Shown in pieces: positions 1 to 64,000 of a stretch of 64,000 bases of DNA. The notes beneath the pieces are model-generated. The model saw only the letters and a program-made list of their open reading frames with translations, ran no database searches and was not told where the DNA came from. Source of the DNA: an uncultured Macellibacteroides sp. (GTDB taxonomy: Bacteria > Bacteroidota > Bacteroidia > Bacteroidales > Tannerellaceae); contig NZ_OY762974.1 in assembly GCF_963667135.1 (NCBI RefSeq), positions 1,612,001-1,676,000 of the forward strand. The letters are read 5' to 3'. Both the position numbers and the translations under genes were made by a program. Each line of letters starts with the position of its first letter. Positions within the stretch are counted from its first letter, which is position 1.

Positions 1-600
1 ATGTTGTCCGATACGGATATTGAGTGCCATTATTACCGGCTGCTTCAGCGAGAGTATCAGTTTCTGAAACATAAATACCAGCTAAAACCTTTGGACGAGA
101 GCCTTTTTAAAAGTCTTCGTACCCGTCCGGTTTACTTTCCGCACCTTAAGCTGGCTCAGCTGGCGTCCATCTGGATGCAGCACGATACGCTTTTCTCGGC
201 AATTCTGGAAGCCGGCACACCAAGGCAGTTGAAACAATATTTCCGGGCAGAGCCTTCCGATTATTGGGAAACACATTATCATTTCAGGCACACATCCCCA
301 AAACAGGAAAAGTCGTTGGGCGAAAATGCCCTGAACATCGTCCTCATCAATACCGTAGTACCTCTGTTCTTTGCATACGGCGTTAAAAACAACCGTCCCG
401 AATACAATGAAAAGGCCCTTCGCTTACTGGAAAGTATTCCGGCCGAGCGGAATAGCATTGTATCGTCCTTTACCGAGGCGGGAGTAAAGGTAAGAAACGC
501 CGGCGACAGTCAGGCGTTGATTCAGCTAAAAAGGGCCTACTGCGAAACCAAGAAATGTATGTATTGCAGGATAGGATACCGTTTGTTAAAGCATTCGTAA
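1..600 (+). CDS. DUF2851 family protein, C-terminal part (5' truncated)
   Basis: The frame is open from the first base of the window and ends at a TAA. The product resembles the C-terminal half of DUF2851 proteins, Bacteroidota cytoplasmic proteins of unknown function that are usually a little over 400 residues, so roughly half the gene probably lies upstream. The best marker is the end of the protein, where a Cys-rich signature (YCETKKCMYCRIGYRLL) closes the family. The ATG at base 1 is most likely an internal Met. No function can be assigned from sequence; the Cys cluster might bind a metal, which is inference only. Confidence 0.75.
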   Translation: MLSDTDIECHYYRLLQREYQFLKHKYQLKPLDESLFKSLRTRPVYFPHLKLAQLASIWMQHDTLFSAILEAGTPRQLKQYFRAEPSDYWETHYHFRHTSPKQEKSLGENALNIVLINTVVPLFFAYGVKNNRPEYNEKALRLLESIPAERNSIVSSFTEAGVKVRNAGDSQALIQLKRAYCETKKCMYCRIGYRLLKHS

Positions 601-675
601 CAGAATCTCCCTCTTTCGAAAGAGAGCGATTTGATTAAAAGGTGTTTAAATGCTTATTCTATCGGCATAACTTTG

Positions 676-683
676 TACTTTTG
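676..683 (+). promoter_or_regulatory. Bacteroidota -7 promoter element
   Basis: TACTTTTG matches the TAnnTTTG -7 consensus of Bacteroidota housekeeping promoters and lies 25 bp before the ATG at 709. No clear TTG -33 element is seen at the right spacing, so this is a moderate call. Confidence 0.4.
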
Positions 684-708
684 TCCCATTGCATAAAAGA
701 TAGAGTCA

Positions 709-2613
709 ATGAACCAACAATTTTTGAGAAATAGTATTGCTGTACTGATTGGCATTTTTCTTCTGGTGGTGATGTATTCCTGTGCGAACATGGCATCTCC
801 CAACGGAGGACCTTACGATGAAACGCCTCCCCGTTTTGTTACCAGTACACCTGCGCCCAATCAAACAAACTTTAAAGGAAAGAAGGTTGAAATAGAATTT
901 GACGAGTTGATCCAGATTGACAAACCTACCGAGAATGTGATTGTAACACCTCCCCAGCGATTGCTGCCGGTGATTCAGGCCAGGGGAAGAAAGGCCGTTG
1001 TCGAACTGGAAGATTCGCTGAAAGCCAATACAACCTATACAATAGACTTTACAAATTCTATATCCGACAATAACGAGAAAAATGTATTCGAAAACTATTC
1101 GTTTGCATTTTCAACGGGCAACACGATAGACTCCCTCGAAATATCCGGCACATTGCTTAACGCCGAGAACCTGGAACCGATGCCGGGTATTACCATTGGT
1201 TTGCATAGTAGTGTGGAGGATACCGCTTTTTCTAAACAACCCTTCGACCGGATTTCGCGTACCAACGATAAAGGGAAATTTACCATCCGCAACATTGCCA
1301 TGGGAAGTTACCATGTGTTTGGTCTGAACGACATCAACCGCGACTATATGTTTGACCAGCCCGGCGAAGATATAGCCTTTTCCGATTCACTCTACACAAC
1401 AACCTTCGAGTTCACCTCCCGGAACGATACGGTATGGAAGGACTCGCTTACGGTCGATTCCATCAAACTGGTTAACTACACACGGTTTATGCCAGACAAC
1501 ATTCAGCTGTTGCTTTTTAAGGAAAAATTCGACCGGCAGTATCTTACTAAATCAGAAAGAACGCAGGAAAACAGGTTTACTATCCGGTTTAATTCGCCGG
1601 TCGACACAGTTCCTGCTCCCAGATTGCTGAATGTGGAGCCACAGCAATCCAAGTGGTATGTGTCGCAGAAAACAGAAGAAGATAAGGCCGTTCATTACTG
1701 GCTTACCGACTCTCTGTTATGGAAACAGGACACACTCAAGGTGGAAGTAAACTATATGAAAAGCGATTCACTAAACATATTACGTAATCAGACTGATACG
1801 TTGCAGCTTGTTTTACGTAAAAAGAAAGAAGTAAAACAAAAAAGGAAAAAGGGAGAACCCGAACCTATCCAGTTTTTGGGAATGAACGTGGATGTACCTT
1901 CTTCCATGGATGTTTTTGATACGGTATCTGTTGTATTTGACGAACCCGTACTGGATCTGAAAAAGGAACTGTTTTACCTTGATATGAAAGTGGACACCGT
2001 ATGGACGCCGGTGGACTTCTCCTTTTATCAGGACAGTACAAATGCACTTGGATACTATATCGACAGAGAGTGGAAGTATGGCGAAAGCTACCGTCTGGAG
2101 GTAGACTCCGCTACGATTTTCAGTCTGTACAGCAAGTGGAATAATGGCTTTTCGGCCGAATTCAACATAAAGAAAGAAGACGATTACGGCAACCTATATA
2201 TTAACTTGTCTGGTGTGGATACTACGGCTTTTGTCGAATTGATGAATGCCAGTGACCAGCCTGTAAGAAAAGCACCGGTTAAAGAGGGAGGTGTCCTTTT
2301 TATGGATCTAAAGCCGGATAAGTATTATGCCCGAATCATTCTCGATTGGAATAACAATGGGAAATGGGATCCCGGCAAGTATTCGGAGAAGCGACAGGCG
2401 GAGACTGTCTACTATTATCCCGGATTCTTTACCGTTATGCAAAACTTCGATGTGGAAGAAAGCTGGGATGTGAAGGCGGTACCGGTTGAAAAGCAGAAAC
2501 CTTTGGAAATAACCAAGAATAAGCCTAAAGAGGCTACAAAAAAGAAGAGGGATTATAAAAATGAAGGAAGACAATCGTCCGGAAGTTCAAGCTCGTCAGG
2601 CATGCCTTTCTAA
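709..2613 (+). CDS. Ig-like (Big_5) domain lipoprotein
   Basis: This is a 634-residue predicted lipoprotein. It starts with a hydrophobic segment (about residues 9-23) and a lipobox-like VMYSC with the lipidated Cys at position 25. An N-terminal Big_5 (SbsA-type Ig-like) domain follows at about residues 39-130, starting at PPRFVTSTPAPNQ. A carboxypeptidase-regulatory/CnaB-like segment follows at about 145-220. There is a Lys-rich stretch near 370-385 and a Ser-rich tail (SSGSSSSSG). Such proteins are surface or periplasmic in Bacteroidota; the ligand is unknown. The last 53 bp overlap the next gene in another frame, so the two are probably one transcription unit with coupled translation. Confidence 0.85.
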   Translation: MNQQFLRNSIAVLIGIFLLVVMYSCANMASPNGGPYDETPPRFVTSTPAPNQTNFKGKKVEIEFDELIQIDKPTENVIVTPPQRLLPVIQARGRKAVVELEDSLKANTTYTIDFTNSISDNNEKNVFENYSFAFSTGNTIDSLEISGTLLNAENLEPMPGITIGLHSSVEDTAFSKQPFDRISRTNDKGKFTIRNIAMGSYHVFGLNDINRDYMFDQPGEDIAFSDSLYTTTFEFTSRNDTVWKDSLTVDSIKLVNYTRFMPDNIQLLLFKEKFDRQYLTKSERTQENRFTIRFNSPVDTVPAPRLLNVEPQQSKWYVSQKTEEDKAVHYWLTDSLLWKQDTLKVEVNYMKSDSLNILRNQTDTLQLVLRKKKEVKQKRKKGEPEPIQFLGMNVDVPSSMDVFDTVSVVFDEPVLDLKKELFYLDMKVDTVWTPVDFSFYQDSTNALGYYIDREWKYGESYRLEVDSATIFSLYSKWNNGFSAEFNIKKEDDYGNLYINLSGVDTTAFVELMNASDQPVRKAPVKEGGVLFMDLKPDKYYARIILDWNNNGKWDPGKYSEKRQAETVYYYPGFFTVMQNFDVEESWDVKAVPVEKQKPLEITKNKPKEATKKKRDYKNEGRQSSGSSSSSGMPF

Positions 2614-3430
2614 AGCATTCCTCGGGTTTCTTATACTGCTGCTTGCATTCCCGTTTACGGGAGTAAAGAGTCAGTGTGCCATGGAGAATAATGTTTTTCT
2701 CCCCGGAGAACGTTTGCAAATGGAAGTGTACTTTAAGTGGGGATTGCTGATGCCTAAGGCAGGAAACGTTACCCTGTCTGTCAATAACACCAATGGAGGG
2801 GCAGCCTATCGTTACCGGTTGTTGTTTAAAACCACCTCCATGTTCGATCATATCTTTAAAATGCGGGATACCATCGATTGCCATTACTCCAAAGATATGC
2901 AGCTTTTGCGTAGTCAGAAGCGGGTAAACGAAGGAGGTAAATACAACGTGGACGATCTGACTTTCACTTACAACGAAGGCTTGACCCGGGTTCGCTCGCA
3001 TCGGTATAACCTGGAAAAGACTAAAATAGACACAACACTTGTCAGCGAGAATTGCATGACCGATATGCTGGGAGCAACCCTTTTCCTTCGCATGTACGAT
3101 ATATCTTCCATGTCGACCGGAGATGTGATTCCTTTTCGTATCGCCGTTGGCCGCGACAGGGTTAATGTCCGGTTCCGGTATGCCGGACAGCGTATTGTTG
3201 AGCAGGGAGACAATGTAAAGTTTAAAACAAAGTTGTTCTATATGGATATCTTCGACGAAGCCTTTACGGAAACCAAAGAAGCGGTAGAAGTATGGATAAG
3301 CGACGATGAAAACAAAATACCTATCAAAATAAAGGCCAAACTCAAAGTTGGTTCGGCCGAGGTACATTTCAAAAGCATAAGCGGAAACCGTCATCCGTTT
3401 ACCAGCCGAATTGTTATTCCCACCAGTTAA
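2561..3430 (+). CDS. DUF3108 domain-containing exported protein
   Basis: This 289-residue protein has a hydrophobic export segment at about residues 19-36 (FLGFLILLLAFPFTG) and then a DUF3108-type beta-rich body with the typical start (FLPGERLQMEVYFKWGLL) and a conserved MRDTIDCHYS stretch. Function is unknown. DUF3108 proteins are periplasmic or outer-membrane-associated. The ATG at 2561 lies inside the end of the upstream lipoprotein gene, giving an unusually long 53-bp overlap. The start is kept because the signal sequence begins soon after it and no in-frame ATG follows closely enough to retain the signal. The gene converges on the thioesterase gene with only 12 bp between stop codons. 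Confidence 0.8.
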   Translation: MKEDNRPEVQARQACLSKAFLGFLILLLAFPFTGVKSQCAMENNVFLPGERLQMEVYFKWGLLMPKAGNVTLSVNNTNGGAAYRYRLLFKTTSMFDHIFKMRDTIDCHYSKDMQLLRSQKRVNEGGKYNVDDLTFTYNEGLTRVRSHRYNLEKTKIDTTLVSENCMTDMLGATLFLRMYDISSMSTGDVIPFRIAVGRDRVNVRFRYAGQRIVEQGDNVKFKTKLFYMDIFDEAFTETKEAVEVWISDDENKIPIKIKAKLKVGSAEVHFKSISGNRHPFTSRIVIPTS

Positions 3431-3442
3431 ACAGGCTCCTTT

Positions 3443-3850
3443 TTAAAGTATAGGCTCGAAGGGTAGCGGTTTGTCCTTGCGGTAACCTGTACCGCTGAAA
3501 GTCGCAATCAACTCTCCGGCTTCGTTGGTAACTCTCACTTCGCAGCTGGATATCCGTTTGTGATTGTACACTTCGGTTGCCTCGGCATACAGAAACCCGG
3601 TAGCCTCACTTTTAAAAAACCGGATGTTACTTTGAATGGAAAGGGTGAGTCGGGCGTGACTGTTGGTGGCAGCAGCAAAAGCAAGATCGGCAAGGGTAAA
3701 GATGGCACCACCCTGGCAAACTCCGCCCCCGTTGTGGTGCATTTCCTTTATCTCCATGCGGGCCCTGGCAAAACCGTTACCAACCTCCAGCAACTCAACT
3801 CCGGCAAAAAGGGCGAACTTGTCGCCCTTTAAGAATTCGTCTATCGTCAT
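3443..3850 (-). CDS. PaaI family hotdog thioesterase
   Basis: At 135 residues this fits a single hotdog-fold acyl-CoA thioesterase of the PaaI/YdiI type, hydrolysing acyl- or aryl-CoA in the cytoplasm. The signature HHNGGGVCQGGAIFTLADLA (about residues 37-57) contains the HNGGG loop and the following helix typical of the family. The substrate cannot be predicted. The gene begins 7 bp after the cysS stop on the same strand, so it is almost certainly transcribed from the cysS promoter. Confidence 0.85.
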   Translation of the reverse strand: MTIDEFLKGDKFALFAGVELLEVGNGFARARMEIKEMHHNGGGVCQGGAIFTLADLAFAAATNSHARLTLSIQSNIRFFKSEATGFLYAEATEVYNHKRISSCEVRVTNEAGELIATFSGTGYRKDKPLPFEPIL

Positions 3851-3857
3851 ATCCTTC

Positions 3858-5333
3858 TTATTTGGACAGCTTCCACTCGGCTCCGTCCTTGGTATCCTTT
3901 ATTTCGAATCCCATAGCAGTAAGCTCGTTACGGATTTTATCCGAAGTAGCCCAATCCTTGTTGTCTTTGGCCTGCTTGCGGATGGTAAGCAGCAAGTCCA
4001 CCGCTTTTCCAAATGCTTCGGTGTTGGCGCCTGCGGCAACAACAGTATCCTGCATTCCCAGTATGTCAAACAGGAAGAGATGGAATACACTTTTCAGCTC
4101 TTCGATATCTTCAGCTGTAAGCGTAGCCTGACCAGCCAGTACGGAATTGATTCCGCGGGTGGCATCAAACAGATGCGAAATAACAATCGGACTGTTTAAA
4201 TCGTCGTTCATCGCTTCGTAACACTTGGCACGCAACCCCTTTACATCAACCGATGAGGTTGCCGATGCCTTTAGTTTATCCAGGTGCGACCAGGCCTCCA
4301 TTAAACGCGATAAACCCTTTTCCGATGCCTGTAAGGCTTCGTTGCTAAAGTCTACCGTGCTGCGGTAATGCGCCATCAGAATAAAGAAACGGATAGTCAT
4401 CGCGCTGTAAGCCTGTTCAAGCGAAGCATGGCTACCGGCAAAGAATTCGTCCAGCGTGATAAAGTTGCCAAGACTCTTTCCCATCTTCTGTCCGTTGATG
4501 GTAATCATATTGTTGTGCATCCAGTAATGAACAGCCTCTTTTCCCTGCGAAGCAACCGCTTGGGCAATCTCGCATTCGTGGTGCGGGAATATCAGGTCCA
4601 TGCCACCACCGTGTATATCAAAACTCTCGCCCAGGTACTTCTTACCCATGGCCGTACATTCACAATGCCATCCCGGGAAGCCATTGCTCCAGGGAGAAGG
4701 CCAGCGCATGATATGTTCCGGTGCCGCACACTTCCAAAGAGCAAAGTCAACGCTGTTACGCTTCTCGTCCTGTCCATCCAGGGCACGGGTCGTATTGAGC
4801 ATATCTTCCACATTGCGACCCGAAAGAACGCCGTAGTTGTGCGCCTTGTTGTATTTCTCCACATCAAAATAAACCGAACCTTCGCTTTCGTAAGCAAAAC
4901 CGTTGGCTATAATCTGCTTTACAAGCTCAATCTGTTCGATGATATGTCCCGATGCATGCGGCTCAATGCTGGGAGGGAGCACATTAAGGGCATCCATGGC
5001 CTTGTGGTATCTGTTCAGGTAATACTGAACTATTTCCATAGGTTCCAGCTGTTCCAGGCGAGCCTTCTTGGCAATCTTGTCTTCGCCGGCATCAGCATCA
5101 TTTTCCAAATGACCAACGTCGGTTATATTGCGTACATATCTTACTTTGTATCCAAGGTGCGAAAGATAGCGGAACAACAAATCGAATGTAATGGCAGGGC
5201 GGGCATGTCCCAGATGGGCATCACCGTATACCGTCGGACCGCAAACGTACATTCCCACATGTTGTTCGTGCAAAGGTACGAACTGTTCCTTTTTTCTTGT
5301 AAGCGTGTTGTAAATGCTTAATGGATGTTCCAT
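3858..5333 (-). CDS. cysS: Cysteinyl-tRNA synthetase
   Basis: This class I aminoacyl-tRNA synthetase charges tRNA-Cys. It shows the HIGH-type motif as HLGH within [16 protein letters not shown], the KMSKS-type motif as KMGKSLGN, and zinc-ligand residues in the [17 protein letters not shown] and HHECEIAQ segments. Its 491 residues are normal for CysS. The ATG at 5333 (MEHPLSIYN) was chosen over an upstream ATG at 5384. The extra 17 residues do not resemble the family, and the promoter element at 5360-5367 would lie inside them. It is divergent from znuA and is the first gene of a two-gene operon with the thioesterase. Confidence 0.97.
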
Positions 5334-5359
5334 AACTATATAAAACTTTATTGAGGTTA

Positions 5360-5367
5360 CAAATATA
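5360..5367 (-). promoter_or_regulatory. -7 promoter element for cysS
   Basis: The minus strand reads TATATTTG, matching TAnnTTTG, 27 bp upstream of the chosen cysS ATG. It supports the shorter CysS start. Confidence 0.5.
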
Positions 5368-5440
5368 CATATTTTGGATGACATAGCTAACTATTTGCAT
5401 GAGTCAAATCAAGTAGCCGTTATTGAAAGAAATAATTCAG

Positions 5441-5448
5441 TATCTTTG
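5441..5448 (+). promoter_or_regulatory. -7 promoter element for znuA
   Basis: TATCTTTG matches the consensus exactly and ends 20 bp before the znuA ATG, leaving a very short leader. No obvious palindromic Zur operator could be picked out around it by eye. Confidence 0.55.
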
Positions 5449-5468
5449 TTGTTTAAAACAATATAGAT

Positions 5469-6371
5469 ATGAAACAGCTTACACTTCTATTATTCTCTCT
5501 TCTTTTATTTTCCTGCGGAGAAAAAAAGACGTCCGAAAAGATGGTATCCGTAACCATAGAACCTCAGAAATATTTTGCCGAGAAGATAGCCGGAGACAAA
5601 TTCATCATCAATTGCGTGGTTCCATCGGGGCAAAGTCCCGAAACATACGATCCTACTCCTCAGCAGATGATCAATATCGGCAAAAGTCTTGCTTACCTAA
5701 AGATTGGATACATTGGATTCGAAATGGCCTGGATGGATAATATCATTCAGAACAATCCAAACCTGAAAATCTTTGATCTTTCCGAAGGAATCTCCTTAAT
5801 CGGTAATCCGGACGAAGAGATGCATGAAGCCCATGCCGATGAAGCCGGCGAGCACGAGCACGAACACGGACACCAGCATACAGGAACAGACCCCCATACC
5901 TGGAACTCTGTTGCCGGAGCAAAAGCCGTTGCATGGAATACATTACAGGCTTTTATCGCGCTGGATAAAGAAAACACCCAGTATTACTTTACAAATTATA
6001 CGGCGTTACTTGCTGAAATAGAGAAAACGGAAGCTGTCATTAATAAACTGCTCGACGGATTAAGCAACCGTACGTTTATTATTTACCATCCGGCTCTTGG
6101 CTATTTTGCCAACGAATACCAGCTTACTCAGCTTTGCATAGAGATGGACGGCAAGGAACCGAGTCCGGCTCAGTTGAAGGATTTGGTAGATGTTGCCCGT
6201 GCCAACAATACCCGTGTGGTATTTATTCAGCAGGAGTTTGATCAGAAGAACGCCGAACTTATTGCCCGTGAAACAGGTTGTAAGTTAGTGCGGATTAATC
6301 CGCTTTCTTATAACTGGAGTGAAGAAATGATTAAAATCGCTCAATCATTAAAAGATGCAGAAGCTAATTGA
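5469..6371 (+). CDS. znuA: Zinc/manganese ABC transporter substrate-binding lipoprotein
   Basis: This is a cluster A-I (ZnuA/TroA) metal-binding protein, a periplasm-facing lipoprotein that passes zinc or a related ion to its ABC permease. It has a lipobox LLFSC with Cys at residue 16. A His-rich loop at about residues 119-143 (HEAHADEAGEHEHEHGHQH) is typical of zinc-specific members, and DPHTW follows it. The first metal ligand, usually His in a PH-[ST]-Y context, is Glu58 here (SPETYDPTP), a variant I recall from other Bacteroidota homologues. The 3' end overlaps znuC by 17 bp. No permease gene follows; a candidate lies at 48.5 kb. Confidence 0.93.
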   Translation: MKQLTLLLFSLLLFSCGEKKTSEKMVSVTIEPQKYFAEKIAGDKFIINCVVPSGQSPETYDPTPQQMINIGKSLAYLKIGYIGFEMAWMDNIIQNNPNLKIFDLSEGISLIGNPDEEMHEAHADEAGEHEHEHGHQHTGTDPHTWNSVAGAKAVAWNTLQAFIALDKENTQYYFTNYTALLAEIEKTEAVINKLLDGLSNRTFIIYHPALGYFANEYQLTQLCIEMDGKEPSPAQLKDLVDVARANNTRVVFIQQEFDQKNAELIARETGCKLVRINPLSYNWSEEMIKIAQSLKDAEAN

Positions 6372-7137
6372 AATAAAAGATGTAATAGCCGGCTATGGCA
6401 GCAAAACGGTTTTAAGGGATGTTTCTCTGGATATTTACGAAGGAGATTTCCTTGGAATAATTGGTCCGAACGGGGGTGGAAAAACAACCTTGCTGAAGGT
6501 TATCCTCGGCTTGTTGCAGCCCTCTTCGGGAACTATCCGGTTTTATCAGGGCAGCCAGCAAGTGCCCTTTCTTCGCATAGGCTATTTACCTCAGCTTAAT
6601 AACATCGACAAGAAGTTTCCCATCACTGTTCGCGATGTGATTGCCTCTGGTCTGGCTTCAGAGAAGCGATGGATCCGGGGATTTAACGATCAGCAAAACA
6701 AACGAATTGATACGGTGGTGACCGAGATGGGTCTCGAAAACCTTGTTAAACGGCCTATCGGCGAACTCTCCGGTGGGCAGCTTCAGCGGGTTTTGCTTGG
6801 ACGTTCTATCGTGTCCGATCCCCAGGTGCTCATCCTGGACGAACCCAATTCGTATGTGGACAAGCGTTTTGAATCGCATTTCTACCGCTTATTGGACGAG
6901 ATAAACAAGAAAAGCGCCATTGTGCTGGTTTCGCACGATATAGGGACCGTGCTTTCCATGGTTAAGAATATAGCCTGTGTAAATGAGACGGCCCATTACC
7001 ATTCGGGCGCCGACATATCCGAAAACTGGCTAAATGAAAAGTATGCCTGTCCGATCGAATTGATAGGGCATGGAAATCTTCCTCACAGGGTATTGAAAAA
7101 ACACGACGACGATACATGTACCCACTCGCACTCATAG
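6355..7137 (+). CDS. znuC: Zinc ABC transporter ATP-binding protein
   Basis: This is a 260-residue ABC ATPase of the metal-transport type. Walker A is GPNGGGKTT (residues 37-45), the signature is LSGGQLQR, Walker B is VLILDEPN, and the switch His lies in VSHDIG. It powers ion import with ZnuA and a membrane permease. The C-terminus ends in a short His-containing tail (CTHSHS), which might sense or bind metal (inference). The start overlaps the znuA end and the 3' end overlaps the next small gene by 22 bp, indicating tight co-transcription. Confidence 0.93.
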   Translation: MQKLIEIKDVIAGYGSKTVLRDVSLDIYEGDFLGIIGPNGGGKTTLLKVILGLLQPSSGTIRFYQGSQQVPFLRIGYLPQLNNIDKKFPITVRDVIASGLASEKRWIRGFNDQQNKRIDTVVTEMGLENLVKRPIGELSGGQLQRVLLGRSIVSDPQVLILDEPNSYVDKRFESHFYRLLDEINKKSAIVLVSHDIGTVLSMVKNIACVNETAHYHSGADISENWLNEKYACPIELIGHGNLPHRVLKKHDDDTCTHSHS

Positions 7138-7316
7138 GACTACCCGAAATTGGTTACATCGTTGCCATAGCCAGTGTTATCTTCGGAATAACCGCCGTAT
7201 TGCAGAATCCCTTTATCGGAAAAGGGCAAAAAGGATTATGGATACTTACCATCCTTGTCCTAAACTGGATTGGCTTACTATGGTATTACTACGTCTACTA
7301 CTTCAAAGACAAATAG
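7116..7316 (+). CDS. Small PLDc_N-like membrane protein
   Basis: This 66-residue protein has two hydrophobic helices, about residues 10-28 and 41-61. The pattern of a conserved Pro, then WILTILVLNWIGLLWYYYVYY, resembles the PLDc_N (phospholipase D-nuclease N-terminal) small membrane domain, which also occurs alone. Its role is unknown. It begins inside the end of znuC, 22 bp before the znuC stop and in another frame, so it is probably translationally coupled to zinc transport. Confidence 0.7.
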   Translation: MYPLALIGLPEIGYIVAIASVIFGITAVLQNPFIGKGQKGLWILTILVLNWIGLLWYYYVYYFKDK

Positions 7317-7370
7317 AGTAAAAACAGACCACCTTGCCAACCAAATTCGATTTATACCGAATCTATCTCT

Positions 7371-7429
7371 CATCTGTCACTTTTAGGCCCTAATCCTCAC
7401 ATTTGCAATAGAATAGTGAGTGACAGATG
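7371..7429 (+). terminator. Inverted repeat, possible znuAC-operon terminator
   Basis: An 11-bp perfect inverted repeat, CATCTGTCACT (7371-7381) and AGTGACAGATG (7419-7429), flanks a 37-nt loop and is followed by CCTTTTTC. The long loop makes it a weak intrinsic terminator. It could instead be a protein-binding or mobile-element remnant. It is the first structured signal after the zinc operon. Confidence 0.35.
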
Positions 7430-7609
7430 CCTTTTTCATCCCTCACCCCATCTTACATCTCCCACCCAAAATTTCTCGGGGGAAGAGCCAATGTTATCTT
7501 TATAATAAGCACGTAAAATTTTACTCCCTGTAATTAAGCTCAACTATAAAGGTAACTAATTGTAAGACAGTAATATAAAATATTTTTTCCTTAAGGGAAG
7601 TATTCGTTC

Positions 7610-7697
7610 GACAACTGTCGTTATACTTGTTGACAACTGTCGACAAGCATAACGACAGATATCAACATCCTTAACGACAACTGTCAATCGAATAAAT
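7610..7697. repeat. Four phased 22-bp repeats within an imperfect palindrome
   Basis: The decamer GACAACTGTC occurs exactly at 7610-7619, 7632-7641 and 7676-7685. A degenerate copy, GACAGATATC, sits at 7654-7663. All four start exactly 22 bp apart. The decamer is itself nearly palindromic (GACA-NN-TGTC). The interval 7617-7656 also forms a 40-bp inverted repeat with 17 of 20 positions pairing, and weaker pairing extends to 7610-7663. Even 22-bp phasing places the motifs on the same helix face. That suggests cooperative protein binding (iteron or operator array), although a hairpin RNA is possible. I know of no named element that matches. Confidence 0.7.
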
Positions 7698-8026
7698 CCC
7701 TTAACCTTTCGTAATTAAACACAAGCTCAAATTATTTATTCCCTTAGTGAACGCAGTTAATTCCTAACGGAAAACCGTAAGCATTCCGCAATACGTTGCA
7801 AATCATGAGGCTTTGCCATTCTCAGGCTAAAAATTAAGAGTGATTGGACTTCGTATTCAACGCTTCATCTACGGATGTAAATAGAGTAAAAGTGATGATA
7901 GATAAAAATGACATATACTTGTCACAGAACTCATTGATATCGCTATTTTTACTGCTTGGTTTGTTTTTATGATTTAACGGACTATAATAATGCATTGTTT
8001 TTCTGAATTAATTATTTAACTTTGTT

Positions 8027-8034
8027 TTTTAAGT
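8027..8034 (+). promoter_or_regulatory. -7 promoter element for the ECF sigma gene
   Basis: TAACTTTG matches TAnnTTTG and lies 76 bp before the ATG at 8110. No well-spaced TTG -33 element was seen. Confidence 0.4.
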
Positions 8035-8109
8035 CCTAAAAATGAATGTGATTTTAGTGTACGATATTTGTCCTTAAATAAGTTTGTAAATAATCTTTTA
8101 TTAGTATAA

Positions 8110-8709
8110 ATGCGTAAATTAGATTCTCCTGACATAATAATGAGTGATTCCGAATTGTTATCCTTACTTCATTATGATCGTGATAAAGCTTTTACTTTGA
8201 TTTATGAAAAGTATCATAAGTTATTGTATGTGCTTGCTTTTAAGTATTTGAAAAGTTCTTTCATGGCAGAAGATGCTGTTCAATTTGTTTTTTTGAAATT
8301 GCTGGAGACTCATTCGTTGCTATCTGTTTCTGTCAATCTGCGTAATTATTTGTATACTATGCTGAAGAATCATTTACTAAATGAAATACGCAACAATTAT
8401 AATGCGGTTGAAAAAAATTATGAAATGGCCCAGTCAGGATCGGAATACGAAGACGATTTGCTCACTAAAATTGAAGATAAGGATATGATGGACCGGTTGT
8501 ATCTGCTTGTTGAACAGTTACCATTGCAAAAGAAATTAATTTGTCTTTACAAGTTAAAAGATAATCTTTCTAATCAGGAGATTGCAGAAAAAATGAACAT
8601 TTCTGTCGCAACTGTAAAAAGCCACTATACGCAGGCAATCAAAATACTTCAATCAAATTTTGAACTAATGTTGATAATAATTTCAATTGTCAACTCAACC
8701 TATTTTTAA
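8110..8709 (+). CDS. ECF-type RNA polymerase sigma factor
   Basis: This 199-residue sigma-70 family protein is of the extracytoplasmic-function type common beside SusC/SusD genes. Region 2 spans about residues 20-95 (FTLIYEKYHKLLYVLAFKYL, then AEDAVQFVFLKL). Region 4 spans about 130-185 with a helix-turn-helix (LSNQEIAEKMNISVATVKSH). It would direct RNA polymerase to the locus promoters when released by the adjacent FecR-type anti-sigma factor. The tail after about residue 185 is unusually hydrophobic (LMLIIISIV). An alternative ATG lies at 8140. Confidence 0.92.
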   Translation: MRKLDSPDIIMSDSELLSLLHYDRDKAFTLIYEKYHKLLYVLAFKYLKSSFMAEDAVQFVFLKLLETHSLLSVSVNLRNYLYTMLKNHLLNEIRNNYNAVEKNYEMAQSGSEYEDDLLTKIEDKDMMDRLYLLVEQLPLQKKLICLYKLKDNLSNQEIAEKMNISVATVKSHYTQAIKILQSNFELMLIIISIVNSTYF

Positions 8710-8753
8710 TTTCAAGTGTCAATTAATAGGAAACAAAAGAACAAAGTAAAAGT

Positions 8754-9752
8754 ATGATTATGAATATTCCAGATAACGATATAATTGAGAGAACGCTTAA
8801 TAATGAAGCGACACCAGATGAAGCCAAAATGGTTGTTCGCTGGTTTAAAACCAAAGAAGGCCAGTTGTGGCTTTCATCCAGAATTGATGAGGATGAAAAA
8901 TTAATTTTGGAAGGAGAAGAGCATTTTCAGGTTAATCATAAGATTCCATCGGATGTTATTTACAGTAACATCTTAAAACGATTGAAGACACAAAAGTTAA
9001 GGAGAAGAATTTTTCAGGCAGCTGCTTTACTGATACCTTTTATTTTGGTGGCGGCATCGTTCTTTTATGTTAATTCGAAGGTGGATTTATTGGCAGTTAA
9101 CGAATATGATGAGATTTATGTGCCAAAGGGTGAACGTATGCAGGTTATATTTCAGGATGGCAGTAAAGTTTATCTGAACTCTGAGAGTAGAATAAGATAT
9201 CCTCGTAAGTTCGGGTTGAATGAACGAAAAGTGGAATTGGAGGGTGAGGGATGGTTTGATATTGCAAAAAATCCAAATAGACCCTTTATAGTTGATCTGA
9301 ACTGCTTACGGGTTAAGGTTATGGGAACAATTTTCGATGTAAAAGCTTATCCGAATGAAAATGATATTTCTGTGGTATTGGAGAGTGGATCAGTTGAACT
9401 TAAAACTGTAATGTCAAATTCAATTAATATGGTTCCCGGAGATAAAGCCGTTTATAACAGATCGTCAGGTCGTTGCAAAATATTGCATTCTGACAATTAT
9501 AAATTGTCGTCTGCATGGAAGCATAATGTTTTAGTATTTAATAATTCTTCTTTGTCTGATGTGATTAAAACTTTATCAAGAACCTATAATGTAAATTTTA
9601 TAGTTGAAGATTCTGTTGCCCTGAGTTATACTTACACGATTACTACAAATAGTAAGAACCTGGCTTTCCTTCTAAAGGAACTGGAGAAGATTACACCTGT
9701 ACGATTTATTATAAACGAGAACGATATTAGAGTAAAAATGATAAAAAAATAG
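8754..9752 (+). CDS. FecR-type anti-sigma factor
   Basis: This 332-residue inner-membrane protein has a cytoplasmic N-terminal segment that would hold the ECF sigma factor. One transmembrane helix follows at about residues 86-105 (IFQAAALLIPFILVAASFF). A periplasmic FecR domain comes next at about 115-220 (IYVPKGERMQVIFQDGSKVYL, then EGEGWFDIAKN), and a DUF4974-like C-terminal domain at about 255-325. In the FecIR/SusC scheme the C-terminal domain receives a signal from the STN domain of the transporter, which is present in the next gene. A second in-frame ATG lies two codons in (8760). Confidence 0.92.
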   Translation: MIMNIPDNDIIERTLNNEATPDEAKMVVRWFKTKEGQLWLSSRIDEDEKLILEGEEHFQVNHKIPSDVIYSNILKRLKTQKLRRRIFQAAALLIPFILVAASFFYVNSKVDLLAVNEYDEIYVPKGERMQVIFQDGSKVYLNSESRIRYPRKFGLNERKVELEGEGWFDIAKNPNRPFIVDLNCLRVKVMGTIFDVKAYPNENDISVVLESGSVELKTVMSNSINMVPGDKAVYNRSSGRCKILHSDNYKLSSAWKHNVLVFNNSSLSDVIKTLSRTYNVNFIVEDSVALSYTYTITTNSKNLAFLLKELEKITPVRFIINENDIRVKMIKK

Positions 9753-9868
9753 TTGCAACTAATACTCTTTCTTTTGTTGTGTGTCTATTTAATGTATGTG
9801 TTATAAAACGGAATGTTAACCTGTAATTGTTGTCTGCGCAATGAATGATACATCATAATTAATAAAAA

Positions 9869-9898
9869 CAGCCGAAAAACTCTCACATTTTCCGGCTG
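9869..9898 (+). terminator. Hairpin between the FecR and SusC genes
   Basis: CAGCCGAAAA (9869-9878) pairs with TTTTCCGGCTG (9888-9898), with one bulged C. No T-run follows, so it could be an attenuator or processing hairpin rather than a true terminator. It separates regulator genes from the transporter genes. Confidence 0.35.
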
Positions 9899-9946
9899 AT
9901 GGCGTACTGAAATATTATTTCAAATACTTAAAATCAATACAAATAT

Positions 9947-12900
9947 ATGAAAGAAAAACAAATTTGCCCTATTTCCAGGCATATTTTATTATTTATGGAG
10001 AAAATACCTAATGCCATGAAGTCAACCTTCTTATCTTTAGTTTTTTCTTTTCTTAGCGTTACCCTGAATGCAGCTAATCAACATGTATCCATAACTCTGG
10101 AAAACGTGAAAGTCGAGACGATTTTAACAACCATTTCTAAACAAACCGGTCTCTCAATGGCCTATAGTAAACAGATTGTTGATCTCAACCGAATTGTAAG
10201 CATCAATCTTAAAGATGTAGAGGTGGAGAAAGTCCTAGATAAATTGGTGGAAGGAACTTCCCTGGCATATGAAGTGAAAAGTGGGAAAGTCTATTTATTT
10301 GAAAGACGCTCTAACAAAACAAGTTATTCAGAACAACAGCAAAAAAAAGTAACTGGTACCGTAAAGGATGTACAGGGACAGCCCATTATTGGGGCCAATG
10401 TCGTTGAGAAAGGAACATCAAATGGGACAGTAACGGATTATAATGGTAATTTTTCGCTAGAGGTTTCTGAAGAGTCGGTTCTCCTATTTTCTTACATCGG
10501 ATATATTTCTCAGGAATATATTGTTGGTAAAAACACATTGCTTAATGTGAAATTGGCGGAAGATGCCAAAACACTCGAAGAAGTTGTTGTTGTGGGGTAT
10601 GGTACCCAGAAAAAAGGAGAGGTTGCGAGTGCTATTTCAAGTATAAAATCGGAGAATTTTATCAAAGTTCCTTCTCCGGATGCTGCTCAGTTAATCAGAG
10701 GTCAGGTGGCTGGTTTGAGTATTATTTCCAAGGATGCGAATCCTACATCAACTTCCGAAATCTCATTACGAGGTATTACAACGTTAAAATCGAGCGCAAG
10801 TCCTTTGGTGCTGGTTGATGGTATCCCAGCTGATCTGAATTCTGTTTCTCCTGATGACATTCAACAGATTGATGTTTTGAAGGACGGATCTGCAGCTGCT
10901 ATCTATGGAACCCGTGGAACGAATGGTGTAATTTTGATTACTACCAAAAATGCAAAAGGAGAAATGCCTACAAAGGTTGATTTTAATGCTTACTTGTCTA
11001 CTCAGCAGATCACAAAGAGACTGGATTTTATGAATACTAAACAATATAGGGCGAAAGTGGCCGAGGGTATTCCAGGTGCGCAGGATGACGGTGATAATGT
11101 AAACTGGTTAGATGAGGTTATGAGAACTCCTTTTACGCAGGTTTATAATTTAAGTCTAAAAGGGGGAAGCAAGTCTACCAATTATACAGCAAGCTTTGAA
11201 TATAGAGGATTGAATGGATTGATAAAACGTACAAATAATCAAATGATTTATCCTCGTATAGAAATTTCGCACCGTATGTTAGATGACAAGTTGAAACTGA
11301 CTGCCAGTCTGAGCGGATACAAGCAAAGTTACTTTTCCGGTTCTGATGGAGGAAGTTACAATTCGGCTATTTATAGAAATGCTTTAACATTCAATCCAAC
11401 AACGCCACTTAAGGATGCGAACGGAAGTTGGTCTGAAAGTCCTTCTAAAACAGATTATTTTAATCCGGTTGCTTTGCTGGAAGAAGTTGAAGGAGAAAAT
11501 CAAGCAACAAGTCTAAGAATGTTTGCAACGGCTATTTTTACTCCGATAAAAGGATTGGATATTAAATACCTTGTTTCTTCCAATACATATAATCAGGCGA
11601 GAGGATATTACGAAACCCAACAGCATATTTCCACTATAAAAGATGATAAGAATGGATATGCTTCCAGAGGTACTACCCGAAATACAGAAGATCTGACAGA
11701 GCTTACTGTTCAGTGGAACAAAATCTTGTTTGAAGATCACACTTTCACCCTCCTTGGAGGCTATAGTTGGTTTAAAAGGAATTACCAAAACTACTATATG
11801 CAGAACTTTGATTTCCCATCGGACGATTATACTTATAACAACATAGGTTCAGGTTCTGCATTAACAAAAGGGCGAGGAACGGAATATTCTTACCAAAGTG
11901 AAAATAAGTTGTTAGGCTATTTCGGGCGTTTTAATTATAGCTTCCGAGGTAAATACATGTTATCTGCTAGTATTCGTCATGAAGGGTCTTCCAAGTTTGG
12001 AGCGAATCAGAAGTGGGGTACTTTTCCGGCTGTCTCTGCTGCCTGGAATATCAAATCGGAGGAGTTTCTTAAGAATATCAACAAGTTAAGCAGTTTAAAA
12101 TTGCGTGCCGGTTTTGGTGTAACTGGAACGGAACCTTCAGATCCATATATGTCTCTTAATACATTGAGCTTCTCTACATATGTTTATTATAACGGAGCGT
12201 GGATTAAAACTGTTCGCCCTGCTTCCAATTCGAATCCAGATTTGAGGTGGGAGCGTAAGGAAGAGACAAACATTGGTCTTGACTTTGGTTTTATGGATGA
12301 TCGCATCACGGCTACTGTAGATTTATATAATCGTAAAACGAAAGATTTGTTATGGGATTATACAGTTCCTTCGCCTCCTTATTTGTATTCGAGTATGACA
12401 GCTAATGCCGGTTCTATGCGAAATCGGGGAATTGAGGCTTCTGTAACAGTAATTCCTGTTAAGACTGAGAACATACAGTGGATTACTTCTGTAAATTATT
12501 CGACGAACAGTAATAAGCTTCTTTCTTTATCAAATGACAAGTTTGTATCCAGCGGTTATTCGGACCAGGGAAATACTGGTGAACCGATTCAGCAGACTAC
12601 CCATCGTATCCAGGAAGGTGAATCAATTGGCAATTTCTATGGATTCAAGAGTATAGATATTGATGAAAATGGTCACTGGATTATCGAAGGTGAAGACGGA
12701 ACAGCAAAGCCTATCTCTCAACAACAGCCTACTGACAAAAAAGTGATTGGAAATGGATTGCCTAAACATTATCTGAACTGGAACAACACAGTGATGTATA
12801 AGAATATCGATTTTACGTTAACTATGCGTGGAGCATTTAAATTTGATATTTTGAACATGGCGGAATTGCAATACGGGCAACCTGTTATGCTTTCGAGAGG

Positions 12901-13225
12901 AAATATTCTTAACAGTGCTTTTGATAAAGTGTATGGTAAAGTAAGATTGGCAAATGATCAGGAACTTCAATATGTGAGTTATTATATTGAAAAAGGGGAT
13001 TATTGGAAAATTGATAACATGACTTTAGGTTATACGCTTGACTTCAAAACATCATGGATTGACAAACTAAGAGTGTATGGAACCGTTTCCAATTTGGCTA
13101 CGTTTACTGGTTATACCGGTATCGATCCGGAAGTTAGTATCAGTGGTCTGAATCCTGGTTGTGACGATAAAAATCGTTATCCGGCAGCAAGAACATTTAC
13201 CGTTGGATTATCCGTTAATTTTTAA
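9947..13225 (+). CDS. SusC/RagA family TonB-dependent transporter with STN domain
   Basis: This 1092-residue outer-membrane glycan importer has an N-terminal signal segment (about 26-42). An STN signalling domain follows at about 47-118 (ISLENV-type repeats, here ITLENVKVETILTTISKQTG). A carboxypeptidase-regulatory domain sits at about 136-210 (VTGTVKDVQGQPIIGANV). The TonB box-like EEVVVVGYGTQKKGEV follows, then the plug (LVLVDGIPADLNSVSPDDI) and a 22-strand-type barrel ending in FTVGLSVNF. The STN domain implies it signals to the upstream FecR protein. Start choice is uncertain: ATGs at 9947, 9995 and 10016 all precede the signal sequence. The SusD partner begins 12 bp downstream. Confidence 0.95.
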   Translation: MKEKQICPISRHILLFMEKIPNAMKSTFLSLVFSFLSVTLNAANQHVSITLENVKVETILTTISKQTGLSMAYSKQIVDLNRIVSINLKDVEVEKVLDKLVEGTSLAYEVKSGKVYLFERRSNKTSYSEQQQKKVTGTVKDVQGQPIIGANVVEKGTSNGTVTDYNGNFSLEVSEESVLLFSYIGYISQEYIVGKNTLLNVKLAEDAKTLEEVVVVGYGTQKKGEVASAISSIKSENFIKVPSPDAAQLIRGQVAGLSIISKDANPTSTSEISLRGITTLKSSASPLVLVDGIPADLNSVSPDDIQQIDVLKDGSAAAIYGTRGTNGVILITTKNAKGEMPTKVDFNAYLSTQQITKRLDFMNTKQYRAKVAEGIPGAQDDGDNVNWLDEVMRTPFTQVYNLSLKGGSKSTNYTASFEYRGLNGLIKRTNNQMIYPRIEISHRMLDDKLKLTASLSGYKQSYFSGSDGGSYNSAIYRNALTFNPTTPLKDANGSWSESPSKTDYFNPVALLEEVEGENQATSLRMFATAIFTPIKGLDIKYLVSSNTYNQARGYYETQQHISTIKDDKNGYASRGTTRNTEDLTELTVQWNKILFEDHTFTLLGGYSWFKRNYQNYYMQNFDFPSDDYTYNNIGSGSALTKGRGTEYSYQSENKLLGYFGRFNYSFRGKYMLSASIRHEGSSKFGANQKWGTFPAVSAAWNIKSEEFLKNINKLSSLKLRAGFGVTGTEPSDPYMSLNTLSFSTYVYYNGAWIKTVRPASNSNPDLRWERKEETNIGLDFGFMDDRITATVDLYNRKTKDLLWDYTVPSPPYLYSSMTANAGSMRNRGIEASVTVIPVKTENIQWITSVNYSTNSNKLLSLSNDKFVSSGYSDQGNTGEPIQQTTHRIQEGESIGNFYGFKSIDIDENGHWIIEGEDGTAKPISQQQPTDKKVIGNGLPKHYLNWNNTVMYKNIDFTLTMRGAFKFDILNMAELQYGQPVMLSRGNILNSAFDKVYGKVRLANDQELQYVSYYIEKGDYWKIDNMTLGYTLDFKTSWIDKLRVYGTVSNLATFTGYTGIDPEVSISGLNPGCDDKNRYPAARTFTVGLSVNF

Positions 13226-13236
13226 AATAGAAACAT

Positions 13237-14853
13237 ATGAAAACATATATAAAACTATTTATCGCGTTGCTTTTCGCTAGCACAACCATTTCTTGCAGTG
13301 ATAATTTAGATGAGAATGTATATTCGTCGGTTACAGAGCAAAGTTATAAATATACGTCAGCCGATTTTGATCCAGCTGTTTCCAGTGTTTACTCTTATCT
13401 TAGATCACTTATTTCTCATGGAGGTTACTGGCAGGCGCAAGAGGTGACTGCTGATGGAATTGTGATGCCTCCTAACGCATCAGGATGGGATGATGGAGGA
13501 ATTTACCGCAGAATGCATTATCATACGTGGAATTCTGAACAAGCGCATATTTCATCTATGTGGTCAGCTTTTTATAGAGGAGTTATTTTGTCGAATCAAG
13601 TAATAGAGCAGATTGAAACAGATAAAATTCCGGCTCTCTCGGCAAATGATAAGACTGCAGGTCTTGCCGAACTAAGGGCTGCAAGAGCATTCTATTATTG
13701 GTTGATTTGTGATAATTTCGGGGATGCACCTCTGGTGACTGCTACTGGTACGGATTTGCCAGAAAAAAGCACAAGAAAGCAAATTTATGATTTTATTGTA
13801 AGTGAACTGAATGAAGTAATACCTTCGCTTAGTGAAGTTCAGGGCGGCACATCGTATGGACGGATGAATAAATGGGCTGCCAAAGCACTTTTGGCAAATG
13901 TATATCTGAATGCGGAAGTATATGTAGGTGAACCCCATTGGGCTGATTGTATTATTCAATGTAATGATATTATAAACAGTACCAAGTGCGATCTTTCTGC
14001 TAATTACAGTGATCCATTCCGGACAGTGGGAGTGGAGACTTCGAAAGAAATTATATTTACGATTCCATTTGATGAAAAATTAGCTGGAGGAAATAGTATT
14101 CACATGTTTTCATGGCATGGTGAACTTAAAAAGAAATATGAAACTGAAGCGACTCCTTGGGGAAGTGGTTCGGCTATGGGAGTCACTCAATTTATAGACA
14201 CCTATGATACGGAAGACTCACGTCTTGCAGATACATGGCTAATGGGGCCCCAATATGCAGCTAATGGAACATTGTTGTTAGGAACTTATGATATGAAAGG
14301 AGAGCCTCTGAATTTTACAAAGGATATACCAAGTGGCAACTATACGAAGGAGGCTGAAGGCTACCGAATGAATAAATACGAGATTGTAAAAGGGGCTCAG
14401 GGTTCATCTAGTACTGATGTTCCATTGTTCCGCTACTCTGAGGTGTTACTAATGAAAGCGGAATGCCTTTTGAGGACTGGTGCCCCTGGCGCCGGAGAGT
14501 TGGTTACGCAAGTGAGAAGGCGGGCGTTTAAGGATAATCCAGACAAAGCCGTTGTTACTGATGCGCAGCTGTTGGAAAACAGTTCATACCAATACGGATA
14601 TGTGGAGGACTATAAGATTGTTGATAAAGGAAACACTGATCCAATTTTGTATGGCAGGATGTTGGACGAGCTAGGTTGGGAGTTTGCTTGGGAAATGCAC
14701 AGACGAAGAGATATGATTCGTTTTGGTGTATATACGAAAAAAAGTTGGTTGTCTCATAAACCACAGGGAGAGTATCGTAAACTATTCCCGATTCCTGAAA
14801 GTGTAATTACGTCAAATCCAATGCTGACACAGAATCCTGATTATTCCAATTGA
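13237..14853 (+). CDS. SusD/RagB family nutrient-binding lipoprotein
   Basis: This 538-residue surface lipoprotein has a lipobox TTISC (Cys20) and the helical TPR-like SusD fold. Signatures include LAELRAARAFYYWLICDNFGDAPLV and the C-terminal FPIPESVITSNPMLTQNPDY. It forms the lid over the SusC barrel and captures the glycan. SusD sequences are poor predictors of substrate; the neighbouring GH127-like genes suggest an arabinofuranose-containing glycan. Confidence 0.95.
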   Translation: MKTYIKLFIALLFASTTISCSDNLDENVYSSVTEQSYKYTSADFDPAVSSVYSYLRSLISHGGYWQAQEVTADGIVMPPNASGWDDGGIYRRMHYHTWNSEQAHISSMWSAFYRGVILSNQVIEQIETDKIPALSANDKTAGLAELRAARAFYYWLICDNFGDAPLVTATGTDLPEKSTRKQIYDFIVSELNEVIPSLSEVQGGTSYGRMNKWAAKALLANVYLNAEVYVGEPHWADCIIQCNDIINSTKCDLSANYSDPFRTVGVETSKEIIFTIPFDEKLAGGNSIHMFSWHGELKKKYETEATPWGSGSAMGVTQFIDTYDTEDSRLADTWLMGPQYAANGTLLLGTYDMKGEPLNFTKDIPSGNYTKEAEGYRMNKYEIVKGAQGSSSTDVPLFRYSEVLLMKAECLLRTGAPGAGELVTQVRRRAFKDNPDKAVVTDAQLLENSSYQYGYVEDYKIVDKGNTDPILYGRMLDELGWEFAWEMHRRRDMIRFGVYTKKSWLSHKPQGEYRKLFPIPESVITSNPMLTQNPDYSN

Positions 14854-14873
14854 TTCTTTGTTAATCCATTTTG

Positions 14874-14903
14874 GCAGAAGGGGTAAAAACTTGCTCCTTC
14901 TGC
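14874..14903 (+). terminator. Intercistronic hairpin after the SusD gene
   Basis: GCAGAAGG (14874-14881) pairs with CCTTCTGC (14896-14903). No T-run follows. It lies in the 194-bp gap between the SusD gene and the SGNH gene and could reduce or process read-through into the carbamoylation block. Confidence 0.35.
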
Positions 14904-15047
14904 TAAATCGATAAATCTTATAATGTAAAGACTTATCATATTACTATTTGTGCTCTGCGAAAACAAGAATGAAATATATACTAAAAGTAAGGATTTTCTC
15001 TAAATGTATAAAAGGCGGATTGTGATTATAGCAGGCTGATTGAATTA

Positions 15048-16646
15048 ATGAACTTTATGAAAAAAATCTGGATACATAAAATATTGGCCTTTATGCTACC
15101 ATTCTTTTTATTGGGAATGGCTGAGCTTGTTTTGCGTGTGTGTAAGATTGGCTATAATACGCAATTGTTTATACCGGCTGCAGATGAGCGGTTCTATGTT
15201 ATGAATCCAGATGTCTCTGCTAAGTATTTTACCATTGGAGAGAATGCAACGATTGGTAATCAAGATCTATTTTTCAAAAAGAAGCCTTCGGGAACATTAC
15301 GTTTTTTTGTATTGGGAGCTTCTTCTTCTCTCGGTTTTCCTTATATGTATAACGGTTGTTTTGCCCGTATGCTTAAGTATCGATTACAATTTACTTATCC
15401 TCATACAAACATAGAGATTGTTAATTTGTCTCTAACGGCGATTAATAGTTATACATTATATGATTTTTCCAGACAATTGATCGATTATGAACCTGACGGA
15501 GTGTTGGTGTACGCTGGTCAGAATGAGTTTTATGGCGCATTGGGTGTTGCCTCGTCCAGTAAATTTGCCCGCAATGTTTATGTGACACGTCTTATTCTGG
15601 CTGCTAAAGAGTTTAGATTAATTCAGTTACTTAATATAATCGTTAATAAATTACACGGAACACGAGGTGAGTTGATAAATAAGGATCATACGTTGATGGA
15701 AAGGATGGCTGACCGTAAAATGGTTCCATATAATTCACAACTATATGAAGATGGGATAGTGCAGTATAGAACGAATATGGAGGATATGATTTCATTATTT
15801 AGTCAACATCGGATTCCTGTTTTTATAGGAACATTGGTTAGTAATATGAAAGATCAGGAACCTTTTGCTCACTCCGATTCTGATTCGTTGAACGCATGGA
15901 AAGAATATACATTGGGCGATTCATTGTTCGTGATAAAAAATTACCAAAAAGCTAAAGTGCATTTTGAGATGGCAAAAGAGTATGACAAGCTTAGGTTTCG
16001 TGCGCCAAGCGTATTTAATGGTATTATTCAATGGCTAGCACATAAATATCCCAATGTTTATGTTGTCGATGTTGAGAAGGCATTTAAAAAGAAATCTGTA
16101 GGTGGTATTATCGGCAATGAATTGCTTTTGGAGCATGTGCATCCCAACCTTGCCGGACATCGGATAATGGCGGATAATTATTTTGAAATCATTAAAGATA
16201 ATTATTTGGACAAACAAAGTGTGGAAGAGAAGGGCTTCGATTTGAAGGAGGAAGATTATCCTTATACGGCTTTTGATACTATTTGTGGTGATATTTCAAT
16301 CAGGCAATTAAAACAACAATGGCCTTTTAATGAAACTCCACAAGTAATTAAAACTGATACGAATACTATTGAATATAAAATGGCGCAAAAATATAAAAGA
16401 AGAGAAATTAACTGGGGCCAGGCTATGCAACGGTTGAATAATAAATACATTCAAAGAGAAGATTACAAGAACGCTTTGAGAGTAATTGAACAGATGTGCC
16501 TTGATGTTCCATATGAAATAATGTTTGTAAGTCAGGCTGCTCGCTTGTCTGGCTTATTAGATTTGCAGGAGAAAGCGCGTTTTTATTCTAATAAAGAAAT
16601 AGAATTGATGCAACTACTAGATACACCCACTTATAATGGTAAATAA
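15048..16646 (+). CDS. Membrane-anchored SGNH/GDSL-like hydrolase
   Basis: This 532-residue protein has one N-terminal transmembrane or signal-anchor helix at about residues 12-30 (ILAFMLPFFLLGMAELVL). An SGNH-type domain follows: block I is VLGASSSLGFP (Ser nucleophile context), block III is YAGQNEFYG, and the C-terminal catalytic His is in EHVHPNLAGH, where the usual Asp of DxxH is Glu. The last 120 residues are helical and may carry TPR-like helices. Such proteins add or remove ester groups on envelope glycans. Here it precedes SxtJ-like, SxtK-like and carbamoyltransferase genes, so it may act on the same glycan or metabolite (inference). Confidence 0.8.
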   Translation: MNFMKKIWIHKILAFMLPFFLLGMAELVLRVCKIGYNTQLFIPAADERFYVMNPDVSAKYFTIGENATIGNQDLFFKKKPSGTLRFFVLGASSSLGFPYMYNGCFARMLKYRLQFTYPHTNIEIVNLSLTAINSYTLYDFSRQLIDYEPDGVLVYAGQNEFYGALGVASSSKFARNVYVTRLILAAKEFRLIQLLNIIVNKLHGTRGELINKDHTLMERMADRKMVPYNSQLYEDGIVQYRTNMEDMISLFSQHRIPVFIGTLVSNMKDQEPFAHSDSDSLNAWKEYTLGDSLFVIKNYQKAKVHFEMAKEYDKLRFRAPSVFNGIIQWLAHKYPNVYVVDVEKAFKKKSVGGIIGNELLLEHVHPNLAGHRIMADNYFEIIKDNYLDKQSVEEKGFDLKEEDYPYTAFDTICGDISIRQLKQQWPFNETPQVIKTDTNTIEYKMAQKYKRREINWGQAMQRLNNKYIQREDYKNALRVIEQMCLDVPYEIMFVSQAARLSGLLDLQEKARFYSNKEIELMQLLDTPTYNGK

Positions 16647-17004
16647 AGATATTAACAGAGAGGTGGGAATTATTTTGTCTGTTTTGACTTTAGTTCTAAA
16701 CGAATATTGGCAAATATGTTGGAAAGAAATACTTTTCGTAATTCTAATTCTTTCTTTATTGGTTCCAGTAGTTTTTTCTCCTATTAGCAGGTTATTATTA
16801 TTCGTTGGAGAATTTATGGGCAAGTGGGTGACTGTTGTGCTTCTTTTTATTACTTTTTTCTTAGTTGTAACACCCCTGGCCTTTATTCGCCGTTACGTAT
16901 CTAAAGACAGTTTGTTGATTCGTGAGTTTAAGAATGGATCCGAAAGTGTTTTTCTTAAAATGGAGAGAACTGCTGATTCTAAAGATTTGAAGAAACAATA
17001 TTAA
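16636..17004 (+). CDS. SxtJ-like membrane protein
   Basis: This 122-residue protein has about three hydrophobic segments (about residues 8-20, 31-58 and 63-85) and a charged C-terminus. Length, helix pattern and position before a DUF5989-like gene and a NodU/CmcH carbamoyltransferase match SxtJ family membrane proteins, first noted in cyanobacterial saxitoxin clusters, whose function is unknown. It overlaps the SGNH gene end by 11 bp. A membrane partner or anchor for the carbamoyltransferase is a reasonable inference. Confidence 0.7.
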   Translation: MVNKDINREVGIILSVLTLVLNEYWQICWKEILFVILILSLLVPVVFSPISRLLLFVGEFMGKWVTVVLLFITFFLVVTPLAFIRRYVSKDSLLIREFKNGSESVFLKMERTADSKDLKKQY

Positions 17005-17015
17005 TAATAAAAGAT

Positions 17016-17168
17016 ATGATGGATTTTATTAAAGAATTTTTCAGTTTTGTAGTGGAACGGAAAAAATATTGGATTATACCTTTGATAATTATATTATTAT
17101 TGCTTTCTGTTGTGATAACACTTTCTCAAGGTACTGCTTTGGCGCCTTTTATCTATTCAATCTTTTAG
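17016..17168 (+). CDS. DUF5989/SxtK-like 50-residue membrane protein
   Basis: This small gene runs from ATG at 17016 (or the adjacent ATG at 17019) to TAG at 17166-17168. The product starts MDFIKEFFSFVVERKKYW, continues as one hydrophobic helix (about residues 19-36), and ends SQGTALAPFIYSIF. That layout (FIKEFxxF, then ERKKxWxxP, then a helix, then the QGSALAPFIY-type end) is the one I recall for DUF5989 proteins, which sit next to SxtJ and carbamoyltransferase genes. It lies 11 bp after the SxtJ-like gene and 4 bp before the carbamoyltransferase. It is easily missed by length cut-offs. Function unknown. Confidence 0.8.
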   Translation: MMDFIKEFFSFVVERKKYWIIPLIIILLLLSVVITLSQGTALAPFIYSIF

Positions 17169-17172
17169 TAGT

Positions 17173-18966
17173 ATGACTGTTATTCTGGGAATATCGGCTT
17201 TTTATCATGATAGTGCTGCTGCACTTGTTATTGATGGGGAGATTATCGCAGCAGCGCAGGAAGAGCGTTTTACAAGGTGTAAGAATGACGCTTCTTTTCC
17301 AACCCATGCTATAAGTTATGTTCTTCGTGAAGCAGGCTTAACAGGCGAAAACGTTGACTATGTGGCGTTTTATGAAAAGTCGTTTCTTAAGTTCGAACGC
17401 ATACTTGAAACTTACTATGCATTTGCTCCCAAAGGCATTGTTAGTTTTGTAAAATCAATTCCTTTATGGATGAAAGAAAAACTATTTGTAAAGCAGCATA
17501 TAATAAGTGAATTAAAGGCAATGGATATTAAATCTTTGGTTTTATTCCCTGAACATCACTTATCACATGCAGCAAGCGCTTTTTACCCTTCACCTTATGA
17601 GGATGCTTGTATTTTAACAGTTGATGGAGTAGGAGAATGGGCAACCACTACCATTGGAAAAGGTAAAGGTAATAAAATTACATGTTTGAGAGAAATTCAT
17701 TTTCCTCATTCATTAGGCTTATTTTATTCGGCATTTACCTACTACTGTGGTTTTAAAGTTAATGGAGGGGAATACAAATTGATGGGGCTTGCTCCTTATG
17801 GGCAATATTCTCAACAAGCAATGGATTACATTCGGTTAATTAAAGAACATCTTATTGATATTCGTTTGGATGGCTCTTTTTTGCTTAATATGAATTATTA
17901 TAATTATGCGACAGGATTAACTATGACGAATGATAAATTGTGGAAAAAAATTTTCAATGTTCCTCCTCGCAAACCGGAAAGTGATATCTCACAACCATAT
18001 ATAGATCTTGCTTTTGCTGCACAGTTCGTTATCGAGGAAGTGATGTTAAAGTTAGCCCATACAGCTAAAGAGCTTACAAATTCGGATACGCTTGTAATGG
18101 CTGGGGGGGTAGCTTTAAATTGTGTTTCCAACGAAAAACTTTATAACAGCCGTCTTTTTAAACATATTTGGGTCCAGCCTGCATCTGGTGATGCGGGTGG
18201 TGCTGTAGGAGCGGCTTTGGCTATCTGGCATACTTTTTTGAATAATAAACGAATTGTAAACAAGAAAGATGGAATGAGCAATACTTATTTGGGTCCTTCA
18301 TTCTCTCAAAGATGTGTTGATATTTTGATTCGTAATAAGGATGCTCATGCTGAATTGCTTTCCGAAACTGATTTACTTCAGAAAGTATCTGTTCTTTTAA
18401 GAGACGGCGCCATTGTGGGATGGTTTCAGGGTCGGATGGAGTTCGGCCCGCGATCTTTGGGAAACAGATCTATCCTTGCTGATCCAAGAGCTGAGGGGAT
18501 GCAGAAAAGATTAAATTTAAAAATCAAGTTTAGAGAAAGTTTCAGACCTTTTGCCCCATGTATTCTGGAAGAAGATGTGTCTAACTATTTTGAGAGAACA
18601 GGGCCATCGCCATACATGTTGTTTACAACAGGTCTTCTACCAGAATTAAGAAAACAATTGCCTGAAAACTACAAACAGCTTACTTATTCAAATAAGCTTT
18701 ACGCTGCACGTTCTGCTCTGCAGGCTGTAACACATGTGGATTTCTCTGCCAGGATTCAAACAGTATCAAGAGAAAATAATTCTTTATTGTACGACTTGCT
18801 GAGAGCTTTCAAAACAGAAACTGGTTGCGGCATATTAGTCAATACGAGTTTTAATGTGAGAGGGGAACCAATTGTTTGTAATCCTGAAGATGCCTATAGT
18901 TGTTTTTGCAATACTGGAATGGATTATCTTGTTATTGGAAATTATCTGTTTTCAAAAAACAAATAG
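17173..18966 (+). CDS. NodU/CmcH/SxtI-type O-carbamoyltransferase
   Basis: This 597-residue enzyme uses carbamoyl phosphate and ATP to make a carbamoyl-adenylate and transfers the carbamoyl group to a hydroxyl. The N-terminal Kae1-like part starts ILGISAFYHDSAAALV (His12-Asp13). The metal-site His pair is His128 and His132 in EHHLSHAASAF, and a further ligand is Asp340 in ASGDAGGAVGAAL. The C-terminal domain has WFQGRMEFGPRSLGNRSIL and NTSFNVRGEPIV. All expected catalytic motifs are intact. The acceptor is unknown; neighbours suggest an envelope glycan or imported sugar. Finding it inside a SusCD locus is unusual. Confidence 0.93.
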   Translation: MTVILGISAFYHDSAAALVIDGEIIAAAQEERFTRCKNDASFPTHAISYVLREAGLTGENVDYVAFYEKSFLKFERILETYYAFAPKGIVSFVKSIPLWMKEKLFVKQHIISELKAMDIKSLVLFPEHHLSHAASAFYPSPYEDACILTVDGVGEWATTTIGKGKGNKITCLREIHFPHSLGLFYSAFTYYCGFKVNGGEYKLMGLAPYGQYSQQAMDYIRLIKEHLIDIRLDGSFLLNMNYYNYATGLTMTNDKLWKKIFNVPPRKPESDISQPYIDLAFAAQFVIEEVMLKLAHTAKELTNSDTLVMAGGVALNCVSNEKLYNSRLFKHIWVQPASGDAGGAVGAALAIWHTFLNNKRIVNKKDGMSNTYLGPSFSQRCVDILIRNKDAHAELLSETDLLQKVSVLLRDGAIVGWFQGRMEFGPRSLGNRSILADPRAEGMQKRLNLKIKFRESFRPFAPCILEEDVSNYFERTGPSPYMLFTTGLLPELRKQLPENYKQLTYSNKLYAARSALQAVTHVDFSARIQTVSRENNSLLYDLLRAFKTETGCGILVNTSFNVRGEPIVCNPEDAYSCFCNTGMDYLVIGNYLFSKNK

Positions 18967-19017
18967 ATAAATGAAATTGAAAATATAAATAAAGTAGTAA
19001 TCATTTAAATCATTATC

Positions 19018-20871
19018 ATGAAACAGTTTGTATTAGTGTCGTTAGCTAGTTTAGCTTTGTTAACATGTCAGAAACTGGAGGGAGAAACGCCTCTTAAAAT
19101 GGTTGAACAGGTAGATTTCTCTCATGTTCATATTCAGGATAAATTCTGGTCTCCACGATTAGAAAAACATATCACGGCTACCTTGCCGGTTTGTATAGAT
19201 CAAATAGAGAATCAAACTGGTCGCATGCAGAATTTTGTGAATGCAGCCAAACAATCAGGAAAACATTCGGGAATATTTTTTGATGATTCAGATGTGTATA
19301 AAGCACTGGAGGGAATGGCTTATGCATTGATAAATCACCCAGATGCCAATCTTGAAAAAAAGGCGGATGAGTGGATTGCTAAAATTGCCTCCGCTCAGCA
19401 ACCCGACGGGTATATAAATACGTACTATACGCTAACCGGACTTGATAAGCGGTGGACAAATATGGACAAGCATGAGATGTATTGTGCTGGTCATATGATT
19501 GAGGCGGCAGTTGCTTATTATAGAGCTACTGGTAAGCGGACGCTATTAGATGTAAGTATTCGTATGGCGGATCATATGATGAATGTTTTTGGTCCGGATA
19601 AACGTCATTGGGTACCAGGACATGAAGAGATTGAATTGGCTTTGGTGAAATTATTCCAGGTAACCAAAGATAAAAGATACCTGAATTTCTCAAACTGGTT
19701 GTTGGAAGAAAGAGGACATGGTCATGGATCAAAAGGAGATGAGGGTAAATGGGAACCTATCTATTATCAGGATGAGAAACCAATTCGTGAAATGACAGAT
19801 ATTGCAGGTCATGCTGTTCGTTGTATGTATTTGTATTGTGGTATGGCAGATGTCGCTGCTTATAAAAATGAAACAAGCTATATTGTTGCCATGAATCGTT
19901 TATGGGATGATGTAGTGTTGCGGAATATGTATATTACAGGAGGAATAGGTTCTTCAAAGCATAATGAAGGTTTTACCGAAGATTATGATTTGCCTAACAA
20001 AGATGCTTATTGTGAAACTTGTGCGTCGGTAGGTATGGTATATTGGAATCAGCGCATGAATCAGTTTACGGGTAATTCAAAGTACGTTGACGTTTTGGAG
20101 CGTTCGATGTATAATGGGGCTCTGGCAGGTATTTCCTTGTCTGGCGACAGATTTTTCTATGTGAATCCGTTGGAGGCTGATGGCTCTCACCACCGCAAGG
20201 CGTGGTATGGCTGCGCTTGTTGTCCAAGTCAAATTTCCCGGTTCCTTCCTTCAATTGGCAATTATATTTATGGAACTTCTAAAGAGGCTGTCTGGGTTAA
20301 TCTTTATATTGGTAATAGAACTGAAATTCCAATGGATAATGGTACTCTTCTTGTTGAACAGGAAACTAATTATCCTTGGGATGGTAATGTTAAATTAAAG
20401 ATTACCTCTCCCAAAGGGTTGGATAAAGAATTCCGTTTGCGAATTCCGGGATGGTGCAAAAAATATTCTATTAAAGTGAATGATGAAAAATTTAATGCGC
20501 CGGTTGAGAATGGGTATGCCGTTATTAACAATAAATGGAAAACAGGTGATGTAATTGTTTTTAAAATGGACATGGATATTCAAGTGGTTGCTGCGGACGA
20601 AAGAGTGAAAGAAAATGTAGGGAAACGTGCCATCCAAAGGGGACCTATTGTTTACTGTTTGGAAGAAGCCGACAATAAAGACAGCTTTGACAGGGTGGCT
20701 ATTTCTCCGAAAACTACCTTTAAAAGTAAGTTTGAGTCCAATTTTCTTGATGGTGTTACCTCAATTGAGGCTGCCAATAAAGATCAAAAGTTTCTGTTGA
20801 TTCCTTACTATGCATGGGACAACAGAGAGGCTGGGAAGATGAAGGTATGGATTGATTATAAAACGAATTAA
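19018..20871 (+). CDS. GH127 family beta-L-arabinofuranosidase, lipoprotein
   Basis: This 617-residue enzyme matches the GH127/DUF1680 family, which removes beta-L-arabinofuranose using a zinc-bound Cys nucleophile. The expected zinc site is present: Glu333 and Cys335 (CETCASVGM), and Cys401-Cys402 (GCACCPSQISR), with Cys401 aligned to the nucleophile. Other family marks are FDDSDVYKALEGMAY and QPDGYINTYYT. The N-terminus looks like a lipoprotein signal with LLTC (Cys17), so it is probably membrane-anchored. It lies 51 bp after the carbamoyltransferase, probably in the same operon. Specificity within the family (GH127 or a sister family) is not certain. Confidence 0.9.
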   Translation: MKQFVLVSLASLALLTCQKLEGETPLKMVEQVDFSHVHIQDKFWSPRLEKHITATLPVCIDQIENQTGRMQNFVNAAKQSGKHSGIFFDDSDVYKALEGMAYALINHPDANLEKKADEWIAKIASAQQPDGYINTYYTLTGLDKRWTNMDKHEMYCAGHMIEAAVAYYRATGKRTLLDVSIRMADHMMNVFGPDKRHWVPGHEEIELALVKLFQVTKDKRYLNFSNWLLEERGHGHGSKGDEGKWEPIYYQDEKPIREMTDIAGHAVRCMYLYCGMADVAAYKNETSYIVAMNRLWDDVVLRNMYITGGIGSSKHNEGFTEDYDLPNKDAYCETCASVGMVYWNQRMNQFTGNSKYVDVLERSMYNGALAGISLSGDRFFYVNPLEADGSHHRKAWYGCACCPSQISRFLPSIGNYIYGTSKEAVWVNLYIGNRTEIPMDNGTLLVEQETNYPWDGNVKLKITSPKGLDKEFRLRIPGWCKKYSIKVNDEKFNAPVENGYAVINNKWKTGDVIVFKMDMDIQVVAADERVKENVGKRAIQRGPIVYCLEEADNKDSFDRVAISPKTTFKSKFESNFLDGVTSIEAANKDQKFLLIPYYAWDNREAGKMKVWIDYKTN

Positions 20872-20886
20872 TATTAGTAGGTTGAC

Positions 20887-22929
20887 ATGAAAAAAATACT
20901 ATTACTTATTTTTTCTGTTTTAATCGTTTTTCCTGCAATTAGCGCTTCGGAAAAAGATAAAGGTGATAATCGCATTAATTATCTTAATAACCGGTATCCA
21001 TTGATAAGAAAACCTTATGTTAAGCTACCTTTGGGTTCGATTAAACCAAAAGGTTGGATGCTGGAACAACTCAAGCTTATGCAAGAGGGAATGACTGGTA
21101 ATCTGGATAAGGTTTATGAAATGGTTATGGGTAAAAGAAACGGATGGTTAGGAGGAGATGGTGATGTTTGGGAACGGGGGCCTTATTGGATTGACGGATT
21201 ATTGCCCTTGGCATATATTCTTAACGACCAAGCATTAAAGGATAAAGTAAAACCTTGGATTGAGTGGTGCCTGGCTTCTCAAAAAGAGAACGGTTACTTT
21301 GGTCCTGATACTGACAGAGCCAATGAACCAGGTCTTCAAAGGAATAATGCGCATGATTGGTGGCCTAAAATGGTTATGCTTAAAGTGATGCAGCAGTATT
21401 ATTCGGCTACCGGAGATGCACGTGTAATTGGTTTTTTAACAAAATATTTTAAATATCAGCTGGAACAATTACCTGTAAATCCGTTGGATAAATGGACTTT
21501 CTGGGGTGCTCAGCGTGGCGGAGATAATTTGATGATTGTGTATTGGTTGTATAATATTACTGGGGACAAATTTTTACTTGATCTGGGGGAACTTATCCAT
21601 AAACAGACATTTAACTGGACGGATGTCTTTTTGCATCAAGATCATTTGTCGCGCCAGCTCAGCATGCATTGCGTGAATCTTGCTCAAGGTTTTAAGGAAC
21701 CCGTGATTTATTATCAACAGAATAAAAATACGGAACAAATCGCCGCGGTTAAAAAGGCTGTCCGAGATATGCGCCATACGATTGGGTTACCAACTGGTCT
21801 ATGGGGTGGAGATGAGCTGCTCAGATTTGGAAATCCTACGTTAGGTTCCGAATTATGTACTGCTGTGGAAATGATGTTTTCTTTAGAGGAAATGCTGGAA
21901 ATAACAGGTGATATTCAGTGGGCTGATTATTTGGAACGGATAGCTTATAATGTGCTTCCTACTCAGGTAACGGATGATTATTCCTCGCGTCAGTATTTTC
22001 AGCAAGTAAATCAGGTTTCTGTAACAAGAGACTGGAGGGATTTTGTTACACCTCATGATGATACTGATTTGCTGTTTGGTAAATTGACTGGGTATCCTTG
22101 TTGCACGTCGAATTTGCATCAGGGATGGCCTAAACTGGTGCAAAATTTGTGGTATGCCACAGATGATAATGGTGTTGCCGCATTAGTTTATGCACCTTCT
22201 GAGGTGACAATAAAGGTTTCAAATGGAGTGCAAGTGTGTGTTAAAGAAGATACGGGGTATCCTTTTGAGGAAAGAGTGCGTTTTCAGTTTGAATTTGTTG
22301 ATATGAAAATTAAAAAATCATTCTTCCCATTCCATTTCCGTATTCCTGCATGGTGTACCAGTCCGGTAGTTTCCTTAAATGGACAGGTTATTCCTGTTGA
22401 TGTTTATTCCGGCGAAATCGCAAGGATTAACAGAGAATGGGTTAATGGCGATGTACTGAGTGTTGAGCTTCCGATGCATGTCGATGTTAGTTACTGGTTC
22501 GATGGTGCGGCTGTAATTGAGCGAGGTCCTTTGCTCTATTCTTTAAAAATGGAAGAAAAATGGGTAAAGAAACCAGTTGAAAAGAATTCGGATAATAAAT
22601 ATGGGAATTGGTATTATGAAGTTACATCCAATTCTCCGTGGAACTATTCGTTGCTTAGTAATTCGCTGAAGAAGGATAGTATTGGACAGAATTTTGTTGT
22701 AGAAAAAAAGTCAACTATAGCTTCTTATCCTTGGAATACAGAGAATGCACCCATTACTATCCGAACCAAAGGACGACGAATTCCTGGATGGCAGTTATAT
22801 AGAGGGTCGACAGGTTCAATTCCGTTTTTTACCCAACAAGGGAAGGATTATTTAGAGAATGAAGAGGAGGTTGAGCTTATTCCTTATGGTTGTACAACCC
22901 TTCGTATTACTGAGTTCCCTATCCGGTAG
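20887..22929 (+). CDS. Second beta-L-arabinofuranosidase-domain (GH127-like) protein
   Basis: This 680-residue secreted protein has a cleavable-type signal peptide (about residues 1-20). An all-helical (alpha/alpha)6 barrel follows, then a beta domain containing FRIPAWC and IERGPLLYSLKME. The Cys/zinc pattern of the GH127 group is kept in altered form: Glu322-x-Cys324 (GSELCTAVEMMFS) and Cys405-Cys406 (YPCCTSNLHQGWPK). It is clearly diverged from the preceding enzyme, so substrate may differ. It starts 15 bp after the first enzyme and ends just before a strong terminator, as the last gene of the locus. Confidence 0.85.
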   Translation: MKKILLLIFSVLIVFPAISASEKDKGDNRINYLNNRYPLIRKPYVKLPLGSIKPKGWMLEQLKLMQEGMTGNLDKVYEMVMGKRNGWLGGDGDVWERGPYWIDGLLPLAYILNDQALKDKVKPWIEWCLASQKENGYFGPDTDRANEPGLQRNNAHDWWPKMVMLKVMQQYYSATGDARVIGFLTKYFKYQLEQLPVNPLDKWTFWGAQRGGDNLMIVYWLYNITGDKFLLDLGELIHKQTFNWTDVFLHQDHLSRQLSMHCVNLAQGFKEPVIYYQQNKNTEQIAAVKKAVRDMRHTIGLPTGLWGGDELLRFGNPTLGSELCTAVEMMFSLEEMLEITGDIQWADYLERIAYNVLPTQVTDDYSSRQYFQQVNQVSVTRDWRDFVTPHDDTDLLFGKLTGYPCCTSNLHQGWPKLVQNLWYATDDNGVAALVYAPSEVTIKVSNGVQVCVKEDTGYPFEERVRFQFEFVDMKIKKSFFPFHFRIPAWCTSPVVSLNGQVIPVDVYSGEIARINREWVNGDVLSVELPMHVDVSYWFDGAAVIERGPLLYSLKMEEKWVKKPVEKNSDNKYGNWYYEVTSNSPWNYSLLSNSLKKDSIGQNFVVEKKSTIASYPWNTENAPITIRTKGRRIPGWQLYRGSTGSIPFFTQQGKDYLENEEEVELIPYGCTTLRITEFPIR

Positions 22930-22946
22930 TTTTTAATTGTATAAAT

Positions 22947-23004
22947 CACCCCAGATTCCAACCCAATATGTTTTCTATGGGATAGAATCTGGGGTGTTTT
23001 TTTT
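22947..23004 (+). terminator. Strong intrinsic terminator closing the accessory locus
   Basis: A perfect 12-bp stem, CACCCCAGATTC (22947-22958) with GAATCTGGGGTG (22985-22996), is followed by eight T residues (22997-23004). It ends transcription after the second GH127-like gene. Confidence 0.85.
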
Positions 23005-23122
23005 ATATGGGAAGGCTTATATTCCAAAAATTCATTTACTGAGGAATTGTACAACACCAACGGTTCTATGACAAAAGATTTAAACAAAGAATAATTCGAC
23101 AAATAGCTAATGGTCTTACTGT

Positions 23123-24454
23123 TTACATTGATATCTTATATATGCCGTTATGCCGTACGGAGATGAATGATTTGTTATCGTTGTAAATGAAGAAATCATT
23201 TTTTACAAAATTATTATCATCGTTTTTCAGAAGTGTGACCTCTTTTGTACTCAAATCTAAGAGGTAATAACCGTCTAGTTTTACTTCAGAGTCATAATCA
23301 AAGCTCTTAAAGAAGATAAGTTTATTGTCGCTTAAGTTGACTAAACGTGGAAAATTGTATTGTTTGCCTTTTTCGAATGGTTCTTGAAAAACAATTTTAT
23401 CATCTTTGTAGATTACCAATCTTTTATAGTCAGCTTTATAATTATAATCGTAATAGGAATCGACAACAATATAATAACCTGAGTTTTCATCGGAATAAAC
23501 TATGTAGGATAAATTGTCATTTATGCCTAATGTCTTCGTAAATTCGGCCTTATTAAAATCAAATGTAGTATTCTTTAAATAGATTTTCTCAAAACTATAT
23601 TCCCTTAAATTGGTCAAATCGGCAGTATATTCTTTTTTGGAGCCTTCATCAAAATTAATATACGAAACAGATTTTGAGACAAGGGGTTTTGAGATTATAA
23701 TTGAGTTGTTTACAACCCTCGAGAATCGGCCATAATCTGCAGATCCCCAATCAATAAATGAACTTTTTTTCGTGTTAACATTGTAATTGAGTATCGCACA
23801 GGAGTCCGCCTCCAAAAAGTGATTTGCATAGTTTCGTGTACTTACAATTAGATCGTTATCGCTTTTTGAACGAATTAACAACGAAAAGAAATCCTCGTCT
23901 AAAACTTCCACCTTATTTTCAGAAAGTGTAAGTCGTTTCAAAACGCATTTGTTATTGATATAGTCGTTGTAAAAAACTACATTTCTGGACGGAGACAGAT
24001 CAAAATCCAGCAGTTGATTGACCGAAACCAATTCTTCATAGTTGAGTCGGTTAGCGTATTCATGTTTGTAATAGTTTATATTAAAATCTTCCTGGTAAAG
24101 GGTGTCGTTTACTTCTTGTGTAGCGCGAATTACAATTTCATAATTATCATTTGTATTAAAATCGTATTTGATGGAAGCTTTTGAGATTCCTATAATGTGC
24201 TCGTCTGCAACAAAAGAGCTTTTAGCCAGCTCTTTGTTATCTTTCTTCAATATAAGAGAATAGGCTTTGCCTGCCTGAGAACGAATTGAGAAAGTAAACT
24301 TATCGAAGGCCGTCGGATTCAATTTAAAATCTAAATCATCGATTGTTTTTGCGATAATAGTCATTTCCTTAGAATTGTCATTAAGGATTTCATCGCTCGT
24401 ACAGGAGAGCATAAAGAGCGGAGAAAATACAAGAATTAGAATAATATACTTCAT
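23123..24454 (-). CDS. Uncharacterised lipoprotein, beta-propeller-like
   Basis: This 443-residue protein has a signal peptide with lipobox FMLSC (Cys18). I do not recognise the family. The body is rich in Asp, Asn, Tyr and Lys. It seems to contain repeated short strand patterns ending in aromatic residues, such as NVVFYNDYINNKCVLKRL and NKLIFFKSFDYDSEVKLDG, which could be propeller blades. The DNA is AT-rich like the accessory locus to its left, and it is transcribed toward that locus as a single gene. Function unknown. Confidence 0.7.
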   Translation of the reverse strand: MKYIILILVFSPLFMLSCTSDEILNDNSKEMTIIAKTIDDLDFKLNPTAFDKFTFSIRSQAGKAYSLILKKDNKELAKSSFVADEHIIGISKASIKYDFNTNDNYEIVIRATQEVNDTLYQEDFNINYYKHEYANRLNYEELVSVNQLLDFDLSPSRNVVFYNDYINNKCVLKRLTLSENKVEVLDEDFFSLLIRSKSDNDLIVSTRNYANHFLEADSCAILNYNVNTKKSSFIDWGSADYGRFSRVVNNSIIISKPLVSKSVSYINFDEGSKKEYTADLTNLREYSFEKIYLKNTTFDFNKAEFTKTLGINDNLSYIVYSDENSGYYIVVDSYYDYNYKADYKRLVIYKDDKIVFQEPFEKGKQYNFPRLVNLSDNKLIFFKSFDYDSEVKLDGYYLLDLSTKEVTLLKNDDNNFVKNDFFIYNDNKSFISVRHNGIYKISM

Positions 24455-24604
24455 GATTCAACTGGTTAAGTTTAAAGTATTAAATTAATCTTGAAACAAA
24501 GGTATTAATTAAGAAATAATACGATATAATTATGTTACTGAAAATATCAATTTTAGTTTAATTTATGAATTCATTTCTTTGTTGAACGGGAATGGTTTGA
24601 CGAA

Positions 24605-24637
24605 AAAAAGGCAAATGGGTGCTCCATTTGCCTTTTT
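24605..24637. terminator. Bidirectional intrinsic terminator
   Basis: AAAAAGGCAAATGG (24605-24618) pairs with CCATTTGCCTTTTT (24624-24637) around a 5-nt loop. Runs of A on the left and T on the right allow it to work on both strands. The minus-strand use, right after the M16 protease stop at 24660, is the clear one. Confidence 0.8.
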
Positions 24638-24659
24638 TAGTGAGAGAAGGTAATTGCCT

Positions 24660-27473
24660 TTATTTGGCGGGTTCCATTACTACTTCTACGGTATTGCCTT
24701 GTTTTAACAACGTTTTGGCCAGGGCCTGAATGCCGGCGGGGGTGATGGCTTTCAGGGTGGTTTCGTAGGTTGTATGATCGTCTCGCTTTTTATCGTAGTA
24801 TGTGTCCAGGGTATTGAGCCAGTAGCTGTTTTCCTGCAGTGCTTCGGCATGCTTTTTCAGCATATTTTCCTTTGTTTTGTTAAAGTCTTCCACGCGTGGT
24901 CCGGTTTCGGAAATTCTTTTAAGCTCGTTATGCACAATTGCATTCATCTGTGCACGTTTGGCCGGATCGGTGTCGAAGTAAGTTTGCAGGATCGTTTGTC
25001 CTTCGGGGAAGCTTGCAATCTTCACGGAAGTCTGCACGCCATAGGTTCCTCCTTCGTCTTCACGAACCTTTTCCGTGTAAACTAAATCGAGAATTTGTTT
25101 CAGCATGGTTATAGTCAGCCTGTTTTCCAAAGTAAAAGGCAGATTTCCGCTGAAGAAATTAACAATTGATGCCTTTGGTGTTTGCAAAGAGCGGGCAAAG
25201 TGATTGGTATAGGTGCCATTGCGCAATACAGGAACCTCTTTTACATTCCCTTTTTCCACCCGTTTCAATGAGGGAAGGGTAGCCAGGTATTGTTGTATAA
25301 AAGGTTTCAGCGTATCCGGATTTACATTTCCTACGAACGTGAAAATGAAGTCTGACGCGTCTGCGTATCTTTCTTTATACATGTCCAGGATACGTTGGTA
25401 GCTTATTTGCGCAAAGTCGGCTTCTTTTAAACGCTGAACCCTGGGGTTTCCGTCGTAGATAGCTTTGGTAATCGTATCGCTAAAGGCAACCATAGGATTC
25501 AGTTCTAGGTTCTGAAGCTGGGCTTTCATGCGTCCTTCGAAAGAAGTATAGGCTTCTGTATCCGGGCGCAAGGCTGTAAACTGAAGGTAGATAAGCTGAC
25601 AAAGGGTTTCCAGATCGGCCGGTGTTGAGCGTCCATTCAGACTTTCGTTGTCCAATCCCAGACTTGCTGATAAAGAAACCTGCTTTCCTGCAAGTACTTT
25701 TGTTAAATCAGTGGCACTGAAATTGCCTAACCCACCAAGGCCGATTACTTCGTTAAAGAGCTTAAGGTTGGGTACATCAGCCTTCCCGAACAAGGTACTT
25801 CCGCCCGGGCTGGTAGCTGTCATCAGTATTTCATCTTTCTTATACTCGGTTTGTTTTACAACCACTTTAACGCCGTTTCCAAGGGTGAACACGGTAGATC
25901 CAAAGAGCGGATCAACCTCTTGCTTTGTAATTTTACCCGGGGCAGGAAGATTGGCAACCAACGGCTCGTTGGATATAGTTTCTTTATACGGTTCTACGGC
26001 TATTTTTTGAGCCTTCATGAAGGTACGAAGCAGTTCATCTTCCGAAGGGTAGGTGAGGCCTTCTTTTGCCGGACCCGTAAGAGAGATGACAATGTTTTTC
26101 TCCCCAATCATGTCCTGTATATACTGATTTACCTGTTCTACGGGAATGCCGGGTGCAATTTGGTTGATTAACGTATATTCCATTTCTATACCCGGAATGT
26201 AGCCTCCGTCTGTAAAGTGAGAAACATATTCGTTTGTATAGGCATCGTTTTTCTGTTTTTCGCGCTCATTGAACTGGGTTTCGTAGCTTTTCAGCACATT
26301 GATTCGTGCTCGTTCGTATTCCGAAGCTGTGAATCCGTACTGTTTAAGCCGTTGTGTTTCGGCAACCATGGCGGTAAGAGATTCGTTTATCTTTCCTTCT
26401 TTAGCCAGACAAGCGACCGACCACGCGTCTTTGGATTTGGCAATCATGTAATCGCCGTCCGATGCCTGTGCATCTACGAAGGGAGGATTTCCTTTCTGAA
26501 GAAGTTCATTGAACCGGTCGGTCATCATGGTACTGGCAACGTTGCGGATATAATCCATTACAAGTCCCATTGGAGTGGCGTACAAGTCGCGCGGCAGTTT
26601 ATCGTGTTTATAGAAAAGATACAAAATAATGTTGGATGCCTCCTTGTCGGTTGCAACCGATACCAGCGGCAGATCGTTGTCGGGAACCTGATGCATTTCT
26701 CTTACGGCAGCGTTTACTGGTGATGGAATATCGGCAAACATAGTTTTTAAACGGGCTTCCACCACGTCAACGTCTACATCGCCTACAATAATTACCGATT
26801 GCAAATCGGGACGGTACCACTTTTTATAATAGGCGCGCAGTTCTTCGGGTTTGAAATTATTGATAACATCGATCGAACCGATGGGCATACGGTTTGCGTA
26901 ACGGCTTCCCGGATACATTTTGGGCAGTTGCTGCTCCCATAAGCGTGCCTGTGCATCCTGACGTGTACGCCATTCTTCGCGGATAACGCCTCTTTCTTTT
27001 TCTATGGCCGTATCTTCCAACGCAATAAAGCCTGACCAGTCGTGCAGAATAAGCATACAGGAGTCAACAACATCCTGTCGGGTTACCGGTGCATTCATTA
27101 TCATATAAACGGTCTCGTCGAACGATGTATACGCATTCAGGTTTTCTCCGCCACGTATTCCAACGCTTTCTGTATAGTCGTCGATGCCATGGTTCGGAAA
27201 ATTCTTTGATCCATTGAAGGCCATGTGTTCCAAGAAGTGAGCCAGACCAGCCTGAGAATCTTCTTCCTGCATGGAACCTACTCGCTGCGCGATGTAGAAG
27301 TCGGCTCTTTCTTTAGGTTGTTCGTTGTGCCGGATGTAATAGGTTAATCCGTTGGTAAGCTTCCCATATCTCACCTTCGGGTCGATAGGAAGTGGTTGCA
27401 TTTCCTGCTGAGCCATAACAGGCATAAAAATGCCGGCTACAAGCAACAATAATAATAAAGTACGATTTTTCAT
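24660..27473 (-). CDS. M16 family zinc metalloprotease (PqqL-like), exported
   Basis: This 937-residue protein has a signal peptide (about residues 1-21, ending VMAQ). An active M16 peptidase domain carries the inverse zinc motif HFLEH (His79, Glu82, His83). Further M16 domains without that motif follow, giving the full-length PqqL/insulinase-like two-half layout. It degrades or processes peptides, probably in the periplasm. The catalytic context GGENLNAYTSFDETVY is intact. It is monocistronic, with its own promoter element at 27532-27539 and a terminator after it. Confidence 0.92.
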   Translation of the reverse strand: MKNRTLLLLLLVAGIFMPVMAQQEMQPLPIDPKVRYGKLTNGLTYYIRHNEQPKERADFYIAQRVGSMQEEDSQAGLAHFLEHMAFNGSKNFPNHGIDDYTESVGIRGGENLNAYTSFDETVYMIMNAPVTRQDVVDSCMLILHDWSGFIALEDTAIEKERGVIREEWRTRQDAQARLWEQQLPKMYPGSRYANRMPIGSIDVINNFKPEELRAYYKKWYRPDLQSVIIVGDVDVDVVEARLKTMFADIPSPVNAAVREMHQVPDNDLPLVSVATDKEASNIILYLFYKHDKLPRDLYATPMGLVMDYIRNVASTMMTDRFNELLQKGNPPFVDAQASDGDYMIAKSKDAWSVACLAKEGKINESLTAMVAETQRLKQYGFTASEYERARINVLKSYETQFNEREKQKNDAYTNEYVSHFTDGGYIPGIEMEYTLINQIAPGIPVEQVNQYIQDMIGEKNIVISLTGPAKEGLTYPSEDELLRTFMKAQKIAVEPYKETISNEPLVANLPAPGKITKQEVDPLFGSTVFTLGNGVKVVVKQTEYKKDEILMTATSPGGSTLFGKADVPNLKLFNEVIGLGGLGNFSATDLTKVLAGKQVSLSASLGLDNESLNGRSTPADLETLCQLIYLQFTALRPDTEAYTSFEGRMKAQLQNLELNPMVAFSDTITKAIYDGNPRVQRLKEADFAQISYQRILDMYKERYADASDFIFTFVGNVNPDTLKPFIQQYLATLPSLKRVEKGNVKEVPVLRNGTYTNHFARSLQTPKASIVNFFSGNLPFTLENRLTITMLKQILDLVYTEKVREDEGGTYGVQTSVKIASFPEGQTILQTYFDTDPAKRAQMNAIVHNELKRISETGPRVEDFNKTKENMLKKHAEALQENSYWLNTLDTYYDKKRDDHTTYETTLKAITPAGIQALAKTLLKQGNTVEVVMEPAK

Positions 27474-27531
27474 TCTGAATAAAGTTATTAATTTGTCTCC
27501 GTTATGAGAGGAGGGTTTCTTATTCAGAAAA

Positions 27532-27539
27532 CAAAAATA
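27532..27539 (-). promoter_or_regulatory. -7 promoter element for the M16 protease
   Basis: The minus strand reads TATTTTTG (TAnnTTTG), 59 bp upstream of the M16 start codon. Confidence 0.4.
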
Positions 27540-27653
27540 ACCGATAATTTTAATATTTAATATATTTTGACTTATTTCTTGTTTGTTTTTGTTTGATTAA
27601 AGCTTTTTGGCTAAAATATGCATGTTCTTTAACATGTTTTATTTGAAAAAGAC

Positions 27654-27684
27654 TTGACAAAACTTGCTTAAGCATGTATCTTTG
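27654..27684 (+). promoter_or_regulatory. Promoter of small RNA copy A
   Basis: TTG at 27654-27656, a 20-bp spacer, then TATCTTTG at 27677-27684 forms a full Bacteroidota-type promoter. No reading frame follows it on the plus strand, only the RNA candidate and its terminator. Confidence 0.65.
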
Positions 27685-27690
27685 TATCGT

Positions 27691-27794
27691 GGTTTTTTCA
27701 TAATAGTATTAGATTTAAGGTTAACAAAGTTTGGTTAGGGGATGTCGGGATGACATCCTTTAATTGTTTATAGGGGGAGTGATCTCCCTTTTTT
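27691..27794 (+). ncRNA. Putative small RNA, copy A of a repeated family
   Basis: This stretch is bounded by a strong promoter on the left and an intrinsic terminator on the right. It contains a T-rich start, then ATTAGATTTAAGGTTAACAA (27709-27728), which is almost repeated in copy B at 33 kb. A hairpin follows, GGATGTC/GACATCC (27740-27746 with 27752-27758). The terminator is GGGAG/CTCCC plus six T (27775-27794), whose T-run overlaps the dprA stop codon on the other strand. I recall the TTAGATTTAAGGTTAACAA block from other Bacteroidota intergenic regions but cannot name a family. The start coordinate is estimated from the promoter. Confidence 0.6.
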
Positions 27795-28902
27795 ATTTTA
27801 TAAGCTTATACATGCCGCCCGGCATGGTTTTAATTTCTCCGTTCATTTCAAGTTCAAACAGCTGAGCCGACAATTCCCTTACCGGCATATTCAGCGAAAT
27901 GGCAATCTGATTAATATGAAGGTCCTTTTTCTCTTTAAGAAGCGCAACAATGGGATGATTATTTTCATCTTCAAAACAAAGGCTGGCTTGTTGAGGCGAA
28001 GTTGCAGGCTTTTCGTCGGTTTCCCAACGAAGGGAGGCAATCAGATCGGCGGCGCAGGTAATAAGTCCCGCTTTGTTTTCTCGTATTATCTTATTACACC
28101 CTTTGGATTGTTCGTCTTTAACCCTTCCCGGGAAAGAATACACATCGCGCCCGTAAGAGAATGCTATGTCTGCGGTGATAAGAGATCCTCCCTTTTCCGA
28201 CGATTCAATCACGATGGTCGCTTCGGAAAGTCCTGCTACGATACGGTTCCGTTTTACAAAATTCTGTTTGTCGGGATTGGTTCCACTGGGAAAGTCGGTT
28301 ACCAGCCCCCCCTGTTGAAGCATCTCTACAGCAGTATTCCGGTGAACGGCCGGATAGATACGGTCCAGTCCGTGAGCAAGCACTCCTACAGTTGACAGTC
28401 CGTTCTGCAGTGCGCTGCGATGCGCACAGATATCAATTCCGTAAGCCAGACCGCTTATCACCAATAAGTCGGGGAAGTGAACAGCCAATTCCCGAAGCAG
28501 CGCTTCGGTAAGCTCTTTACCGTAATTGGTGGCGTTGCGTGTACCCACTATACTGATTACCCGCGGCACATCCAGATTAATATTCCCTTTGCTGTAGAAT
28601 AAAACAGGAGCGTCTTCGCACTGGCGTAAACGCATAGGGTAGGAGTCGTCTGTAAAGAAGTGGCAATCTATTTTATTCTTTTCGGCAAAAGCAAGCTCCG
28701 TTTCCGCCCGTTGCAATACATCGGCTTTCTGAATCTCGGCCGATATAGCCGGACCGATACCCGTAATGTTTTCGAGCAGGTGTCTTTTCTCTGTGAAAAT
28801 GGCTTCCACATCACCTAAAGCTTCCAGAAGATGGCGGGCAAGAATGTCGCCCACCCCGTTTATCATAGTAAGGCCAATTTGGTAAATTCGTTTGTCTGTC
28901 AT
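27793..28902 (-). CDS. dprA: DNA-processing protein DprA
   Basis: This 369-residue protein loads RecA on incoming single-stranded DNA during natural transformation; it is widespread even in species not known to be competent. It shows the Rossmann-like DprA core: ISIVGTRNATNYG, ISGLAYGIDICAHRSAL, FVKRNRIVAGLSEATIVIE, and KGGSLITADIAFSYGRDVYSFPG. An N-terminal helix-hairpin-helix-like segment (LLENITGIGPAISAEI) and a C-terminal winged-helix domain (LLKEKKDLHINQIAISL) complete the usual layout. It lies 25 bp after the thioesterase gene on the same strand. Confidence 0.95.
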   Translation of the reverse strand: MTDKRIYQIGLTMINGVGDILARHLLEALGDVEAIFTEKRHLLENITGIGPAISAEIQKADVLQRAETELAFAEKNKIDCHFFTDDSYPMRLRQCEDAPVLFYSKGNINLDVPRVISIVGTRNATNYGKELTEALLRELAVHFPDLLVISGLAYGIDICAHRSALQNGLSTVGVLAHGLDRIYPAVHRNTAVEMLQQGGLVTDFPSGTNPDKQNFVKRNRIVAGLSEATIVIESSEKGGSLITADIAFSYGRDVYSFPGRVKDEQSKGCNKIIRENKAGLITCAADLIASLRWETDEKPATSPQQASLCFEDENNHPIVALLKEKKDLHINQIAISLNMPVRELSAQLFELEMNGEIKTMPGGMYKLIK

Positions 28903-28927
28903 AGTGGTTGTTTCATGTCGTAGATAA

Positions 28928-29335
28928 TCATGTAAGGTTATGTCTTTTCAAAAGATCGTCGAAATACTCGCCGCGGGTAAGTCGGCCGTTGTCTACCACC
29001 ACCGATTCTACCACTCCTTTTACGGAAAGCGCACCGTCGCTGTCGCGGTAAATATCCTGAAGAAACTGCAGCCGGGGCCCGTTCTTCACAATATTCAGGC
29101 AAGAGGTAAATGTATCGCCGCTGCGAAGCGCATTTTTGTATTGGATATCCACCCTCGAAACGAAGGCATCGATCCCTTTCTCGTGCATGGCCCCGAAATT
29201 CTCGCCCAGTGATTCAAGAAACTCATGGCGGGTATGTTCCAGATAATGCTGGTAATTGGCATTGTTTACAACACCTTGCAAGTCGCATTCGTAATCGCGG
29301 ACCTTCATTGTTAGTTTAAACAAGTATGTTTTCAT
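28928..29335 (-). CDS. YbgC/FcbC-type acyl-CoA thioesterase
   Basis: This 135-residue hotdog thioesterase has the catalytic Asp context YECDLQGVVNNANYQHYLEH typical of the 4-hydroxybenzoyl-CoA thioesterase/YbgC group. It is cytoplasmic; its natural substrate is unknown. The ATG at 29335 (MKTYLFKL) was chosen over 29380. The longer form would start within the hairpin of the upstream terminator and adds a non-conserved stretch. It probably forms a transcription unit with dprA. Confidence 0.85.
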   Translation of the reverse strand: MKTYLFKLTMKVRDYECDLQGVVNNANYQHYLEHTRHEFLESLGENFGAMHEKGIDAFVSRVDIQYKNALRSGDTFTSCLNIVKNGPRLQFLQDIYRDSDGALSVKGVVESVVVDNGRLTRGEYFDDLLKRHNLT

Positions 29336-29349
29336 CGTTGGATCTCTAA

Positions 29350-29390
29350 AATAAAAATCAGACCCTTGCTTTAATAGCAAAGATCTGATT
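29350..29390 (-). terminator. Intrinsic terminator after the U32 gene
   Basis: On the minus strand AATCAGA pairs with TCTGATT (29356-29362 and 29384-29390). An inner TTGCT/AGCAA stem supports it (29366-29370 and 29376-29380), and a T-rich run follows (29350-29355). It separates the U32 gene from the thioesterase-dprA pair. Confidence 0.7.
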
Positions 29391-29405
29391 CAATAGTATC
29401 GTTTG

Positions 29406-30665
29406 TTATTTAAATTCTTTTTTCTGTTCTACTGGAACCATTTTGTAAAGACGGTCGGAAGGACGTACCTTTTCGTTTACCTTAAAGGAGAAGCGTTCGC
29501 CTTTCACGGTTTCTTCCACCGGCTTCATATCAACCCGAATCTCTTCGATCTTCTGCATAACAGCTCCGGTAGTCGGACCCGAAATCAATATATCGTCGCC
29601 CACTTTAAGCGAGCCCGATTCCATTTCGAATTCGGCAACACCCAGTGAATTGAAATATTTCACACCTTTGGCCACATATACTTTGCGTTTGGTTGAACCA
29701 GAGCCGTATTTGCTGCTCCATTCGCCCAAACGTTGTCCCAGGTAGTAACCATCCCAGAAACCCCGGTTAAATACAGAAGCCAGACGTTCGTCCCAGTCAG
29801 CCACCTTTTCGTCCGTAAAGGAATCGTTGCAATAGGCCTGAATCGCTTCCTTGTAGCAAGATACCACCGTGCGAACATATTCCGGTCCGCGGGCACGTCC
29901 TTCAATCTTGAACACCCGTACACCCGCATCAAGCATTTTATTCATGAAATGGATGGTCTTCAAGTCTTTGGGAGACATGATATATTGGTTGTCTATATCC
30001 AGTTCGATGTTGCTTTCCTTGTCTTTTACAGTATAACCGCGACGGCAGATCTGCATGCAAGCTCCCCGGTTAGCCGAAGCATTCATTTCGTGCAGACTAA
30101 GGTAACACTTACCCGAGACAGCCATACACAAAGCACCGTGCGCAAACATTTCGATACGTATTAATTCGCCGTTCGGACCTTTTATCTGTTGTTCCTGGAT
30201 CTGTTTGAATATTTCGCTAACCTGTTCGAGGTTTAGTTCGCGAGCCAGTACAACTACATCGGCAAACAGCGAATAAAACTTTAACGCTTCCACATTGGAA
30301 ATATTAAGCTGGGTAGAAAGATGCACTTCCACACCAATGCTTCTTGCATAACTCATTGGAGCAACATCCGAGGCAATGATTGCAGAAACATCGGCATCCT
30401 TTGCCGCATCGATAATTGTCCTCATTAAGGACAAATCCTCTCCGTATATAACTGTGTTAACAGTAAGGTAGCTTTTAATTCCGTGCTCTTTGCAGATTCC
30501 AACTATCTTATGTAAATCTTCTGTAGTAAAATTATTGGACGAACGTGAACGCATGTTCAGCCCTTCTATACCGAAATAAATAGAATCGGCACCCCCTTGT
30601 ATAGCAGCCATCAGTGATTCGTACGAACCAACCGGCGCCATTATTTCAAATTCTTTTTCGCTCAA
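29406..30665 (-). CDS. Peptidase U32 family protein (YegQ/TrhP-like)
   Basis: This 419-residue protein starts MAPVGSYESLMAAIQGGADSIYFG, the standard U32 N-terminus. It carries the family signature EMFAHGALCMAVSGKCYLS and a Cys-rich stretch (RGACMQICRRGY), followed by FKIEGRARGPEYV. U32 proteins of this group (TrhP in E. coli) act in prephenate-dependent 5-hydroxyuridine formation in tRNA rather than as proteases; that role here is inferred from family resemblance. It has its own promoter element and terminator. Confidence 0.9.
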   Translation of the reverse strand: MSEKEFEIMAPVGSYESLMAAIQGGADSIYFGIEGLNMRSRSSNNFTTEDLHKIVGICKEHGIKSYLTVNTVIYGEDLSLMRTIIDAAKDADVSAIIASDVAPMSYARSIGVEVHLSTQLNISNVEALKFYSLFADVVVLARELNLEQVSEIFKQIQEQQIKGPNGELIRIEMFAHGALCMAVSGKCYLSLHEMNASANRGACMQICRRGYTVKDKESNIELDIDNQYIMSPKDLKTIHFMNKMLDAGVRVFKIEGRARGPEYVRTVVSCYKEAIQAYCNDSFTDEKVADWDERLASVFNRGFWDGYYLGQRLGEWSSKYGSGSTKRKVYVAKGVKYFNSLGVAEFEMESGSLKVGDDILISGPTTGAVMQKIEEIRVDMKPVEETVKGERFSFKVNEKVRPSDRLYKMVPVEQKKEFK

Positions 30666-30693
30666 GTTATTGATGTTTAATGATTACAGGCTG

Positions 30694-30701
30694 CAAAGTT
30701 A
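30694..30701 (-). promoter_or_regulatory. -7 promoter element for the U32 gene
   Basis: The minus strand reads TAACTTTG, 29 bp upstream of the U32 ATG and just downstream of the esterase stop codon. Confidence 0.5.
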
Positions 30702-30708
30702 CAAAAAA

Positions 30709-31809
30709 TTAGTTCCATCCGGTAATGGTTCGGATAAAAGGAGTAAGTTCGCCGGCTCCTTTGTATTGCTGAGCCTTGGATGGATGCCAGCAGGCACCGT
30801 ATCCCAGACTTCCGTCGGTTGGCGTTAAATCAAAGCGGTATACCTGCTTATCTCCGGCTGCTTTTGCTTCTTCGGCCACCCGGTTAAGGGCTGCTTGTAC
30901 ATCAGCAAGCGGTTTTCCATTCAGCATACATCCGCTTAAGAGAATTATTTTTGCTTTTGGATAGTATCCACGCAGTGTTTTAAGAAAAGAACGGTAGCCT
31001 TGTTCCAGCAATTGGGTATCGTAGGGCTGGGTACTCACATCGTTTGTTCCCAGATTCACACAAACAACATCAGGTGTATAACGGTTAAAATCCCATACTT
31101 CGGTCGAATCCGTAAATAGTGTTTGGGTATACATGGCAGGCATGCAGTCAGGATTTCCTGCTTTAGGACCGTTATAATTTCTGTAGATGCCAATTCCCGA
31201 ACGGGCTACGACCAGACTTTGCGCATGTAGCGCCCGGGCTGTTGCAGCGGCATAGGTATAATAATGGTTTTCGGTTTCATCTTTAAATGGAGCATTTGGA
31301 TCTGTTACTTCCGTTCCAAAGCCGCAAGTGATGGAATTGCCGATGAATTCGATCTTTCTTTGCGGAAGAACCGGGGCTTCCGGTAGTGTTTTGCCCGGAT
31401 CTAATATAAAGCCACGGAATTCGGGGCGGCGTTGGTAGCCTTCATAAGCGAGACTTATGGTTACATCGTGAAGGGCGTCGGTTAAATTGTCTGCCAGTAA
31501 AACAACCGAATCGTTTTCAAGTGATGCTACCTTAAAGGGTTCTTGCTTATCAATTTCTACCATAAAATAACCACTGTTCGGCTTTACGCGCATAGAAAGT
31601 GAAGTCCCTACAAAACGGGCCCTTATTTGTACGCCGGGGTAGGTAAAGCGGGGAGATTCGGGATTTGTAAAACTAACCCGGCCAATATAGGAAATATTGG
31701 GGTGGCTTGCGGGGATAACGACTGGCTCTGATGAGCTTTGGGCATGGCTTGTTGCAAATAACAGCAGGCCAAAAATGAACAAAAAGACTTGAAAACGGTT
31801 CTTTTTCAT
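30709..31809 (-). CDS. CE2-like SGNH carbohydrate esterase, exported
   Basis: This 366-residue protein has a signal peptide (about residues 1-23, ending SHAQ). A beta-sandwich N-terminal domain (about 30-145) is followed by an SGNH hydrolase domain with nucleophile block FIGNSITCGFGTE, block III NLGTNDVS, and a catalytic His in CWHPSKAQQ. This two-domain layout is that of CE2 acetyl-esterases, which deacetylate xylan, mannan or related glycans. No Asp/Glu precedes the His at the usual DxxH place, a recognised feature of CE2 dyad enzymes. It is divergent from dusB. Confidence 0.88.
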   Translation of the reverse strand: MKKNRFQVFLFIFGLLLFATSHAQSSSEPVVIPASHPNISYIGRVSFTNPESPRFTYPGVQIRARFVGTSLSMRVKPNSGYFMVEIDKQEPFKVASLENDSVVLLADNLTDALHDVTISLAYEGYQRRPEFRGFILDPGKTLPEAPVLPQRKIEFIGNSITCGFGTEVTDPNAPFKDETENHYYTYAAATARALHAQSLVVARSGIGIYRNYNGPKAGNPDCMPAMYTQTLFTDSTEVWDFNRYTPDVVCVNLGTNDVSTQPYDTQLLEQGYRSFLKTLRGYYPKAKIILLSGCMLNGKPLADVQAALNRVAEEAKAAGDKQVYRFDLTPTDGSLGYGACWHPSKAQQYKGAGELTPFIRTITGWN

Positions 31810-31832
31810 AACATTAAGAATTTATAGCGCGG

Positions 31833-31840
31833 CAAATATA
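31833..31840 (-). promoter_or_regulatory. -7 promoter element for the CE2-like esterase
   Basis: The minus strand reads TATATTTG, 24 bp before the esterase ATG. Confidence 0.5.
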
Positions 31841-31863
31841 CATTATTCTTCTAAGAAAAGCCG

Positions 31864-31871
31864 TACTTTTG
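31864..31871 (+). promoter_or_regulatory. -7 promoter element for dusB
   Basis: TACTTTTG matches TAnnTTTG and faces dusB, leaving a leader of about 100 nt before the ATG at 31981. Confidence 0.5.
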
Positions 31872-31980
31872 CCGCCGATATACAAGATATCACAGTGGAT
31901 AAGGTTGTTATTTACAGCAGAATGTGATTGATAACAAGCCTGTTCCCTTATTCCTTTATTTTATAAAAATTATCAGCAAA

Positions 31981-32979
31981 ATGAAAATTGGTACTATAGA
32001 TTTAGGTGATCGTCCCGTATTTCTTGCACCCATGGAAGATGTTACTGATATAGCATTCCGGTTGATGTGCAAAAAATTTGGAGCCGATATGGTTTATACG
32101 GAGTTTGTTTCCAGCGATGCGCTGATACGTAATGTATCTAAAACACAGCAGAAACTTACCGTTGCCGAAGATGAGCGCCCCGTGGCTATTCAGATTTACG
32201 GTAGGGAAGTGGAACCCATGGTGGGCGCGGCTAAAATATGCGAAACCGCGCGGCCGGATATTCTGGACATTAATTTTGGTTGTCCTGTAAAAAAAGTGGC
32301 CGGAAAAGGTGCTGGATCGGGTATGCTGCGCAATATTCCCCTTATGCTTGAAATTACCCGCGAGGTGGTAAAGGCTGTGAACATTCCTGTTACGGTTAAA
32401 ACTCGTCTTGGATGGGATAACGACAGCAAGATTATTGTCGACCTGGCGGAACAGCTTCAGGATTGTGGTATTGCCGCCCTTACGATTCATGGCCGTACAC
32501 GAAGCCAGATGTATACAGGCGAAGCCGACTGGGAATTGATCGGGCAGGTAAAAAACAATCCGCGGATGCATATTCCGATTATCGGAAACGGAGATGTTAC
32601 TTCGCCCGAAATATGCAAGGAGCGTTTCGATACCTATGGTGTGGATGCGGTAATGATTGGACGTGGTAGTATTGGCCGTCCATGGATTTTTAAGGAGGTA
32701 AAGCATTATATGCAAACGAATGAGCTACTTGAGGCTGCTCCGTTTGAATGGTATCTGGATGTGTTGAAAAAGCAAGTTATGCAAAGTATCGAACGGTTGG
32801 ATGAACACCGGGGTATTTTACATATCAGACGCCATCTTGCTGCTACTCCGTTGTTTAAGGGAATTGCCGATTTTAAGTCGACCCGTATTGCTATGTTACG
32901 TGCTGAAACAGTTGACGAATTGTTTGGAATTCTGGATGAAATACCCGAAAAGTTCGGGATATGTTCAAAAAATGTTTGA
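31981..32979 (+). CDS. dusB: tRNA-dihydrouridine synthase
   Basis: This 332-residue FMN-dependent TIM-barrel enzyme reduces uridine to dihydrouridine in tRNA. Motifs are LAPMEDVTDIAFR, the catalytic Cys loop NFGCPVKKVAGKGAGSGML, VKTRLGW, LTIHGRTRSQMYTGEADW and GNGDVTS, followed by IGRGSIGRPWIF. The group is DusB-like. The start at 31981 (MKIGTIDLGDRPVFL) replaces the ATG at 31924, whose extra 19 residues do not fit the family. Confidence 0.95.
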   Translation: MKIGTIDLGDRPVFLAPMEDVTDIAFRLMCKKFGADMVYTEFVSSDALIRNVSKTQQKLTVAEDERPVAIQIYGREVEPMVGAAKICETARPDILDINFGCPVKKVAGKGAGSGMLRNIPLMLEITREVVKAVNIPVTVKTRLGWDNDSKIIVDLAEQLQDCGIAALTIHGRTRSQMYTGEADWELIGQVKNNPRMHIPIIGNGDVTSPEICKERFDTYGVDAVMIGRGSIGRPWIFKEVKHYMQTNELLEAAPFEWYLDVLKKQVMQSIERLDEHRGILHIRRHLAATPLFKGIADFKSTRIAMLRAETVDELFGILDEIPEKFGICSKNV

Positions 32980-33038
32980 TTTATATCAAATTTGCATGCT
33001 TATGAAACAATAACACAATTAATTGTATCAATACTTGA

Positions 33039-33068
33039 TTGAATATGGAAGAGTTCGTTTTATATTTG
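33039..33068 (+). promoter_or_regulatory. Promoter of small RNA copy B
   Basis: TTG at 33039-33041, a 19-bp spacer, and TATATTTG at 33061-33068 form a full Bacteroidota promoter with no reading frame directly after it. Confidence 0.6.
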
Positions 33069-33074
33069 CAACGA

Positions 33075-33197
33075 GTTTTTTTCATAGTATTTTAGATCTA
33101 AGGTTAACAAGTCTTTGCAAAGAAGGAATCGGGAGATTGTTTCATTGAAAAGCAAAAAAAATTGCCTTCTCAACCGAATTGTTGAGGAGGCTTTTTT
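33075..33197 (+). ncRNA. Putative small RNA, copy B of a repeated family
   Basis: It has the same architecture as copy A at 27.7 kb. A promoter is followed by a T-rich start, then TTTTAGATCTAAGGTTAACAA (33090-33110), then a variable middle. The terminator is a strong stem, GCCTTCTCAAC (33164-33174) with GTTGAGGAGGC (33181-33191), followed by six T. The 5' block is conserved with copy A while the 3' half differs. It occupies most of the 304-bp gap between dusB and the first GIN-domain gene. The 5' end is an estimate. Confidence 0.6.
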
Positions 33198-33283
33198 ATT
33201 TTTATAAATTTATTGCTTTACGTGTAACCTTTATACGTATATTAACGTCTTATTTCAAGATAAGAAATATAAATTGAAAAGTT

Positions 33284-34132
33284 ATGGTTAATAAGAGATT
33301 CGTTTGGGTGGCTATTCTCGTGATGGCTACTCTAAGCAGCTTGGCCTCTGCCAGCATTAAAGGAAATGGTACAATGATGACTAAAGAAATTAAAGTCTCT
33401 GAATATACGTCAATTCGTATGGGGGGCAATATTTCTACCTCTTTCGGAGATATGGTGAAGAGTCTTTTCTCGGGTGAAAACAAGGATAGTGCTACACCCA
33501 TTTTTATTTATACTCAGACACCCGGAAGTCCTACTGTAAAAGTCACAATCGATTCGAATTTGTATGATTACCTGGATATACATGTAGAGAATCGTCAGTT
33601 GGTTGTTCAGACGAAAGACAATAAACAATTGAATCCGACCCGTTATGAAATTCGCAGTCATTCTGCTTCTTTGAATGAGGTAAAGGTGGGAGGCAGTTCC
33701 GATTTCCGTATCGACGGACAGCTTACTACAAATGCCCTGACCCTTAAGATTTCTGGCTCCGGTTCTATCCGTGCCAAGGAAAATGTGAAGTCGGGAACGA
33801 TTAATGCCGGCGTTAGCGGAAGCGGTAATTTGTATTTGACTAACCTTCTGACCAATGACCTTGAAGTTCGTATATCAGGAAGCGGTAATGCCAATCTGGG
33901 AGGAAGTTCACAACGGGGAGATTTCGCGGTTTCGGGAAGTGGCAATGTGAATGCCTATGATTGCCGGATAAATGATCTGTCTTGTTCGGTATCCGGTAGC
34001 GGCGACATGAAAGTGCAGGCATTAAAAAGGCTAAAAGCATCGGTATCGGGAAGTGGAGATGTTGCTTATAAAGGAACTCCTGCCGTTGATATCCATACAT
34101 CCGGTTCCGGATCAATTCATCAGGCTAACTAA
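33284..34132 (+). CDS. GIN-domain (DUF2807) exported protein 1
   Basis: This 282-residue protein has a signal peptide (about residues 1-23, ending ASAS). A putative auto-transporter adhesin head GIN domain follows, predicted to fold as a right-handed beta-helix. The C-terminal half shows a regular repeat about every 20 residues centred on SGSG, for example KISGSGSIRA, GVSGSGNLYL, RISGSGNANL, AVSGSGNVNA, SVSGSGDMKV and SVSGSGDVAY. Function unknown; surface or periplasmic. It is followed 20 bp later by a paralogue. Confidence 0.88.
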   Translation: MVNKRFVWVAILVMATLSSLASASIKGNGTMMTKEIKVSEYTSIRMGGNISTSFGDMVKSLFSGENKDSATPIFIYTQTPGSPTVKVTIDSNLYDYLDIHVENRQLVVQTKDNKQLNPTRYEIRSHSASLNEVKVGGSSDFRIDGQLTTNALTLKISGSGSIRAKENVKSGTINAGVSGSGNLYLTNLLTNDLEVRISGSGNANLGGSSQRGDFAVSGSGNVNAYDCRINDLSCSVSGSGDMKVQALKRLKASVSGSGDVAYKGTPAVDIHTSGSGSIHQAN

Positions 34133-34152
34133 TCATAAAAAAAGAACTTAAA

Positions 34153-34944
34153 ATGAAAACAAAAGCATTATTTCTATCAACCTGTATGATGTTGTTGATG
34201 GCTTGCGGGTGCTCCATGCATGTTATAAAGGGTGATGGAAACCTTGTAACAGAAACCATTGCTATCTCTGATTACTCTGAAGTGTCTGTCAATGGAGGAA
34301 ATGTGGAATACATCTATCAGCAGGCAGACTCGGTTCCTTCTCTTGAAATTACGATTGACAAGAATCTTAAAGAGAATCTTGAAGTTAAAGTTGAGGGAGA
34401 TAAACTAATTATCCGCCCGATAAAAAGGGGAATGAATCTTAGTCCGACAGCTTTTATCATAAAAAGTAGCTCTGCTCATTTGAATAAAGTGGAATTTGCC
34501 GGCAGTGGAAAGTTTACGGTTGCCTCTCCGCTTACTACGACTAATCTTGATGTTAGCCTTGCCGGCAGCGGAAATGTATTTTTGGAAGATACCACTCGTG
34601 CCCAGAAAGTAAGTGTCGACATGGCTGGTAGCGGTAAATTTACTGCCAATTATATCGAAAGTAATGAATTGGGTGCTAAGATAGCAGGTTCTGGAGCAAT
34701 AGGACTTGCCGGAAAAGTACACACTTTCTCTCTGGATATTGCCGGCAGTGGCGATGTTAGTGCTTTCGATTGCGAAATATACGACTTTACATCTAACATA
34801 GCCGGCAGTGGCGAAGTGGATGTTACGGTAACAAACAGTATCAAATCGTCGGTTGCCGGCAGTGGAAAGATCCGCTATAAAGGTCCTGTAACTCAGATTG
34901 AAAGCTCCAATATGGGTTCCGGGAGTGTGACGAAAGTAGACTAG
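34153..34944 (+). CDS. GIN-domain (DUF2807) lipoprotein 2
   Basis: This 263-residue paralogue of the preceding gene is made as a lipoprotein (LLMACGC, first Cys at residue 18). Its beta-helix turns are marked by AGSG instead of SGSG (AGSGKFTV, AGSGNVFL, AGSGKFTA, AGSGAIGL, AGSGDVSA, AGSGEVDV, AGSGKIRY). The change of one residue at nearly every turn suggests repeat homogenisation within each paralogue. Function unknown. Its stop codon is one base from the stop of the convergent epimerase gene. Confidence 0.88.
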   Translation: MKTKALFLSTCMMLLMACGCSMHVIKGDGNLVTETIAISDYSEVSVNGGNVEYIYQQADSVPSLEITIDKNLKENLEVKVEGDKLIIRPIKRGMNLSPTAFIIKSSSAHLNKVEFAGSGKFTVASPLTTTNLDVSLAGSGNVFLEDTTRAQKVSVDMAGSGKFTANYIESNELGAKIAGSGAIGLAGKVHTFSLDIAGSGDVSAFDCEIYDFTSNIAGSGEVDVTVTNSIKSSVAGSGKIRYKGPVTQIESSNMGSGSVTKVD

Positions 34945-34945
34945 T

Positions 34946-35956
34946 TTACTTAAGCCACCCTTCTTTACGATACCATTCTATGCTCTCTTCCAGTCCCTTT
35001 CTTAAAGGGTAAGAGGCGATAAAACCTAAGTCATCCTGTAGCGGCGTAACATCGCAAATCCAGTTACGTTGCTTCAGGATGATGTATTTATCCGTATTTA
35101 ACGTCATTTCTTTTCCCAGCAATTTTCCTATCTGTTCCGAACACCAACAGGCAACTTTTACCAGTCCAAGGGGGATTCTGGCGTGAATAACTTTCTTCTT
35201 TTCCAGCAGTTCCTGAATTAAGTTGGCAAATGATTCGTCCGTATGTTGGTCTCCGTCGGCAACAAAATAATGCTTGTTTTTTATTTGTTCGTTTTCAATG
35301 GCCATAAAAGCAACGGTTGCCAGATCCTTTACGTAAATAAAGGTGATGCGCTGAGGGGTAAAGCCTACTGCCAGATCTAACCCGGACTGAATGCTCTTTA
35401 TTTCAAGGAAATAATCCCGGTCGCCAGGTCCGTATACGCCGGTTGGACGAAGTATTATCCATGGAAAGTATTTTTGGTCGCGCACGTATTGTTCTGCTTT
35501 CAGTTTGCTTTGTCCGTATACTGTATTCGGACGCTGGGTGTCGGAAAGATTGAAAGGGGTAAAATTTACTTCATCGCCTAGTCCGAAGCTGCTGAGGCTG
35601 CTCATCAGAATAAACTTTCGCGGAGCACATCCGGATGCATGGAGTGCTTCGAGAAGATTACGGGTGTGTTCGGCATTGACACGGAAGAAGTTCTCTTTTC
35701 GGAGGGTTTTGGTTAAACCGGCATTGTGAATTACGTAATCCCATGCTCCATGTAAAGCCGTGTATTCCGAAAGTTGTTCGGCTAGTTTCTTTGGATCATC
35801 ATATTTCAGGTCTATAAACTGAATACGTTTATCCTGTAATCGCGCCCTGCTACTGGTGGCACGTATGCCTGCCCAGGTTTCGTATCCTCTTCGCAGCGAT
35901 TCTTCTACCAAAGAGCTACCTATAAATCCACTTGCTCCTGTAATTAATACCTTCAT
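34946..35956 (-). CDS. NAD-dependent epimerase/dehydratase family protein
   Basis: This 336-residue extended short-chain dehydrogenase has the Rossmann motif GASGFIGSSL at residues 7-16. The catalytic motif is YGQSKLKAE, with Ser in MSSLSSFG and the Tyr-xxx-Lys pair intact. The substrate is probably a nucleotide sugar or similar metabolite; sequence alone does not specify it. It is monocistronic, with a -7 element at 35974-35981, and convergent with the GIN genes. Confidence 0.88.
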   Translation of the reverse strand: MKVLITGASGFIGSSLVEESLRRGYETWAGIRATSSRARLQDKRIQFIDLKYDDPKKLAEQLSEYTALHGAWDYVIHNAGLTKTLRKENFFRVNAEHTRNLLEALHASGCAPRKFILMSSLSSFGLGDEVNFTPFNLSDTQRPNTVYGQSKLKAEQYVRDQKYFPWIILRPTGVYGPGDRDYFLEIKSIQSGLDLAVGFTPQRITFIYVKDLATVAFMAIENEQIKNKHYFVADGDQHTDESFANLIQELLEKKKVIHARIPLGLVKVACWCSEQIGKLLGKEMTLNTDKYIILKQRNWICDVTPLQDDLGFIASYPLRKGLEESIEWYRKEGWLK

Positions 35957-35973
35957 CAGTACTTCTTTTTATG

Positions 35974-35981
35974 CAAAAGTA
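35974..35981 (-). promoter_or_regulatory. -7 promoter element for the epimerase
   Basis: The minus strand reads TACTTTTG, 17 bp before the epimerase ATG and just downstream of the GH42 terminator. Confidence 0.5.
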
Positions 35982-36003
35982 GTATTTTTTTTTAAAAAGC
36001 GAA

Positions 36004-36046
36004 CGGTCTGCATCCCGATGCTTTTAGCAGCAGTGGATGCAGACCG
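36004..36046 (-). terminator. Intrinsic terminator after the GH42 gene
   Basis: A 12-bp perfect stem, CGGTCTGCATCC (36004-36015) with GGATGCAGACCG (36035-36046), is followed on the minus strand by a T-rich run (35984-35999). Confidence 0.75.
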
Positions 36047-36065
36047 GTTTTATGAAACAGGGTTA

Positions 36066-38141
36066 TTACTCTTTCCAGACCAATACGCCTGCGGTAGGTA
36101 TTTGTTTCTCTCCAACCAAGACTTTTGCCTTGTCGCTTAATGGGAAATCGAATGCAACAGGACCATAATTTACGGCAATCCCGAATCCGTCGCGGTATTC
36201 CATCCATACTCCCTCGGGAAGATCCAGCAAGGATGTATTGTTAAGCGCATATACCCGTTTCAACACTTCTTTTTCCAAAGAACCGTCGCGGCTGTCTACT
36301 CCCACATAGGTAATACTTCCTTTTCCTAACGTACGATGGAGAACGGCAGCTTTGCCGGCATAGAAATCGTTTACGTAACTTCCCCATACTTCGGTCTGCG
36401 CTTCGGGAGTGAATACTTCTCCCCAGCTTACCCATGGATAGTTTTTTCCGTTTAGGCTTACGGCACCCGGATCCGAAGGAACCAGCAAATCAAAGAAATC
36501 CATTTTAGCTCCGATCAAATCGGCGATTTTCCCTCCGAAAGGAAGTTCAAACAACCTGTCGGAACGATCTTTTTGTCCGCTGCGGCACGAAAGGATCAGA
36601 TGCCCTCCCTGTTTTGCATAGGTAGTCCATTTTTCAATCAGTTGATCGTCTACCAATTGGTAAGCAGGAGCAATTAATACAGGATATTTGCTCCAATCAG
36701 CGTTTTCATTGATTACATCAACCGGCGCGCCAAAGCTTTTAAGAGGTTTGTAATACTTTTGAATGTGACTGTCCGTGTTCCATTCCTGCGTTTGTTTTTG
36801 TTTGCTCATACTCCAGGAATTGTCCACGTTATACAAAATAGCCGTTTTGCGTTTTGCATAGGTTGCCGGTTGGGTAGCCTTCGCATTGTATTCCTTACGG
36901 AGTTTGGCAATATCTTTTATAAACTGCTGGTATTCCAATCCACCCCGCGACGGAGTAACACCATCGGTTCCTACGATGCCTGCGTGATACTGTTCGTCTC
37001 CGTAGATAGGCTGACGGAACCGATAGGTGCATGTAAAGTCGCTGCCTCCTGCAAACACCGACCATAACCACAAGCGAACGGCTCCCGGATAGGGTTGCGG
37101 ATTAATGCTGCCCCAGTTTACCTGACCCGGCTGAAGCTCCATTACTCCGTAAATACCTCCGATCGGACGGAAAAAATCGTTTGCAAAAGGAATCAACATG
37201 GGATCGCCAATACGATATCCCTTTTGACCGATACCCAATCCTCCTGAAACGATATAGCGAGTATAGCTGTAAAAGTCGAACAATTTGGACAACCCAATGT
37301 GTCCGGCCTGGAAGTCGGGGATATAGTTTGAGGTAATCCATTGATCCGGATTGCTGAACTTATGTATTTCGGCTGCTTGCTCATCCAGAAAAGAAGCCGT
37401 TTGATAGGCGTTAAACCGTCTGAAATCCAACATCTGATGCGGATTTTGTCCCCAGTTGGAAGGTAATGGAAAGTTAATCTGATCAAAAGAGCTGTAAATC
37501 TGGCTCCAGAAAGCTGTTCCCCAGGTCTTGTTCAGCTCTTGAATATTGTTGCTGTACTTGTTGCGCAGGAAAGAACGGAACCGCAATAAGGCATCTTCAT
37601 TAAAATCCTGGCGAACACCTGGCTCATTGTCGAGCTGCCAGCCGATAACCCGGGTGTCTTTTCCGTATCTTTTGGCCAGCTCGGAAATCATTTTCAGCGA
37701 GTATTGGCGATAAAATGTACTGGAGAATGAGGCATGCTGCCGGGACCCGTGGTCTGTGGTTGTTCCATTTTCATTCTTGATCAGAATCTCCGGATGCTTG
37801 CGGGTGAGCCAGACAGGAGGTGTGGCAGTGGATGTGCACAAAATTACTTTCAGGTTGTGCTTGGCAGCCAATGTAACAGCCTTATCCAGCCAGGCAAAAT
37901 CGTACTTACCCTCTTCGGGTTCCAATTGTGCCCAGGCAAATTCGGCAAAGTGCGTAAACTCGAATCCCATTTCGGACATCTTTTGCAAATCGCGGTCCCA
38001 CTGACTTTCATCCCAGTGTTCCGGATAATAATAGGCTCCCACAGTCGTTAAGTTCTTTTTGGGGAAAAATACCTTTTTCTCTTGTGCGTACAAAGCACAA
38101 ACAAACAATAGTAATAAGATAAAACACAGTGATTTTCGCAT
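36066..38141 (-). CDS. GH42 family beta-galactosidase, exported
   Basis: This 691-residue enzyme has a signal peptide (about residues 1-19, ending LYAQ). A GH42 TIM barrel starts TVGAYYYPEHWDESQWDRDL, with acid/base Glu173 in WQLDNEPG and nucleophile Glu335 in YGVMELQPGQVNWG. A trimerisation/GATase-like domain follows. It should hydrolyse beta-galactosides in the periplasm or at the surface. The start at 38141 (MRKSLCFILL) was preferred to 38186 because it gives a clean signal peptide. No SusCD pair is next to it. Confidence 0.92.
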   Translation of the reverse strand: MRKSLCFILLLLFVCALYAQEKKVFFPKKNLTTVGAYYYPEHWDESQWDRDLQKMSEMGFEFTHFAEFAWAQLEPEEGKYDFAWLDKAVTLAAKHNLKVILCTSTATPPVWLTRKHPEILIKNENGTTTDHGSRQHASFSSTFYRQYSLKMISELAKRYGKDTRVIGWQLDNEPGVRQDFNEDALLRFRSFLRNKYSNNIQELNKTWGTAFWSQIYSSFDQINFPLPSNWGQNPHQMLDFRRFNAYQTASFLDEQAAEIHKFSNPDQWITSNYIPDFQAGHIGLSKLFDFYSYTRYIVSGGLGIGQKGYRIGDPMLIPFANDFFRPIGGIYGVMELQPGQVNWGSINPQPYPGAVRLWLWSVFAGGSDFTCTYRFRQPIYGDEQYHAGIVGTDGVTPSRGGLEYQQFIKDIAKLRKEYNAKATQPATYAKRKTAILYNVDNSWSMSKQKQTQEWNTDSHIQKYYKPLKSFGAPVDVINENADWSKYPVLIAPAYQLVDDQLIEKWTTYAKQGGHLILSCRSGQKDRSDRLFELPFGGKIADLIGAKMDFFDLLVPSDPGAVSLNGKNYPWVSWGEVFTPEAQTEVWGSYVNDFYAGKAAVLHRTLGKGSITYVGVDSRDGSLEKEVLKRVYALNNTSLLDLPEGVWMEYRDGFGIAVNYGPVAFDFPLSDKAKVLVGEKQIPTAGVLVWKE

Positions 38142-38177
38142 GGTTTTTACAATTAAATTGATTCTACAATAAAATAA

Positions 38178-38209
38178 AAAGGGCACAACTCCTTTAGCTG
38201 TGCCCTTTC
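38178..38209 (-). terminator. Intrinsic terminator after the Na/Pi transporter gene
   Basis: AAAGGGCACA (38178-38187) pairs with TGTGCCCTTT (38200-38209), flanked by an A/T-rich run. On the minus strand it follows the transporter stop at 38227. Confidence 0.7.
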
Positions 38210-38226
38210 TTAACTACGGTGCACGT

Positions 38227-40032
38227 TTATATTTTCTTTTCTACAACAGCTTGTACAACATTTATGACATAGTCGCCCAATTTCTCGCATTCTGCAACCA
38301 TATCCATGTAATATACACCAACCTGGTAATCGTATTGCTTAAGGTTGATGTCTTCCATGTTTTTGATCTTTAGCTGATTGCGATAGTTGTTAATCTCGTT
38401 TTCAATATTGTAAGAAACATTGATGTCATCATGAACTACTTCCGCTTTGTGCAGAACCACGTTCATTTCTTTGATAGCCTGATCAACAATGGCAAACATC
38501 TGATCCATGTTGTGATTCAATCCTTCGGTGAATTCGCCCTTTCCTTCGTTACGGCGTCTTATTGCACGAGCTAGATTATTGCATGAATCTGCAATACTTT
38601 CTATTTCGGTAACAGCACGTAACATGGTGCGGATTTCTTCTTTACTTTCCGAACTCAACCTGCCTTCTGAAACAAAAGTAAGATAATTTGCAATTTCTAC
38701 TTCCATCCGGTCGCTAATACTTTCATATTTTTCAATCCGGCTGTAAATTTTCAGAAAATTATCTTCATTTTTCTCGTAAAAAAGGTCTTTCACCATACCA
38801 AGCATCCGGTAAGTCCGCTCTCCGTATACAGCAATTTCTTTTTTTGCCTGCATCAGCGAAAGCTCGGCAGTTGAAAGAATACCGGAAGGGATGTATCGTA
38901 ATTGAAACTCCTCTTCTTCTTCGGTTGTTTTAGGTTTAATGAGGGCAGAGCAAACATATACATATAGCTTGACAAACCATATCATAATACAAATATTGGT
39001 TATATTAAACATGGTGTGAAATAAAGAAAGACCATAGGACACGGATATCTGCAACGTAAGCAGCTGTTTTTGCAATGCAATCAGCTTCGGATCACTCAAT
39101 TCTGTGTTGGAGGTAATAAGAGAAACAGTTCTGGAATCTAAACCCTTAAGAAACTCGGTAATCTGATGCGGATCGCCCGGGCCATAATTTGTAACGATCC
39201 ACGAAACCATTTGGGTAAAAGGATAGAAAAGAGCCATTACCCAGAGTACGCCAAATACATTAAACAATAAATGAGCTATTGCCGCTCTTTTTGCTGAAAC
39301 ATTTGCCGGTATTGCAGCCAAATTGGCTGTAATGGTGGTCCCAATGTTTTCGCCTAATATCATTGCTGCAGCCATATCATACGGAATCCAACCCTTTGTA
39401 CACATAATTAGCGTAATGGCAACGGTTGCACTGGATGATTGAACAATGATGGTAAGCAGAGTTCCTATGCCAAGAAAAATAAAAAGAGAGGCATACCCCA
39501 TGGAGGTGTAGTTCTGAAGAAAGGCGAGAATCTGAGGATTGCTTTGTAAGTCAGGGACAGAATCCTTTAAATAGTCCAATCCCATAAACAGGAAAGCGAA
39601 ACCCATTAAAAACTCTCCAATCGACTTTCGCCGGCTTTTCTCTGAAAAAATAAGCGGAATGCTTAGTCCGATTAGAGGAATGGCAAAAGCACTTATGTCT
39701 ACTTTGAATCCAAAAAGAGAAATAATCCAGGCAGTAACAGTGGTTCCAACATTGGCCCCCATAATTACACCTATGGATTGGGCCAGAGAAAGAAGCCCCG
39801 CGTTTACAAAACTTACAACCATGACGGTTGTAGCACTAGAAGACTGTATTAGCCCTGTAATTAAAACACCTGTAAGAACTCCTGTAAAACGGTTGGAAGT
39901 CATTGCAGATAGGATAGAACGCATTTTATCCCCTGCGACTTTCTGAAGCCCTTCGCTCATTATTTTCATTCCGTACAGGAATAAACCCAGTGAGCCGATA
40001 AGCGTCAGAAAGTCAAAAAATGAATAGTCCAT
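38227..40032 (-). CDS. Na/Pi cotransporter with C-terminal PhoU-like domain
   Basis: This 601-residue membrane protein has the paired Na/Pi repeats marked by QSSSATTVMVVSFVNAG and VQSSSATVAITLIM, typical of the NptA/YjbB family. It has about 8-9 membrane helices in the first 370 residues. A cytoplasmic PhoU-like helical domain fills about residues 390-590. The family moves phosphate with sodium. It is monocistronic, with a promoter element at 40089-40096, and divergent from the nucleoside kinase. Confidence 0.92.
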   Translation of the reverse strand: MDYSFFDFLTLIGSLGLFLYGMKIMSEGLQKVAGDKMRSILSAMTSNRFTGVLTGVLITGLIQSSSATTVMVVSFVNAGLLSLAQSIGVIMGANVGTTVTAWIISLFGFKVDISAFAIPLIGLSIPLIFSEKSRRKSIGEFLMGFAFLFMGLDYLKDSVPDLQSNPQILAFLQNYTSMGYASLFIFLGIGTLLTIIVQSSSATVAITLIMCTKGWIPYDMAAAMILGENIGTTITANLAAIPANVSAKRAAIAHLLFNVFGVLWVMALFYPFTQMVSWIVTNYGPGDPHQITEFLKGLDSRTVSLITSNTELSDPKLIALQKQLLTLQISVSYGLSLFHTMFNITNICIMIWFVKLYVYVCSALIKPKTTEEEEEFQLRYIPSGILSTAELSLMQAKKEIAVYGERTYRMLGMVKDLFYEKNEDNFLKIYSRIEKYESISDRMEVEIANYLTFVSEGRLSSESKEEIRTMLRAVTEIESIADSCNNLARAIRRRNEGKGEFTEGLNHNMDQMFAIVDQAIKEMNVVLHKAEVVHDDINVSYNIENEINNYRNQLKIKNMEDINLKQYDYQVGVYYMDMVAECEKLGDYVINVVQAVVEKKI

Positions 40033-40088
40033 TTAAAAATCGATTAATTGGATCGTAATATCCGATTTATATTTCTAACTTTATGGTG

Positions 40089-40096
40089 CAAAATTA
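40089..40096 (-). promoter_or_regulatory. -7 promoter element for the Na/Pi transporter
   Basis: The minus strand reads TAATTTTG, 57 bp before the transporter start. A near-consensus plus-strand TAACTTTA at 40076-40083 may serve the divergent kinase gene. Confidence 0.4.
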
Positions 40097-40115
40097 TTAA
40101 AAATGTTGAAAAGAT

Positions 40116-41783
40116 ATGGCCGAAACGATCACAATCTACTGTAAGAATAACAATATGTATAAAGATGTCCCCCTTGGTTCTACCTTGCTGGATATTTATG
40201 CCGCAGTAGGAAGTCCGCTTGTACATCGCCCGATGAACGCCCGTGTGAACAATAAAGTGGAAGGACTTACCTTCAGGTGTTATTACCCTAAGGATGTTGA
40301 ATTTATAGATTATACCCAATTGTCTGGATTACGTACTTATGTACGTTCGCTGTGTTTTATTTTTTCCAAAGCAGTACACGATGTATTGCCAACGGCAACT
40401 CTTAATCTGGAACATCCTGTTTCCAAAGGGTATTTTTGTAAGATACACAACGGGAAATCGATCGATCATCAGACTATTGAGAAGATCAGAACGAGAATGC
40501 GGGAGATAATTGATTCCGATATTCCTTTCCGGTTTAAGAATACCCGGACTTCCGATGCCGTTAAGCTGTTTCATGAAAGGGGGTTGTACGATAAAGAGCT
40601 TTTAGTGGAAACAACCGGGATGCCTTATACCATGTACTACGATTTAGACGGGTATATCAATTATTTCTACGGTTGTCTGACACCTTCTACAGGATATATT
40701 CAGTTGTTTGATATTGTCCCTTATTTCGACGGGGTCCTTTTGCGTATTCCAAAACGTTCCAATCCCATGGAGCTTGAACCGGTAATACAACAAGATAAAA
40801 TGTTTCAGGCCTATAAGGAGCATCTTACTTTGCTTGAGACAGTAGGGTTAAGTAATGTAGGCGATTTAAACGTAGCCATCCGTAAAGGCTTAACTCCGGA
40901 GATTATCATGGTATCTGAAGCCATGCAGGAGAAGGCTGTAGCTAAGATTGCCGAAGAAATTGCAGGTCGTTTCAAAGACGGTGTGCGTGTGGTACTTATT
41001 TCGGGACCGTCGTCGTCGGGTAAAACCACTTTCTGTAAACGGCTTCAGATTCAGCTTATCACCAACCTGATTCATCCTGTCAGTATTTCGCTGGACGATT
41101 ATTTTCTGAACAGAGAGCATACTCCAAAGGATGAGAAAGGAGAGTATGACTTCGAGTCGCTTTACGCGCTTGACCTTCCGTATTTTAACAGCGATCTTCA
41201 AAAAGTAATCGACGGGGAGGAAGTGGAACTTCCTACCTTTAGTTTTGAAACCGGATCGCGGATGTATAAAGGCAATAAACTGAAAATGGAGAAAAACTCT
41301 ATGCTTATTATTGAAGGAATACATGCCCTTAATCCTGAGTTAACACCTACGATCGACGATCGCTACAAGTATAAAGTGTATGTTTCGGCGTTGACTTCCA
41401 TTTCGCTGGATAACCATAACTGGATTCCTACCACAGACAACCGTTTGTTAAGGAGAATTGTCCGCGACTACCGTTTCCGGGGGTATTCGGCCAAAGAAAC
41501 CATTGCCCGTTGGGAGAGTGTGCGGAAAGGCGAAGATAAATGGATTTTTCCTTTCCAGGAGAATGCGGACGCAATGTTTAACAGTGCCATGCTCTACGAG
41601 TTGGCGGCTTTGAGAAAATATGCAGAACCAATCCTTATGGAAGTAATGGAAATAGAAGAAGAGAACGCGGAGGCTTACCGCTTGATTCGTTTTCTGCGTT
41701 ACTTTAATTATATCCACGAAACAGAACTTCCCGCCACCTCGTTGTTACGAGAATTTTTGGGAGGCAGCAGCTTCCGTTATTAA
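40116..41783 (+). CDS. Chimeric nucleoside (uridine-type) kinase with TGS/ThrRS-like N-terminus
   Basis: This 555-residue protein is a fusion. The first 60 residues resemble a TGS domain (ITIYCKNNNMYKDVPLGSTL). Residues about 60-230 resemble the threonyl-tRNA synthetase second additional domain. Residues about 285-500 are a uridine kinase-like P-loop kinase with Walker A GPSSSGKTTF and SLDDYFLNR. Another marked stretch is IIEGIHALNP. Nucleoside kinases with this layout are widespread in Bacteroidota and Firmicutes. The phosphate acceptor is probably uridine/cytidine or another nucleoside; the role of the N-terminal part is unknown. Confidence 0.9.
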   Translation: MAETITIYCKNNNMYKDVPLGSTLLDIYAAVGSPLVHRPMNARVNNKVEGLTFRCYYPKDVEFIDYTQLSGLRTYVRSLCFIFSKAVHDVLPTATLNLEHPVSKGYFCKIHNGKSIDHQTIEKIRTRMREIIDSDIPFRFKNTRTSDAVKLFHERGLYDKELLVETTGMPYTMYYDLDGYINYFYGCLTPSTGYIQLFDIVPYFDGVLLRIPKRSNPMELEPVIQQDKMFQAYKEHLTLLETVGLSNVGDLNVAIRKGLTPEIIMVSEAMQEKAVAKIAEEIAGRFKDGVRVVLISGPSSSGKTTFCKRLQIQLITNLIHPVSISLDDYFLNREHTPKDEKGEYDFESLYALDLPYFNSDLQKVIDGEEVELPTFSFETGSRMYKGNKLKMEKNSMLIIEGIHALNPELTPTIDDRYKYKVYVSALTSISLDNHNWIPTTDNRLLRRIVRDYRFRGYSAKETIARWESVRKGEDKWIFPFQENADAMFNSAMLYELAALRKYAEPILMEVMEIEEENAEAYRLIRFLRYFNYIHETELPATSLLREFLGGSSFRY

Positions 41784-41796
41784 CAGCTTTCTGTTT

Positions 41797-43629
41797 TTAA
41801 CGGACAGAAAAGACTTTCTTAAATTTATGCAGGGCCCCCGATGGGTGGTATATCTCTGCATAGAGAATATAAAGACCGGTGGGGAGTTTTTCTCCGCCGG
41901 TACCTTTTCCATCCCAGCTCAATGTGCCTTGTTGCCCGATTAATTCGTGGTTTTGGACCATTGCCACCTGTCTGCCAGCCGGATCAAAGATAAATATCCG
42001 GCAACTGTACCCCGATTGATCTGCCTGGTAAGCAATTGTATAGGCATCTCCGCTAGGGGCTAATACTGGAATGTCTATGCCCACGACTGGTCCGTTCTTA
42101 ATCACGCCGAACTGGGTATTGAGGTAGCCAGGAGTTCCATGCCCCTCTTCTGCGGCTGCCGATGCCCAATTTTCCGAACTTTGGGTAGCAGCTTCCGGAT
42201 CAATCCGTTCCAATGCAATTCCTTTGCTATCGGTAACAAAGGCACTGTGCCATTTTGAATTGTACGACAGTTCGTCAATCACTTCCTGTGTTTCCGTATT
42301 GAGCAGAACAAGCGTGGAGGATGTGTTAGCCAGCACAGGTAGTTTAATCGAATGCACTTTTTCAGGATTTGGAGAAGCATACTGGGAATGGACACCATTC
42401 TTGTCTTTCGAAACAACCAGAAAATCTTCTTTCTCCATTGAAAATGCAAGTTCTGAAAGGGGATACAGCGTGCTAAGCGTGCCATCTGTTTTTCGGGTGG
42501 CGATAGCTAGTTTGGCAACCGAAAGAGATTTGCCGCTGCGGTTATACAGTTCAATGTATTCGCTGCCTCCTGTTCGGGGATCAGGTAAAATTTCATTAAA
42601 GATGATTTCGCGAAATGTGATATCCGCCGAAGCATCGGGCTCTTCCTCCCCGGGATTTTCTTCTTCCGGCTCTTCAGGTGTATTCTCTTTTGTAAATGTA
42701 AAGCTTAAACAAGCATCTTCCAAAAGATTTCCGGCAAGGTCAGTTATGTTGTCTAAGCATAAGGTGTACTCTTTGCCAGACTCAAGGACTCCGGGGGTAT
42801 GAACCAAGACTTTCGAGGCCGAGGTTAAATCGGCTTCAAGAGCTGCTTCACCCATATTTTCGATTGTACAAGAGGCTGAAGATATGCGTACCGCTTCGCT
42901 GAAAGTAAACAAGAGTGTGGAGTCGGATACGGTTTCAATTTGCGAAATAGATGGGGGAGTCGTGTCTGCTATTACGGATGAATCTCCGGAAATTCTGATA
43001 TTGTCGAAGGCAAAATGATAGCTGCGGGTCTTACTGTACCGGCAGTTCAGTTTAAAAATACCGGATGGAGGAATGGATAATTGTTTAATCGTGGTATCCC
43101 CTTCGTGAGTGAAAGCTGGTTCTCCCGCTAAGCGGGTATAGAGTTTCCATGTATCTCCGTTGGCAAGCAGTAGCTTGACACGCGCATTTACTTCTTCCTT
43201 ATCAAGTAAGTCCATCCGTCCTTTTATGAGTCTTTTGGCTGTACCTGATCCTTTTACACTGTATAGAGATATATTGTCGTCGTTGTGTCCAACCTGAATA
43301 TAGTAGTGGGTCTCGTCCGGATCGGTATCCTTGCCTGACGAAATAACATAAATACGGGCATTATTTGCATTGGAAGAATTGAAATACAATTGAACATCCA
43401 GTTCCCATTCCATGTTTTTAGTATAGGTTACAGGCAATTGAACCGATGCATTGCCTTGTTCGTACATATCATCCAGCTGAAGCCATCCGTCTTGAGTGAT
43501 GTAGTATAAACTGGTATCTCCTTTCCATGCATTGGAGGCTGTAATATAAGTTGACGGAAAAGTTTCGGTAATTTGAGATTTTGTTAAAAATGAAAGCGAA
43601 CAGAGCAATAATATAAAGAATTGTTTCAT
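41797..43629 (-). CDS. Lamin-tail domain protein with C-terminal sorting-like domain
   Basis: This 610-residue secreted protein has a signal peptide (about residues 1-18). A LamG-like or sugar-binding-like N-terminal beta domain follows (about 30-215), then an Ig-like (Big_5 type) segment (about 225-320), and an Asp/Glu/Pro linker with EEPEEENPGEEEPDASA. A lamin-tail domain is next (IIFNEILPDPRTGGSEYIEL), then a terminal domain like T9SS sorting or FlgD Ig modules (RIFIFDPAGRQVAMV, ending YILYAEIY...FSVR). It is probably surface-displayed. The ATG at 43629 was chosen because the upstream 27 residues lack signal features. Confidence 0.82.
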   Translation of the reverse strand: MKQFFILLLCSLSFLTKSQITETFPSTYITASNAWKGDTSLYYITQDGWLQLDDMYEQGNASVQLPVTYTKNMEWELDVQLYFNSSNANNARIYVISSGKDTDPDETHYYIQVGHNDDNISLYSVKGSGTAKRLIKGRMDLLDKEEVNARVKLLLANGDTWKLYTRLAGEPAFTHEGDTTIKQLSIPPSGIFKLNCRYSKTRSYHFAFDNIRISGDSSVIADTTPPSISQIETVSDSTLLFTFSEAVRISSASCTIENMGEAALEADLTSASKVLVHTPGVLESGKEYTLCLDNITDLAGNLLEDACLSFTFTKENTPEEPEEENPGEEEPDASADITFREIIFNEILPDPRTGGSEYIELYNRSGKSLSVAKLAIATRKTDGTLSTLYPLSELAFSMEKEDFLVVSKDKNGVHSQYASPNPEKVHSIKLPVLANTSSTLVLLNTETQEVIDELSYNSKWHSAFVTDSKGIALERIDPEAATQSSENWASAAAEEGHGTPGYLNTQFGVIKNGPVVGIDIPVLAPSGDAYTIAYQADQSGYSCRIFIFDPAGRQVAMVQNHELIGQQGTLSWDGKGTGGEKLPTGLYILYAEIYHPSGALHKFKKVFSVR

Positions 43630-43656
43630 AATAATAAGGTTTTGTAGAAAATAGTA

Positions 43657-43664
43657 TATCTTTG
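43657..43664 (+). promoter_or_regulatory. -7 promoter element for asd
   Basis: TATCTTTG lies 114 bp upstream of the asd ATG. Its predicted start site is left of the start site of the opposing promoter, so the two 5' leaders overlap. Confidence 0.5.
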
Positions 43665-43707
43665 CAAGCCGATTTTTGGTATAATCGGTAACTGTGCCCA
43701 AAAAGTA

Positions 43708-43715
43708 CAAAGATA
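43708..43715 (-). promoter_or_regulatory. -7 promoter element for the lamin-tail gene
   Basis: The minus strand reads TATCTTTG, 78 bp upstream of the lamin-tail gene ATG. Confidence 0.5.
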
Positions 43716-43778
43716 TATAACTATTCCATTTAGAACGAAATAGTACTGATTATTTTTAATTTTAAAATTGTGCTCAAA

Positions 43779-44789
43779 ATGAAAGTAGCAATTGTTGGTG
43801 TTAGCGGAGCAGTAGGACAAGAATTCCTACGTGTGCTAGACGAGAGAAACTTCCCGATGGATGAGCTGATCCTTTTTGGTTCATCCCGTAGTGCCGGACG
43901 TGTTTATACATTTAAAGGTAAACAGTACACCGTCAAAGAGCTCAAGCATAACGACGACTTTAAAGGGATCGATATTGCTTTCGTTTCGGCAGGAGGAAGT
44001 ACTTCCGTTGAGTTTGCGGAAACCATTACCAAGCATGGTGCGGTGATGATCGACAACTCAAGTGCTTTCCGTATGGACGCAGATGTGCCTTTGGTAGTTC
44101 CCGAGGTAAATCCAGCCGATGCATTGACTCGTCCCCGTGGTATTATTGCCAACCCAAACTGTACAACCATTCAGATGGTAGTCGCTTTAAAGGCAATTGA
44201 AGGTATTTCTCACATTAAGAAAGTACATGTTTCAACCTACCAGGCTGCCAGTGGTGCAGGAGCAACTGCCATGGCAGAGTTGATAAAACAATACGAACAG
44301 ATACTGAAGGGCGAAGAACCCACAGTAGATAAGTTTGCTTATCAGCTGGCTTATAACCTGATTCCTCAGGTTGATGTATTTACCGAAAATGGTTATACAA
44401 AGGAAGAGATGAAGATGTACCACGAAACACGCAAGATTATGCACACGGATATTGAAGTAAGTGCAACTTGTGTACGTGTTCCGGTTATGCGTGCTCACTC
44501 TGAAACGACTTGGGTGGAAACAGAACGTCCAATCAGTGTTGAAGAGGCTAAAGAAGCTTTTTCGAAAGCAGAAGGTGTAATTTTGCAAGATAATCCTGCA
44601 ACTAAAGATTATCCAATGCCTTTGTTCGTGGCAGATAAAGAACCTGTTTATGTGGGTCGTATCCGCAAGGATCTTACCAATCCGAATGGACTTACTTTCT
44701 GGACGGTAAGTGATCAGATTAAGAAAGGTGCCGCTTTGAACGCTGTTCAGATCGCAGAATACCTTATTAAGGTAAAGAACGTAAAATAA
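43779..44789 (+). CDS. asd: Aspartate-semialdehyde dehydrogenase
   Basis: This 336-residue NADP-dependent enzyme reduces aspartyl phosphate to aspartate semialdehyde for lysine/diaminopimelate, methionine and threonine synthesis. It shows the Rossmann start [15 protein letters not shown], the active-site Cys128 in NPNCTTIQM, and the conserved THVP-like stretch [11 protein letters not shown]. The ATG at 43779 is preferred to an in-frame GTG at 43770. It is followed by a strong terminator. Confidence 0.96.
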
Positions 44790-44810
44790 GATTATCTTAT
44801 CAAATAACTA

Positions 44811-44845
44811 ACAGGCCGTTTCATTAATGAGACGGCCTGTTTTTC
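44811..44845 (+). terminator. Intrinsic terminator after asd
   Basis: ACAGGCCGTTTC (44811-44822) pairs with GAGACGGCCTGT (44829-44840), one wobble, followed by TTTTCC. Confidence 0.8.
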
Positions 44846-44850
44846 CTTCG

Positions 44851-44894
44851 GGACTTTGAGTCGCCAAAGTATATACTTTAGCAACTCAAAGTCC
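44851..44894. repeat. Nested 44-bp palindrome
   Basis: Outer arms GGACTTTGAGT (44851-44861) and ACTCAAAGTCC (44884-44894) are perfectly complementary. Between them sits a perfect 14-bp palindrome, AAAGTATATACTTT (44866-44879). It lies between the asd terminator and the end of the porW/sprE-like gene. It may help end the minus-strand operon or bind a protein; no known element matches. Confidence 0.6.
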
Positions 44895-44934
44895 TATGTT
44901 TGAAAGTTCAAAATTGTATTAATTTTTTAGCTTG

Positions 44935-47900
44935 TTATTGCTTCTGCTTTTGCGCTTCACGGCGGGCTTTTTCGCGGTCGCGGAGTTTTTGCTGGTAGAG
45001 CTTTTCTTTTTCTTTACGCTCCGCTTCACGTTTTTTGAGCTGTTGTTTGTATTCGCGTTCTTTTTGTTTGCGAAGAGCCTCCCGTTCTTTGATCTTTTGC
45101 TTGCGGGCAGCTTCGGTTTGTTTGAGACGTTGCTTTTGCTCTTTTTCAAGGTTCTTTTCGCGATTGGCTTTGGCTGTGAGCAATGCCTGATTCTCTTCTT
45201 CCTGTTTTTTCAGAATATTAGCACGTTCTTTGGCCTTTTGTTCCTGCAATTCTTTTTCAACTTTTTGCTGTGCTTCGAATTCGTCGCGTTTTTGTTTCTT
45301 GAGAGCTTCTGCTTCTGCAGCTTCACGGGCACGTATCGCCTGAATTTCTTTCAGGGTTAGTTCTTTGGTTTCCGGAATTTGAACTGCAGGAATACTGTCT
45401 GCTTGCGTAACAGCTTCCTGTTGAATAGTAATATGGCTGCTATCGGAAGAAAGCGGTTGTTCCTTTTCTACTTTACTTGTTTGAAGGGAATCAACAGTCT
45501 GTTCGGGGATAGTAGTTGCCGGCGAAATTATTGCTGCTTTTTCAGAGTCTGTTTCCTGTACCTCAAGATCGGAAACAGCCGGAGTCTCCGAAGTTTTGCC
45601 AGGTTCTTCTGCCTCTTCCGATAAACGTGCACGCCAGCGGGCAACGATTTCGGGTGCTGTTTCGCCGTAGTTTTGGTTGAAGAAGGAGATGTATTCGTCC
45701 AGTGTCTTTCCGTGAATAAGTGTTTCGTAGTTGGTTTCAGAGATAGGGAGTATGCCAACGGTTTTTTCAATGGCTGAGGCATAGCCCGATTCCTGATGAA
45801 TCATCTTGTAATACTGGAGAATTTCGTCTAAGCCAACAAACCCGCGTATGAAAAGCATACTCATCTCTCCGAAGGATTCTCCGCTCAAATCGAACTCTTT
45901 CACCATAAAGTTGGCGAAGTTGAAGGCCGCTACGCTAAACAGTAATTGATTGCGGTCGGCTTTCCCTGTGGGATAGATCAGCAACATACGGCAAGGTTCG
46001 CTTACTCCGGCAGTAAATACGCGCGCAGAATCGCTGATGGCAAGTTCTCCATTCTCGCCCAGACCGAATCGCAGGTTCCATTTCATTCCGGTTATACCTC
46101 CCTGAACCATGGACCGGCCACGCAATACGCCCTTCAGCATTTCGCCGGCCAGTTCGGTAACATCGGCTTTGGGGTATTTTTCAACTAAGGCTTTCAGCGC
46201 GTCTTTAAAGCGGTTGGCATCGCCCGACTGTACATACGTAAGTGCTTCGAGGAAGGTAAACTTGGGTAGAAGTTTAGACAGCGGATAGGCTGAGGTTACT
46301 TCCCTATAGTTTTTCCTTACCAGACTTGTGTCGCCGGCAAGGTAATGGTTGTAGGTAGCTTCGTAAATAGAATCCTGCACCCTGTCCATCATCTGCATAT
46401 TGTAAACATAGTTGGGATCGGAAACTGCCACGGTATAATCACTTTCCGGGAAGCTGCGTGTTAGTTTATCTTTATACTTTGCGGTAAGTACCGGATCTTC
46501 CAGACGCAGCGACATAAGGTACAACTGATAATAGCTTTCCAAACGATATTCATTCTGTGGAAAACGTCGTTCCAACGTCTCGAATGTTTCGATAGACAGC
46601 GGAAGATCTTCCAACTTGTCTTTATATATTTTCGCCATGTTATAAAGTCCGTCGGCAATTATCAAATCAGAAGCCTTCAGGTCTTCTTCGGTAAGCGGGA
46701 GCTGTTGCAAATAAAACGCAGGATCTTTGGGGTCTTGTGCAGCAACAGGAGTCGACAGGCTATCTACCGGAGATAGGCCAATGGCCGATGAGTCCGGATT
46801 ATTACCCGCAATGGTACTTCCTAAAGCATCTGCTGAGGTTTCCTGAAATGTGTTCATCGCTTTTTTTAGTCGCCGCCAGTTGTCTTCCAGCATTCGCCGT
46901 CCCCATCTGTTCTGGAATTGTCTTTTTCCATCGGCAACTGTTTGGGAATTATAGAAATAGAAAGACGACTCGCCTGCGGCAACGGGTAATGTCACTGTTT
47001 TGGTTTCTGTACCTGCCCGGTTTATTCCGGTTCCTTTGGCGCCCTGTTCCGCCAGATAAGCCGCTTTTTCGGCAGCTTTCTTTTGTTCCTCTTCCTCCTT
47101 TTTTACTTTTTCAATGATTTTTCCGATCACAGCCATACGTTCAGGTTCACTCATTTTTGCAATGGTTTGCAAGCTATCCTGCAAATGAACGGCTTCGGTG
47201 TGGATGACAAATTCGTCCAGGATGGCCGATTGTTTAGCTACCCGTTCGTATTCCCTGTGTTTCTTTCCCAAAGCCGACAATGCGCCAAGGAAACAAGGCT
47301 GAGCCTTTGCATAGGCTCGCTGCTTAAAGTAGATATCGCCAAGTTTAAGCTGACAAATGGCTTTGTCTAGTCCGTTACGGGTACTCTTTTCAATGGCTTT
47401 TTCGTAGTTTTGTATAGCATTGATTGTGTCCTGCTGACTCATATATACGTTGCCTATGGCATAGTACACCTGGTCTTGATACTCCACATTCTTTTCGCTG
47501 CGCGCCATTCCCTTTAACTTACGTATTACTTTTTCATAGTTACCTCCGGGAAAGACTTCCGTCTGACGGATACGTGCGGCAAATTCCATTTCGTAGGGAG
47601 GATTGGCATTTGCCACCTGTCCGAATGCTTTATATGCAAGTCCGTCTAACCCTTCTCCTGCATACAATTGCCCCAGCAGATACTTCATGCGGGTACGCTG
47701 CAGGTGTTTCTTTTCTGCTTTGATAGCCTTGATGAGGTAGGGGATAGCTTCCTTGTTTTGCTTGTTTTTAATCAGGTAATCGGCATACACTGCGGCATAC
47801 AGTTTCTGTTTATTTTTGGGAATACCTCCCGTATTCAACTTGTTGAGAATGTCTTCAGATTCGTAAATCCATCCCATCTCCGAATAACATCTGGCCTGCC

Positions 47901-48426
47901 AGAGCTTAGATTCGGCAATCATCTCCTCGTCTTGTGCGTAATGCCGGGCAATATAAGAAAAGGTTGCCGAAGCCTGCAGGAAGTCGGCGTTGTAGAACTG
48001 TCCCTGACCCATCATCAGCCAGCATTTTTTCAGAAACGGATTGTATTCTTCCTGTTCCTGTTCGGCTCTTTGCCTGGGATCGTTACGCCACCCGGCTTTC
48101 TTAGGCGGTTTGGTTTTTATGGAATGTAGCTTGATTGCCTTGTTGCTTTTTTCTATGGCACGGTCGAAAGATCCACCTGTAGTTGTCTTGTTCTTTTCCT
48201 TGGCGCTGATTGGGAACATAGGAAGCTGTTCCGTGTAATTATCCTTGTGTCCGTTCTGGAGAGACATCAACGATTCATCAAAAGAAGTTTTGCCGTTGTA
48301 GTAGATGTTGTACCTGGATGTAAAGGCATGATAAAACCGGCTGGACATCGTATTTTCCTTGGTACTACACGATGCCAGCAACACAAACACAAATAATGCG
48401 CTTATATAGCCGGTCTGCTTTTTCAA
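44935..48426 (-). CDS. PorW/SprE-like TPR lipoprotein
   Basis: This roughly 1163-residue lipoprotein is rich in TPR helices and resembles PorW/SprE, a type IX secretion-associated lipoprotein of the inner periplasm. The lipobox is LLASC, Cys20 if the TTG at 48426 is used (MKKQTGYISALFVF). A TTG at 48444 is an alternative; no ATG lies before the lipobox. TPR units are clear, for example DQVYYAIGNVYMSQQDTINA. The last 130 or so residues are an uninterrupted Lys/Glu/Gln/Arg-rich coiled coil. It is the last gene of the aroA-led operon, 43 bp after the permease. Confidence 0.8.
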   Translation of the reverse strand: MKKQTGYISALFVFVLLASCSTKENTMSSRFYHAFTSRYNIYYNGKTSFDESLMSLQNGHKDNYTEQLPMFPISAKEKNKTTTGGSFDRAIEKSNKAIKLHSIKTKPPKKAGWRNDPRQRAEQEQEEYNPFLKKCWLMMGQGQFYNADFLQASATFSYIARHYAQDEEMIAESKLWQARCYSEMGWIYESEDILNKLNTGGIPKNKQKLYAAVYADYLIKNKQNKEAIPYLIKAIKAEKKHLQRTRMKYLLGQLYAGEGLDGLAYKAFGQVANANPPYEMEFAARIRQTEVFPGGNYEKVIRKLKGMARSEKNVEYQDQVYYAIGNVYMSQQDTINAIQNYEKAIEKSTRNGLDKAICQLKLGDIYFKQRAYAKAQPCFLGALSALGKKHREYERVAKQSAILDEFVIHTEAVHLQDSLQTIAKMSEPERMAVIGKIIEKVKKEEEEQKKAAEKAAYLAEQGAKGTGINRAGTETKTVTLPVAAGESSFYFYNSQTVADGKRQFQNRWGRRMLEDNWRRLKKAMNTFQETSADALGSTIAGNNPDSSAIGLSPVDSLSTPVAAQDPKDPAFYLQQLPLTEEDLKASDLIIADGLYNMAKIYKDKLEDLPLSIETFETLERRFPQNEYRLESYYQLYLMSLRLEDPVLTAKYKDKLTRSFPESDYTVAVSDPNYVYNMQMMDRVQDSIYEATYNHYLAGDTSLVRKNYREVTSAYPLSKLLPKFTFLEALTYVQSGDANRFKDALKALVEKYPKADVTELAGEMLKGVLRGRSMVQGGITGMKWNLRFGLGENGELAISDSARVFTAGVSEPCRMLLIYPTGKADRNQLLFSVAAFNFANFMVKEFDLSGESFGEMSMLFIRGFVGLDEILQYYKMIHQESGYASAIEKTVGILPISETNYETLIHGKTLDEYISFFNQNYGETAPEIVARWRARLSEEAEEPGKTSETPAVSDLEVQETDSEKAAIISPATTIPEQTVDSLQTSKVEKEQPLSSDSSHITIQQEAVTQADSIPAVQIPETKELTLKEIQAIRAREAAEAEALKKQKRDEFEAQQKVEKELQEQKAKERANILKKQEEENQALLTAKANREKNLEKEQKQRLKQTEAARKQKIKEREALRKQKEREYKQQLKKREAERKEKEKLYQQKLRDREKARREAQKQKQ

Positions 48427-48469
48427 TATTGCCTGAATTAACAATGATATAAACAGGAATCAGCCTGTT

Positions 48470-49279
48470 TTATTGTTTGCGGCGAAAGAATAATAGCCCC
48501 TTGGCAACCAAAAAGAAGATAATCAGCACCAGGATGATAAAGGCGCCCGAGGGAACATTAAGAAAGTAAGAAAGAATCAGTCCCGCCAGACAACCCAGGA
48601 ATCCAAGAACAACGCTTCCCAATATAATTTTGTTGAAGTTGGATGTAAATAGATTTATTGTTATCTGGGGTATGGTTACCATGGACATAAGCAGCATAAT
48701 CCCGACAAGACGAATGGATAGGACAATGGTTACCGCAATAAAAAACATCATGGTATATTCGACCAGCTTTACCGGCAGACGTTGCGTAACGGCAAAGTCG
48801 TTGTCGAAAGCCACATACAAGATTTCCCGGTGAAACAGTAGAAAGAAAATGATAAGGACTGCAGCCAGTACTCCGATCCAAAGGATGTCGGTATACGAGA
48901 TGGTAAGGATATTCCCGAAAAGGTAAGCCGACAGGTTAGGTGCGAATCCCGGGGTAAGAAAGATAAAGATAACACCGAGGGCCATGCCAAGCGACCAGAA
49001 ACCTGCTATGGCAGAATCTTCCCTGATGCCTTGCTTCCGGCTAACCCATTCCACCCCGAAGGCAGACATGACAGAGAAGATCAACGCTGTTAGAATGGGA
49101 TTGACTCCAGCATAGAAACCAATGCCTAATCCTCCAAAGGAAGTATGCGTAATTCCTCCGGTTATAAATACAAGCCGGCGAGACACAATATAGGTCCCAA
49201 CTATACCGCAGGCAATGGCGGTAAGCAGGCTTCCAAGCAAAGCATTCTGGAAAAAGGCGTATTGCAGCAGATCTGTCAT
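48470..49279 (-). CDS. znuB: Metal ABC transporter permease (ZnuB-like)
   Basis: This 269-residue inner-membrane protein has about 8 helices and belongs to the ABC-3 permease family that imports zinc, manganese or iron. Marks are FITGGITHTSFGGLGIGFY, the coupling region RLVGIMLLMSMVTIPQ, and a hydrophobic C-terminus. It is not next to an ATPase or binding protein; znuA and znuC sit 42 kb away. The ATG at 49279 is 4 bp after the preceding stop and is preferred to 49309. The symbol is a family-level assignment; metal specificity is unproven. Confidence 0.85.
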   Translation of the reverse strand: MTDLLQYAFFQNALLGSLLTAIACGIVGTYIVSRRLVFITGGITHTSFGGLGIGFYAGVNPILTALIFSVMSAFGVEWVSRKQGIREDSAIAGFWSLGMALGVIFIFLTPGFAPNLSAYLFGNILTISYTDILWIGVLAAVLIIFFLLFHREILYVAFDNDFAVTQRLPVKLVEYTMMFFIAVTIVLSIRLVGIMLLMSMVTIPQITINLFTSNFNKIILGSVVLGFLGCLAGLILSYFLNVPSGAFIILVLIIFFLVAKGLLFFRRKQ

Positions 49280-49283
49280 AGGG

Positions 49284-49706
49284 TCAGGCGTGTATACGTC
49301 GTTCGCCAAGAATCAGAAAAGCTTCGTCTTTTAGCGCATCGGGTAATTCAATTCCCCGAAGCTGTAAACTACGAATCCATCCTGCCACTTCTACTTCTTT
49401 CAGCGTATAAAGAACTTCACGGAATTCTTCTACTTCTTTTTCATTGTAAGCATCGGATTCTGTTCCCAGAAACCGATCTAACTCCTCGTCATCGTAGTAT
49501 TCAATTTTCTTGCTTACGGCAGCCAAAAGACTGTCTTTTTCGCAGGTTTCGTGCTGACCGCAACAACCTTCTGAAAGTTCCTGTGCTTCGGGTATCTCTT
49601 TGATTTCCCCGCGCTCCAACATGCCTTCCAGTTTTTTATTCCGGAAATAGCCTGCAACGGCAGCAAGTATGCCTAAAACAATAATTCCAATAACTATATA
49701 CCACAT
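49284..49706 (-). CDS. Membrane-anchored Cys-rich protein, unknown function
   Basis: This 140-residue protein has one N-terminal helix (about residues 2-20, IVIGIIVLGILAAVAGYF). A short metal-ligand-rich motif follows, EGCCGQHETCEKDSL (about 46-60), then an acidic helical C-terminus (YYDDEELDRF, EVEEFREVLYTLK). Homologues in Bacteroidota are sometimes labelled phospholipase without visible support. The CCGxHxxC pattern suggests metal or redox binding. Its place directly before a metal-permease gene (5 bp gap) suggests a role with metal uptake (inference). Confidence 0.75.
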   Translation of the reverse strand: MWYIVIGIIVLGILAAVAGYFRNKKLEGMLERGEIKEIPEAQELSEGCCGQHETCEKDSLLAAVSKKIEYYDDEELDRFLGTESDAYNEKEVEEFREVLYTLKEVEVAGWIRSLQLRGIELPDALKDEAFLILGERRIHA

Positions 49707-49718
49707 AAAGCCAATAAT

Positions 49719-50942
49719 TTAGTCTTTTATTTCAAAACCAGCCTTACGCAAGTCGTCCCAGTAATGGGGATATGACTTGCTTACTACCTGAGGCTCTGCA
49801 ATACAGATTCCTTGCGGAATAGCTAATGCTGCCGGAGCAAAGGCCATAGCCATGCGATGGTCTTCGTAAGTAGCAATAACCGGATGTTCTTCCGGTTCGC
49901 ATCTTTCGCCGTTCCATGTCAGTACGCTGTTTCCTTCAACCGTAAGCAGGTAACCCAGTTTCTTTAATTCTGTCCGCAGGGCCTCGATACGATCTGTTTC
50001 CTTTATCTTCAGACTTTGCAAGCCGGAAAATCGGAACGGTATGTTAAGTAACACACAAGTAACAACAAAAGTTTGTGCAAGGTCGGGTTCGTTTACAAAA
50101 TTATAGACAAGCTTGGCGCAAAGATTGCCATTCTTTCTCAGTGTTACGCCTTTGTCGGTAAATGTGGTACTTACACCCAACTGGGTAAAAATACCTGCAA
50201 CAGCTGCATCTCCTTGTAAACTATTTTTAAATAATCCCAGCAATTCAATTTCGGCATCCTTATTGAGCGCCGCCATCTGATACCAATAAGAAGCGCCACT
50301 CCAATCCGATTCCACTGTAAATGGAATAGGCTTATATTCCTGAGTAACCACCTTGATGGTCTGTCCTGCCCAGCTTGCCTTGACTCCAAACTGTTCCATC
50401 AGCTGTAAGGTAAGCAGAATATAGGGACGTGAAATAACATTTCCTTCCAAACGAATGGTAAGCCCATTTTCCATGAGAGGGGCTACCATCAGAAGAGCCG
50501 AGATGTATTGCGAACTAACACCTCCCGATAAAGAGATCTCGCCACCCTGCAGCGCACTTCCGAAAATACGTAACGGAGGATAACCCTCTTTTTCAATATA
50601 TTCGATGCGGGCTCCCAGCGAATTAAGGGCGTCAACAAGTAGCTTGATTGGCCGATTCTTCATTCGTTCAGTTCCAGTAATGGTCCATTCTCCAACAATC
50701 TTGGAAAGGAATGCCGTAAGGAACCGCATGGCAGTACCTGCAGCCTTAATATCAAAATCCTTGCTGTCTGAGTTTAATGCAGCTACCATCACTTCGGTGT
50801 CGTCGCAATCGGACAGATTAACGATATCGTAGGGGCTATAACTCAGGGCATGCAGTATTAATGCGCGGTTACTTATACTTTTGGAAGCCGGCAACTGGAT
50901 AGAGGCCTGTAACTTAGCAGGAGCTTTTATCTGATATTCCAT
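49719..50942 (-). CDS. aroA: 3-phosphoshikimate 1-carboxyvinyltransferase (EPSP synthase)
   Basis: This 407-residue enzyme of the shikimate pathway joins phosphoenolpyruvate and shikimate-3-phosphate. Motifs are PASKSISNRALILHAL near the N-terminus, GTAMRFLTAFLS, SGGVSSQYISALLM, KETDRIEALRTELKKLG and YEDHRMAMAFAP. The ATG at 50942 (MEYQIKAPAKLQ) fits the family start. It heads the operon aroA - Cys-rich protein - znuB - porW and is divergent from ribF. Confidence 0.95.
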   Translation of the reverse strand: MEYQIKAPAKLQASIQLPASKSISNRALILHALSYSPYDIVNLSDCDDTEVMVAALNSDSKDFDIKAAGTAMRFLTAFLSKIVGEWTITGTERMKNRPIKLLVDALNSLGARIEYIEKEGYPPLRIFGSALQGGEISLSGGVSSQYISALLMVAPLMENGLTIRLEGNVISRPYILLTLQLMEQFGVKASWAGQTIKVVTQEYKPIPFTVESDWSGASYWYQMAALNKDAEIELLGLFKNSLQGDAAVAGIFTQLGVSTTFTDKGVTLRKNGNLCAKLVYNFVNEPDLAQTFVVTCVLLNIPFRFSGLQSLKIKETDRIEALRTELKKLGYLLTVEGNSVLTWNGERCEPEEHPVIATYEDHRMAMAFAPAALAIPQGICIAEPQVVSKSYPHYWDDLRKAGFEIKD

Positions 50943-50969
50943 TGTCTGATTTCTGTTCGTTAGGAACTG

Positions 50970-50977
50970 CAAAAGTA
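50970..50977 (-). promoter_or_regulatory. -7 promoter element for aroA
   Basis: The minus strand reads TACTTTTG, 28 bp upstream of the chosen aroA ATG, which supports the shorter start. Confidence 0.5.
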
Positions 50978-51031
50978 CGGAATTTTATCGGATTGTATCT
51001 CGTTTATTAGTAATTATACCCTATCTTTCTT

Positions 51032-51039
51032 TACCTTTG
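51032..51039 (+). promoter_or_regulatory. -7 promoter element for ribF
   Basis: TACCTTTG (TAnnTTTG) lies 27 bp before the ribF ATG. Confidence 0.5.
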
Positions 51040-51066
51040 TGATTCAATAGGAAAAGAATAAAGGAT

Positions 51067-51999
51067 ATGATTGTAGTGAGAGATACGGAGATATTGGAGG
51101 GAAAAGAACTGGTGGCTACCATTGGTTTCTTTGATGGCGTGCATTTGGGACATCAGTTTCTGATTGAAGAAATGCTTTCCGTTGCGCGCGCACGGAATCT
51201 TCCCGCTGCAGTAATTACCTTTCCTGAACATCCGAGGGCTGTCTTGCATGCTGATTACCAACCCAAATTGCTCAATAGCTTTGATGAAAAGCTGAAACAC
51301 CTGGATGCGACCGGTGTGGATTACTGTGTTGTGCTTGACTTTACCGTAGAACTTTCGCAGTTGTGTGCCAAAGACTTCATCCAGCAGATATTGTGCAAGC
51401 GTTTGCATGTGCATACGCTGCTCATTGGTTACGATCATCGTTTTGGTCGTAACCGTGCCGATGGATTCGAACAATATGTGGAATATGGAAAGGAATGTGG
51501 TATGGAAGTTATTCAGGCATCGCCTTTTAGTCCCGGTACTGCCCATGTAAGTTCGTCGGAAGTAAGGAAGCAACTTGACCATTGTTATGTGGAAAAGGCC
51601 TCGGAACTGCTGGGGTATCAGTATATGATTAAGGGAAGTATTGTGAGTGGATATAAGATTGGCCGGACAATAGGTTTCCCTACAGCCAATATTCGGGTGG
51701 ATGAACCGTTTAAAGTATTGCCGGGGATTGGAATCTATGCTGTTTGGGTAGATCTTTTTGATGTACGGTATAAGGGAATGTTGTATATCGGTCGCCGTCC
51801 GACTATTGATAACGGCCACGACATTGCTTTGGAAGTAAATATTCTTGACTTCGAAGGGGATATTTATAATGCAGAACTGGAGGTAACTTTTGTTCGCTTT
51901 ATGCGGGAAGATATAAAATTTGAAAGTTTGGAGGCATTGCGGAAACAACTGGAAATAGACAGGGTTGAGGTGAATGCCGTACTCTCCGGCTTACTATAA
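51067..51999 (+). CDS. ribF: Bifunctional riboflavin kinase/FAD synthetase
   Basis: This 310-residue protein makes FMN and then FAD. The N-terminal adenylyltransferase domain has GFFDGVHLGHQFLIEEM and DHRFGRNRADGF. The C-terminal riboflavin-kinase domain has GYKIGRTIGFPTANI and MLYIGRRPTIDN. Length and motif order are standard. The stop lies 25 bp before the M20 gene, with which it forms an operon. Confidence 0.96.
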   Translation: MIVVRDTEILEGKELVATIGFFDGVHLGHQFLIEEMLSVARARNLPAAVITFPEHPRAVLHADYQPKLLNSFDEKLKHLDATGVDYCVVLDFTVELSQLCAKDFIQQILCKRLHVHTLLIGYDHRFGRNRADGFEQYVEYGKECGMEVIQASPFSPGTAHVSSSEVRKQLDHCYVEKASELLGYQYMIKGSIVSGYKIGRTIGFPTANIRVDEPFKVLPGIGIYAVWVDLFDVRYKGMLYIGRRPTIDNGHDIALEVNILDFEGDIYNAELEVTFVRFMREDIKFESLEALRKQLEIDRVEVNAVLSGLL

Positions 52000-52024
52000 A
52001 CAGATACATAAATCTATAGGAATT

Positions 52025-53080
52025 ATGGATGCTTTTTACGATGCATTGGATATTCTCAGTGGAATGATACGTATCCCGTCTTTCAGCCGGGATGAGAATG
52101 AAGTGGCTGATTTCCTTTCTGAAACCTGGGGAAAGGCCGGTTACAAGGTAAATCGTAAAGGAAACAACCTCTGGATGGTTGCTCCTGGTTTTACGCTGGA
52201 TAAGCCTACCGTTTTGTTAAATTCGCATATCGATACTGTGAAGCCGGCTGCGGGTTGGACCCGCGACGCTTTTGATGCCGATATGAACGAAGACGACCGC
52301 CTCTATGGTTTGGGAAGTAACGATGCAGGAGCCAGTGTGGTTTCTTTGTATGAAGCTTTTACCGTTTTAACCCAAAAGGAACAACCTTATAATCTTATTT
52401 TTCTTGCTTCCTGCGAAGAGGAAGTCTCCGGTAAAAACGGACTCGAACTTGCTCTTGCTGAGCTTCCGCCCATTCATTTTGCTGTAGTGGGTGAACCCAC
52501 GGACATGCAACCTGCCGTTGCCGAAAAGGGATTAATGGTGCTGGATTGTACGGCTATTGGCAAATCGGGTCATGCAGCCCGCAACGAGGGTATCAATGCC
52601 ATTACCTTGGCCATGAAGGATATTGACTGGTTTACTACCTACGAGTTTCCTGAGAAAAGCGATTTCCTTGGTCCGGTTAAGATGACGGTTACGATTATCC
52701 ATGCCGGTAGTCAGCATAACGTGGTGCCCGACCGTTGTGAATTTACAGTTGATATCCGTACCAACGAGTTTTATTCAAACGAAGAGTTGTACAAACTGAT
52801 TAAACGACATATTACCAGTGATGTGAAAGCCCGTTCATTCAGATTGAGTTCTTCGCGTACAGAAATATCACATCCTTTCGTGCAACGGGCCCTGATACTA
52901 GGGAAAAAGCCCTTTGGCTCGCCAACATTGTCGGACCAGTCTCTGATGCGTTTTCCTTCTGTGAAGATGGGTCCTGGTATGTCTTCACGCTCGCACACAG
53001 CGGATGAATATATATGTCCTTCCGAAATAAGAGAAGCCATTGATACGTATATACGTTTACTGGACGGTTTACACCTATAA
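52025..53080 (+). CDS. M20 family deacetylase (acetylornithine/acetylcitrulline deacetylase-like)
   Basis: This 351-residue zinc-dependent amidohydrolase has metal-site motifs NSHIDTVKP, SNDAGASVVSLYEAF, SCEEEVSGKNG and VGEPTDMQPAVAEKG. It resembles the ArgE/DapE group and, among Bacteroidota, the acylated ornithine/citrulline deacetylases of arginine synthesis; exact substrate is not certain. The ATG at 52025 (MDAFYDALDILSGM) was preferred over 51974, which overlaps ribF. It is followed 3 bp later by the flippase gene. Confidence 0.88.
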   Translation: MDAFYDALDILSGMIRIPSFSRDENEVADFLSETWGKAGYKVNRKGNNLWMVAPGFTLDKPTVLLNSHIDTVKPAAGWTRDAFDADMNEDDRLYGLGSNDAGASVVSLYEAFTVLTQKEQPYNLIFLASCEEEVSGKNGLELALAELPPIHFAVVGEPTDMQPAVAEKGLMVLDCTAIGKSGHAARNEGINAITLAMKDIDWFTTYEFPEKSDFLGPVKMTVTIIHAGSQHNVVPDRCEFTVDIRTNEFYSNEELYKLIKRHITSDVKARSFRLSSSRTEISHPFVQRALILGKKPFGSPTLSDQSLMRFPSVKMGPGMSSRSHTADEYICPSEIREAIDTYIRLLDGLHL

Positions 53081-53083
53081 CAG

Positions 53084-54364
53084 ATGCTGCGAAAAATAAT
53101 AGAAACCATCGGGACACGTTACCTTATTGCCATCCTTAATCTGATACTTCTCTTTATTAATGCCCGGACATTGGGTGCTGCAGGGGTAGGAGTTATCGGT
53201 TTGGTGGTGGCCTCTGCCAATATTGTGATGATGTGCAACAGTGTGCTGAGCGGCAATACGATTGTTTACTTTATGAACCGCCATCCTTTTCTTTTGGTTT
53301 TTTTACCAGCTTATATATGGACTTTTTTGGCAGGTGGAGTTGCCTGCGTTGTATTGTGGGGAACAGGATTAATCCCCGAAGGGTATGTGATGCATGTGTA
53401 TGTTTTGTCTGTTCTTTTTTCCCTTTCGGCAGCTAATGCGCGCTTCCTGCTTGGCTACGATCGTATGCGCGGTTTTAATCTGACATATACTTTGCAGGGA
53501 GGTCTGCTTTTTATTGCAGTTCTTTTACTTTATTATGGGTTAGAAATAAAATCGGTTGATGCCTATCTTTTGGGGTTGTATTTTGCTTACGGTAGTGCTT
53601 GGTTTGTAAGTTTGATGCTTTTGCTTCCGTCATTCAAATCGGTTCCAATGAGAACATTACCTAAATTAACCGGAAAAATGTTACAGTATGGTCTTTGGGC
53701 AGGAGTAGATAATCTGGCTGAGCAGTTTACCAGTCGCGTAAACTATTTTCTAATACAGAGTTTTAGCGGGTTGGGTAGTGTAGGGTTGCTTGATGCCGGG
53801 ACGAAGGTGTCGGAGAGTATATGGAACATAAGCCGGAGTGTTTCTTTTATTGTTTATGGTAATGTGGCGAAAACGGATGATGCCGCCATTCAGAAAAGGA
53901 TTACCATCCAATTGGGAAAACTTACATTTGCAGCTACTTTTACAGCGATGGCTTTTGTTTTGCTGATTCCCGAATTTGTGTACACTTCATGGTTATTTGG
54001 TGAAGAGTTTAAAGGAATCCGAACTGTTATTCTATGTCTTTCGCCGGGGGTTGTGGCGTTGGCCTGTAACAGTATTCTTAGTCACTTTTTTATAGGAAGC
54101 GGACGTATTCGTACAAGTGCTGCGTGTTCGTTAATTGGGTTATTGGTTTTATTGGGTACAGGCTCTTTTCTCATTCCTCTACTGGGAGTTATTGGTGCAG
54201 CTATTTCAGGAAGTATTGCTTTCGTTTCTATGCTTACATTTTCCACAGTACTGTTCTGCCGCACATCGGGAGCACATTTAAGAGACTTCCTTTTTACGGC
54301 AGACGACCGTTCTTATCTTCGGGAAAAGACACAGTTATTCCTTTCCGGTTTCAAGCATTCATAA
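53084..54364 (+). CDS. Polysaccharide flippase-like membrane protein (MOP superfamily)
   Basis: This 426-residue protein has about 12 membrane helices and resembles Wzx-type oligosaccharide flippases (RTLGAAGVGVIGLVVASANI near the N-terminus and GVIGAAISGSIAFVSM near the C-terminus). It would move lipid-linked sugars across the inner membrane. No glycosyltransferases are adjacent, so its pathway is unknown. It is co-transcribed with ribF and the M20 gene. Confidence 0.82.
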   Translation: MLRKIIETIGTRYLIAILNLILLFINARTLGAAGVGVIGLVVASANIVMMCNSVLSGNTIVYFMNRHPFLLVFLPAYIWTFLAGGVACVVLWGTGLIPEGYVMHVYVLSVLFSLSAANARFLLGYDRMRGFNLTYTLQGGLLFIAVLLLYYGLEIKSVDAYLLGLYFAYGSAWFVSLMLLLPSFKSVPMRTLPKLTGKMLQYGLWAGVDNLAEQFTSRVNYFLIQSFSGLGSVGLLDAGTKVSESIWNISRSVSFIVYGNVAKTDDAAIQKRITIQLGKLTFAATFTAMAFVLLIPEFVYTSWLFGEEFKGIRTVILCLSPGVVALACNSILSHFFIGSGRIRTSAACSLIGLLVLLGTGSFLIPLLGVIGAAISGSIAFVSMLTFSTVLFCRTSGAHLRDFLFTADDRSYLREKTQLFLSGFKHS

Positions 54365-54375
54365 ATTGGAGAGGC

Positions 54376-55746
54376 TTAATCCAGCCAGGTAGCCGGATTA
54401 AGCTTGGTTTTCTCCTTCCATAGCTGGAAAGAGAGTATCGTTGCGTTCCCGTCTTCCGTATCCGTAAATATTTTGCCAATGGACTGGCGTGTCGATACTC
54501 TGTCGCCCGCTTTTACGTATACCTGGCTTAGGTTGCTGTAAACGGTCAGGTAATTACCATGTCTGACAATAACAGAATTGTTGTATCCCGGTACTACAAA
54601 TACACGGGTTACTTCGCCGTTAAATACAGCGCGCGCATCTGCTCCCGGAGAAGTCTGGATGTCGATCCCGCTATTGTTGGTCCGCACATATTTTAAATCC
54701 TGATGCTGCTGCTCCCCAAAAGTACCAACTATGGTATGTCTGCCTGTTACAGGAAATGGCAGACGACCCTTATTCCCGGCAAAGTTGTCTGACAGTTTTT
54801 TCTCTTCGCGGGTCATGGCATAACCGCCCTTTACTTCTGCAACACGTTCTGCACGTATGGGTTCTGGTTCCGGTTCCGGCTCTTCTTTTTCTTCCACTAT
54901 TTTCTTGCCAGAGGCAGCTGCTTGTTTCTTTCTTATCTCTCTTACTTCCCTTGCCAGACGAGCTTTCTCTGCCCGTTCGCGCTCCGCTTTTTGTCGTGCG
55001 ATACGTGCTTCTTCTTCAGCGCGGGCAATTTCGATGGCTATCTGTTTTTCAATTTGCTGATTAAGGGCATCGGCTTGTTGTTTCTTTTTCTTAAGCTGTG
55101 CCTGAAGGTCACGCTGCTTCTTGTTTAATTGCTGAACTTCGGTTTTCTGGCTTGATTCTTCTGTCTGAAGTTTCTGGTTTTCGTTCTCACGTGATCCTAG
55201 CAATACTTGCTTGTCCTTACGTGTTTTCTCCAGCTTACTCCGTTTCTCTTCAATTTCTCTTTGCTTAACCACAATTTCGGCTGCCTGACGCTTCTGCCAG
55301 TCGGCAAACTCTCTGAGATAACGCATCCGGCGAAGAGACTGAGCAAAATTGTCGGCCGATAAAATAAAGAGAAGCTTATCTTGTGATTTGCGGCGCTTGT
55401 ACATGCCTTTGGCTGACTTTCCGTAGTTCTTCTGCTTTACCTTTAATTCCTGTTCAAGCCTGTTAACCTCACGGCGCATCTTGTTTATCTGCGTGTCGAT
55501 CCCTCCGATTTCCTGATTCAAAATGCTGATTACCTTCTTACGTGAAAGAATTTGGTTTGAAATTAAATTCAGCCGGTTTAATGAGCTACGGGCTGTTTTC
55601 TTTGTTTCATTCAGAAGCTGGTTCGTCATTTCGATTTCCTCCAACGCCTTTTTACGCTGATTTTCCAACTGTTTTACCTTGGAAGAGTTCTGCCCGAATG
55701 CCACCAATCCAGAAACTAAAAAGACTATAATCCAACCGTATCTCAT
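54376..55746 (-). CDS. envC: EnvC-like murein hydrolase activator (M23 domain)
   Basis: This 456-residue exported protein has a signal peptide (ending VAFGQ at about residue 19). A long coiled coil fills about 22-280, and a C-terminal LytM/M23 domain about 325-455 (GRLPFPVTGRHTIVGTFGEQ, GIDIQTSPGADARAVFNG, VIVRHGNYLTVYSNLSQV). The catalytic His-x-His and Asp positions of active M23 enzymes look altered (GIDIQTS, VRHGNYL). It therefore probably activates amidases rather than cutting peptidoglycan itself. Its start overlaps the upstream DUF4292 stop by 4 bp. Confidence 0.88.
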   Translation of the reverse strand: MRYGWIIVFLVSGLVAFGQNSSKVKQLENQRKKALEEIEMTNQLLNETKKTARSSLNRLNLISNQILSRKKVISILNQEIGGIDTQINKMRREVNRLEQELKVKQKNYGKSAKGMYKRRKSQDKLLFILSADNFAQSLRRMRYLREFADWQKRQAAEIVVKQREIEEKRSKLEKTRKDKQVLLGSRENENQKLQTEESSQKTEVQQLNKKQRDLQAQLKKKKQQADALNQQIEKQIAIEIARAEEEARIARQKAERERAEKARLAREVREIRKKQAAASGKKIVEEKEEPEPEPEPIRAERVAEVKGGYAMTREEKKLSDNFAGNKGRLPFPVTGRHTIVGTFGEQQHQDLKYVRTNNSGIDIQTSPGADARAVFNGEVTRVFVVPGYNNSVIVRHGNYLTVYSNLSQVYVKAGDRVSTRQSIGKIFTDTEDGNATILSFQLWKEKTKLNPATWLD

Positions 55747-56585
55747 TTGTTCAAGTTACTTAATGCTTTTATAATTTGCGCATAGGTTATACGCGTGTAT
55801 TTAGATGGAATAGTAAAATCCATTCTAACGGGAACATCGGGTTCAACTTTCGAAAAGTGAAGCGCTAAACTCCCTTTCTGCTGGCCATCAGAAACGATCA
55901 ACGCTTTCATATACATCGGGAAAGGCTGTGAGTTAGTAATCTGAAAATCATTGTAGTCCCATTGCAATGAATGATCTCCTGAAGAATCGGCAATAAGGGT
56001 TGCCACTAATTTTTCTTCTTTATCGGCTGTAAAGGTGTAGCGAAGGCCTGTTTCATCTTTCGTTCTTATTTCTGCTAATCCATCGTTCTCTGTAAAGAAG
56101 AACTGAGTGAATTCATCGGATGAAATACTTTGTTTGCCAGGTAAGAAAAGTCTGTTGGTAAATAAAGCCTGAAGATTGTAGTAGTTAAAGTCTACAGGTG
56201 TTTCTCCTTTTAGTCCATCGTAACTTTCCGTTACATAGCGCTTGTTCATACGGTCCATAATCTTCACACTGTCGCGGCTGAACTCCATGCGGAATACTTC
56301 AATGCCCAGAAACGGCTGAACAGACAACTGAAAGGCGCTGTCTTTCTGCATTTTCATGTCAACACGAGAACTCAGACTCTTTCCTGGTATGTCCAGGTCT
56401 ACATTCATCCGGGCTGATAATGTCTGAAACTGAAATGCATTTTGCTGCATCGAAACCAAATAAGCATCTTTTGCTTTTAGTTCGATATTTTTACCCGATA
56501 TTAATTTTCTTGTTGACTTACATCCGCTAAAAATAAACAGCGAACTAATGATGATCAAAAAGATATAGTGTTTATTCCGTTTCAT
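55743..56585 (-). CDS. DUF4292 lipoprotein
   Basis: This 280-residue lipoprotein has lipobox FSGC (Cys22). The body fits DUF4292: FQTLSARMNVDLDIPGKSLSSRVDMKM, then PFLGIEVFRMEFSRDSVKIMDR. The fold is probably an LolB/LolA-like beta barrel, so lipid or lipoprotein handling is possible (inference). It overlaps both neighbours by 4 bp, so three proteins are made from one tightly coupled message. Confidence 0.85.
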   Translation of the reverse strand: MKRNKHYIFLIIISSLFIFSGCKSTRKLISGKNIELKAKDAYLVSMQQNAFQFQTLSARMNVDLDIPGKSLSSRVDMKMQKDSAFQLSVQPFLGIEVFRMEFSRDSVKIMDRMNKRYVTESYDGLKGETPVDFNYYNLQALFTNRLFLPGKQSISSDEFTQFFFTENDGLAEIRTKDETGLRYTFTADKEEKLVATLIADSSGDHSLQWDYNDFQITNSQPFPMYMKALIVSDGQQKGSLALHFSKVEPDVPVRMDFTIPSKYTRITYAQIIKALSNLNK

Positions 56586-58336
56586 TTAATAACCTCTTCA
56601 ATATAAATTTGTTCTGCAATCTTGCGGTCAAGGGTTTCACTTTGCTTTCCTAATTCTTTTGCCTTTTTCCATTGTTCCAAGGCTTTTTCCTTCTCTCCGT
56701 TCATGTAAAGAATATCTCCGTAATGATCGGCCAGTTCGGAACTGTTGGTCGAGTCCTTGCTTATGGCATTCTCAATATAAATCTTGGCAAGCGTATAATT
56801 ACCCTGTGTAAAGAATACCCACGCATAGGTATCGAGGTAAGTACTGTTGTCCGGCTGCAGCTTGATGCATTGCGCACTCATTCGTTCAGCCTTTTTCAAA
56901 TCTTTTTTATCCAGTGTAAGGAAGTAGCTATAGTTGTTAAGTACAACAATATTTTTATCATTGTATTTTAGCGCCTCTTCGTAGGCTTCATATGCCTTCG
57001 TTAAATTCTTTTGCTGGTAATAGATGTCACCAATCTGACCGTAAAAATCAGATAATTGAGACGTGTTTTCTTTATCAATGATCCGGATGCCGGCCTGATA
57101 GGTTTCCAGTGCTTTATCATATTCCTTCAGCTGGTAGTGTGCAATACCCAGATAAAAGTAATATTCGGGAGCATTTGGAAAAAGCTCCTGACATTTTAAG
57201 CAGATTCTCTTTACCTCTTCCATATTATCGGCTTTCAATGATAAATTAAGCAGCTGCTGCCAGGCTCCGGCATTATCGGGTTCCATTTCTGTTACCAGTT
57301 GAAACTGAAAGCGGGCCTCTTCTGTTTTATCCTGCATAGCAAGCAGACTCCCGTACATGAGTTTTAACTCGGTTTCCTCCGGATGCTGTTCCAGTAAAGT
57401 TTTGAAAAGTGTATTTGCTCCTTCGATGTCTTGTTTGTTCTGTTGCAGACGAACAACATAGCGGGAAAGAATATTTACTTTCGTATCCACATCCAGGTCG
57501 TTGTTGACCAATGCGCTTCGGATTTGGGTTTCTGCAGCCTCTTTATCTCCAACAATTTCATAGTAATTAGCCATCGAAACGATGTAGTAAGGATTGGACG
57601 GGTCTATTTCATGGGCTTTGTTATAACAAAGCAGCGCCTTGTCCGTATCGTTTTTCTCAAGATAAAGATCGCCCATCACAATCTGATAGCGGGCTTCCAT
57701 AGGATATTTATCTGCAAGCTTTTGAATTTCTTTCATTGCCTTTTCAGGCTCGTTCAGGGTATTATACAGTTTGTATTTCTGAATAGATATGGCTTCATTC
57801 ATCCCCACACTATTTTCAAGGGCATCATATGCTTCAATAGCTTTGCTGATTTCTCCCTCTTGGGTAAGCGATTCAGCCAAGTAATAATTCAGGTCTGTTT
57901 TATCCGGAAATTTATCAATGAGAGTCTGATATTCGGCGCTTGCATCCGAAAACATACCGAGCCCTCTGCTAACCGAGGCAAGAGCCATGCGATAAGTGAA
58001 ATTATCCGGAGCATAGTTTACGGCACGCTGCAATAAACCTACAGCCTTTTCGGGCTTGTTCATCTCAACGTAAAAAGAAGAAAGTTCATAAAGAACAGGC
58101 GAAGCGGTAGAGTCAATCTCCAGACAGTGCGAAAACAAATCGAATGCAGCGTCGAATTTACCTGCATTCTTTAGCTTTACTCCCTCGTAGAAGAAGTAAT
58201 CTAACTTACGTTGCTGTGCATTGTCTTGCTGAACAGGTTTAGAGGGTGCTCCCTTCTTCGTATTGTCTGCCAGAATCGGAGAACCTCCTGCCAAAACCAA
58301 AAGTAATAATCCGGAAGATATGATTTGTTTCAACAT
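56582..58336 (-). CDS. Exported TPR-repeat protein
   Basis: This 584-residue protein has a signal peptide (about residues 1-23, ending ILAD). It is a chain of about a dozen tetratricopeptide repeats covering most of the protein (for example YEGVKLKNAGKFDAAFDLFS, YYFYLGIAHYQLKEYDKAL, YGQIGDIYYQQKNLTKAYEA). It is likely a periplasmic scaffold, with envelope roles suggested by its DUF4292 and EnvC partners. Partner proteins are unknown. Confidence 0.88.
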   Translation of the reverse strand: MLKQIISSGLLLLVLAGGSPILADNTKKGAPSKPVQQDNAQQRKLDYFFYEGVKLKNAGKFDAAFDLFSHCLEIDSTASPVLYELSSFYVEMNKPEKAVGLLQRAVNYAPDNFTYRMALASVSRGLGMFSDASAEYQTLIDKFPDKTDLNYYLAESLTQEGEISKAIEAYDALENSVGMNEAISIQKYKLYNTLNEPEKAMKEIQKLADKYPMEARYQIVMGDLYLEKNDTDKALLCYNKAHEIDPSNPYYIVSMANYYEIVGDKEAAETQIRSALVNNDLDVDTKVNILSRYVVRLQQNKQDIEGANTLFKTLLEQHPEETELKLMYGSLLAMQDKTEEARFQFQLVTEMEPDNAGAWQQLLNLSLKADNMEEVKRICLKCQELFPNAPEYYFYLGIAHYQLKEYDKALETYQAGIRIIDKENTSQLSDFYGQIGDIYYQQKNLTKAYEAYEEALKYNDKNIVVLNNYSYFLTLDKKDLKKAERMSAQCIKLQPDNSTYLDTYAWVFFTQGNYTLAKIYIENAISKDSTNSSELADHYGDILYMNGEKEKALEQWKKAKELGKQSETLDRKIAEQIYIEEVIK

Positions 58337-58372
58337 GTGCTCGCTATTTTATCGTTCTATTATTTCTCTTTT

Positions 58373-58807
58373 TTAGTGCTTGCCTGTATGACCAAAACCT
58401 CCGGCTCCCCGTTCAGTCTCATCTAACACCTCTACCGGTTCCCATGAAATATGGGCGTGAGCTGCGATTACCATCTGGCAGATACGTTCACCATCATTAA
58501 TAGTGAAAGGTTCGGATGAAAGATTTACCAGAATTACGCCAATCTCACCACGATAGTCGGCATCAATGGTTCCTGGGGTATTCAACAAGGTGATTCCGTG
58601 CTTTATAGCTAATCCGCTGCGCGGTCTCATTTGGGCTTCGTATCCCTCAGGAAGAGCAATATATAAACCGGTGGGTATAAGTTTACGCTCCAATGGGTTT
58701 AAAACCACTGATTCGGAAAGGTTCGCCCGAATGTCCATTCCGGCCGAAAGAGGAGTCGCATATCCCGGCAGAGGATGATGCGACTTGTTTACTATTTCTA
58801 TTTTCAT
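58373..58807 (-). CDS. dut: dUTP diphosphatase
   Basis: This 144-residue homotrimeric dUTPase converts dUTP to dUMP and keeps uracil out of DNA. All five motifs are present: [48 protein letters not shown] and [12 protein letters not shown]. It lies 36 bp before the TPR gene and 40 bp after ispG. Confidence 0.97.
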
Positions 58808-58847
58808 TTTTGCTTATTAATTAACAGGCACGAAGATACAATATTTC

Positions 58848-60683
58848 TCAGTTCTTCCAATCCCCGTTCTCTTTTATTAACTCAACCAGGCGTTCTACCG
58901 CTTCATTTTCAGGAATATTTCTTTGAACGCATTCTTTTCCCTTGTATAAACTGATGCGACCCACGCCCGCACCCACGTATCCGTAATCTGCATCAGCCAT
59001 TTCACCGGGACCATTTACGATGCAGCCCATAATACCTATTTTTAGCCCTTTAAGATGAGAGGTAGCTTTCTTAACCCTTGCAATCGTTGTTTGAAGATTG
59101 TATAGCGTACGTCCGCATCCCGGACACGAAATATATTCCGTTTTACTGATTCTGGCACGTGTAGCCTGCAATATGCAGAACATGCAGTTGTCTGTAGCCA
59201 ATGCATCTCCTTTCGTGTTGTTAAGAAAAATGCCATCGCAGAAACCATCCAAAATCATTGCCCCCATATCGGCGGCGGCTTTTATCTGAAGAGACTCAAT
59301 ATCTGTTTCGTGGTATTCGCGGTGTAAAATAACAGGAACATCACAACCTGACGAAAGAAGTTTATGCATGAAGGCACGTTGTGCACCCAAACCATTGGCA
59401 TGATGGGTACTTAGTATAACTACGACTGCCTTATCACTCTTAAGTACTTCCAGTATTTGATCATTAAGATCAGCATAGGTAAGTCTGATAAACTTAAGAG
59501 GAGAGTCGTAATTTTTTAACTCTTTAGCATCCGAGGCTATAAAATAGGGGAACACATTGGCGCGCGGTTTCCATACATGCGCATCAACAAGCAATTGCAT
59601 ATTGTCAGGCAGATTGTCCGGATCTTCCGTACCCACATATACATAATCGGGTTTTGCTTCCTGATTGAATTCAAAGTTAAGTCCATAACTTCTATCCGAA
59701 ATTACAACAGGAATACCTCCCTTGCCAATTCCACATACATCACGACTGATTCGTCTGGCAGGTTTTACATTGTTATATTCCGGTGAAATTGATCCTTCTA
59801 CCCGATTTGCTCCGGCACGTTCCTGGATATAATCCACCAGCTTTCGGGCTACGGGCACTTCTGCTTCGGGCTCTTCGCTTAAAGATACCCGTATTGTATC
59901 ACCAATACCATCGTGAAGCAGTGTGCCGATGCCAACAGCTGATTTTATCCGACCATCTTCGCCGTCTCCGGCCTCTGTTACGCCTAGGTGTAGTGGGTAT
60001 GACATTCCTTCAGCGTCCATAGTCTTTACCAGTAAGCGTACAGTTTGCACCATCACTACCGTGTTGGATGCTTTGATTGATATTGCAACATGCTGAAAAT
60101 CCTCTTCCCGGCATATCTTTAGGTATTCCAGGCATGAAGCCACCATTCCCTCGGGCGTATCTCCATATCTACTCATGATACGATCGGATAGAGATCCATG
60201 GTTAATTCCAAGGCGGATCGCTGTATTGTGTTGCTTGCATAAATTCAGGAACGGAATGAAGCGTTCCCGTATTTTTTCAATTCCTGAGTTGTACTCTTCT
60301 TCCGAATAATCGCGGATATTAAACACCTTGCTGTCTACATAATTTCCCGGATTGATTCGAACCTTTTCAACCACTTGGGCTGCAGCATCTGCTGCTCTGG
60401 GGTTAAAATGAATATCAGCAACAAGCGGATGTGTATAACCTCGCTTTGTTAGCTCCTGTCGGATTACCCCAAGATTCTCGGCCTCACGAACTCCTTGAGC
60501 AGTGAAACGCACGTAGTCGGCTCCGGCATCAATGATACGAATAGCTTGTTCCACGCACGCGTTTGTATCAAGAGTCGATACATTTGCCATTGACTGAATA
60601 AGGATAGGATTGTTCCCCCCCAACTGTTTGTTGCCAATCTGAACAACCGACGATTGCCGGCGATTATAATTGAAGTAATTCAT
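58848..60683 (-). CDS. ispG: 4-hydroxy-3-methylbut-2-enyl diphosphate synthase, long form
   Basis: This 611-residue iron-sulfur enzyme is the penultimate step of the MEP isoprenoid pathway. It is the long type with a large central insertion, as in plants, Chlamydia and Bacteroidota, against about 370 residues in E. coli. The N-terminal TIM barrel starts VQIGNKQLGGNNPILIQSM. The C-terminal [4Fe-4S] Cys residues are in CPGCGRTLYNLQ and MGCIVNGPGEMADADYGYVG. Confidence 0.96.
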   Translation of the reverse strand: MNYFNYNRRQSSVVQIGNKQLGGNNPILIQSMANVSTLDTNACVEQAIRIIDAGADYVRFTAQGVREAENLGVIRQELTKRGYTHPLVADIHFNPRAADAAAQVVEKVRINPGNYVDSKVFNIRDYSEEEYNSGIEKIRERFIPFLNLCKQHNTAIRLGINHGSLSDRIMSRYGDTPEGMVASCLEYLKICREEDFQHVAISIKASNTVVMVQTVRLLVKTMDAEGMSYPLHLGVTEAGDGEDGRIKSAVGIGTLLHDGIGDTIRVSLSEEPEAEVPVARKLVDYIQERAGANRVEGSISPEYNNVKPARRISRDVCGIGKGGIPVVISDRSYGLNFEFNQEAKPDYVYVGTEDPDNLPDNMQLLVDAHVWKPRANVFPYFIASDAKELKNYDSPLKFIRLTYADLNDQILEVLKSDKAVVVILSTHHANGLGAQRAFMHKLLSSGCDVPVILHREYHETDIESLQIKAAADMGAMILDGFCDGIFLNNTKGDALATDNCMFCILQATRARISKTEYISCPGCGRTLYNLQTTIARVKKATSHLKGLKIGIMGCIVNGPGEMADADYGYVGAGVGRISLYKGKECVQRNIPENEAVERLVELIKENGDWKN

Positions 60684-60736
60684 CTTTTTTATACTTTAGT
60701 TATTAACAAGGCCTTTGCCACTCTGTTAAGTAACAA

Positions 60737-60760
60737 GGGGCAAACCTTTTGGTTCGCCCC
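60737..60760 (-). terminator. Hairpin after purE
   Basis: GGGGCAAACC (60737-60746) pairs with GGTTCGCCCC (60751-60760), one wobble, TTTT loop. The minus strand has little T-run after it, so read-through from purE into ispG is likely. Confidence 0.45.
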
Positions 60761-60767
60761 CGATATG

Positions 60768-61274
60768 TTAATTTGTTTTATACTTATAGGAAACCTTGGC
60801 CAGATCCTCGTTGGCCTGAATGATTTTCTTTTTAAGATCTTCCTTATAGCAAGCCAGTTTTACCTGCAAAGCCTCGTCGCCAACAGCGAGCATTTGTACG
60901 GCAAGTATGCCTGCGTTCAACGATCCGTTTATGCCAACAGTAGCCACAGGGATACCCGGAGGCATCTGTACAATCGCCAGCAAGGCATCCATTCCGTCAA
61001 GTGAAGCATTGATAGGCACCCCAATTACCGGAAGAGTTGTCATGGACGCAATCACACCGCAAAGGTGTGCCGCCATACCGGCTGCTGCGATTATTACTTT
61101 GATTCCTCGTCCTTTGGCATTTTTAGCAAAGACTTCTACTTCGGCCGGAGTACGATGAGCCGAAAGGGCATGCATTTCGAAAGGTATTTCCATTTCGTCC
61201 AGCAGTTTGGCCGCTTTTTCCATTACTGGTAAATCGGAAGTGCTGCCCATAATAATACTAACAACCGGAGTCAT
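60768..61274 (-). CDS. purE: N5-carboxyaminoimidazole ribonucleotide mutase
   Basis: This 168-residue class I PurE converts N5-CAIR to CAIR in purine synthesis. Motifs are IIMGSTSDLPVMEKA, ALSAHRTPAEV and AAGMAAHLCGVIAS, with GVPINASLDGMDALLAIVQMP later. The ATG at 61274 is preferred to 61286. It is one base from the gcvH stop, so it is the last gene of the rpoN-PAP2-gcvH-purE operon. Confidence 0.96.
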   Translation of the reverse strand: MTPVVSIIMGSTSDLPVMEKAAKLLDEMEIPFEMHALSAHRTPAEVEVFAKNAKGRGIKVIIAAAGMAAHLCGVIASMTTLPVIGVPINASLDGMDALLAIVQMPPGIPVATVGINGSLNAGILAVQMLAVGDEALQVKLACYKEDLKKKIIQANEDLAKVSYKYKTN

Positions 61275-61275
61275 C

Positions 61276-61656
61276 TTATTTCGCAATTAATTGTTCGTAA
61301 TCTGAGGCAGAAAGTAATTCTTCTATTTGAGAAGCATCAGTTATGTTGATTTTTATTATCCAACCTTCACCATAAGCGTCTTCGTTGATAAGTTCAGGCT
61401 TTTCTTCAAGCGCACTGTTTATTTCAACTACTTCGCCGGTAACAGGCATGAACAAGTCGGAAACAGTTTTAACTGCTTCGATTGAACCGAATACTTCTTC
61501 TTTTTCAACCGTTTCACCTTCGGTTTGAACATCTACATATACAATATCGCCCAATTCACCTTGTGCGTAATCAGTAATTCCGATATAAGCCACGTTTCCT
61601 TCAACGCGGATCCATTCGTGATCCTTTGTGTACTTTAGTTCTGCAGGGAAAATCAT
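61276..61656 (-). CDS. gcvH: Glycine cleavage system H protein
   Basis: This 126-residue lipoyl carrier protein has its lipoylation Lys63 in [14 protein letters not shown] and the standard [19 protein letters not shown] start. It shuttles the aminomethyl group in glycine cleavage. gcvP and gcvT are not in this window, so it acts with partners encoded elsewhere. Confidence 0.96.
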
Positions 61657-61671
61657 AATTCTAGTATTTTA

Positions 61672-62292
61672 TTAGATGAATAAATAAATATAACTCAGTA
61701 TTGAAGCTGTAAAGGTACAGAAAAAACCAAGCAAAAAACCTGCATACACCTGCATAGGAGTATGCCTTCCCAGAAAAATTCTGGAAGTACCAACCAACCC
61801 GGCTATAATGAATATCAAAATAAAGGCCCAATAGGGATTTTGCTGATGCAGACGGCAAATACCCATGACTGCACCGGCCAGACCGCCGATTCCCATCATA
61901 TGGGCACTGATTTTCCAAAATAGGTTAACTCCCATCCCAATAAGAAGGCTTCCTGCGGTAGCTCCAAGTAAAACCAGAATCCAGACAGGCATCATTAGTT
62001 TCATCATAAGATAGAAGCATGCCCCCACAGAAATTATAAAGATTAGGTAAGGAACAAACCGTTCCTTACGGTCAGTCAACTCCAGGTCGCCTGCAGCTCC
62101 GCTTTTCACAAACAACAAGATAAAGAATCCAGGCATAATGGCTGTGCTAAGAAACGCCCCTCCGGCAATTATCAGCTTCATGGAAAAAGGATAGATGGCC
62201 AGATACGTAAATGTAAGTGCCAGTATCATTCCATACGTTATCATTAATAACGGATGAAAAATGATGGACGTTATGTTAGCAAATAGTTTCAT
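61672..62292 (-). CDS. PAP2-superfamily membrane protein
   Basis: This 206-residue integral membrane protein has about six helices. The C-terminal motif SRIFLGRHTPMQVYAGFLLGF resembles the PAP2 SR-xxx-H and xxxxHxxxxVxxG patterns in reduced form. Members dephosphorylate lipid phosphates; with motif 1 not obvious, activity is uncertain. The ATG at 62292 is 10 bp after the rpoN stop and preferred to 62361, which lies inside rpoN. Confidence 0.75.
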   Translation of the reverse strand: MKLFANITSIIFHPLLMITYGMILALTFTYLAIYPFSMKLIIAGGAFLSTAIMPGFFILLFVKSGAAGDLELTDRKERFVPYLIFIISVGACFYLMMKLMMPVWILVLLGATAGSLLIGMGVNLFWKISAHMMGIGGLAGAVMGICRLHQQNPYWAFILIFIIAGLVGTSRIFLGRHTPMQVYAGFLLGFFCTFTASILSYIYLFI

Positions 62293-62302
62293 CTCAATCG
62301 GT

Positions 62303-63772
62303 TTATATTTCTTTTCGAAGGCGTGCCACCGGCATACCCAGTTGTTCCCTGTATTTGGCAACGGTACGCCGGGCTATCAAATACCCTTTCTCCGTCAATA
62401 TTTTAGTAAGCTCCTCATCGGTGAGCGGTTTTCGTTTATCTTCGCCTTCAATACACTCCTTAAGAATCTTTTTTACCTCCCGGGTAGATATTTCCTCTCC
62501 CGTGTCGGTTTGTGTTGATTCGGAGAAGAAATACTTAAGAGGATAAATCCCAAAATTGGTTTGTACATACTTGCTGTTGCTAACCCTTGATATTGTAGAA
62601 ATATCGAATCCGCACCTTTCTGCCACATCTTTCAGAATCATCGGACGCAATGTACTTTCGTCGCCGGTAAAGAAAAATTCAGACTGAAGCATGATTATCG
62701 TTTCCATTGTACGGGAAAGAGTTTCATGTCGTTGCCTTATTGCATCAATGAACCATTGTGCGGCATCCAGTTTTTGTTTTACGAACTGAACAGCATCCCG
62801 CATATCCGAAGTTTGATTCGCCTTGTTTCCTGCATAATCCTGAAACATGGCCGCATAATCCTTGTTGATACGCATTTCCGGAACGCCTTTATTGTTCATA
62901 GACAAAATCAGCTCTCCATTGGATGTCTCCACCAGAAAATCAGGAATTACCTGACTCAATACCGTCTCCATGGAATCTCCCCAGGCAGCTCCCGGTTTGG
63001 GATTAAGAGACGTAATTTCATGAATAGCCCTTTTCAGTGAAGCTTCATCTACTTGAAGCCCTTTTAAAATTTTATCGTAATGCTTTCGCGAAAACTCATC
63101 AAAGAAATCAGTAAGAATGCGAATAGCAAGCAAGCAGTCCGGATTCTTTTCCCCTTTTTCAAGCTGAATCAACAAGCACTCCTGCAAATCCCGTGCGGCA
63201 ACGCCAATGGGTTCAAAATCCTGAATAACCAGCAATACTTCTTTTACCAGCTCCTCTGTAACCTCATATCCGGACTGAAAGATAATGTCGTCAGCGATGG
63301 CTTCCGGATCACGACGAAGATATCCATCGTCATCAAGATTTCCAATAATGTATTCGGCTACTTTCATCTCTTTTTCCGGCAACTCCCGTAGCCCTAACTG
63401 CTGCAGCAGGAACTCGTTGAGCGACTGGCTACCTGAAAAAGGAATATCCTCTTTTTGTTCGGCCTTTCCTCTTATTTCCTGTAACTTATAGTCCGGAATA
63501 TCTTCCTCGTTGAGGTAATCACCTAAAGCAAGGTCAGTTTCAGATTCGGACGATCCTCCCTCGTCGGTCACATCAGCATCGTCCGCCTTCTCAAAGTCGT
63601 CCGACACATCTCGCCCTTCCTCCAAGGCCGGATTCTCTTCCAGTTCGTGCTTTATACGTTCTTCCAGCTCAATAGCCGGAAGTTCTAAAAGCCTGATTAG
63701 CTGAATCTGCTGAGGCGAAAGCTTTTGTTGTAACTTTTGCTGTAACTGTTGTTTCAACATACCTGTACTCAC
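62303..63772 (-). CDS. rpoN: RNA polymerase sigma-54 factor
   Basis: This 489-residue protein has a Gln-rich N-terminal activator-interaction region (LKQQLQQKLQQKLSPQQIQL), an acidic region at about 45-100, a core-binding domain, and the C-terminal RpoN box ARRTVAKYREQLGMPVARLR. It directs enhancer-dependent transcription. No sigma-54 activator gene is in the window. It has a consensus -7 element at 63791-63798 and heads a four-gene operon. Confidence 0.96.
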   Translation of the reverse strand: MSTGMLKQQLQQKLQQKLSPQQIQLIRLLELPAIELEERIKHELEENPALEEGRDVSDDFEKADDADVTDEGGSSESETDLALGDYLNEEDIPDYKLQEIRGKAEQKEDIPFSGSQSLNEFLLQQLGLRELPEKEMKVAEYIIGNLDDDGYLRRDPEAIADDIIFQSGYEVTEELVKEVLLVIQDFEPIGVAARDLQECLLIQLEKGEKNPDCLLAIRILTDFFDEFSRKHYDKILKGLQVDEASLKRAIHEITSLNPKPGAAWGDSMETVLSQVIPDFLVETSNGELILSMNNKGVPEMRINKDYAAMFQDYAGNKANQTSDMRDAVQFVKQKLDAAQWFIDAIRQRHETLSRTMETIIMLQSEFFFTGDESTLRPMILKDVAERCGFDISTISRVSNSKYVQTNFGIYPLKYFFSESTQTDTGEEISTREVKKILKECIEGEDKRKPLTDEELTKILTEKGYLIARRTVAKYREQLGMPVARLRKEI

Positions 63773-63790
63773 TCTGTATTAATGCATACG

Positions 63791-63798
63791 CAAATATA
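63791..63798 (-). promoter_or_regulatory. -7 promoter element for rpoN
   Basis: The minus strand reads TATATTTG, 18 bp before the rpoN ATG. Confidence 0.5.
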
Positions 63799-63852
63799 AG
63801 TCCTTTAACGGTAAACCTGAGAGAATAAACCATAATAGTTCTAAAAGAACCG

Positions 63853-64000
63853 TTACTTTATGATTCCCAATTCTCTTTCGTAAGCCGTTTTATCGTTGAT
63901 AAGTTTCAGTGCCTGCTGATAAATGTCGTTATCATCGTTGATAACCTGGAAATACTCATTCATATCAAACAAATCACGGGCTATCAATGCCTTAATCTGT
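63853..64000 (-). CDS. Probable S41 peptidase, C-terminal end (5' truncated by window)
   Basis: A frame open to the window edge ends at the TAA at 63853-63855. The last residues read QIKALIARDLFDMNEYFQVI, then a short acidic stretch, then YERELGIIK. This end resembles C-terminal processing proteases of the S41 family in Bacteroidota. No catalytic part is visible, so the assignment rests on recollection of the tail and is tentative. Confidence 0.5.
   Translation of the reverse strand, partial: QIKALIARDLFDMNEYFQVINDDNDIYQQALKLINDKTAYERELGIIK

What the first reader, a model, noticed from the sequence alone, without database searches (positions are those of the whole stretch)
15048..18966. SxtI/J/K-like carbamoylation block inside a SusCD locus
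Four consecutive genes encode a membrane-anchored SGNH hydrolase, an SxtJ-like membrane protein, a 50-residue DUF5989/SxtK-like protein and a complete NodU/CmcH-type carbamoyltransferase. They sit between SusD and two GH127-type enzymes. SusCD loci are degradative; a carbamoyltransferase with small membrane partners is biosynthetic or decorating. Possible readings: the cell carbamoylates an envelope glycan or an imported sugar, or uses a membrane-bound carbamoyltransferase complex as part of sugar uptake. The overlapping or very short gaps (11 bp overlap, 11 bp, 4 bp) argue for one complex. I know of no described system with this content.
Basis: partly seen in the sequence, partly recalled or inferred. 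Interest (0 to 1): 0.78.

Follow-up and report, generated by a model that had tools for sequence, protein, structure and literature searches.

The report
Carbamoyl relay across a bacterial membrane
Four neighbouring bacterial genes look like a machine that passes a small carbamoyl group from inside the cell, over a tyrosine on a tiny membrane protein, to an enzyme outside the inner membrane that would attach it to a sugar chain; this would be a new use of a known relay and is directly testable.

Summary
In detail: SusC-SusD, then SGNH protein, 122-aa membrane protein, 50-aa DUF5989 protein and carbamoyltransferase, then two GH127-type genes. The 122-aa protein matches SxtJ only through relatives. 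I propose a function for DUF5989. All 133 family members examined end in Tyr-x-x-Phe, 129 in F-x-Y-x-x-F: the published C-terminal 'acyl shuttle' of DltX and of MBOAT proteins such as PatA, whose tyrosine carries an acyl group to an SGNH transferase. The only MBOAT found in this genome ends PFIYFQF; its DUF5989 ends PFIYSIF. The SGNH partner has a membrane anchor and conserved catalytic residues; of 115 genomes (of 395) with it, 113 have DUF5989. Best reading: a transmembrane carbamoyl relay, with carbamoyltransferase and SxtJ protein in place of the MBOAT, decorating an extracytoplasmic glycan. The SusCD link is real but lineage-specific: SusCD lies upstream of the SGNH gene in 12 of 12 own-family genomes that have it. 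The carbamoyl-tyrosine, the membrane-crossing step and the acceptor are inferred. The saxitoxin block sxtI-J-K-L has the same make-up by published annotation, so the gene set is not unprecedented; the mechanism would be. No structure prediction ran.

The parts
8110..8709 (+). ECF sigma factor
   Evidence: PF04542/PF08281; TIGR02985 121.4 bits against cut-off 126.4
8754..9752 (+). FecR-type anti-sigma factor
   Evidence: PF04773 E 8.1e-15, PF16344
9947..13225 (+). SusC TonB-dependent transporter with N-terminal STN signalling domain
   Evidence: TIGR04056 740 bits; PF07660 STN at residues 70-117
13237..14853 (+). SusD-like lipoprotein
   Evidence: PF07980 E 2.1e-25
15048..16646 (+). Membrane-anchored SGNH protein: TM about residues 11-29; proposed Ser92, Asn159, Glu362, His365; proposed carbamoyl acceptor/transferase
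   Evidence: G90, S92, N126, A131, G157, N159, E160, H365 invariant and 362 Glu or Asp in 24 of 24; N-terminal TM in 24 of 24; weak GDSL match
16636..17004 (+). SxtJ-family membrane protein, 122 aa, two clear TM segments
   Evidence: 27 of 30 members of its alignment match PF19588, this member does not; TM by hydropathy
17016..17168 (+). DUF5989 microprotein, one TM helix, proposed N-in/C-out, C-terminal FIYSIF; proposed carbamoyl-tyrosine shuttle
   Evidence: PF19451 E 3.4e-22; 133 of 133 family members end YxxF
17148..17165 (+). Codons of the terminal FIYSIF hexapeptide; Tyr47 is 17154-17156
   Evidence: Sequence; F.Y..F at the C-terminus in 129 of 133 relatives, 4 of 15463 other ORFs
17173..18966 (+). 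Carbamoyltransferase of NodU/CmcH/TobZ type, complete
   Evidence: PF02543 and PF16861; PDB 7xb6, novobiocin-type, GdmN and TobZ relatives
19018..20871 (+). GH127 enzyme
   Evidence: PF07944 E 2.6e-110; NF049879 aceric acid hydrolase 446 bits against cut-off 950
20887..22929 (+). Divergent GH127-type enzyme
   Evidence: PF07944 E 4.9e-32

Best explanation
The four genes encode a transmembrane carbamoyl relay. Proposed path: the cytosolic carbamoyltransferase activates carbamoyl phosphate; with the SxtJ-family membrane protein it hands the carbamoyl group to Tyr47 in the C-terminal FIYSIF tail of the DUF5989 microprotein at the outer face of the inner membrane; that tail delivers it to Ser92 of the anchored SGNH protein; the SGNH protein transfers it to a hydroxyl of an extracytoplasmic glycan. 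Here the module sits in a SusCD locus behind an ECF sigma/FecR pair, so it is probably switched on when the SusCD ligand is taken up. Shown: gene content, linkage, co-distribution, invariant motif, conserved residues, predicted membrane segments. Inferred from the Dlt and PatAB systems: the tyrosine carrier, the order of steps, the topology. Least secure: how the carbamoyl group crosses the membrane, and the acceptor. I favour an envelope glycan over the imported glycan by about two to one.
For: C-terminal motif: Tyr at -4 and Phe at -1 in 133 of 133 DUF5989 proteins, strict F.Y..F in 129 of 133. Background: 4 of 15463 other ORFs in the same loci, two of them MBOATs; 10 of 26600 shuffles. PMC12148441 (abstract and passages seen) states that the Tyr of FXYXXF in DltX and PatA carries the acyl group to an SGNH protein; NgPatA ends FIYANF. 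The 30 MBOATs fetched from the own family (the best-scoring ones) all end PFIYF[QRI]F, including the only MBOAT found in this genome. Charge bias fits N-in/C-out in 129 of 133. SGNH: conserved Ser, Asn, Glu/Asp, His in 24 of 24, N-terminal TM. Of 115 genomes with this SGNH type, 113 have DUF5989; all 115 SxtJ genomes have DUF5989; 129 of 132 DUF5989 genomes have a carbamoyltransferase. In the own family, where the system is sporadic, all 11 genomes with full-length DUF5989 have SGNH and carbamoyltransferase, in three of them on different contigs and in one (G446) with broken frames. Named loci from many phyla: DUF5989 in 73 and SxtJ-like in 76 of 80 carbamoyltransferase loci; an SGNH-type protein within 1.5 kb in 40 of 80, 39 of the 40 with an N-terminal TM; 28 of the 40 match GDSL_2 and 8 match AlgX, the alginate acetyltransferase domain.
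Against: No MBOAT or other known acyl conduit is in the block, so the crossing step has no precedent here. DUF5989-MBOAT similarity is limited to the last 14 residues (hhalign E 2.4e-4 for one comparison, probability 44%; E 0.12 without the last 7 residues), so convergence or a mere docking tail is possible. DltX itself was not compared: no sequences fetched. By sequence the closest solved SGNH proteins are mostly esterases and lipases. 19 of 132 DUF5989 genomes lack this SGNH type, and in the other 40 of 80 named loci no SGNH within 1.5 kb was established. Co-occurrence was not corrected for phylogeny. Saxitoxin papers assign the SxtI/J/K set to a small-molecule step and SxtL to carbamoyl removal, and one labels SxtJ and SxtK 'regulatory' (PMC7073992). 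The two planned structure predictions never ran.
Confidence: 0.6

Rival explanations
1. Cytosolic carbamoylation: the carbamoyltransferase modifies a cytosolic sugar or lipid-linked precursor, SxtJ and DUF5989 only dock it to the membrane, and the SGNH protein is a periplasmic esterase acting on the glycan imported by SusCD.
For: Among the closest solved relatives, TobZ and GdmN are known to me as small-molecule carbamoyltransferases (recalled). SGNH sequence relatives in PDB are mostly esterases. SusCD sits upstream of the SGNH gene even where the trio is elsewhere (L187, L188).
Against: Does not explain the invariant YxxF end of DUF5989, nor why this SGNH type is found almost only in genomes with DUF5989 (113 of 115), nor the AlgX-domain matches of SGNH proteins beside the trio in other lineages (8 of 40).
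Confidence: 0.2
2. Relay as above, but the acceptor is the glycan imported by SusCD: carbamoylation in the periplasm marks or traps it before GH127 attack.
For: SusCD lies upstream of the SGNH gene in 12 of 12 own-family genomes that have it; in the SGNH tree 11 of these form one well-supported clade together with one SusCD-linked member of another family; hydrolases differ between subtypes.
Against: Most fetched relatives have the module without SusCD nearby (0 of 50 other loci of the phylum have same-strand SusD within 6 kb of DUF5989); among the trio's neighbours in named loci some are glycan-building genes.
Confidence: 0.2
3. Carbamoyl removal: the SGNH protein is a decarbamoylase that uses DUF5989 only as a docking peptide, as decarbamoylation was proposed for SxtL in saxitoxin clusters.
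For: Published proposal for SxtL (passage in PMC2679770).
Against: Making and removing a carbamate in one operon is futile without separation. Ala131, aligned with the block II Gly of an acetyl xylan esterase, is invariant in 24 of 24; loss of that Gly is reported for the transferase PatB.
Confidence: 0.1

Closest known systems
Dlt pathway (DltB-DltX-DltD) for D-alanylation of lipoteichoic acid
   Same: Membrane microprotein with extracytoplasmic C-terminal FxYxxF; SGNH partner; activated group made in the cytosol (PMC12148441; DltX tail FLYFGF in PMC11035591)
   Different: Carbamoyltransferase and SxtJ protein in place of DltA/DltC/DltB; no MBOAT; carbamoyl instead of D-Ala; homology of DUF5989 and DltX not shown
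PatA/PatB and alginate-type MBOAT-SGNH acetylation
   Same: Same C-terminal tail (NgPatA FIYANF; fetched own-family MBOATs PFIYF[QRI]F), SGNH transferase; 8 of 40 SGNH proteins near the trio in named loci match AlgX
   Different: Tail is on a separate 50-aa protein; donor is not acetyl-CoA; no MBOAT
sxtI-sxtJ-sxtK-sxtL block of saxitoxin clusters
   Same: By published annotation: O-carbamoyltransferase (1839 bp), SxtJ (405 bp), SxtK (165 bp), GDSL lipase (PMC2679770, PMC2684587 passages)
   Different: Toxin biosynthesis, no SusCD reported in the passages seen; SxtL assigned to decarbamoylation. Sequences were not fetched or compared here
NodU/CmcH/TobZ O-carbamoyltransferases
   Same: Both Pfam domains over full length; PDB relatives
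   Different: Read by eye from the listing, threshold chosen afterwards: of 153 carbamoyltransferase genomes, 128 of 129 with DUF5989 score better than 1e-79 against 5 of 24 without it, suggesting a distinct subfamily
SusCD polysaccharide utilisation locus
   Same: SusC-SusD pair, glycoside hydrolases, ECF sigma/FecR regulators
   Different: Contains a carbamoyl-transfer module

Membership tests
DUF5989 (PF19451) | Profile match over the full 49 positions | tested here: met
   E 3.4e-22, 78.7 bits against cut-off 27
O-carbamoyltransferase (PF02543 + PF16861) | Both domains over full length | tested here: met
   12 PDB sequences matched
SxtJ (PF19588) | Profile match of the window protein | tested here: not met
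   No match at E up to 10 in the own genome or in Pfam scans
SxtJ (PF19588) | Alignable relatives in the same gene position match the profile | tested here: met
   27 of 30 members of A1; identity 29-36% to own-family relatives in A1 except L053 (20%) and L055 (22%)
SGNH/GDSL superfamily | Pfam gathering score | tested here: not met
   PF13472 23.5 bits against 32.9; all 24 members of A3, this one included, match at E <= 0.001
SGNH/GDSL superfamily | Ser, Asn, Asp/Glu and His catalytic residues | tested here: met
   S92, N159, E/D362, H365 in 24 of 24; assignment of roles is mine
MBOAT/DltX-SGNH acyl relay | C-terminal FxYxxF with invariant Tyr | tested here: met
   133 of 133 YxxF, 129 of 133 FxYxxF
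MBOAT/DltX-SGNH acyl relay | Membrane-anchored SGNH partner | tested here: met
MBOAT/DltX-SGNH acyl relay | MBOAT protein in the block | tested here: not met
   None among the window proteins scanned around the block; the one MBOAT found in the genome lies at 3.54 Mb
MBOAT/DltX-SGNH acyl relay | Acyl group on the Tyr | not testable with these tools
   Needs biochemistry
DltX | Homology of the whole microprotein | not tested
   No DltX sequences fetched; a Pfam scan of 28 DUF5989 proteins at E up to 10 did not list DltX, but HMMER filters drop weak matches
SusCD polysaccharide utilisation locus | SusC-SusD pair with glycoside hydrolases | tested here: met

The most novel reading that the evidence does not exclude
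DUF5989 is a carbamoyl-tyrosine carrier, and carbamoyltransferase-SxtJ-DUF5989-SGNH is a widespread third route, beside MBOAT-SGNH and AT3-SGNH, for moving a small activated group across the inner membrane onto envelope glycans. In this lineage it has been wired to SusCD, so that glycan uptake and carbamoylation are coupled. The saxitoxin I-J-K-L genes would be a recruited copy of the same machine.
Probability: 0.5. Interest if true: 0.9.

Novelty: new variant of a known kind. Interest (0 to 1): 0.8.

Why it matters
It would give a mechanism to DUF5989 and a role to SxtJ, explain why carbamoyltransferases of many bacteria travel with two tiny membrane proteins and often an SGNH protein, and show that the tyrosine-tail relay is not tied to MBOAT or AT3 proteins or to acyl groups. 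It predicts carbamoylated surface glycans in many bacteria and suggests that the 'decarbamoylase' label of SxtL should be re-examined. One point mutation (Tyr47) tests it.

Tried and rejected
Saxitoxin production as an explanation: rejected; the scanned neighbours are SusCD, regulators and GH127 proteins. Other saxitoxin genes were not searched for specifically. Random insertion of the cassette into a PUL: rejected, because SusCD-SGNH linkage is kept in 12 of 12 own-family genomes with this SGNH, at 34-53% protein identity to the window in the 7 relatives measured. Uptake-only role: nothing found for it. GH127 as part of the core: rejected, found in 3 of 10 own-family DUF5989 loci plus the window. 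ECF sigma/FecR as a conserved part: not supported; phmmer with the window's proteins found the sigma factor in 1 of 60 loci, outside the own family, and FecR in none, a weak test; L112 has genes of that size and place. DUF5989 as a homologue of the MBOAT C-terminal helix: not supported beyond the last 14 residues.

Led nowhere: PDB profile search with DUF5989 (best E 0.53); PDB search with full SGNH (TPR matches swamp it); NCBIfam scan of 50 SxtJ-like proteins (no match); the first SGNH count in named loci (12) included TPR false positives and was replaced by domain-only and iterated searches. The iterated search gave 56 hits in 47 loci; I kept one protein from each of 40 loci for A9. From the listing I left out second hits of the same locus, TPR-type hits, frame-split or short pieces, and hits several kb away; L114 and L120, true members 4-5 kb away, are also not in A9.


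Full report
Observation. Upstream lie an ECF sigma factor, a FecR protein, SusC with an STN signalling domain, and SusD; downstream lie a GH127 enzyme and a divergent GH127-type enzyme. DUF5989 and carbamoyltransferase match their Pfam families well. The 122-aa protein does not match SxtJ itself, but 27 of 30 aligned members of its family do. The SGNH protein is a weak GDSL match (23.5 bits, cut-off 32.9), but all 24 aligned members of its family match GDSL_2 at E <= 0.001, and Ser92, Asn159, Glu/Asp362 and His365 are conserved in 24 of 24. Naming these residues as catalytic is my assignment from the SGNH block pattern.

The key feature. DUF5989 proteins from 60 loci of the phylum and 73 named loci from many phyla were compared. 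All 133 end in Tyr-x-x-Phe at the carboxyl terminus; 129 end in F-x-Y-x-x-F. In the same loci 4 of 15463 other ORFs end that way, and the two longest of those are MBOAT proteins; 10 of 26600 shuffles do. PMC12148441 (abstract and passages seen) describes F-X-Y-X-X-F at the C-terminus of DltX and of MBOAT proteins such as PatA as an acyl shuttle: its Tyr receives the acyl group and passes it to an SGNH transferase; N. gonorrhoeae PatA ends FIYANF. The D-alanine work behind this (Schultz 2023) I know from recall and through that paper only. PMC11035591 (passages) gives FLYFGF for DltX. The 30 MBOAT proteins fetched from the window's own family, the best-scoring ones, all end PFIYF[QRI]F, among them the only MBOAT found in this genome; the window's DUF5989 ends PFIYSIF. 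A profile comparison finds the similarity in the last 14 residues only (E 2.4e-4 for one comparison, probability 44%; E 0.12 without the last seven residues). Net charge is higher before than after the membrane helix in 129 of 133, which fits a cytosolic N-terminus and an outer C-terminus.

The partners. The SGNH proteins have an N-terminal membrane segment by hydropathy (24 of 24 and 39 of 40). In the same 395 genomes of the phylum, this SGNH type is in 115, DUF5989 (over cut-off) in 132 and both in 113; SxtJ is in 115, all with DUF5989; carbamoyltransferase is in 153, including 129 of the 132. Read from those lists, 72 of the 73 genera with SGNH also contain a DUF5989 genome. Fisher p for SGNH and DUF5989 is 1e-75, but the genomes are related, so this is not a true probability. 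Exceptions: G226 has SGNH and a 58-residue carbamoyltransferase match but no DUF5989; G390, with 13% contamination, has SGNH and carbamoyltransferase but no DUF5989; G310 and G332 have DUF5989 and SGNH but no carbamoyltransferase found; G047 has a DUF5989 match with an internal stop and neither. Nineteen DUF5989 genomes lack this SGNH type. In the own family the system is sporadic (the same-species and same-genus genomes held have no DUF5989), yet all 11 genomes with full-length DUF5989 have SGNH and carbamoyltransferase; in G427, G405 and G486 parts of the set lie on other contigs, and in G446 the SGNH and carbamoyltransferase frames are broken. G484 has SGNH alone and G514 only a 26-residue DUF5989 match.

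Neighbourhoods. In 60 fetched loci of the phylum, carbamoyltransferase is present in 44, SxtJ-like in 46 and SGNH in 27 within the stretch taken, up to 20 kb. DUF5989 is in 73 and SxtJ-like in 76. Of 67 loci with all three on one strand, 35 are J-D-C, 17 C-D-J and 15 C-J-D; in 56 of 67 both gaps are under 400 bp. Among 104 flanking proteins of 29 hand-picked named loci, the most frequent Pfam family is GDSL_2 (8), followed by glycosyltransferase and methyltransferase families (4 each) and sugar-nucleotide enzymes (3). An iterated SGNH profile found hits in 47 of 80 loci, with some TPR false positives. One protein from each of 40 loci was aligned: the GxS of block I is invariant and a His is at least 90% conserved; 28 match GDSL_2 and 8 match the AlgX acetyltransferase domain. 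All 40 lie within 1.5 kb of the carbamoyltransferase, 38 within 300 bp of one of the trio, and 39 of these loci have DUF5989.

The SusCD link. Same-strand SusD within 6 kb of DUF5989: 8 of 10 own-family loci, 0 of 50 other loci of the phylum (L063 at 6.9 kb, L066 at 8.4 kb), 1 of 73 named loci, namely Draconibacterium sp. L112, which shares the layout sigma factor-FecR-SusC-SusD-SGNH-SxtJ-DUF5989-carbamoyltransferase (sigma and FecR there judged by size and position only). The SusD profile was built here and may miss divergent SusD. Where SGNH and trio are apart (L187, L188) or the trio was not found (L189), SusC-SusD still lie upstream of SGNH on the same strand. So SusCD precedes SGNH in 12 of 12 own-family genomes with SGNH; one extra gene lies between in L053 and L054 and a 339-aa ORF in L187. 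In the SGNH tree 11 own-family proteins and L063 (another family) form a clade with support 99/98; L112 lies outside it, unresolved. Downstream genes vary: GH127 in the window, L047, L050 and L052; a weak GH99 match and Kelch repeats in L046; DUF6057 and PD40 in L053 and L055. Linkage of SusCD with SGNH is thus steadier than linkage with any one hydrolase family seen.

Interpretation. The parts match a tyrosine-tail relay: an activating enzyme in the cytosol, a membrane microprotein with the shuttle tail, and an anchored SGNH protein outside. What differs is the donor side: carbamoyltransferase and SxtJ protein instead of an MBOAT. I rate this at 0.6. How carbamoyl crosses the membrane is not explained. 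The acceptor is unknown; glycan-building neighbours in other lineages favour an envelope glycan, the SusCD linkage favours an imported one. The STN domain and ECF sigma/FecR pair suggest expression when the SusCD ligand arrives; that is inference from other FecR/ECF systems.

Known and new. [quoted passage not shown] PMC2684587). PMC7073992 (passages) labels sxtJ and sxtK 'regulatory'. No saxitoxin sequence was compared here. I found no paper with the relay idea: DUF5989 gives 0 papers; carbamoyl with MBOAT and SGNH 0; carbamoyltransferase with SusC and SusD 0; DltX with carbamoyl 4, off-topic by listing; SxtJ with carbamoyltransferase or SGNH, 13 papers by listing, of which those naming SxtJ are about saxitoxin or dinoflagellates. 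That library lacks most subscription journals. Pieces are known; the combination and the proposed mechanism would be new.

Limits. No structure was predicted: the one job accepted was interrupted and the tool then switched off. SusCD points to Bacteroidota; the tool's 'same phylum' also holds a genome (L075) whose SGNH is nearly identical to that of a Balneola record (L114).

Noticed in passing
L186 (own genome, contig 1 near 3536180-3536836): The only MBOAT found in this genome ends PFIYFQF; another reading frame of the locus looks SGNH-like at its C-terminus, perhaps an ordinary acylation pair.
   Followed up: partly
G226 (contig 1, 287832-288002): SGNH of this family together with a 58-residue carbamoyltransferase match and no DUF5989: possibly a decayed system.
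   Followed up: partly
L102, L089, L081 around 10000: DUF5989 stands apart, with no SxtJ-like protein or carbamoyltransferase in the stretch taken; in L102 the next gene starts like a ParA ATPase, and in L081 a similar one lies about 3 kb away.
   Followed up: no
L053 10378-13634; L055 52-3369: DUF6057 and a PD40 beta-propeller protein follow the carbamoyl genes in these own-family loci.
   Followed up: partly
PDB 8a2n (CgnD): The SGNH profile of named loci matches CgnD of the crocagin cluster in one long stretch (E 3.3e-11); that cluster also has a carbamoyltransferase, CgnI, and CgnD turnover was reported as slow (PMC10070186 passages).
   Followed up: partly
window 15048-16646, residue 131: Ala131 is invariant in 24 of 24 at the place that the alignment puts against the block II Gly of an acetyl xylan esterase.
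   Followed up: partly
L187 10974-11990 (-): A 339-aa ORF lies between SusD and SGNH in this own-family genome; not identified.
   Followed up: no
window 30709-31809 (-): A separate CE2-type SGNH esterase, about 8 kb beyond the GH127 genes and on the other strand.
   Followed up: no

What the first reader, a model, noticed from the sequence alone, without database searches (positions are those of the whole stretch)
15048..18966. SxtI/J/K-like carbamoylation block inside a SusCD locus
Four consecutive genes encode a membrane-anchored SGNH hydrolase, an SxtJ-like membrane protein, a 50-residue DUF5989/SxtK-like protein and a complete NodU/CmcH-type carbamoyltransferase. They sit between SusD and two GH127-type enzymes. 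SusCD loci are degradative; a carbamoyltransferase with small membrane partners is biosynthetic or decorating. Possible readings: the cell carbamoylates an envelope glycan or an imported sugar, or uses a membrane-bound carbamoyltransferase complex as part of sugar uptake. The overlapping or very short gaps (11 bp overlap, 11 bp, 4 bp) argue for one complex. I know of no described system with this content.
Basis: partly seen in the sequence, partly recalled or inferred. Interest (0 to 1): 0.78.

Follow-up and report, generated by a model that had tools for sequence, protein, structure and literature searches.

The report
Carbamoyl relay inside sugar-uptake locus
Four neighbouring genes probably form a membrane relay that hands a carbamoyl group from the cell interior, via a tiny membrane protein with a conserved tyrosine, to an enzyme outside the inner membrane that places it on a sugar polymer; this resembles the known acetyl and D-alanine relays but seems to work without their usual membrane enzyme.

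Summary
An SGNH protein, an SxtJ-like membrane protein (J), a DUF5989 microprotein (K) and a NodU/CmcH-type carbamoyltransferase (CT) lie in one apparent operon between SusCD and two GH127 genes. The set has a precedent: published sxt clusters carry sxtI/J/K plus the GDSL gene sxtL. New is a proposed mechanism. K ends FIYSIF; 156 of 158 relatives end FIYxxF, and all 158 keep the tyrosine. This is the acyl-shuttle hexapeptide of DltX and PatA: 16 of 16 MBOATs read from K-bearing genomes share it, 0 of 972 other small membrane ORFs do. K is predicted C-out, and the SGNH protein keeps its catalytic residues. CT occurs in 129 of 132 K-bearing Bacteroidota genomes; 13 of 30 examined have no MBOAT match. 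Best reading: an MBOAT-free carbamoyl relay, CT(+J) to K-tyrosine to SGNH-serine to an extracytoplasmic glycan. How carbamoyl crosses the membrane, and the acceptor, are not shown. The SusCD link is recurrent but local: 4 of 80 Bacteroidota K loci have SusD nearby, yet SusC-SusD-SGNH adjacency recurs in several clades. New variant of a known kind, inferred from sequence only.

The parts
8110..8709 (+). ECF sigma factor of the SusCD locus
   Evidence: Pfam Sigma70_r2 and Sigma70_r4_2
8754..9752 (+). FecR-type anti-sigma factor
   Evidence: Pfam FecR and FecR_C
9947..13225 (+). SusC/RagA TonB-linked outer membrane protein
   Evidence: TIGR04056 740 bits against cut-off 368
13237..14853 (+). SusD lipoprotein
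   Evidence: PF07980, PF14322
15048..16646 (+). SGNH protein with N-terminal membrane anchor; proposed final carbamoyl transferase to the acceptor outside the inner membrane
15321..15323 (+). codon of proposed catalytic Ser92 (block I G-x-S)
   Evidence: 57 of 57 in A2
16636..17004 (+). J, SxtJ-like small membrane protein; proposed membrane partner of CT
   Evidence: 60 of 61 rows of A1 match PF19588, this one does not; model with helices 4-25, 30-42, 44-87, pTM 0.60; J fused to the CT C-terminus in L073, L075, L079
17016..17168 (+). K, DUF5989 / SxtK-like transmembrane microprotein; proposed carbamoyl shuttle
   Evidence: PF19451 78.7 bits; C-out by charge in 158 of 158 relatives
17148..17165 (+). 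acyl-shuttle-type C-terminal hexapeptide FIYSIF (Tyr47 codon 17154-17156)
   Evidence: FIYxxF at the exact C-terminus in 156 of 158 relatives; 16 of 16 MBOATs read share it
17173..18966 (+). CT, NodU/CmcH/TobZ-type O-carbamoyltransferase; proposed source of the carbamoyl group
   Evidence: PF02543 + PF16861; aligns to TobZ, GdmN and other solved carbamoyltransferases; H128, H132, D151, D340, R427, R454, R458, N557 conserved in at least 95% of 119 rows
19018..20871 (+). GH127 beta-L-arabinofuranosidase-type enzyme, lipobox-like N-terminus
   Evidence: PF07944 369 bits; nearest solved 6ex6, 4qjy, 3wkw; N-terminus printed
20887..22929 (+). distant GH127-type enzyme
   Evidence: PF07944 112 bits, PF20736 60 bits

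Best explanation
The four genes encode an MBOAT-free carbamoyl relay. CT makes an activated carbamoyl group in the cytoplasm from carbamoyl phosphate and ATP (inferred from its family). Held at the membrane by J, it loads the tyrosine (Tyr47) in the C-terminal FIYSIF of the single-span microprotein K (inferred). K plays the part of DltX: it hands the carbamoyl group to Ser92 of the membrane-anchored SGNH protein (inferred), which transfers it to a hydroxyl of a glycan on the outer face of the inner membrane or in the periplasm. In this locus the genes sit in an ECF-sigma/FecR-led SusCD-GH127 operon, so the modification is probably made when the cell meets the SusCD ligand; the acceptor is most likely either the captured arabinofuranosyl-type glycan or one of the cell's own envelope glycans. 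Shown by sequence: the genes, the motif, the predicted topology, the conserved catalytic residues, the K-CT co-occurrence and K+ genomes without an MBOAT match. Not shown: any catalysis, an acyl-tyrosine, how carbamoyl crosses the membrane, and the acceptor.
For: (a) K ends FIYxxF exactly at the C-terminus in 156 of 158 loci and has Tyr with Phe or Trp three residues on in all 158; in K ORFs of 50 or more residues A-P-F-I-Y is the most conserved stretch. The motif equals the published acyl-shuttle motif FXYXXF of DltX, FIYSSF of CjPatA and FIYANF of NgPatA (PMC12148441, passages). (b) Internal control: of 16 MBOATs that I read from K-bearing genomes (16 of 32 listed rows, mostly the stronger ones), 16 end FIYF[QR]F; of 972 other ORFs of 40-70 codons with a hydrophobic span in the loci, many of them surely not genes, 0 end FxYxxF; among 21,080 ORFs only 3 besides K do, one of them an MBOAT. 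(c) K has a mean of 5.0 Lys/Arg before its span and 0.13 after, more before than after in 158 of 158, so the hexapeptide is predicted outside. (d) 129 of 132 K+ Bacteroidota genomes have a CT; 33 CT+ genomes lack K over cut-off; 230 of 395 lack both (not corrected for kinship). Where one locus lacks CT it is found elsewhere: G874 has SusCD-SGNH-J-K-GH127 without CT and a 65% identical CT on another contig. (e) 13 of 30 K+ genomes, chosen by me mainly for few contigs and seven of the 13 in one contig, have no MBOAT match. (f) Within 7 genes of K, either strand: CT 120, J 120, SGNH 101 of 158 loci. (g) J is fused to CT in three loci. (h) SGNH catalytic residues are invariant in 57 of 57 relatives. 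(i) CT keeps conserved motifs of solved O-carbamoyltransferases.
Against: No experiment. MBOATs carry the acyl group through the membrane; CT is a soluble-type enzyme and J is small with no conserved His or other obvious catalytic residue, so the membrane-crossing step has no known agent. K does not match a DltX profile (only DUF5989 listed). The closest solved folds listed for the SGNH protein are mainly esterases; PatB or DltD are not among the rows shown. 57 of 158 K loci have no SGNH within 7 genes and 21 have none of the three partners. 3 of 132 K+ genomes show no CT (G049, whose K has an internal stop, G312, G334; assembly gaps not examined). A short motif of four fixed residues in a hydrophobic protein could also be a docking motif with no acyl transfer.
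Confidence: 0.6

Rival explanations
1. CT carbamoylates a lipid-linked or soluble sugar in the cytoplasm; J and K only tether it to the membrane, and the SGNH protein is a separate esterase (the published proposal for SxtL is decarbamoylation).
For: Published proposals for SxtI (with SxtJ, SxtK) and SxtL (PMC2679770; PMC2885083; passages). Closest folds of the SGNH protein are esterases. CT and J stand together even where no SGNH is near (32 of 158 loci have CT and J but no SGNH within 7 genes).
Against: Does not explain why the C-terminal hexapeptide of K, predicted outside, is its most conserved part and equals the acyl-shuttle motif, nor the SGNH-K pairs without CT or J at the locus (L071, L085, L088, L091, L117).
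Confidence: 0.22
2. K and SGNH form an ordinary acyl shuttle loaded by an MBOAT encoded elsewhere (acetyl or similar); the carbamoyltransferase is a separate step.
For: MBOATs occur in 17 of 30 K+ genomes, including this one, and one locus has an MBOAT beside SGNH, K, J and CT (L177).
Against: 13 of 30 K+ genomes have no MBOAT match; the 16 MBOATs read carry their own hexapeptide; K tracks CT, 129 of 132.
Confidence: 0.07
3. On context, not excluded by the best explanation: the block lies in the SusCD operon by chance or hitch-hiking and has nothing to do with the imported glycan; it decorates the cell's own envelope.
For: Only 4 of 80 Bacteroidota K loci have SusD within the fetched stretch of up to 20 kb. 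The whole locus is accessory: SusD, K and CT gave no match in the two other genomes of the genus (one of them is 92% complete in 210 contigs). Of nine related SusCD loci at 41-70% SusD identity 7 lack the block. I computed no chance expectation for SusD proximity, which is not small in SusD-rich genomes.
Against: SusD-SGNH order recurs on one strand with short gaps (36-192 bp in L035, L059, L064, L084, L113); SusD within 8 kb needs at least 8 changes on the CT tree; two of nine SusD relatives at 41-70% from a search that did not select for K carry the block or most of it, against none of 11 at 33-40%.
Confidence: 0.4
4. On context: the carbamoyl relay serves uptake itself: incoming oligosaccharides are carbamoylated in the periplasm to trap or mark them (a reading close to the first reader's).
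For: Co-operon with SusCD and GH127 and, in other loci, GH3, GH31, GH43 or GH92 genes nearby.
Against: I know of no precedent; carbamoylation would cost carbamoyl phosphate and ATP per unit; most K loci are not in such operons.
Confidence: 0.12

Closest known systems
sxtI-sxtJ-sxtK-sxtL part of cyanobacterial saxitoxin clusters
   Same: Same four kinds of gene: carbamoyltransferase (1839 bp), two small genes of unknown function (405 and 165 bp) and a GDSL gene (1281 or 1278 bp) (PMC2679770 Table 2, passage).
   Different: There they are read as tailoring a small molecule, with SxtL as a decarbamoylase; here they sit in a SusCD-GH127 operon and the SGNH protein is longer (532 aa). The sxt proteins were not compared by sequence here.
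Dlt pathway (DltB-DltX-DltD)
   Same: A membrane microprotein with an extracellular C-terminal FXYXXF links a loader to an SGNH transferase (PMC12148441, passages).
   Different: No MBOAT and no carrier protein; a soluble-type carbamoyltransferase plus J instead; K does not match a DltX profile.
PatA-PatB and other MBOAT-SGNH acetylation systems
   Same: C-terminal FIYxxF whose Tyr carries the acyl group and an SGNH partner; MBOATs of K-bearing genomes have the same ending (16 of 16 read).
   Different: [quoted passage not shown] here it is a separate 50-residue protein.
NodU/CmcH/TobZ/GdmN O-carbamoyltransferases
   Same: Two domains with conserved residues.
   Different: Those act on small molecules or Nod factors without membrane partners (recalled); this one comes with J and K and can be fused to J.
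Bacteroidota polysaccharide utilisation loci with GH127
   Same: ECF sigma, FecR, SusC, SusD, GH127.
   Different: The inserted relay genes; in a second locus of G874, of the same family, a sulfatase stands between SusD and the GH127b relative instead (L232).

Membership tests
SxtI/J/K/L-type carbamoylation set | two-domain NodU/CmcH-type carbamoyltransferase | tested here: met
   PF02543 298.9 bits, PF16861 236.4 bits
SxtI/J/K/L-type carbamoylation set | SxtJ-family membrane protein: window protein matches PF19588 | tested here: not met
   no such match up to E = 1
SxtI/J/K/L-type carbamoylation set | SxtJ-family membrane protein: aligned homologues match PF19588 | tested here: met
   60 of 61 members of A1, up to E = 1, best 4.5e-18
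SxtI/J/K/L-type carbamoylation set | DUF5989 microprotein next to CT and J | tested here: met
   PF19451 78.7 bits
SxtI/J/K/L-type carbamoylation set | sxtK itself belongs to DUF5989 and ends FIYxxF | not tested
   sxt sequences were not fetched; only the gene length (165 bp) was read
SxtI/J/K/L-type carbamoylation set | GDSL/SGNH protein in the set | tested here: met
   [not shown]
MBOAT-SGNH / Dlt acyl-shuttle systems | C-terminal FxYxxF hexapeptide | tested here: met
   FIYSIF; 156 of 158 relatives FIYxxF
MBOAT-SGNH / Dlt acyl-shuttle systems | hexapeptide on the extracytoplasmic side | tested here: inconclusive
   predicted by charge in 158 of 158; no experiment
MBOAT-SGNH / Dlt acyl-shuttle systems | membrane-anchored SGNH protein with catalytic Ser, Asn, Asp/Glu, His | tested here: met
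   57 of 57 at S92, N159, E/D362, H365; hydrophobic helix within residues 2-31
MBOAT-SGNH / Dlt acyl-shuttle systems | MBOAT loader in the system | tested here: not met
   none among the ten genes 8110-22929 scanned except K (short) and the others named; no MBOAT match in 13 of 30 K+ genomes
MBOAT-SGNH / Dlt acyl-shuttle systems | block II Gly of the SGNH protein replaced, as in PatB | tested here: inconclusive
   the position that I match to block II is Ala in 53 and Gly in 4 of 57, but that match rests on a recalled TesA motif, not on a structural superposition
MBOAT-SGNH / Dlt acyl-shuttle systems | structure closer to PatB or DltD than to esterases | tested here: inconclusive
   esterases fill most of the rows shown; a family that is not listed is not excluded
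MBOAT-SGNH / Dlt acyl-shuttle systems | covalent acyl-tyrosine intermediate | not testable with these tools
   needs mass spectrometry
DltX family | match to a DltX profile | tested here: not met
   hmmscan of K against Pfam-A lists DUF5989 only, up to E = 1; that Pfam holds a DltX family is recalled
Polysaccharide utilisation locus | SusC-SusD pair with regulator and glycoside hydrolases | tested here: met
O-carbamoyltransferase (TobZ-like) | conserved metal-site and carbamoyl-adenylate-site residues | tested here: met
   H128, H132, D151, D340, R427, R454, R458, N557 in at least 95% of 119; the assignment of these to the TobZ sites is recalled

The most novel reading that the evidence does not exclude
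A third class of transmembrane acyl-transfer machine, beside MBOAT-SGNH and AT3-SGNH: a soluble-type carbamoyltransferase with a small membrane partner charges a DltX-like microprotein, so that bacteria O-carbamoylate glycans outside the inner membrane. One loader can serve several K-SGNH pairs encoded elsewhere, some of them in SusCD operons, and DUF5989/SxtK and the SGNH/SxtL-type protein get a first function.
Probability: 0.5. Interest if true: 0.88.

Novelty: new variant of a known kind. Interest (0 to 1): 0.76.

Why it matters
DUF5989 and SxtJ are small families for which I found no tested function. DUF5989 occurs in 132 of 395 sampled Bacteroidota genomes, and record titles name at least eight other phyla, many as MAGs. 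If K is a carbamoyl shuttle, these families gain a precise, testable role; the acyl-tyrosine relay would extend beyond MBOAT and AT3 enzymes and beyond acetyl and D-alanyl groups; and extracytoplasmic O-carbamoylation of glycans would become predictable from genomes. It would also question the published assignment of the GDSL protein of the sxt set as a decarbamoylase. How carbamoyl would cross the membrane with no MBOAT is itself a sharp new problem.

Tried and rejected

AlphaFold of a natural J-CT fusion: MAFFT placed the separate J rows on the CT part, so alignment A3 was not folded; J alone was folded instead and has no PDB match of weight (best E 4.0).

SGNH profile against PDB sequences: the rows shown are mostly TPR proteins, because relatives have a longer C-terminal repeat part; not informative for the catalytic domain. 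PatB and DltD do not appear in the listed fold rows, which excludes nothing. The J profile search found 3,724 proteins among capped candidates; the 120 listed are about 138 residues long, and I did not look further for J-K fusions.

MBOAT near K as the loader: one locus has one by a single-seed search (L177), so rejected as the general loader. The hydrophobic residue before the catalytic His was considered and dropped as not discriminating.

K-only loci (21 of 158): in L046 and L158, the two I looked into, neighbours are ParB, DUF5683 and GNAT genes, a ParA-type gene (L046) and, by the cluster representative from L062, FtsX/MacB-type permeases; no clue to a substrate.

Literature: DUF5989, 0 papers; carbamoyltransferase + MBOAT + SGNH, 0; at least 3 of carbamoyl, microprotein, SGNH, O-carbamoyl, 0; carbamoyltransferase + SusC + polysaccharide utilization, 3 listed, not read. 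Only the open-licence PMC library was searched; the 2023 paper on DltX that I recall is not held, so its content rests on PMC12148441.

L111-L190 are 80 of 136 listed places, mostly one per genus, sites close to a contig start left out; some stretches are shorter than 20 kb. The SusC and SusD profiles were grown from the window's own proteins and may miss distant ones. The SusD search scored at most three candidates per genome; I fetched 20 of its listed places, best first and mostly one per genome; L240 and L244 are short, and G039 has its K about 13 kb from the SusD, outside the stretch L241. L234 entered the CT tree through that search. The CT tree is FastTree only. K-CT association is not corrected for kinship.

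Full report

HOW WIDESPREAD. Over-threshold DUF5989 occurs in 132 of 395 Bacteroidota genomes and 31 of 198 genomes of the window's order. A scan of named genomes brought in 79 loci whose titles name Bacteroidetes, Gemmatimonadetes, Verrucomicrobia, Ignavibacteriae, Zixiibacteriota, Calditrichaeota, Spirochaetes, Acidobacteria, a Clostridia species and Proteobacteria. In 158 loci with a K call (78 named, 80 Bacteroidota), CT lies within 7 genes in 120, J in 120, SGNH in 101. In three Verrucomicrobia loci J is fused to the C-terminus of CT.

THE MOTIF. K ends FIYSIF. Of 158 relatives 156 end FIYxxF at the exact C-terminus; the other two end FIYSIW and LIYTIF. In the K ORFs of 50 or more residues A-P-F-I-Y is the most conserved stretch. 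This is the acyl-shuttle hexapeptide: DltX FXYXXF; CjPatA FIYSSF, where the acetyl group was mapped to Tyr455 and in part to the next, non-conserved Ser, and loss of the Tyr abolished labelling; NgPatA FIYANF, which as an acetylated peptide donates to PatB (PMC12148441: abstract, passages and section 7). As an internal control I read 16 MBOATs from K-bearing genomes (16 of the 32 listed rows): 16 of 16 end FIYF[QR]F. Of 972 other small ORFs with a hydrophobic span in the loci none ends FxYxxF; of 21,080 ORFs only three besides K do, and one is an MBOAT. Charges put the K C-terminus outside in 158 of 158.

WHO LOADS IT. In the known MBOAT-SGNH systems an MBOAT does. Here 13 of 30 K+ genomes that I picked, seven of the 13 in one contig, have no MBOAT match. 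By contrast 129 of 132 K+ genomes have a CT, 33 genomes have a CT without K over cut-off, and 230 neither. Natural splits agree: G874, of the window's family, has SusC-SusD-SGNH-J-K-GH127 with no CT and a 65% identical CT elsewhere; L117 of G251 and four Larkinella loci have SGNH-K pairs in SusCD loci without CT or J near, and G251 has two CTs elsewhere; the Larkinella genomes were not searched for a CT. I infer that CT, with J, is the loader and can act in trans. J has no conserved catalytic residue (only Trp54, absent in the window, Leu70 and Pro80 reach 90% of 106) and no known fold, so how carbamoyl reaches a tyrosine outside is the weak link of the model.

WHO UNLOADS IT. The SGNH protein has Ser92, Asn159, Glu/Asp362 and His365 in 57 of 57 relatives; in a wider set of 98 Ser, Asn and His are at 97, 92 and 97%. 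PatB differs from esterases in lacking the block II Gly; the matching position here is Ala in 53 of 57, but my matching rests on a recalled motif. Closest solved folds are esterases, so hydrolase and transferase cannot be told apart by fold.

THE SUSCD CONTEXT. In the Bacteroidota set SusD lies in 4 of 80 loci, SusC or a related TonB receptor in 20 of 80; in the named set, chosen by similarity to the window's K, 22 and 27 of 78. On the CT tree SusD within 8 kb marks 19 of 119 rows and needs at least 8 changes, and SGNH follows SusD directly on the same strand at 36-192 bp in L035, L059, L064, L084 and L113, as in the window (194 bp). Starting instead from SusD in 395 genomes of the class, SGNH-J-K (with or without CT) is present in 2 of 9 relatives at 41-70% identity (L231, L234) and 0 of 11 at 33-40%. 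I computed no chance expectation. Thus the link is recurrent but local. In a second locus of G874 a sulfatase stands between SusD and the GH127b relative. GH127a is nearest to solved GH127-type enzymes.

WHAT IS KNOWN. The four kinds of gene occur together in saxitoxin clusters as sxtI, J, K, L; SxtJ and SxtK are listed as unknown and SxtL is proposed as decarbamoylase from its GDSL homology (PMC2679770, PMC2684587, PMC2885083: passages). I found no paper that links DUF5989, or a carbamoyltransferase together with MBOAT and SGNH, to acyl shuttles (open-licence library only).

VERDICT. By its anatomy the system works like the Dlt/PatAB relays but fails the membership test on the MBOAT, so I file it as a new variant.

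Noticed in passing
L073:6866-9079, L075:7651-9855, L079:7700-9979: J is fused to the C-terminus of the carbamoyltransferase in three Verrucomicrobia loci.
   Followed up: partly
L177:14358-15839: An MBOAT ending FIYFQF lies in the same locus as CT, SGNH, K and J, so two acyl-shuttle loaders may sit side by side.
   Followed up: partly
L046, L158 and other K-only loci: Solitary DUF5989 gene next to parB, DUF5683 and related housekeeping genes, with no CT, J or SGNH within 7 genes; what this K serves is unknown.
   Followed up: partly
L045:6265-8271, L049:5939-7822: Wzy_C/O-antigen-ligase protein with TPR repeats directly after K in two Verrucomicrobia loci, which hints at a glycan acceptor.
   Followed up: no
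L091:2682-6574 and similar Larkinella loci: SusCD locus with a PQQ dehydrogenase and an enolase-superfamily enzyme ahead of an SGNH-K pair, without CT or J.
   Followed up: no
L232:5483-14188: Related SusCD-GH127b locus of G874 with a sulfatase in the place of the relay genes.
   Followed up: no
window 30709-31809, minus strand: CE2-type carbohydrate esterase with a GDSL domain, about 8 kb beyond the locus.
   Followed up: no
L047: Parabacteroides MAG with the same gene order as the window but frame breaks in SGNH and CT, possibly low-coverage errors.
   Followed up: no
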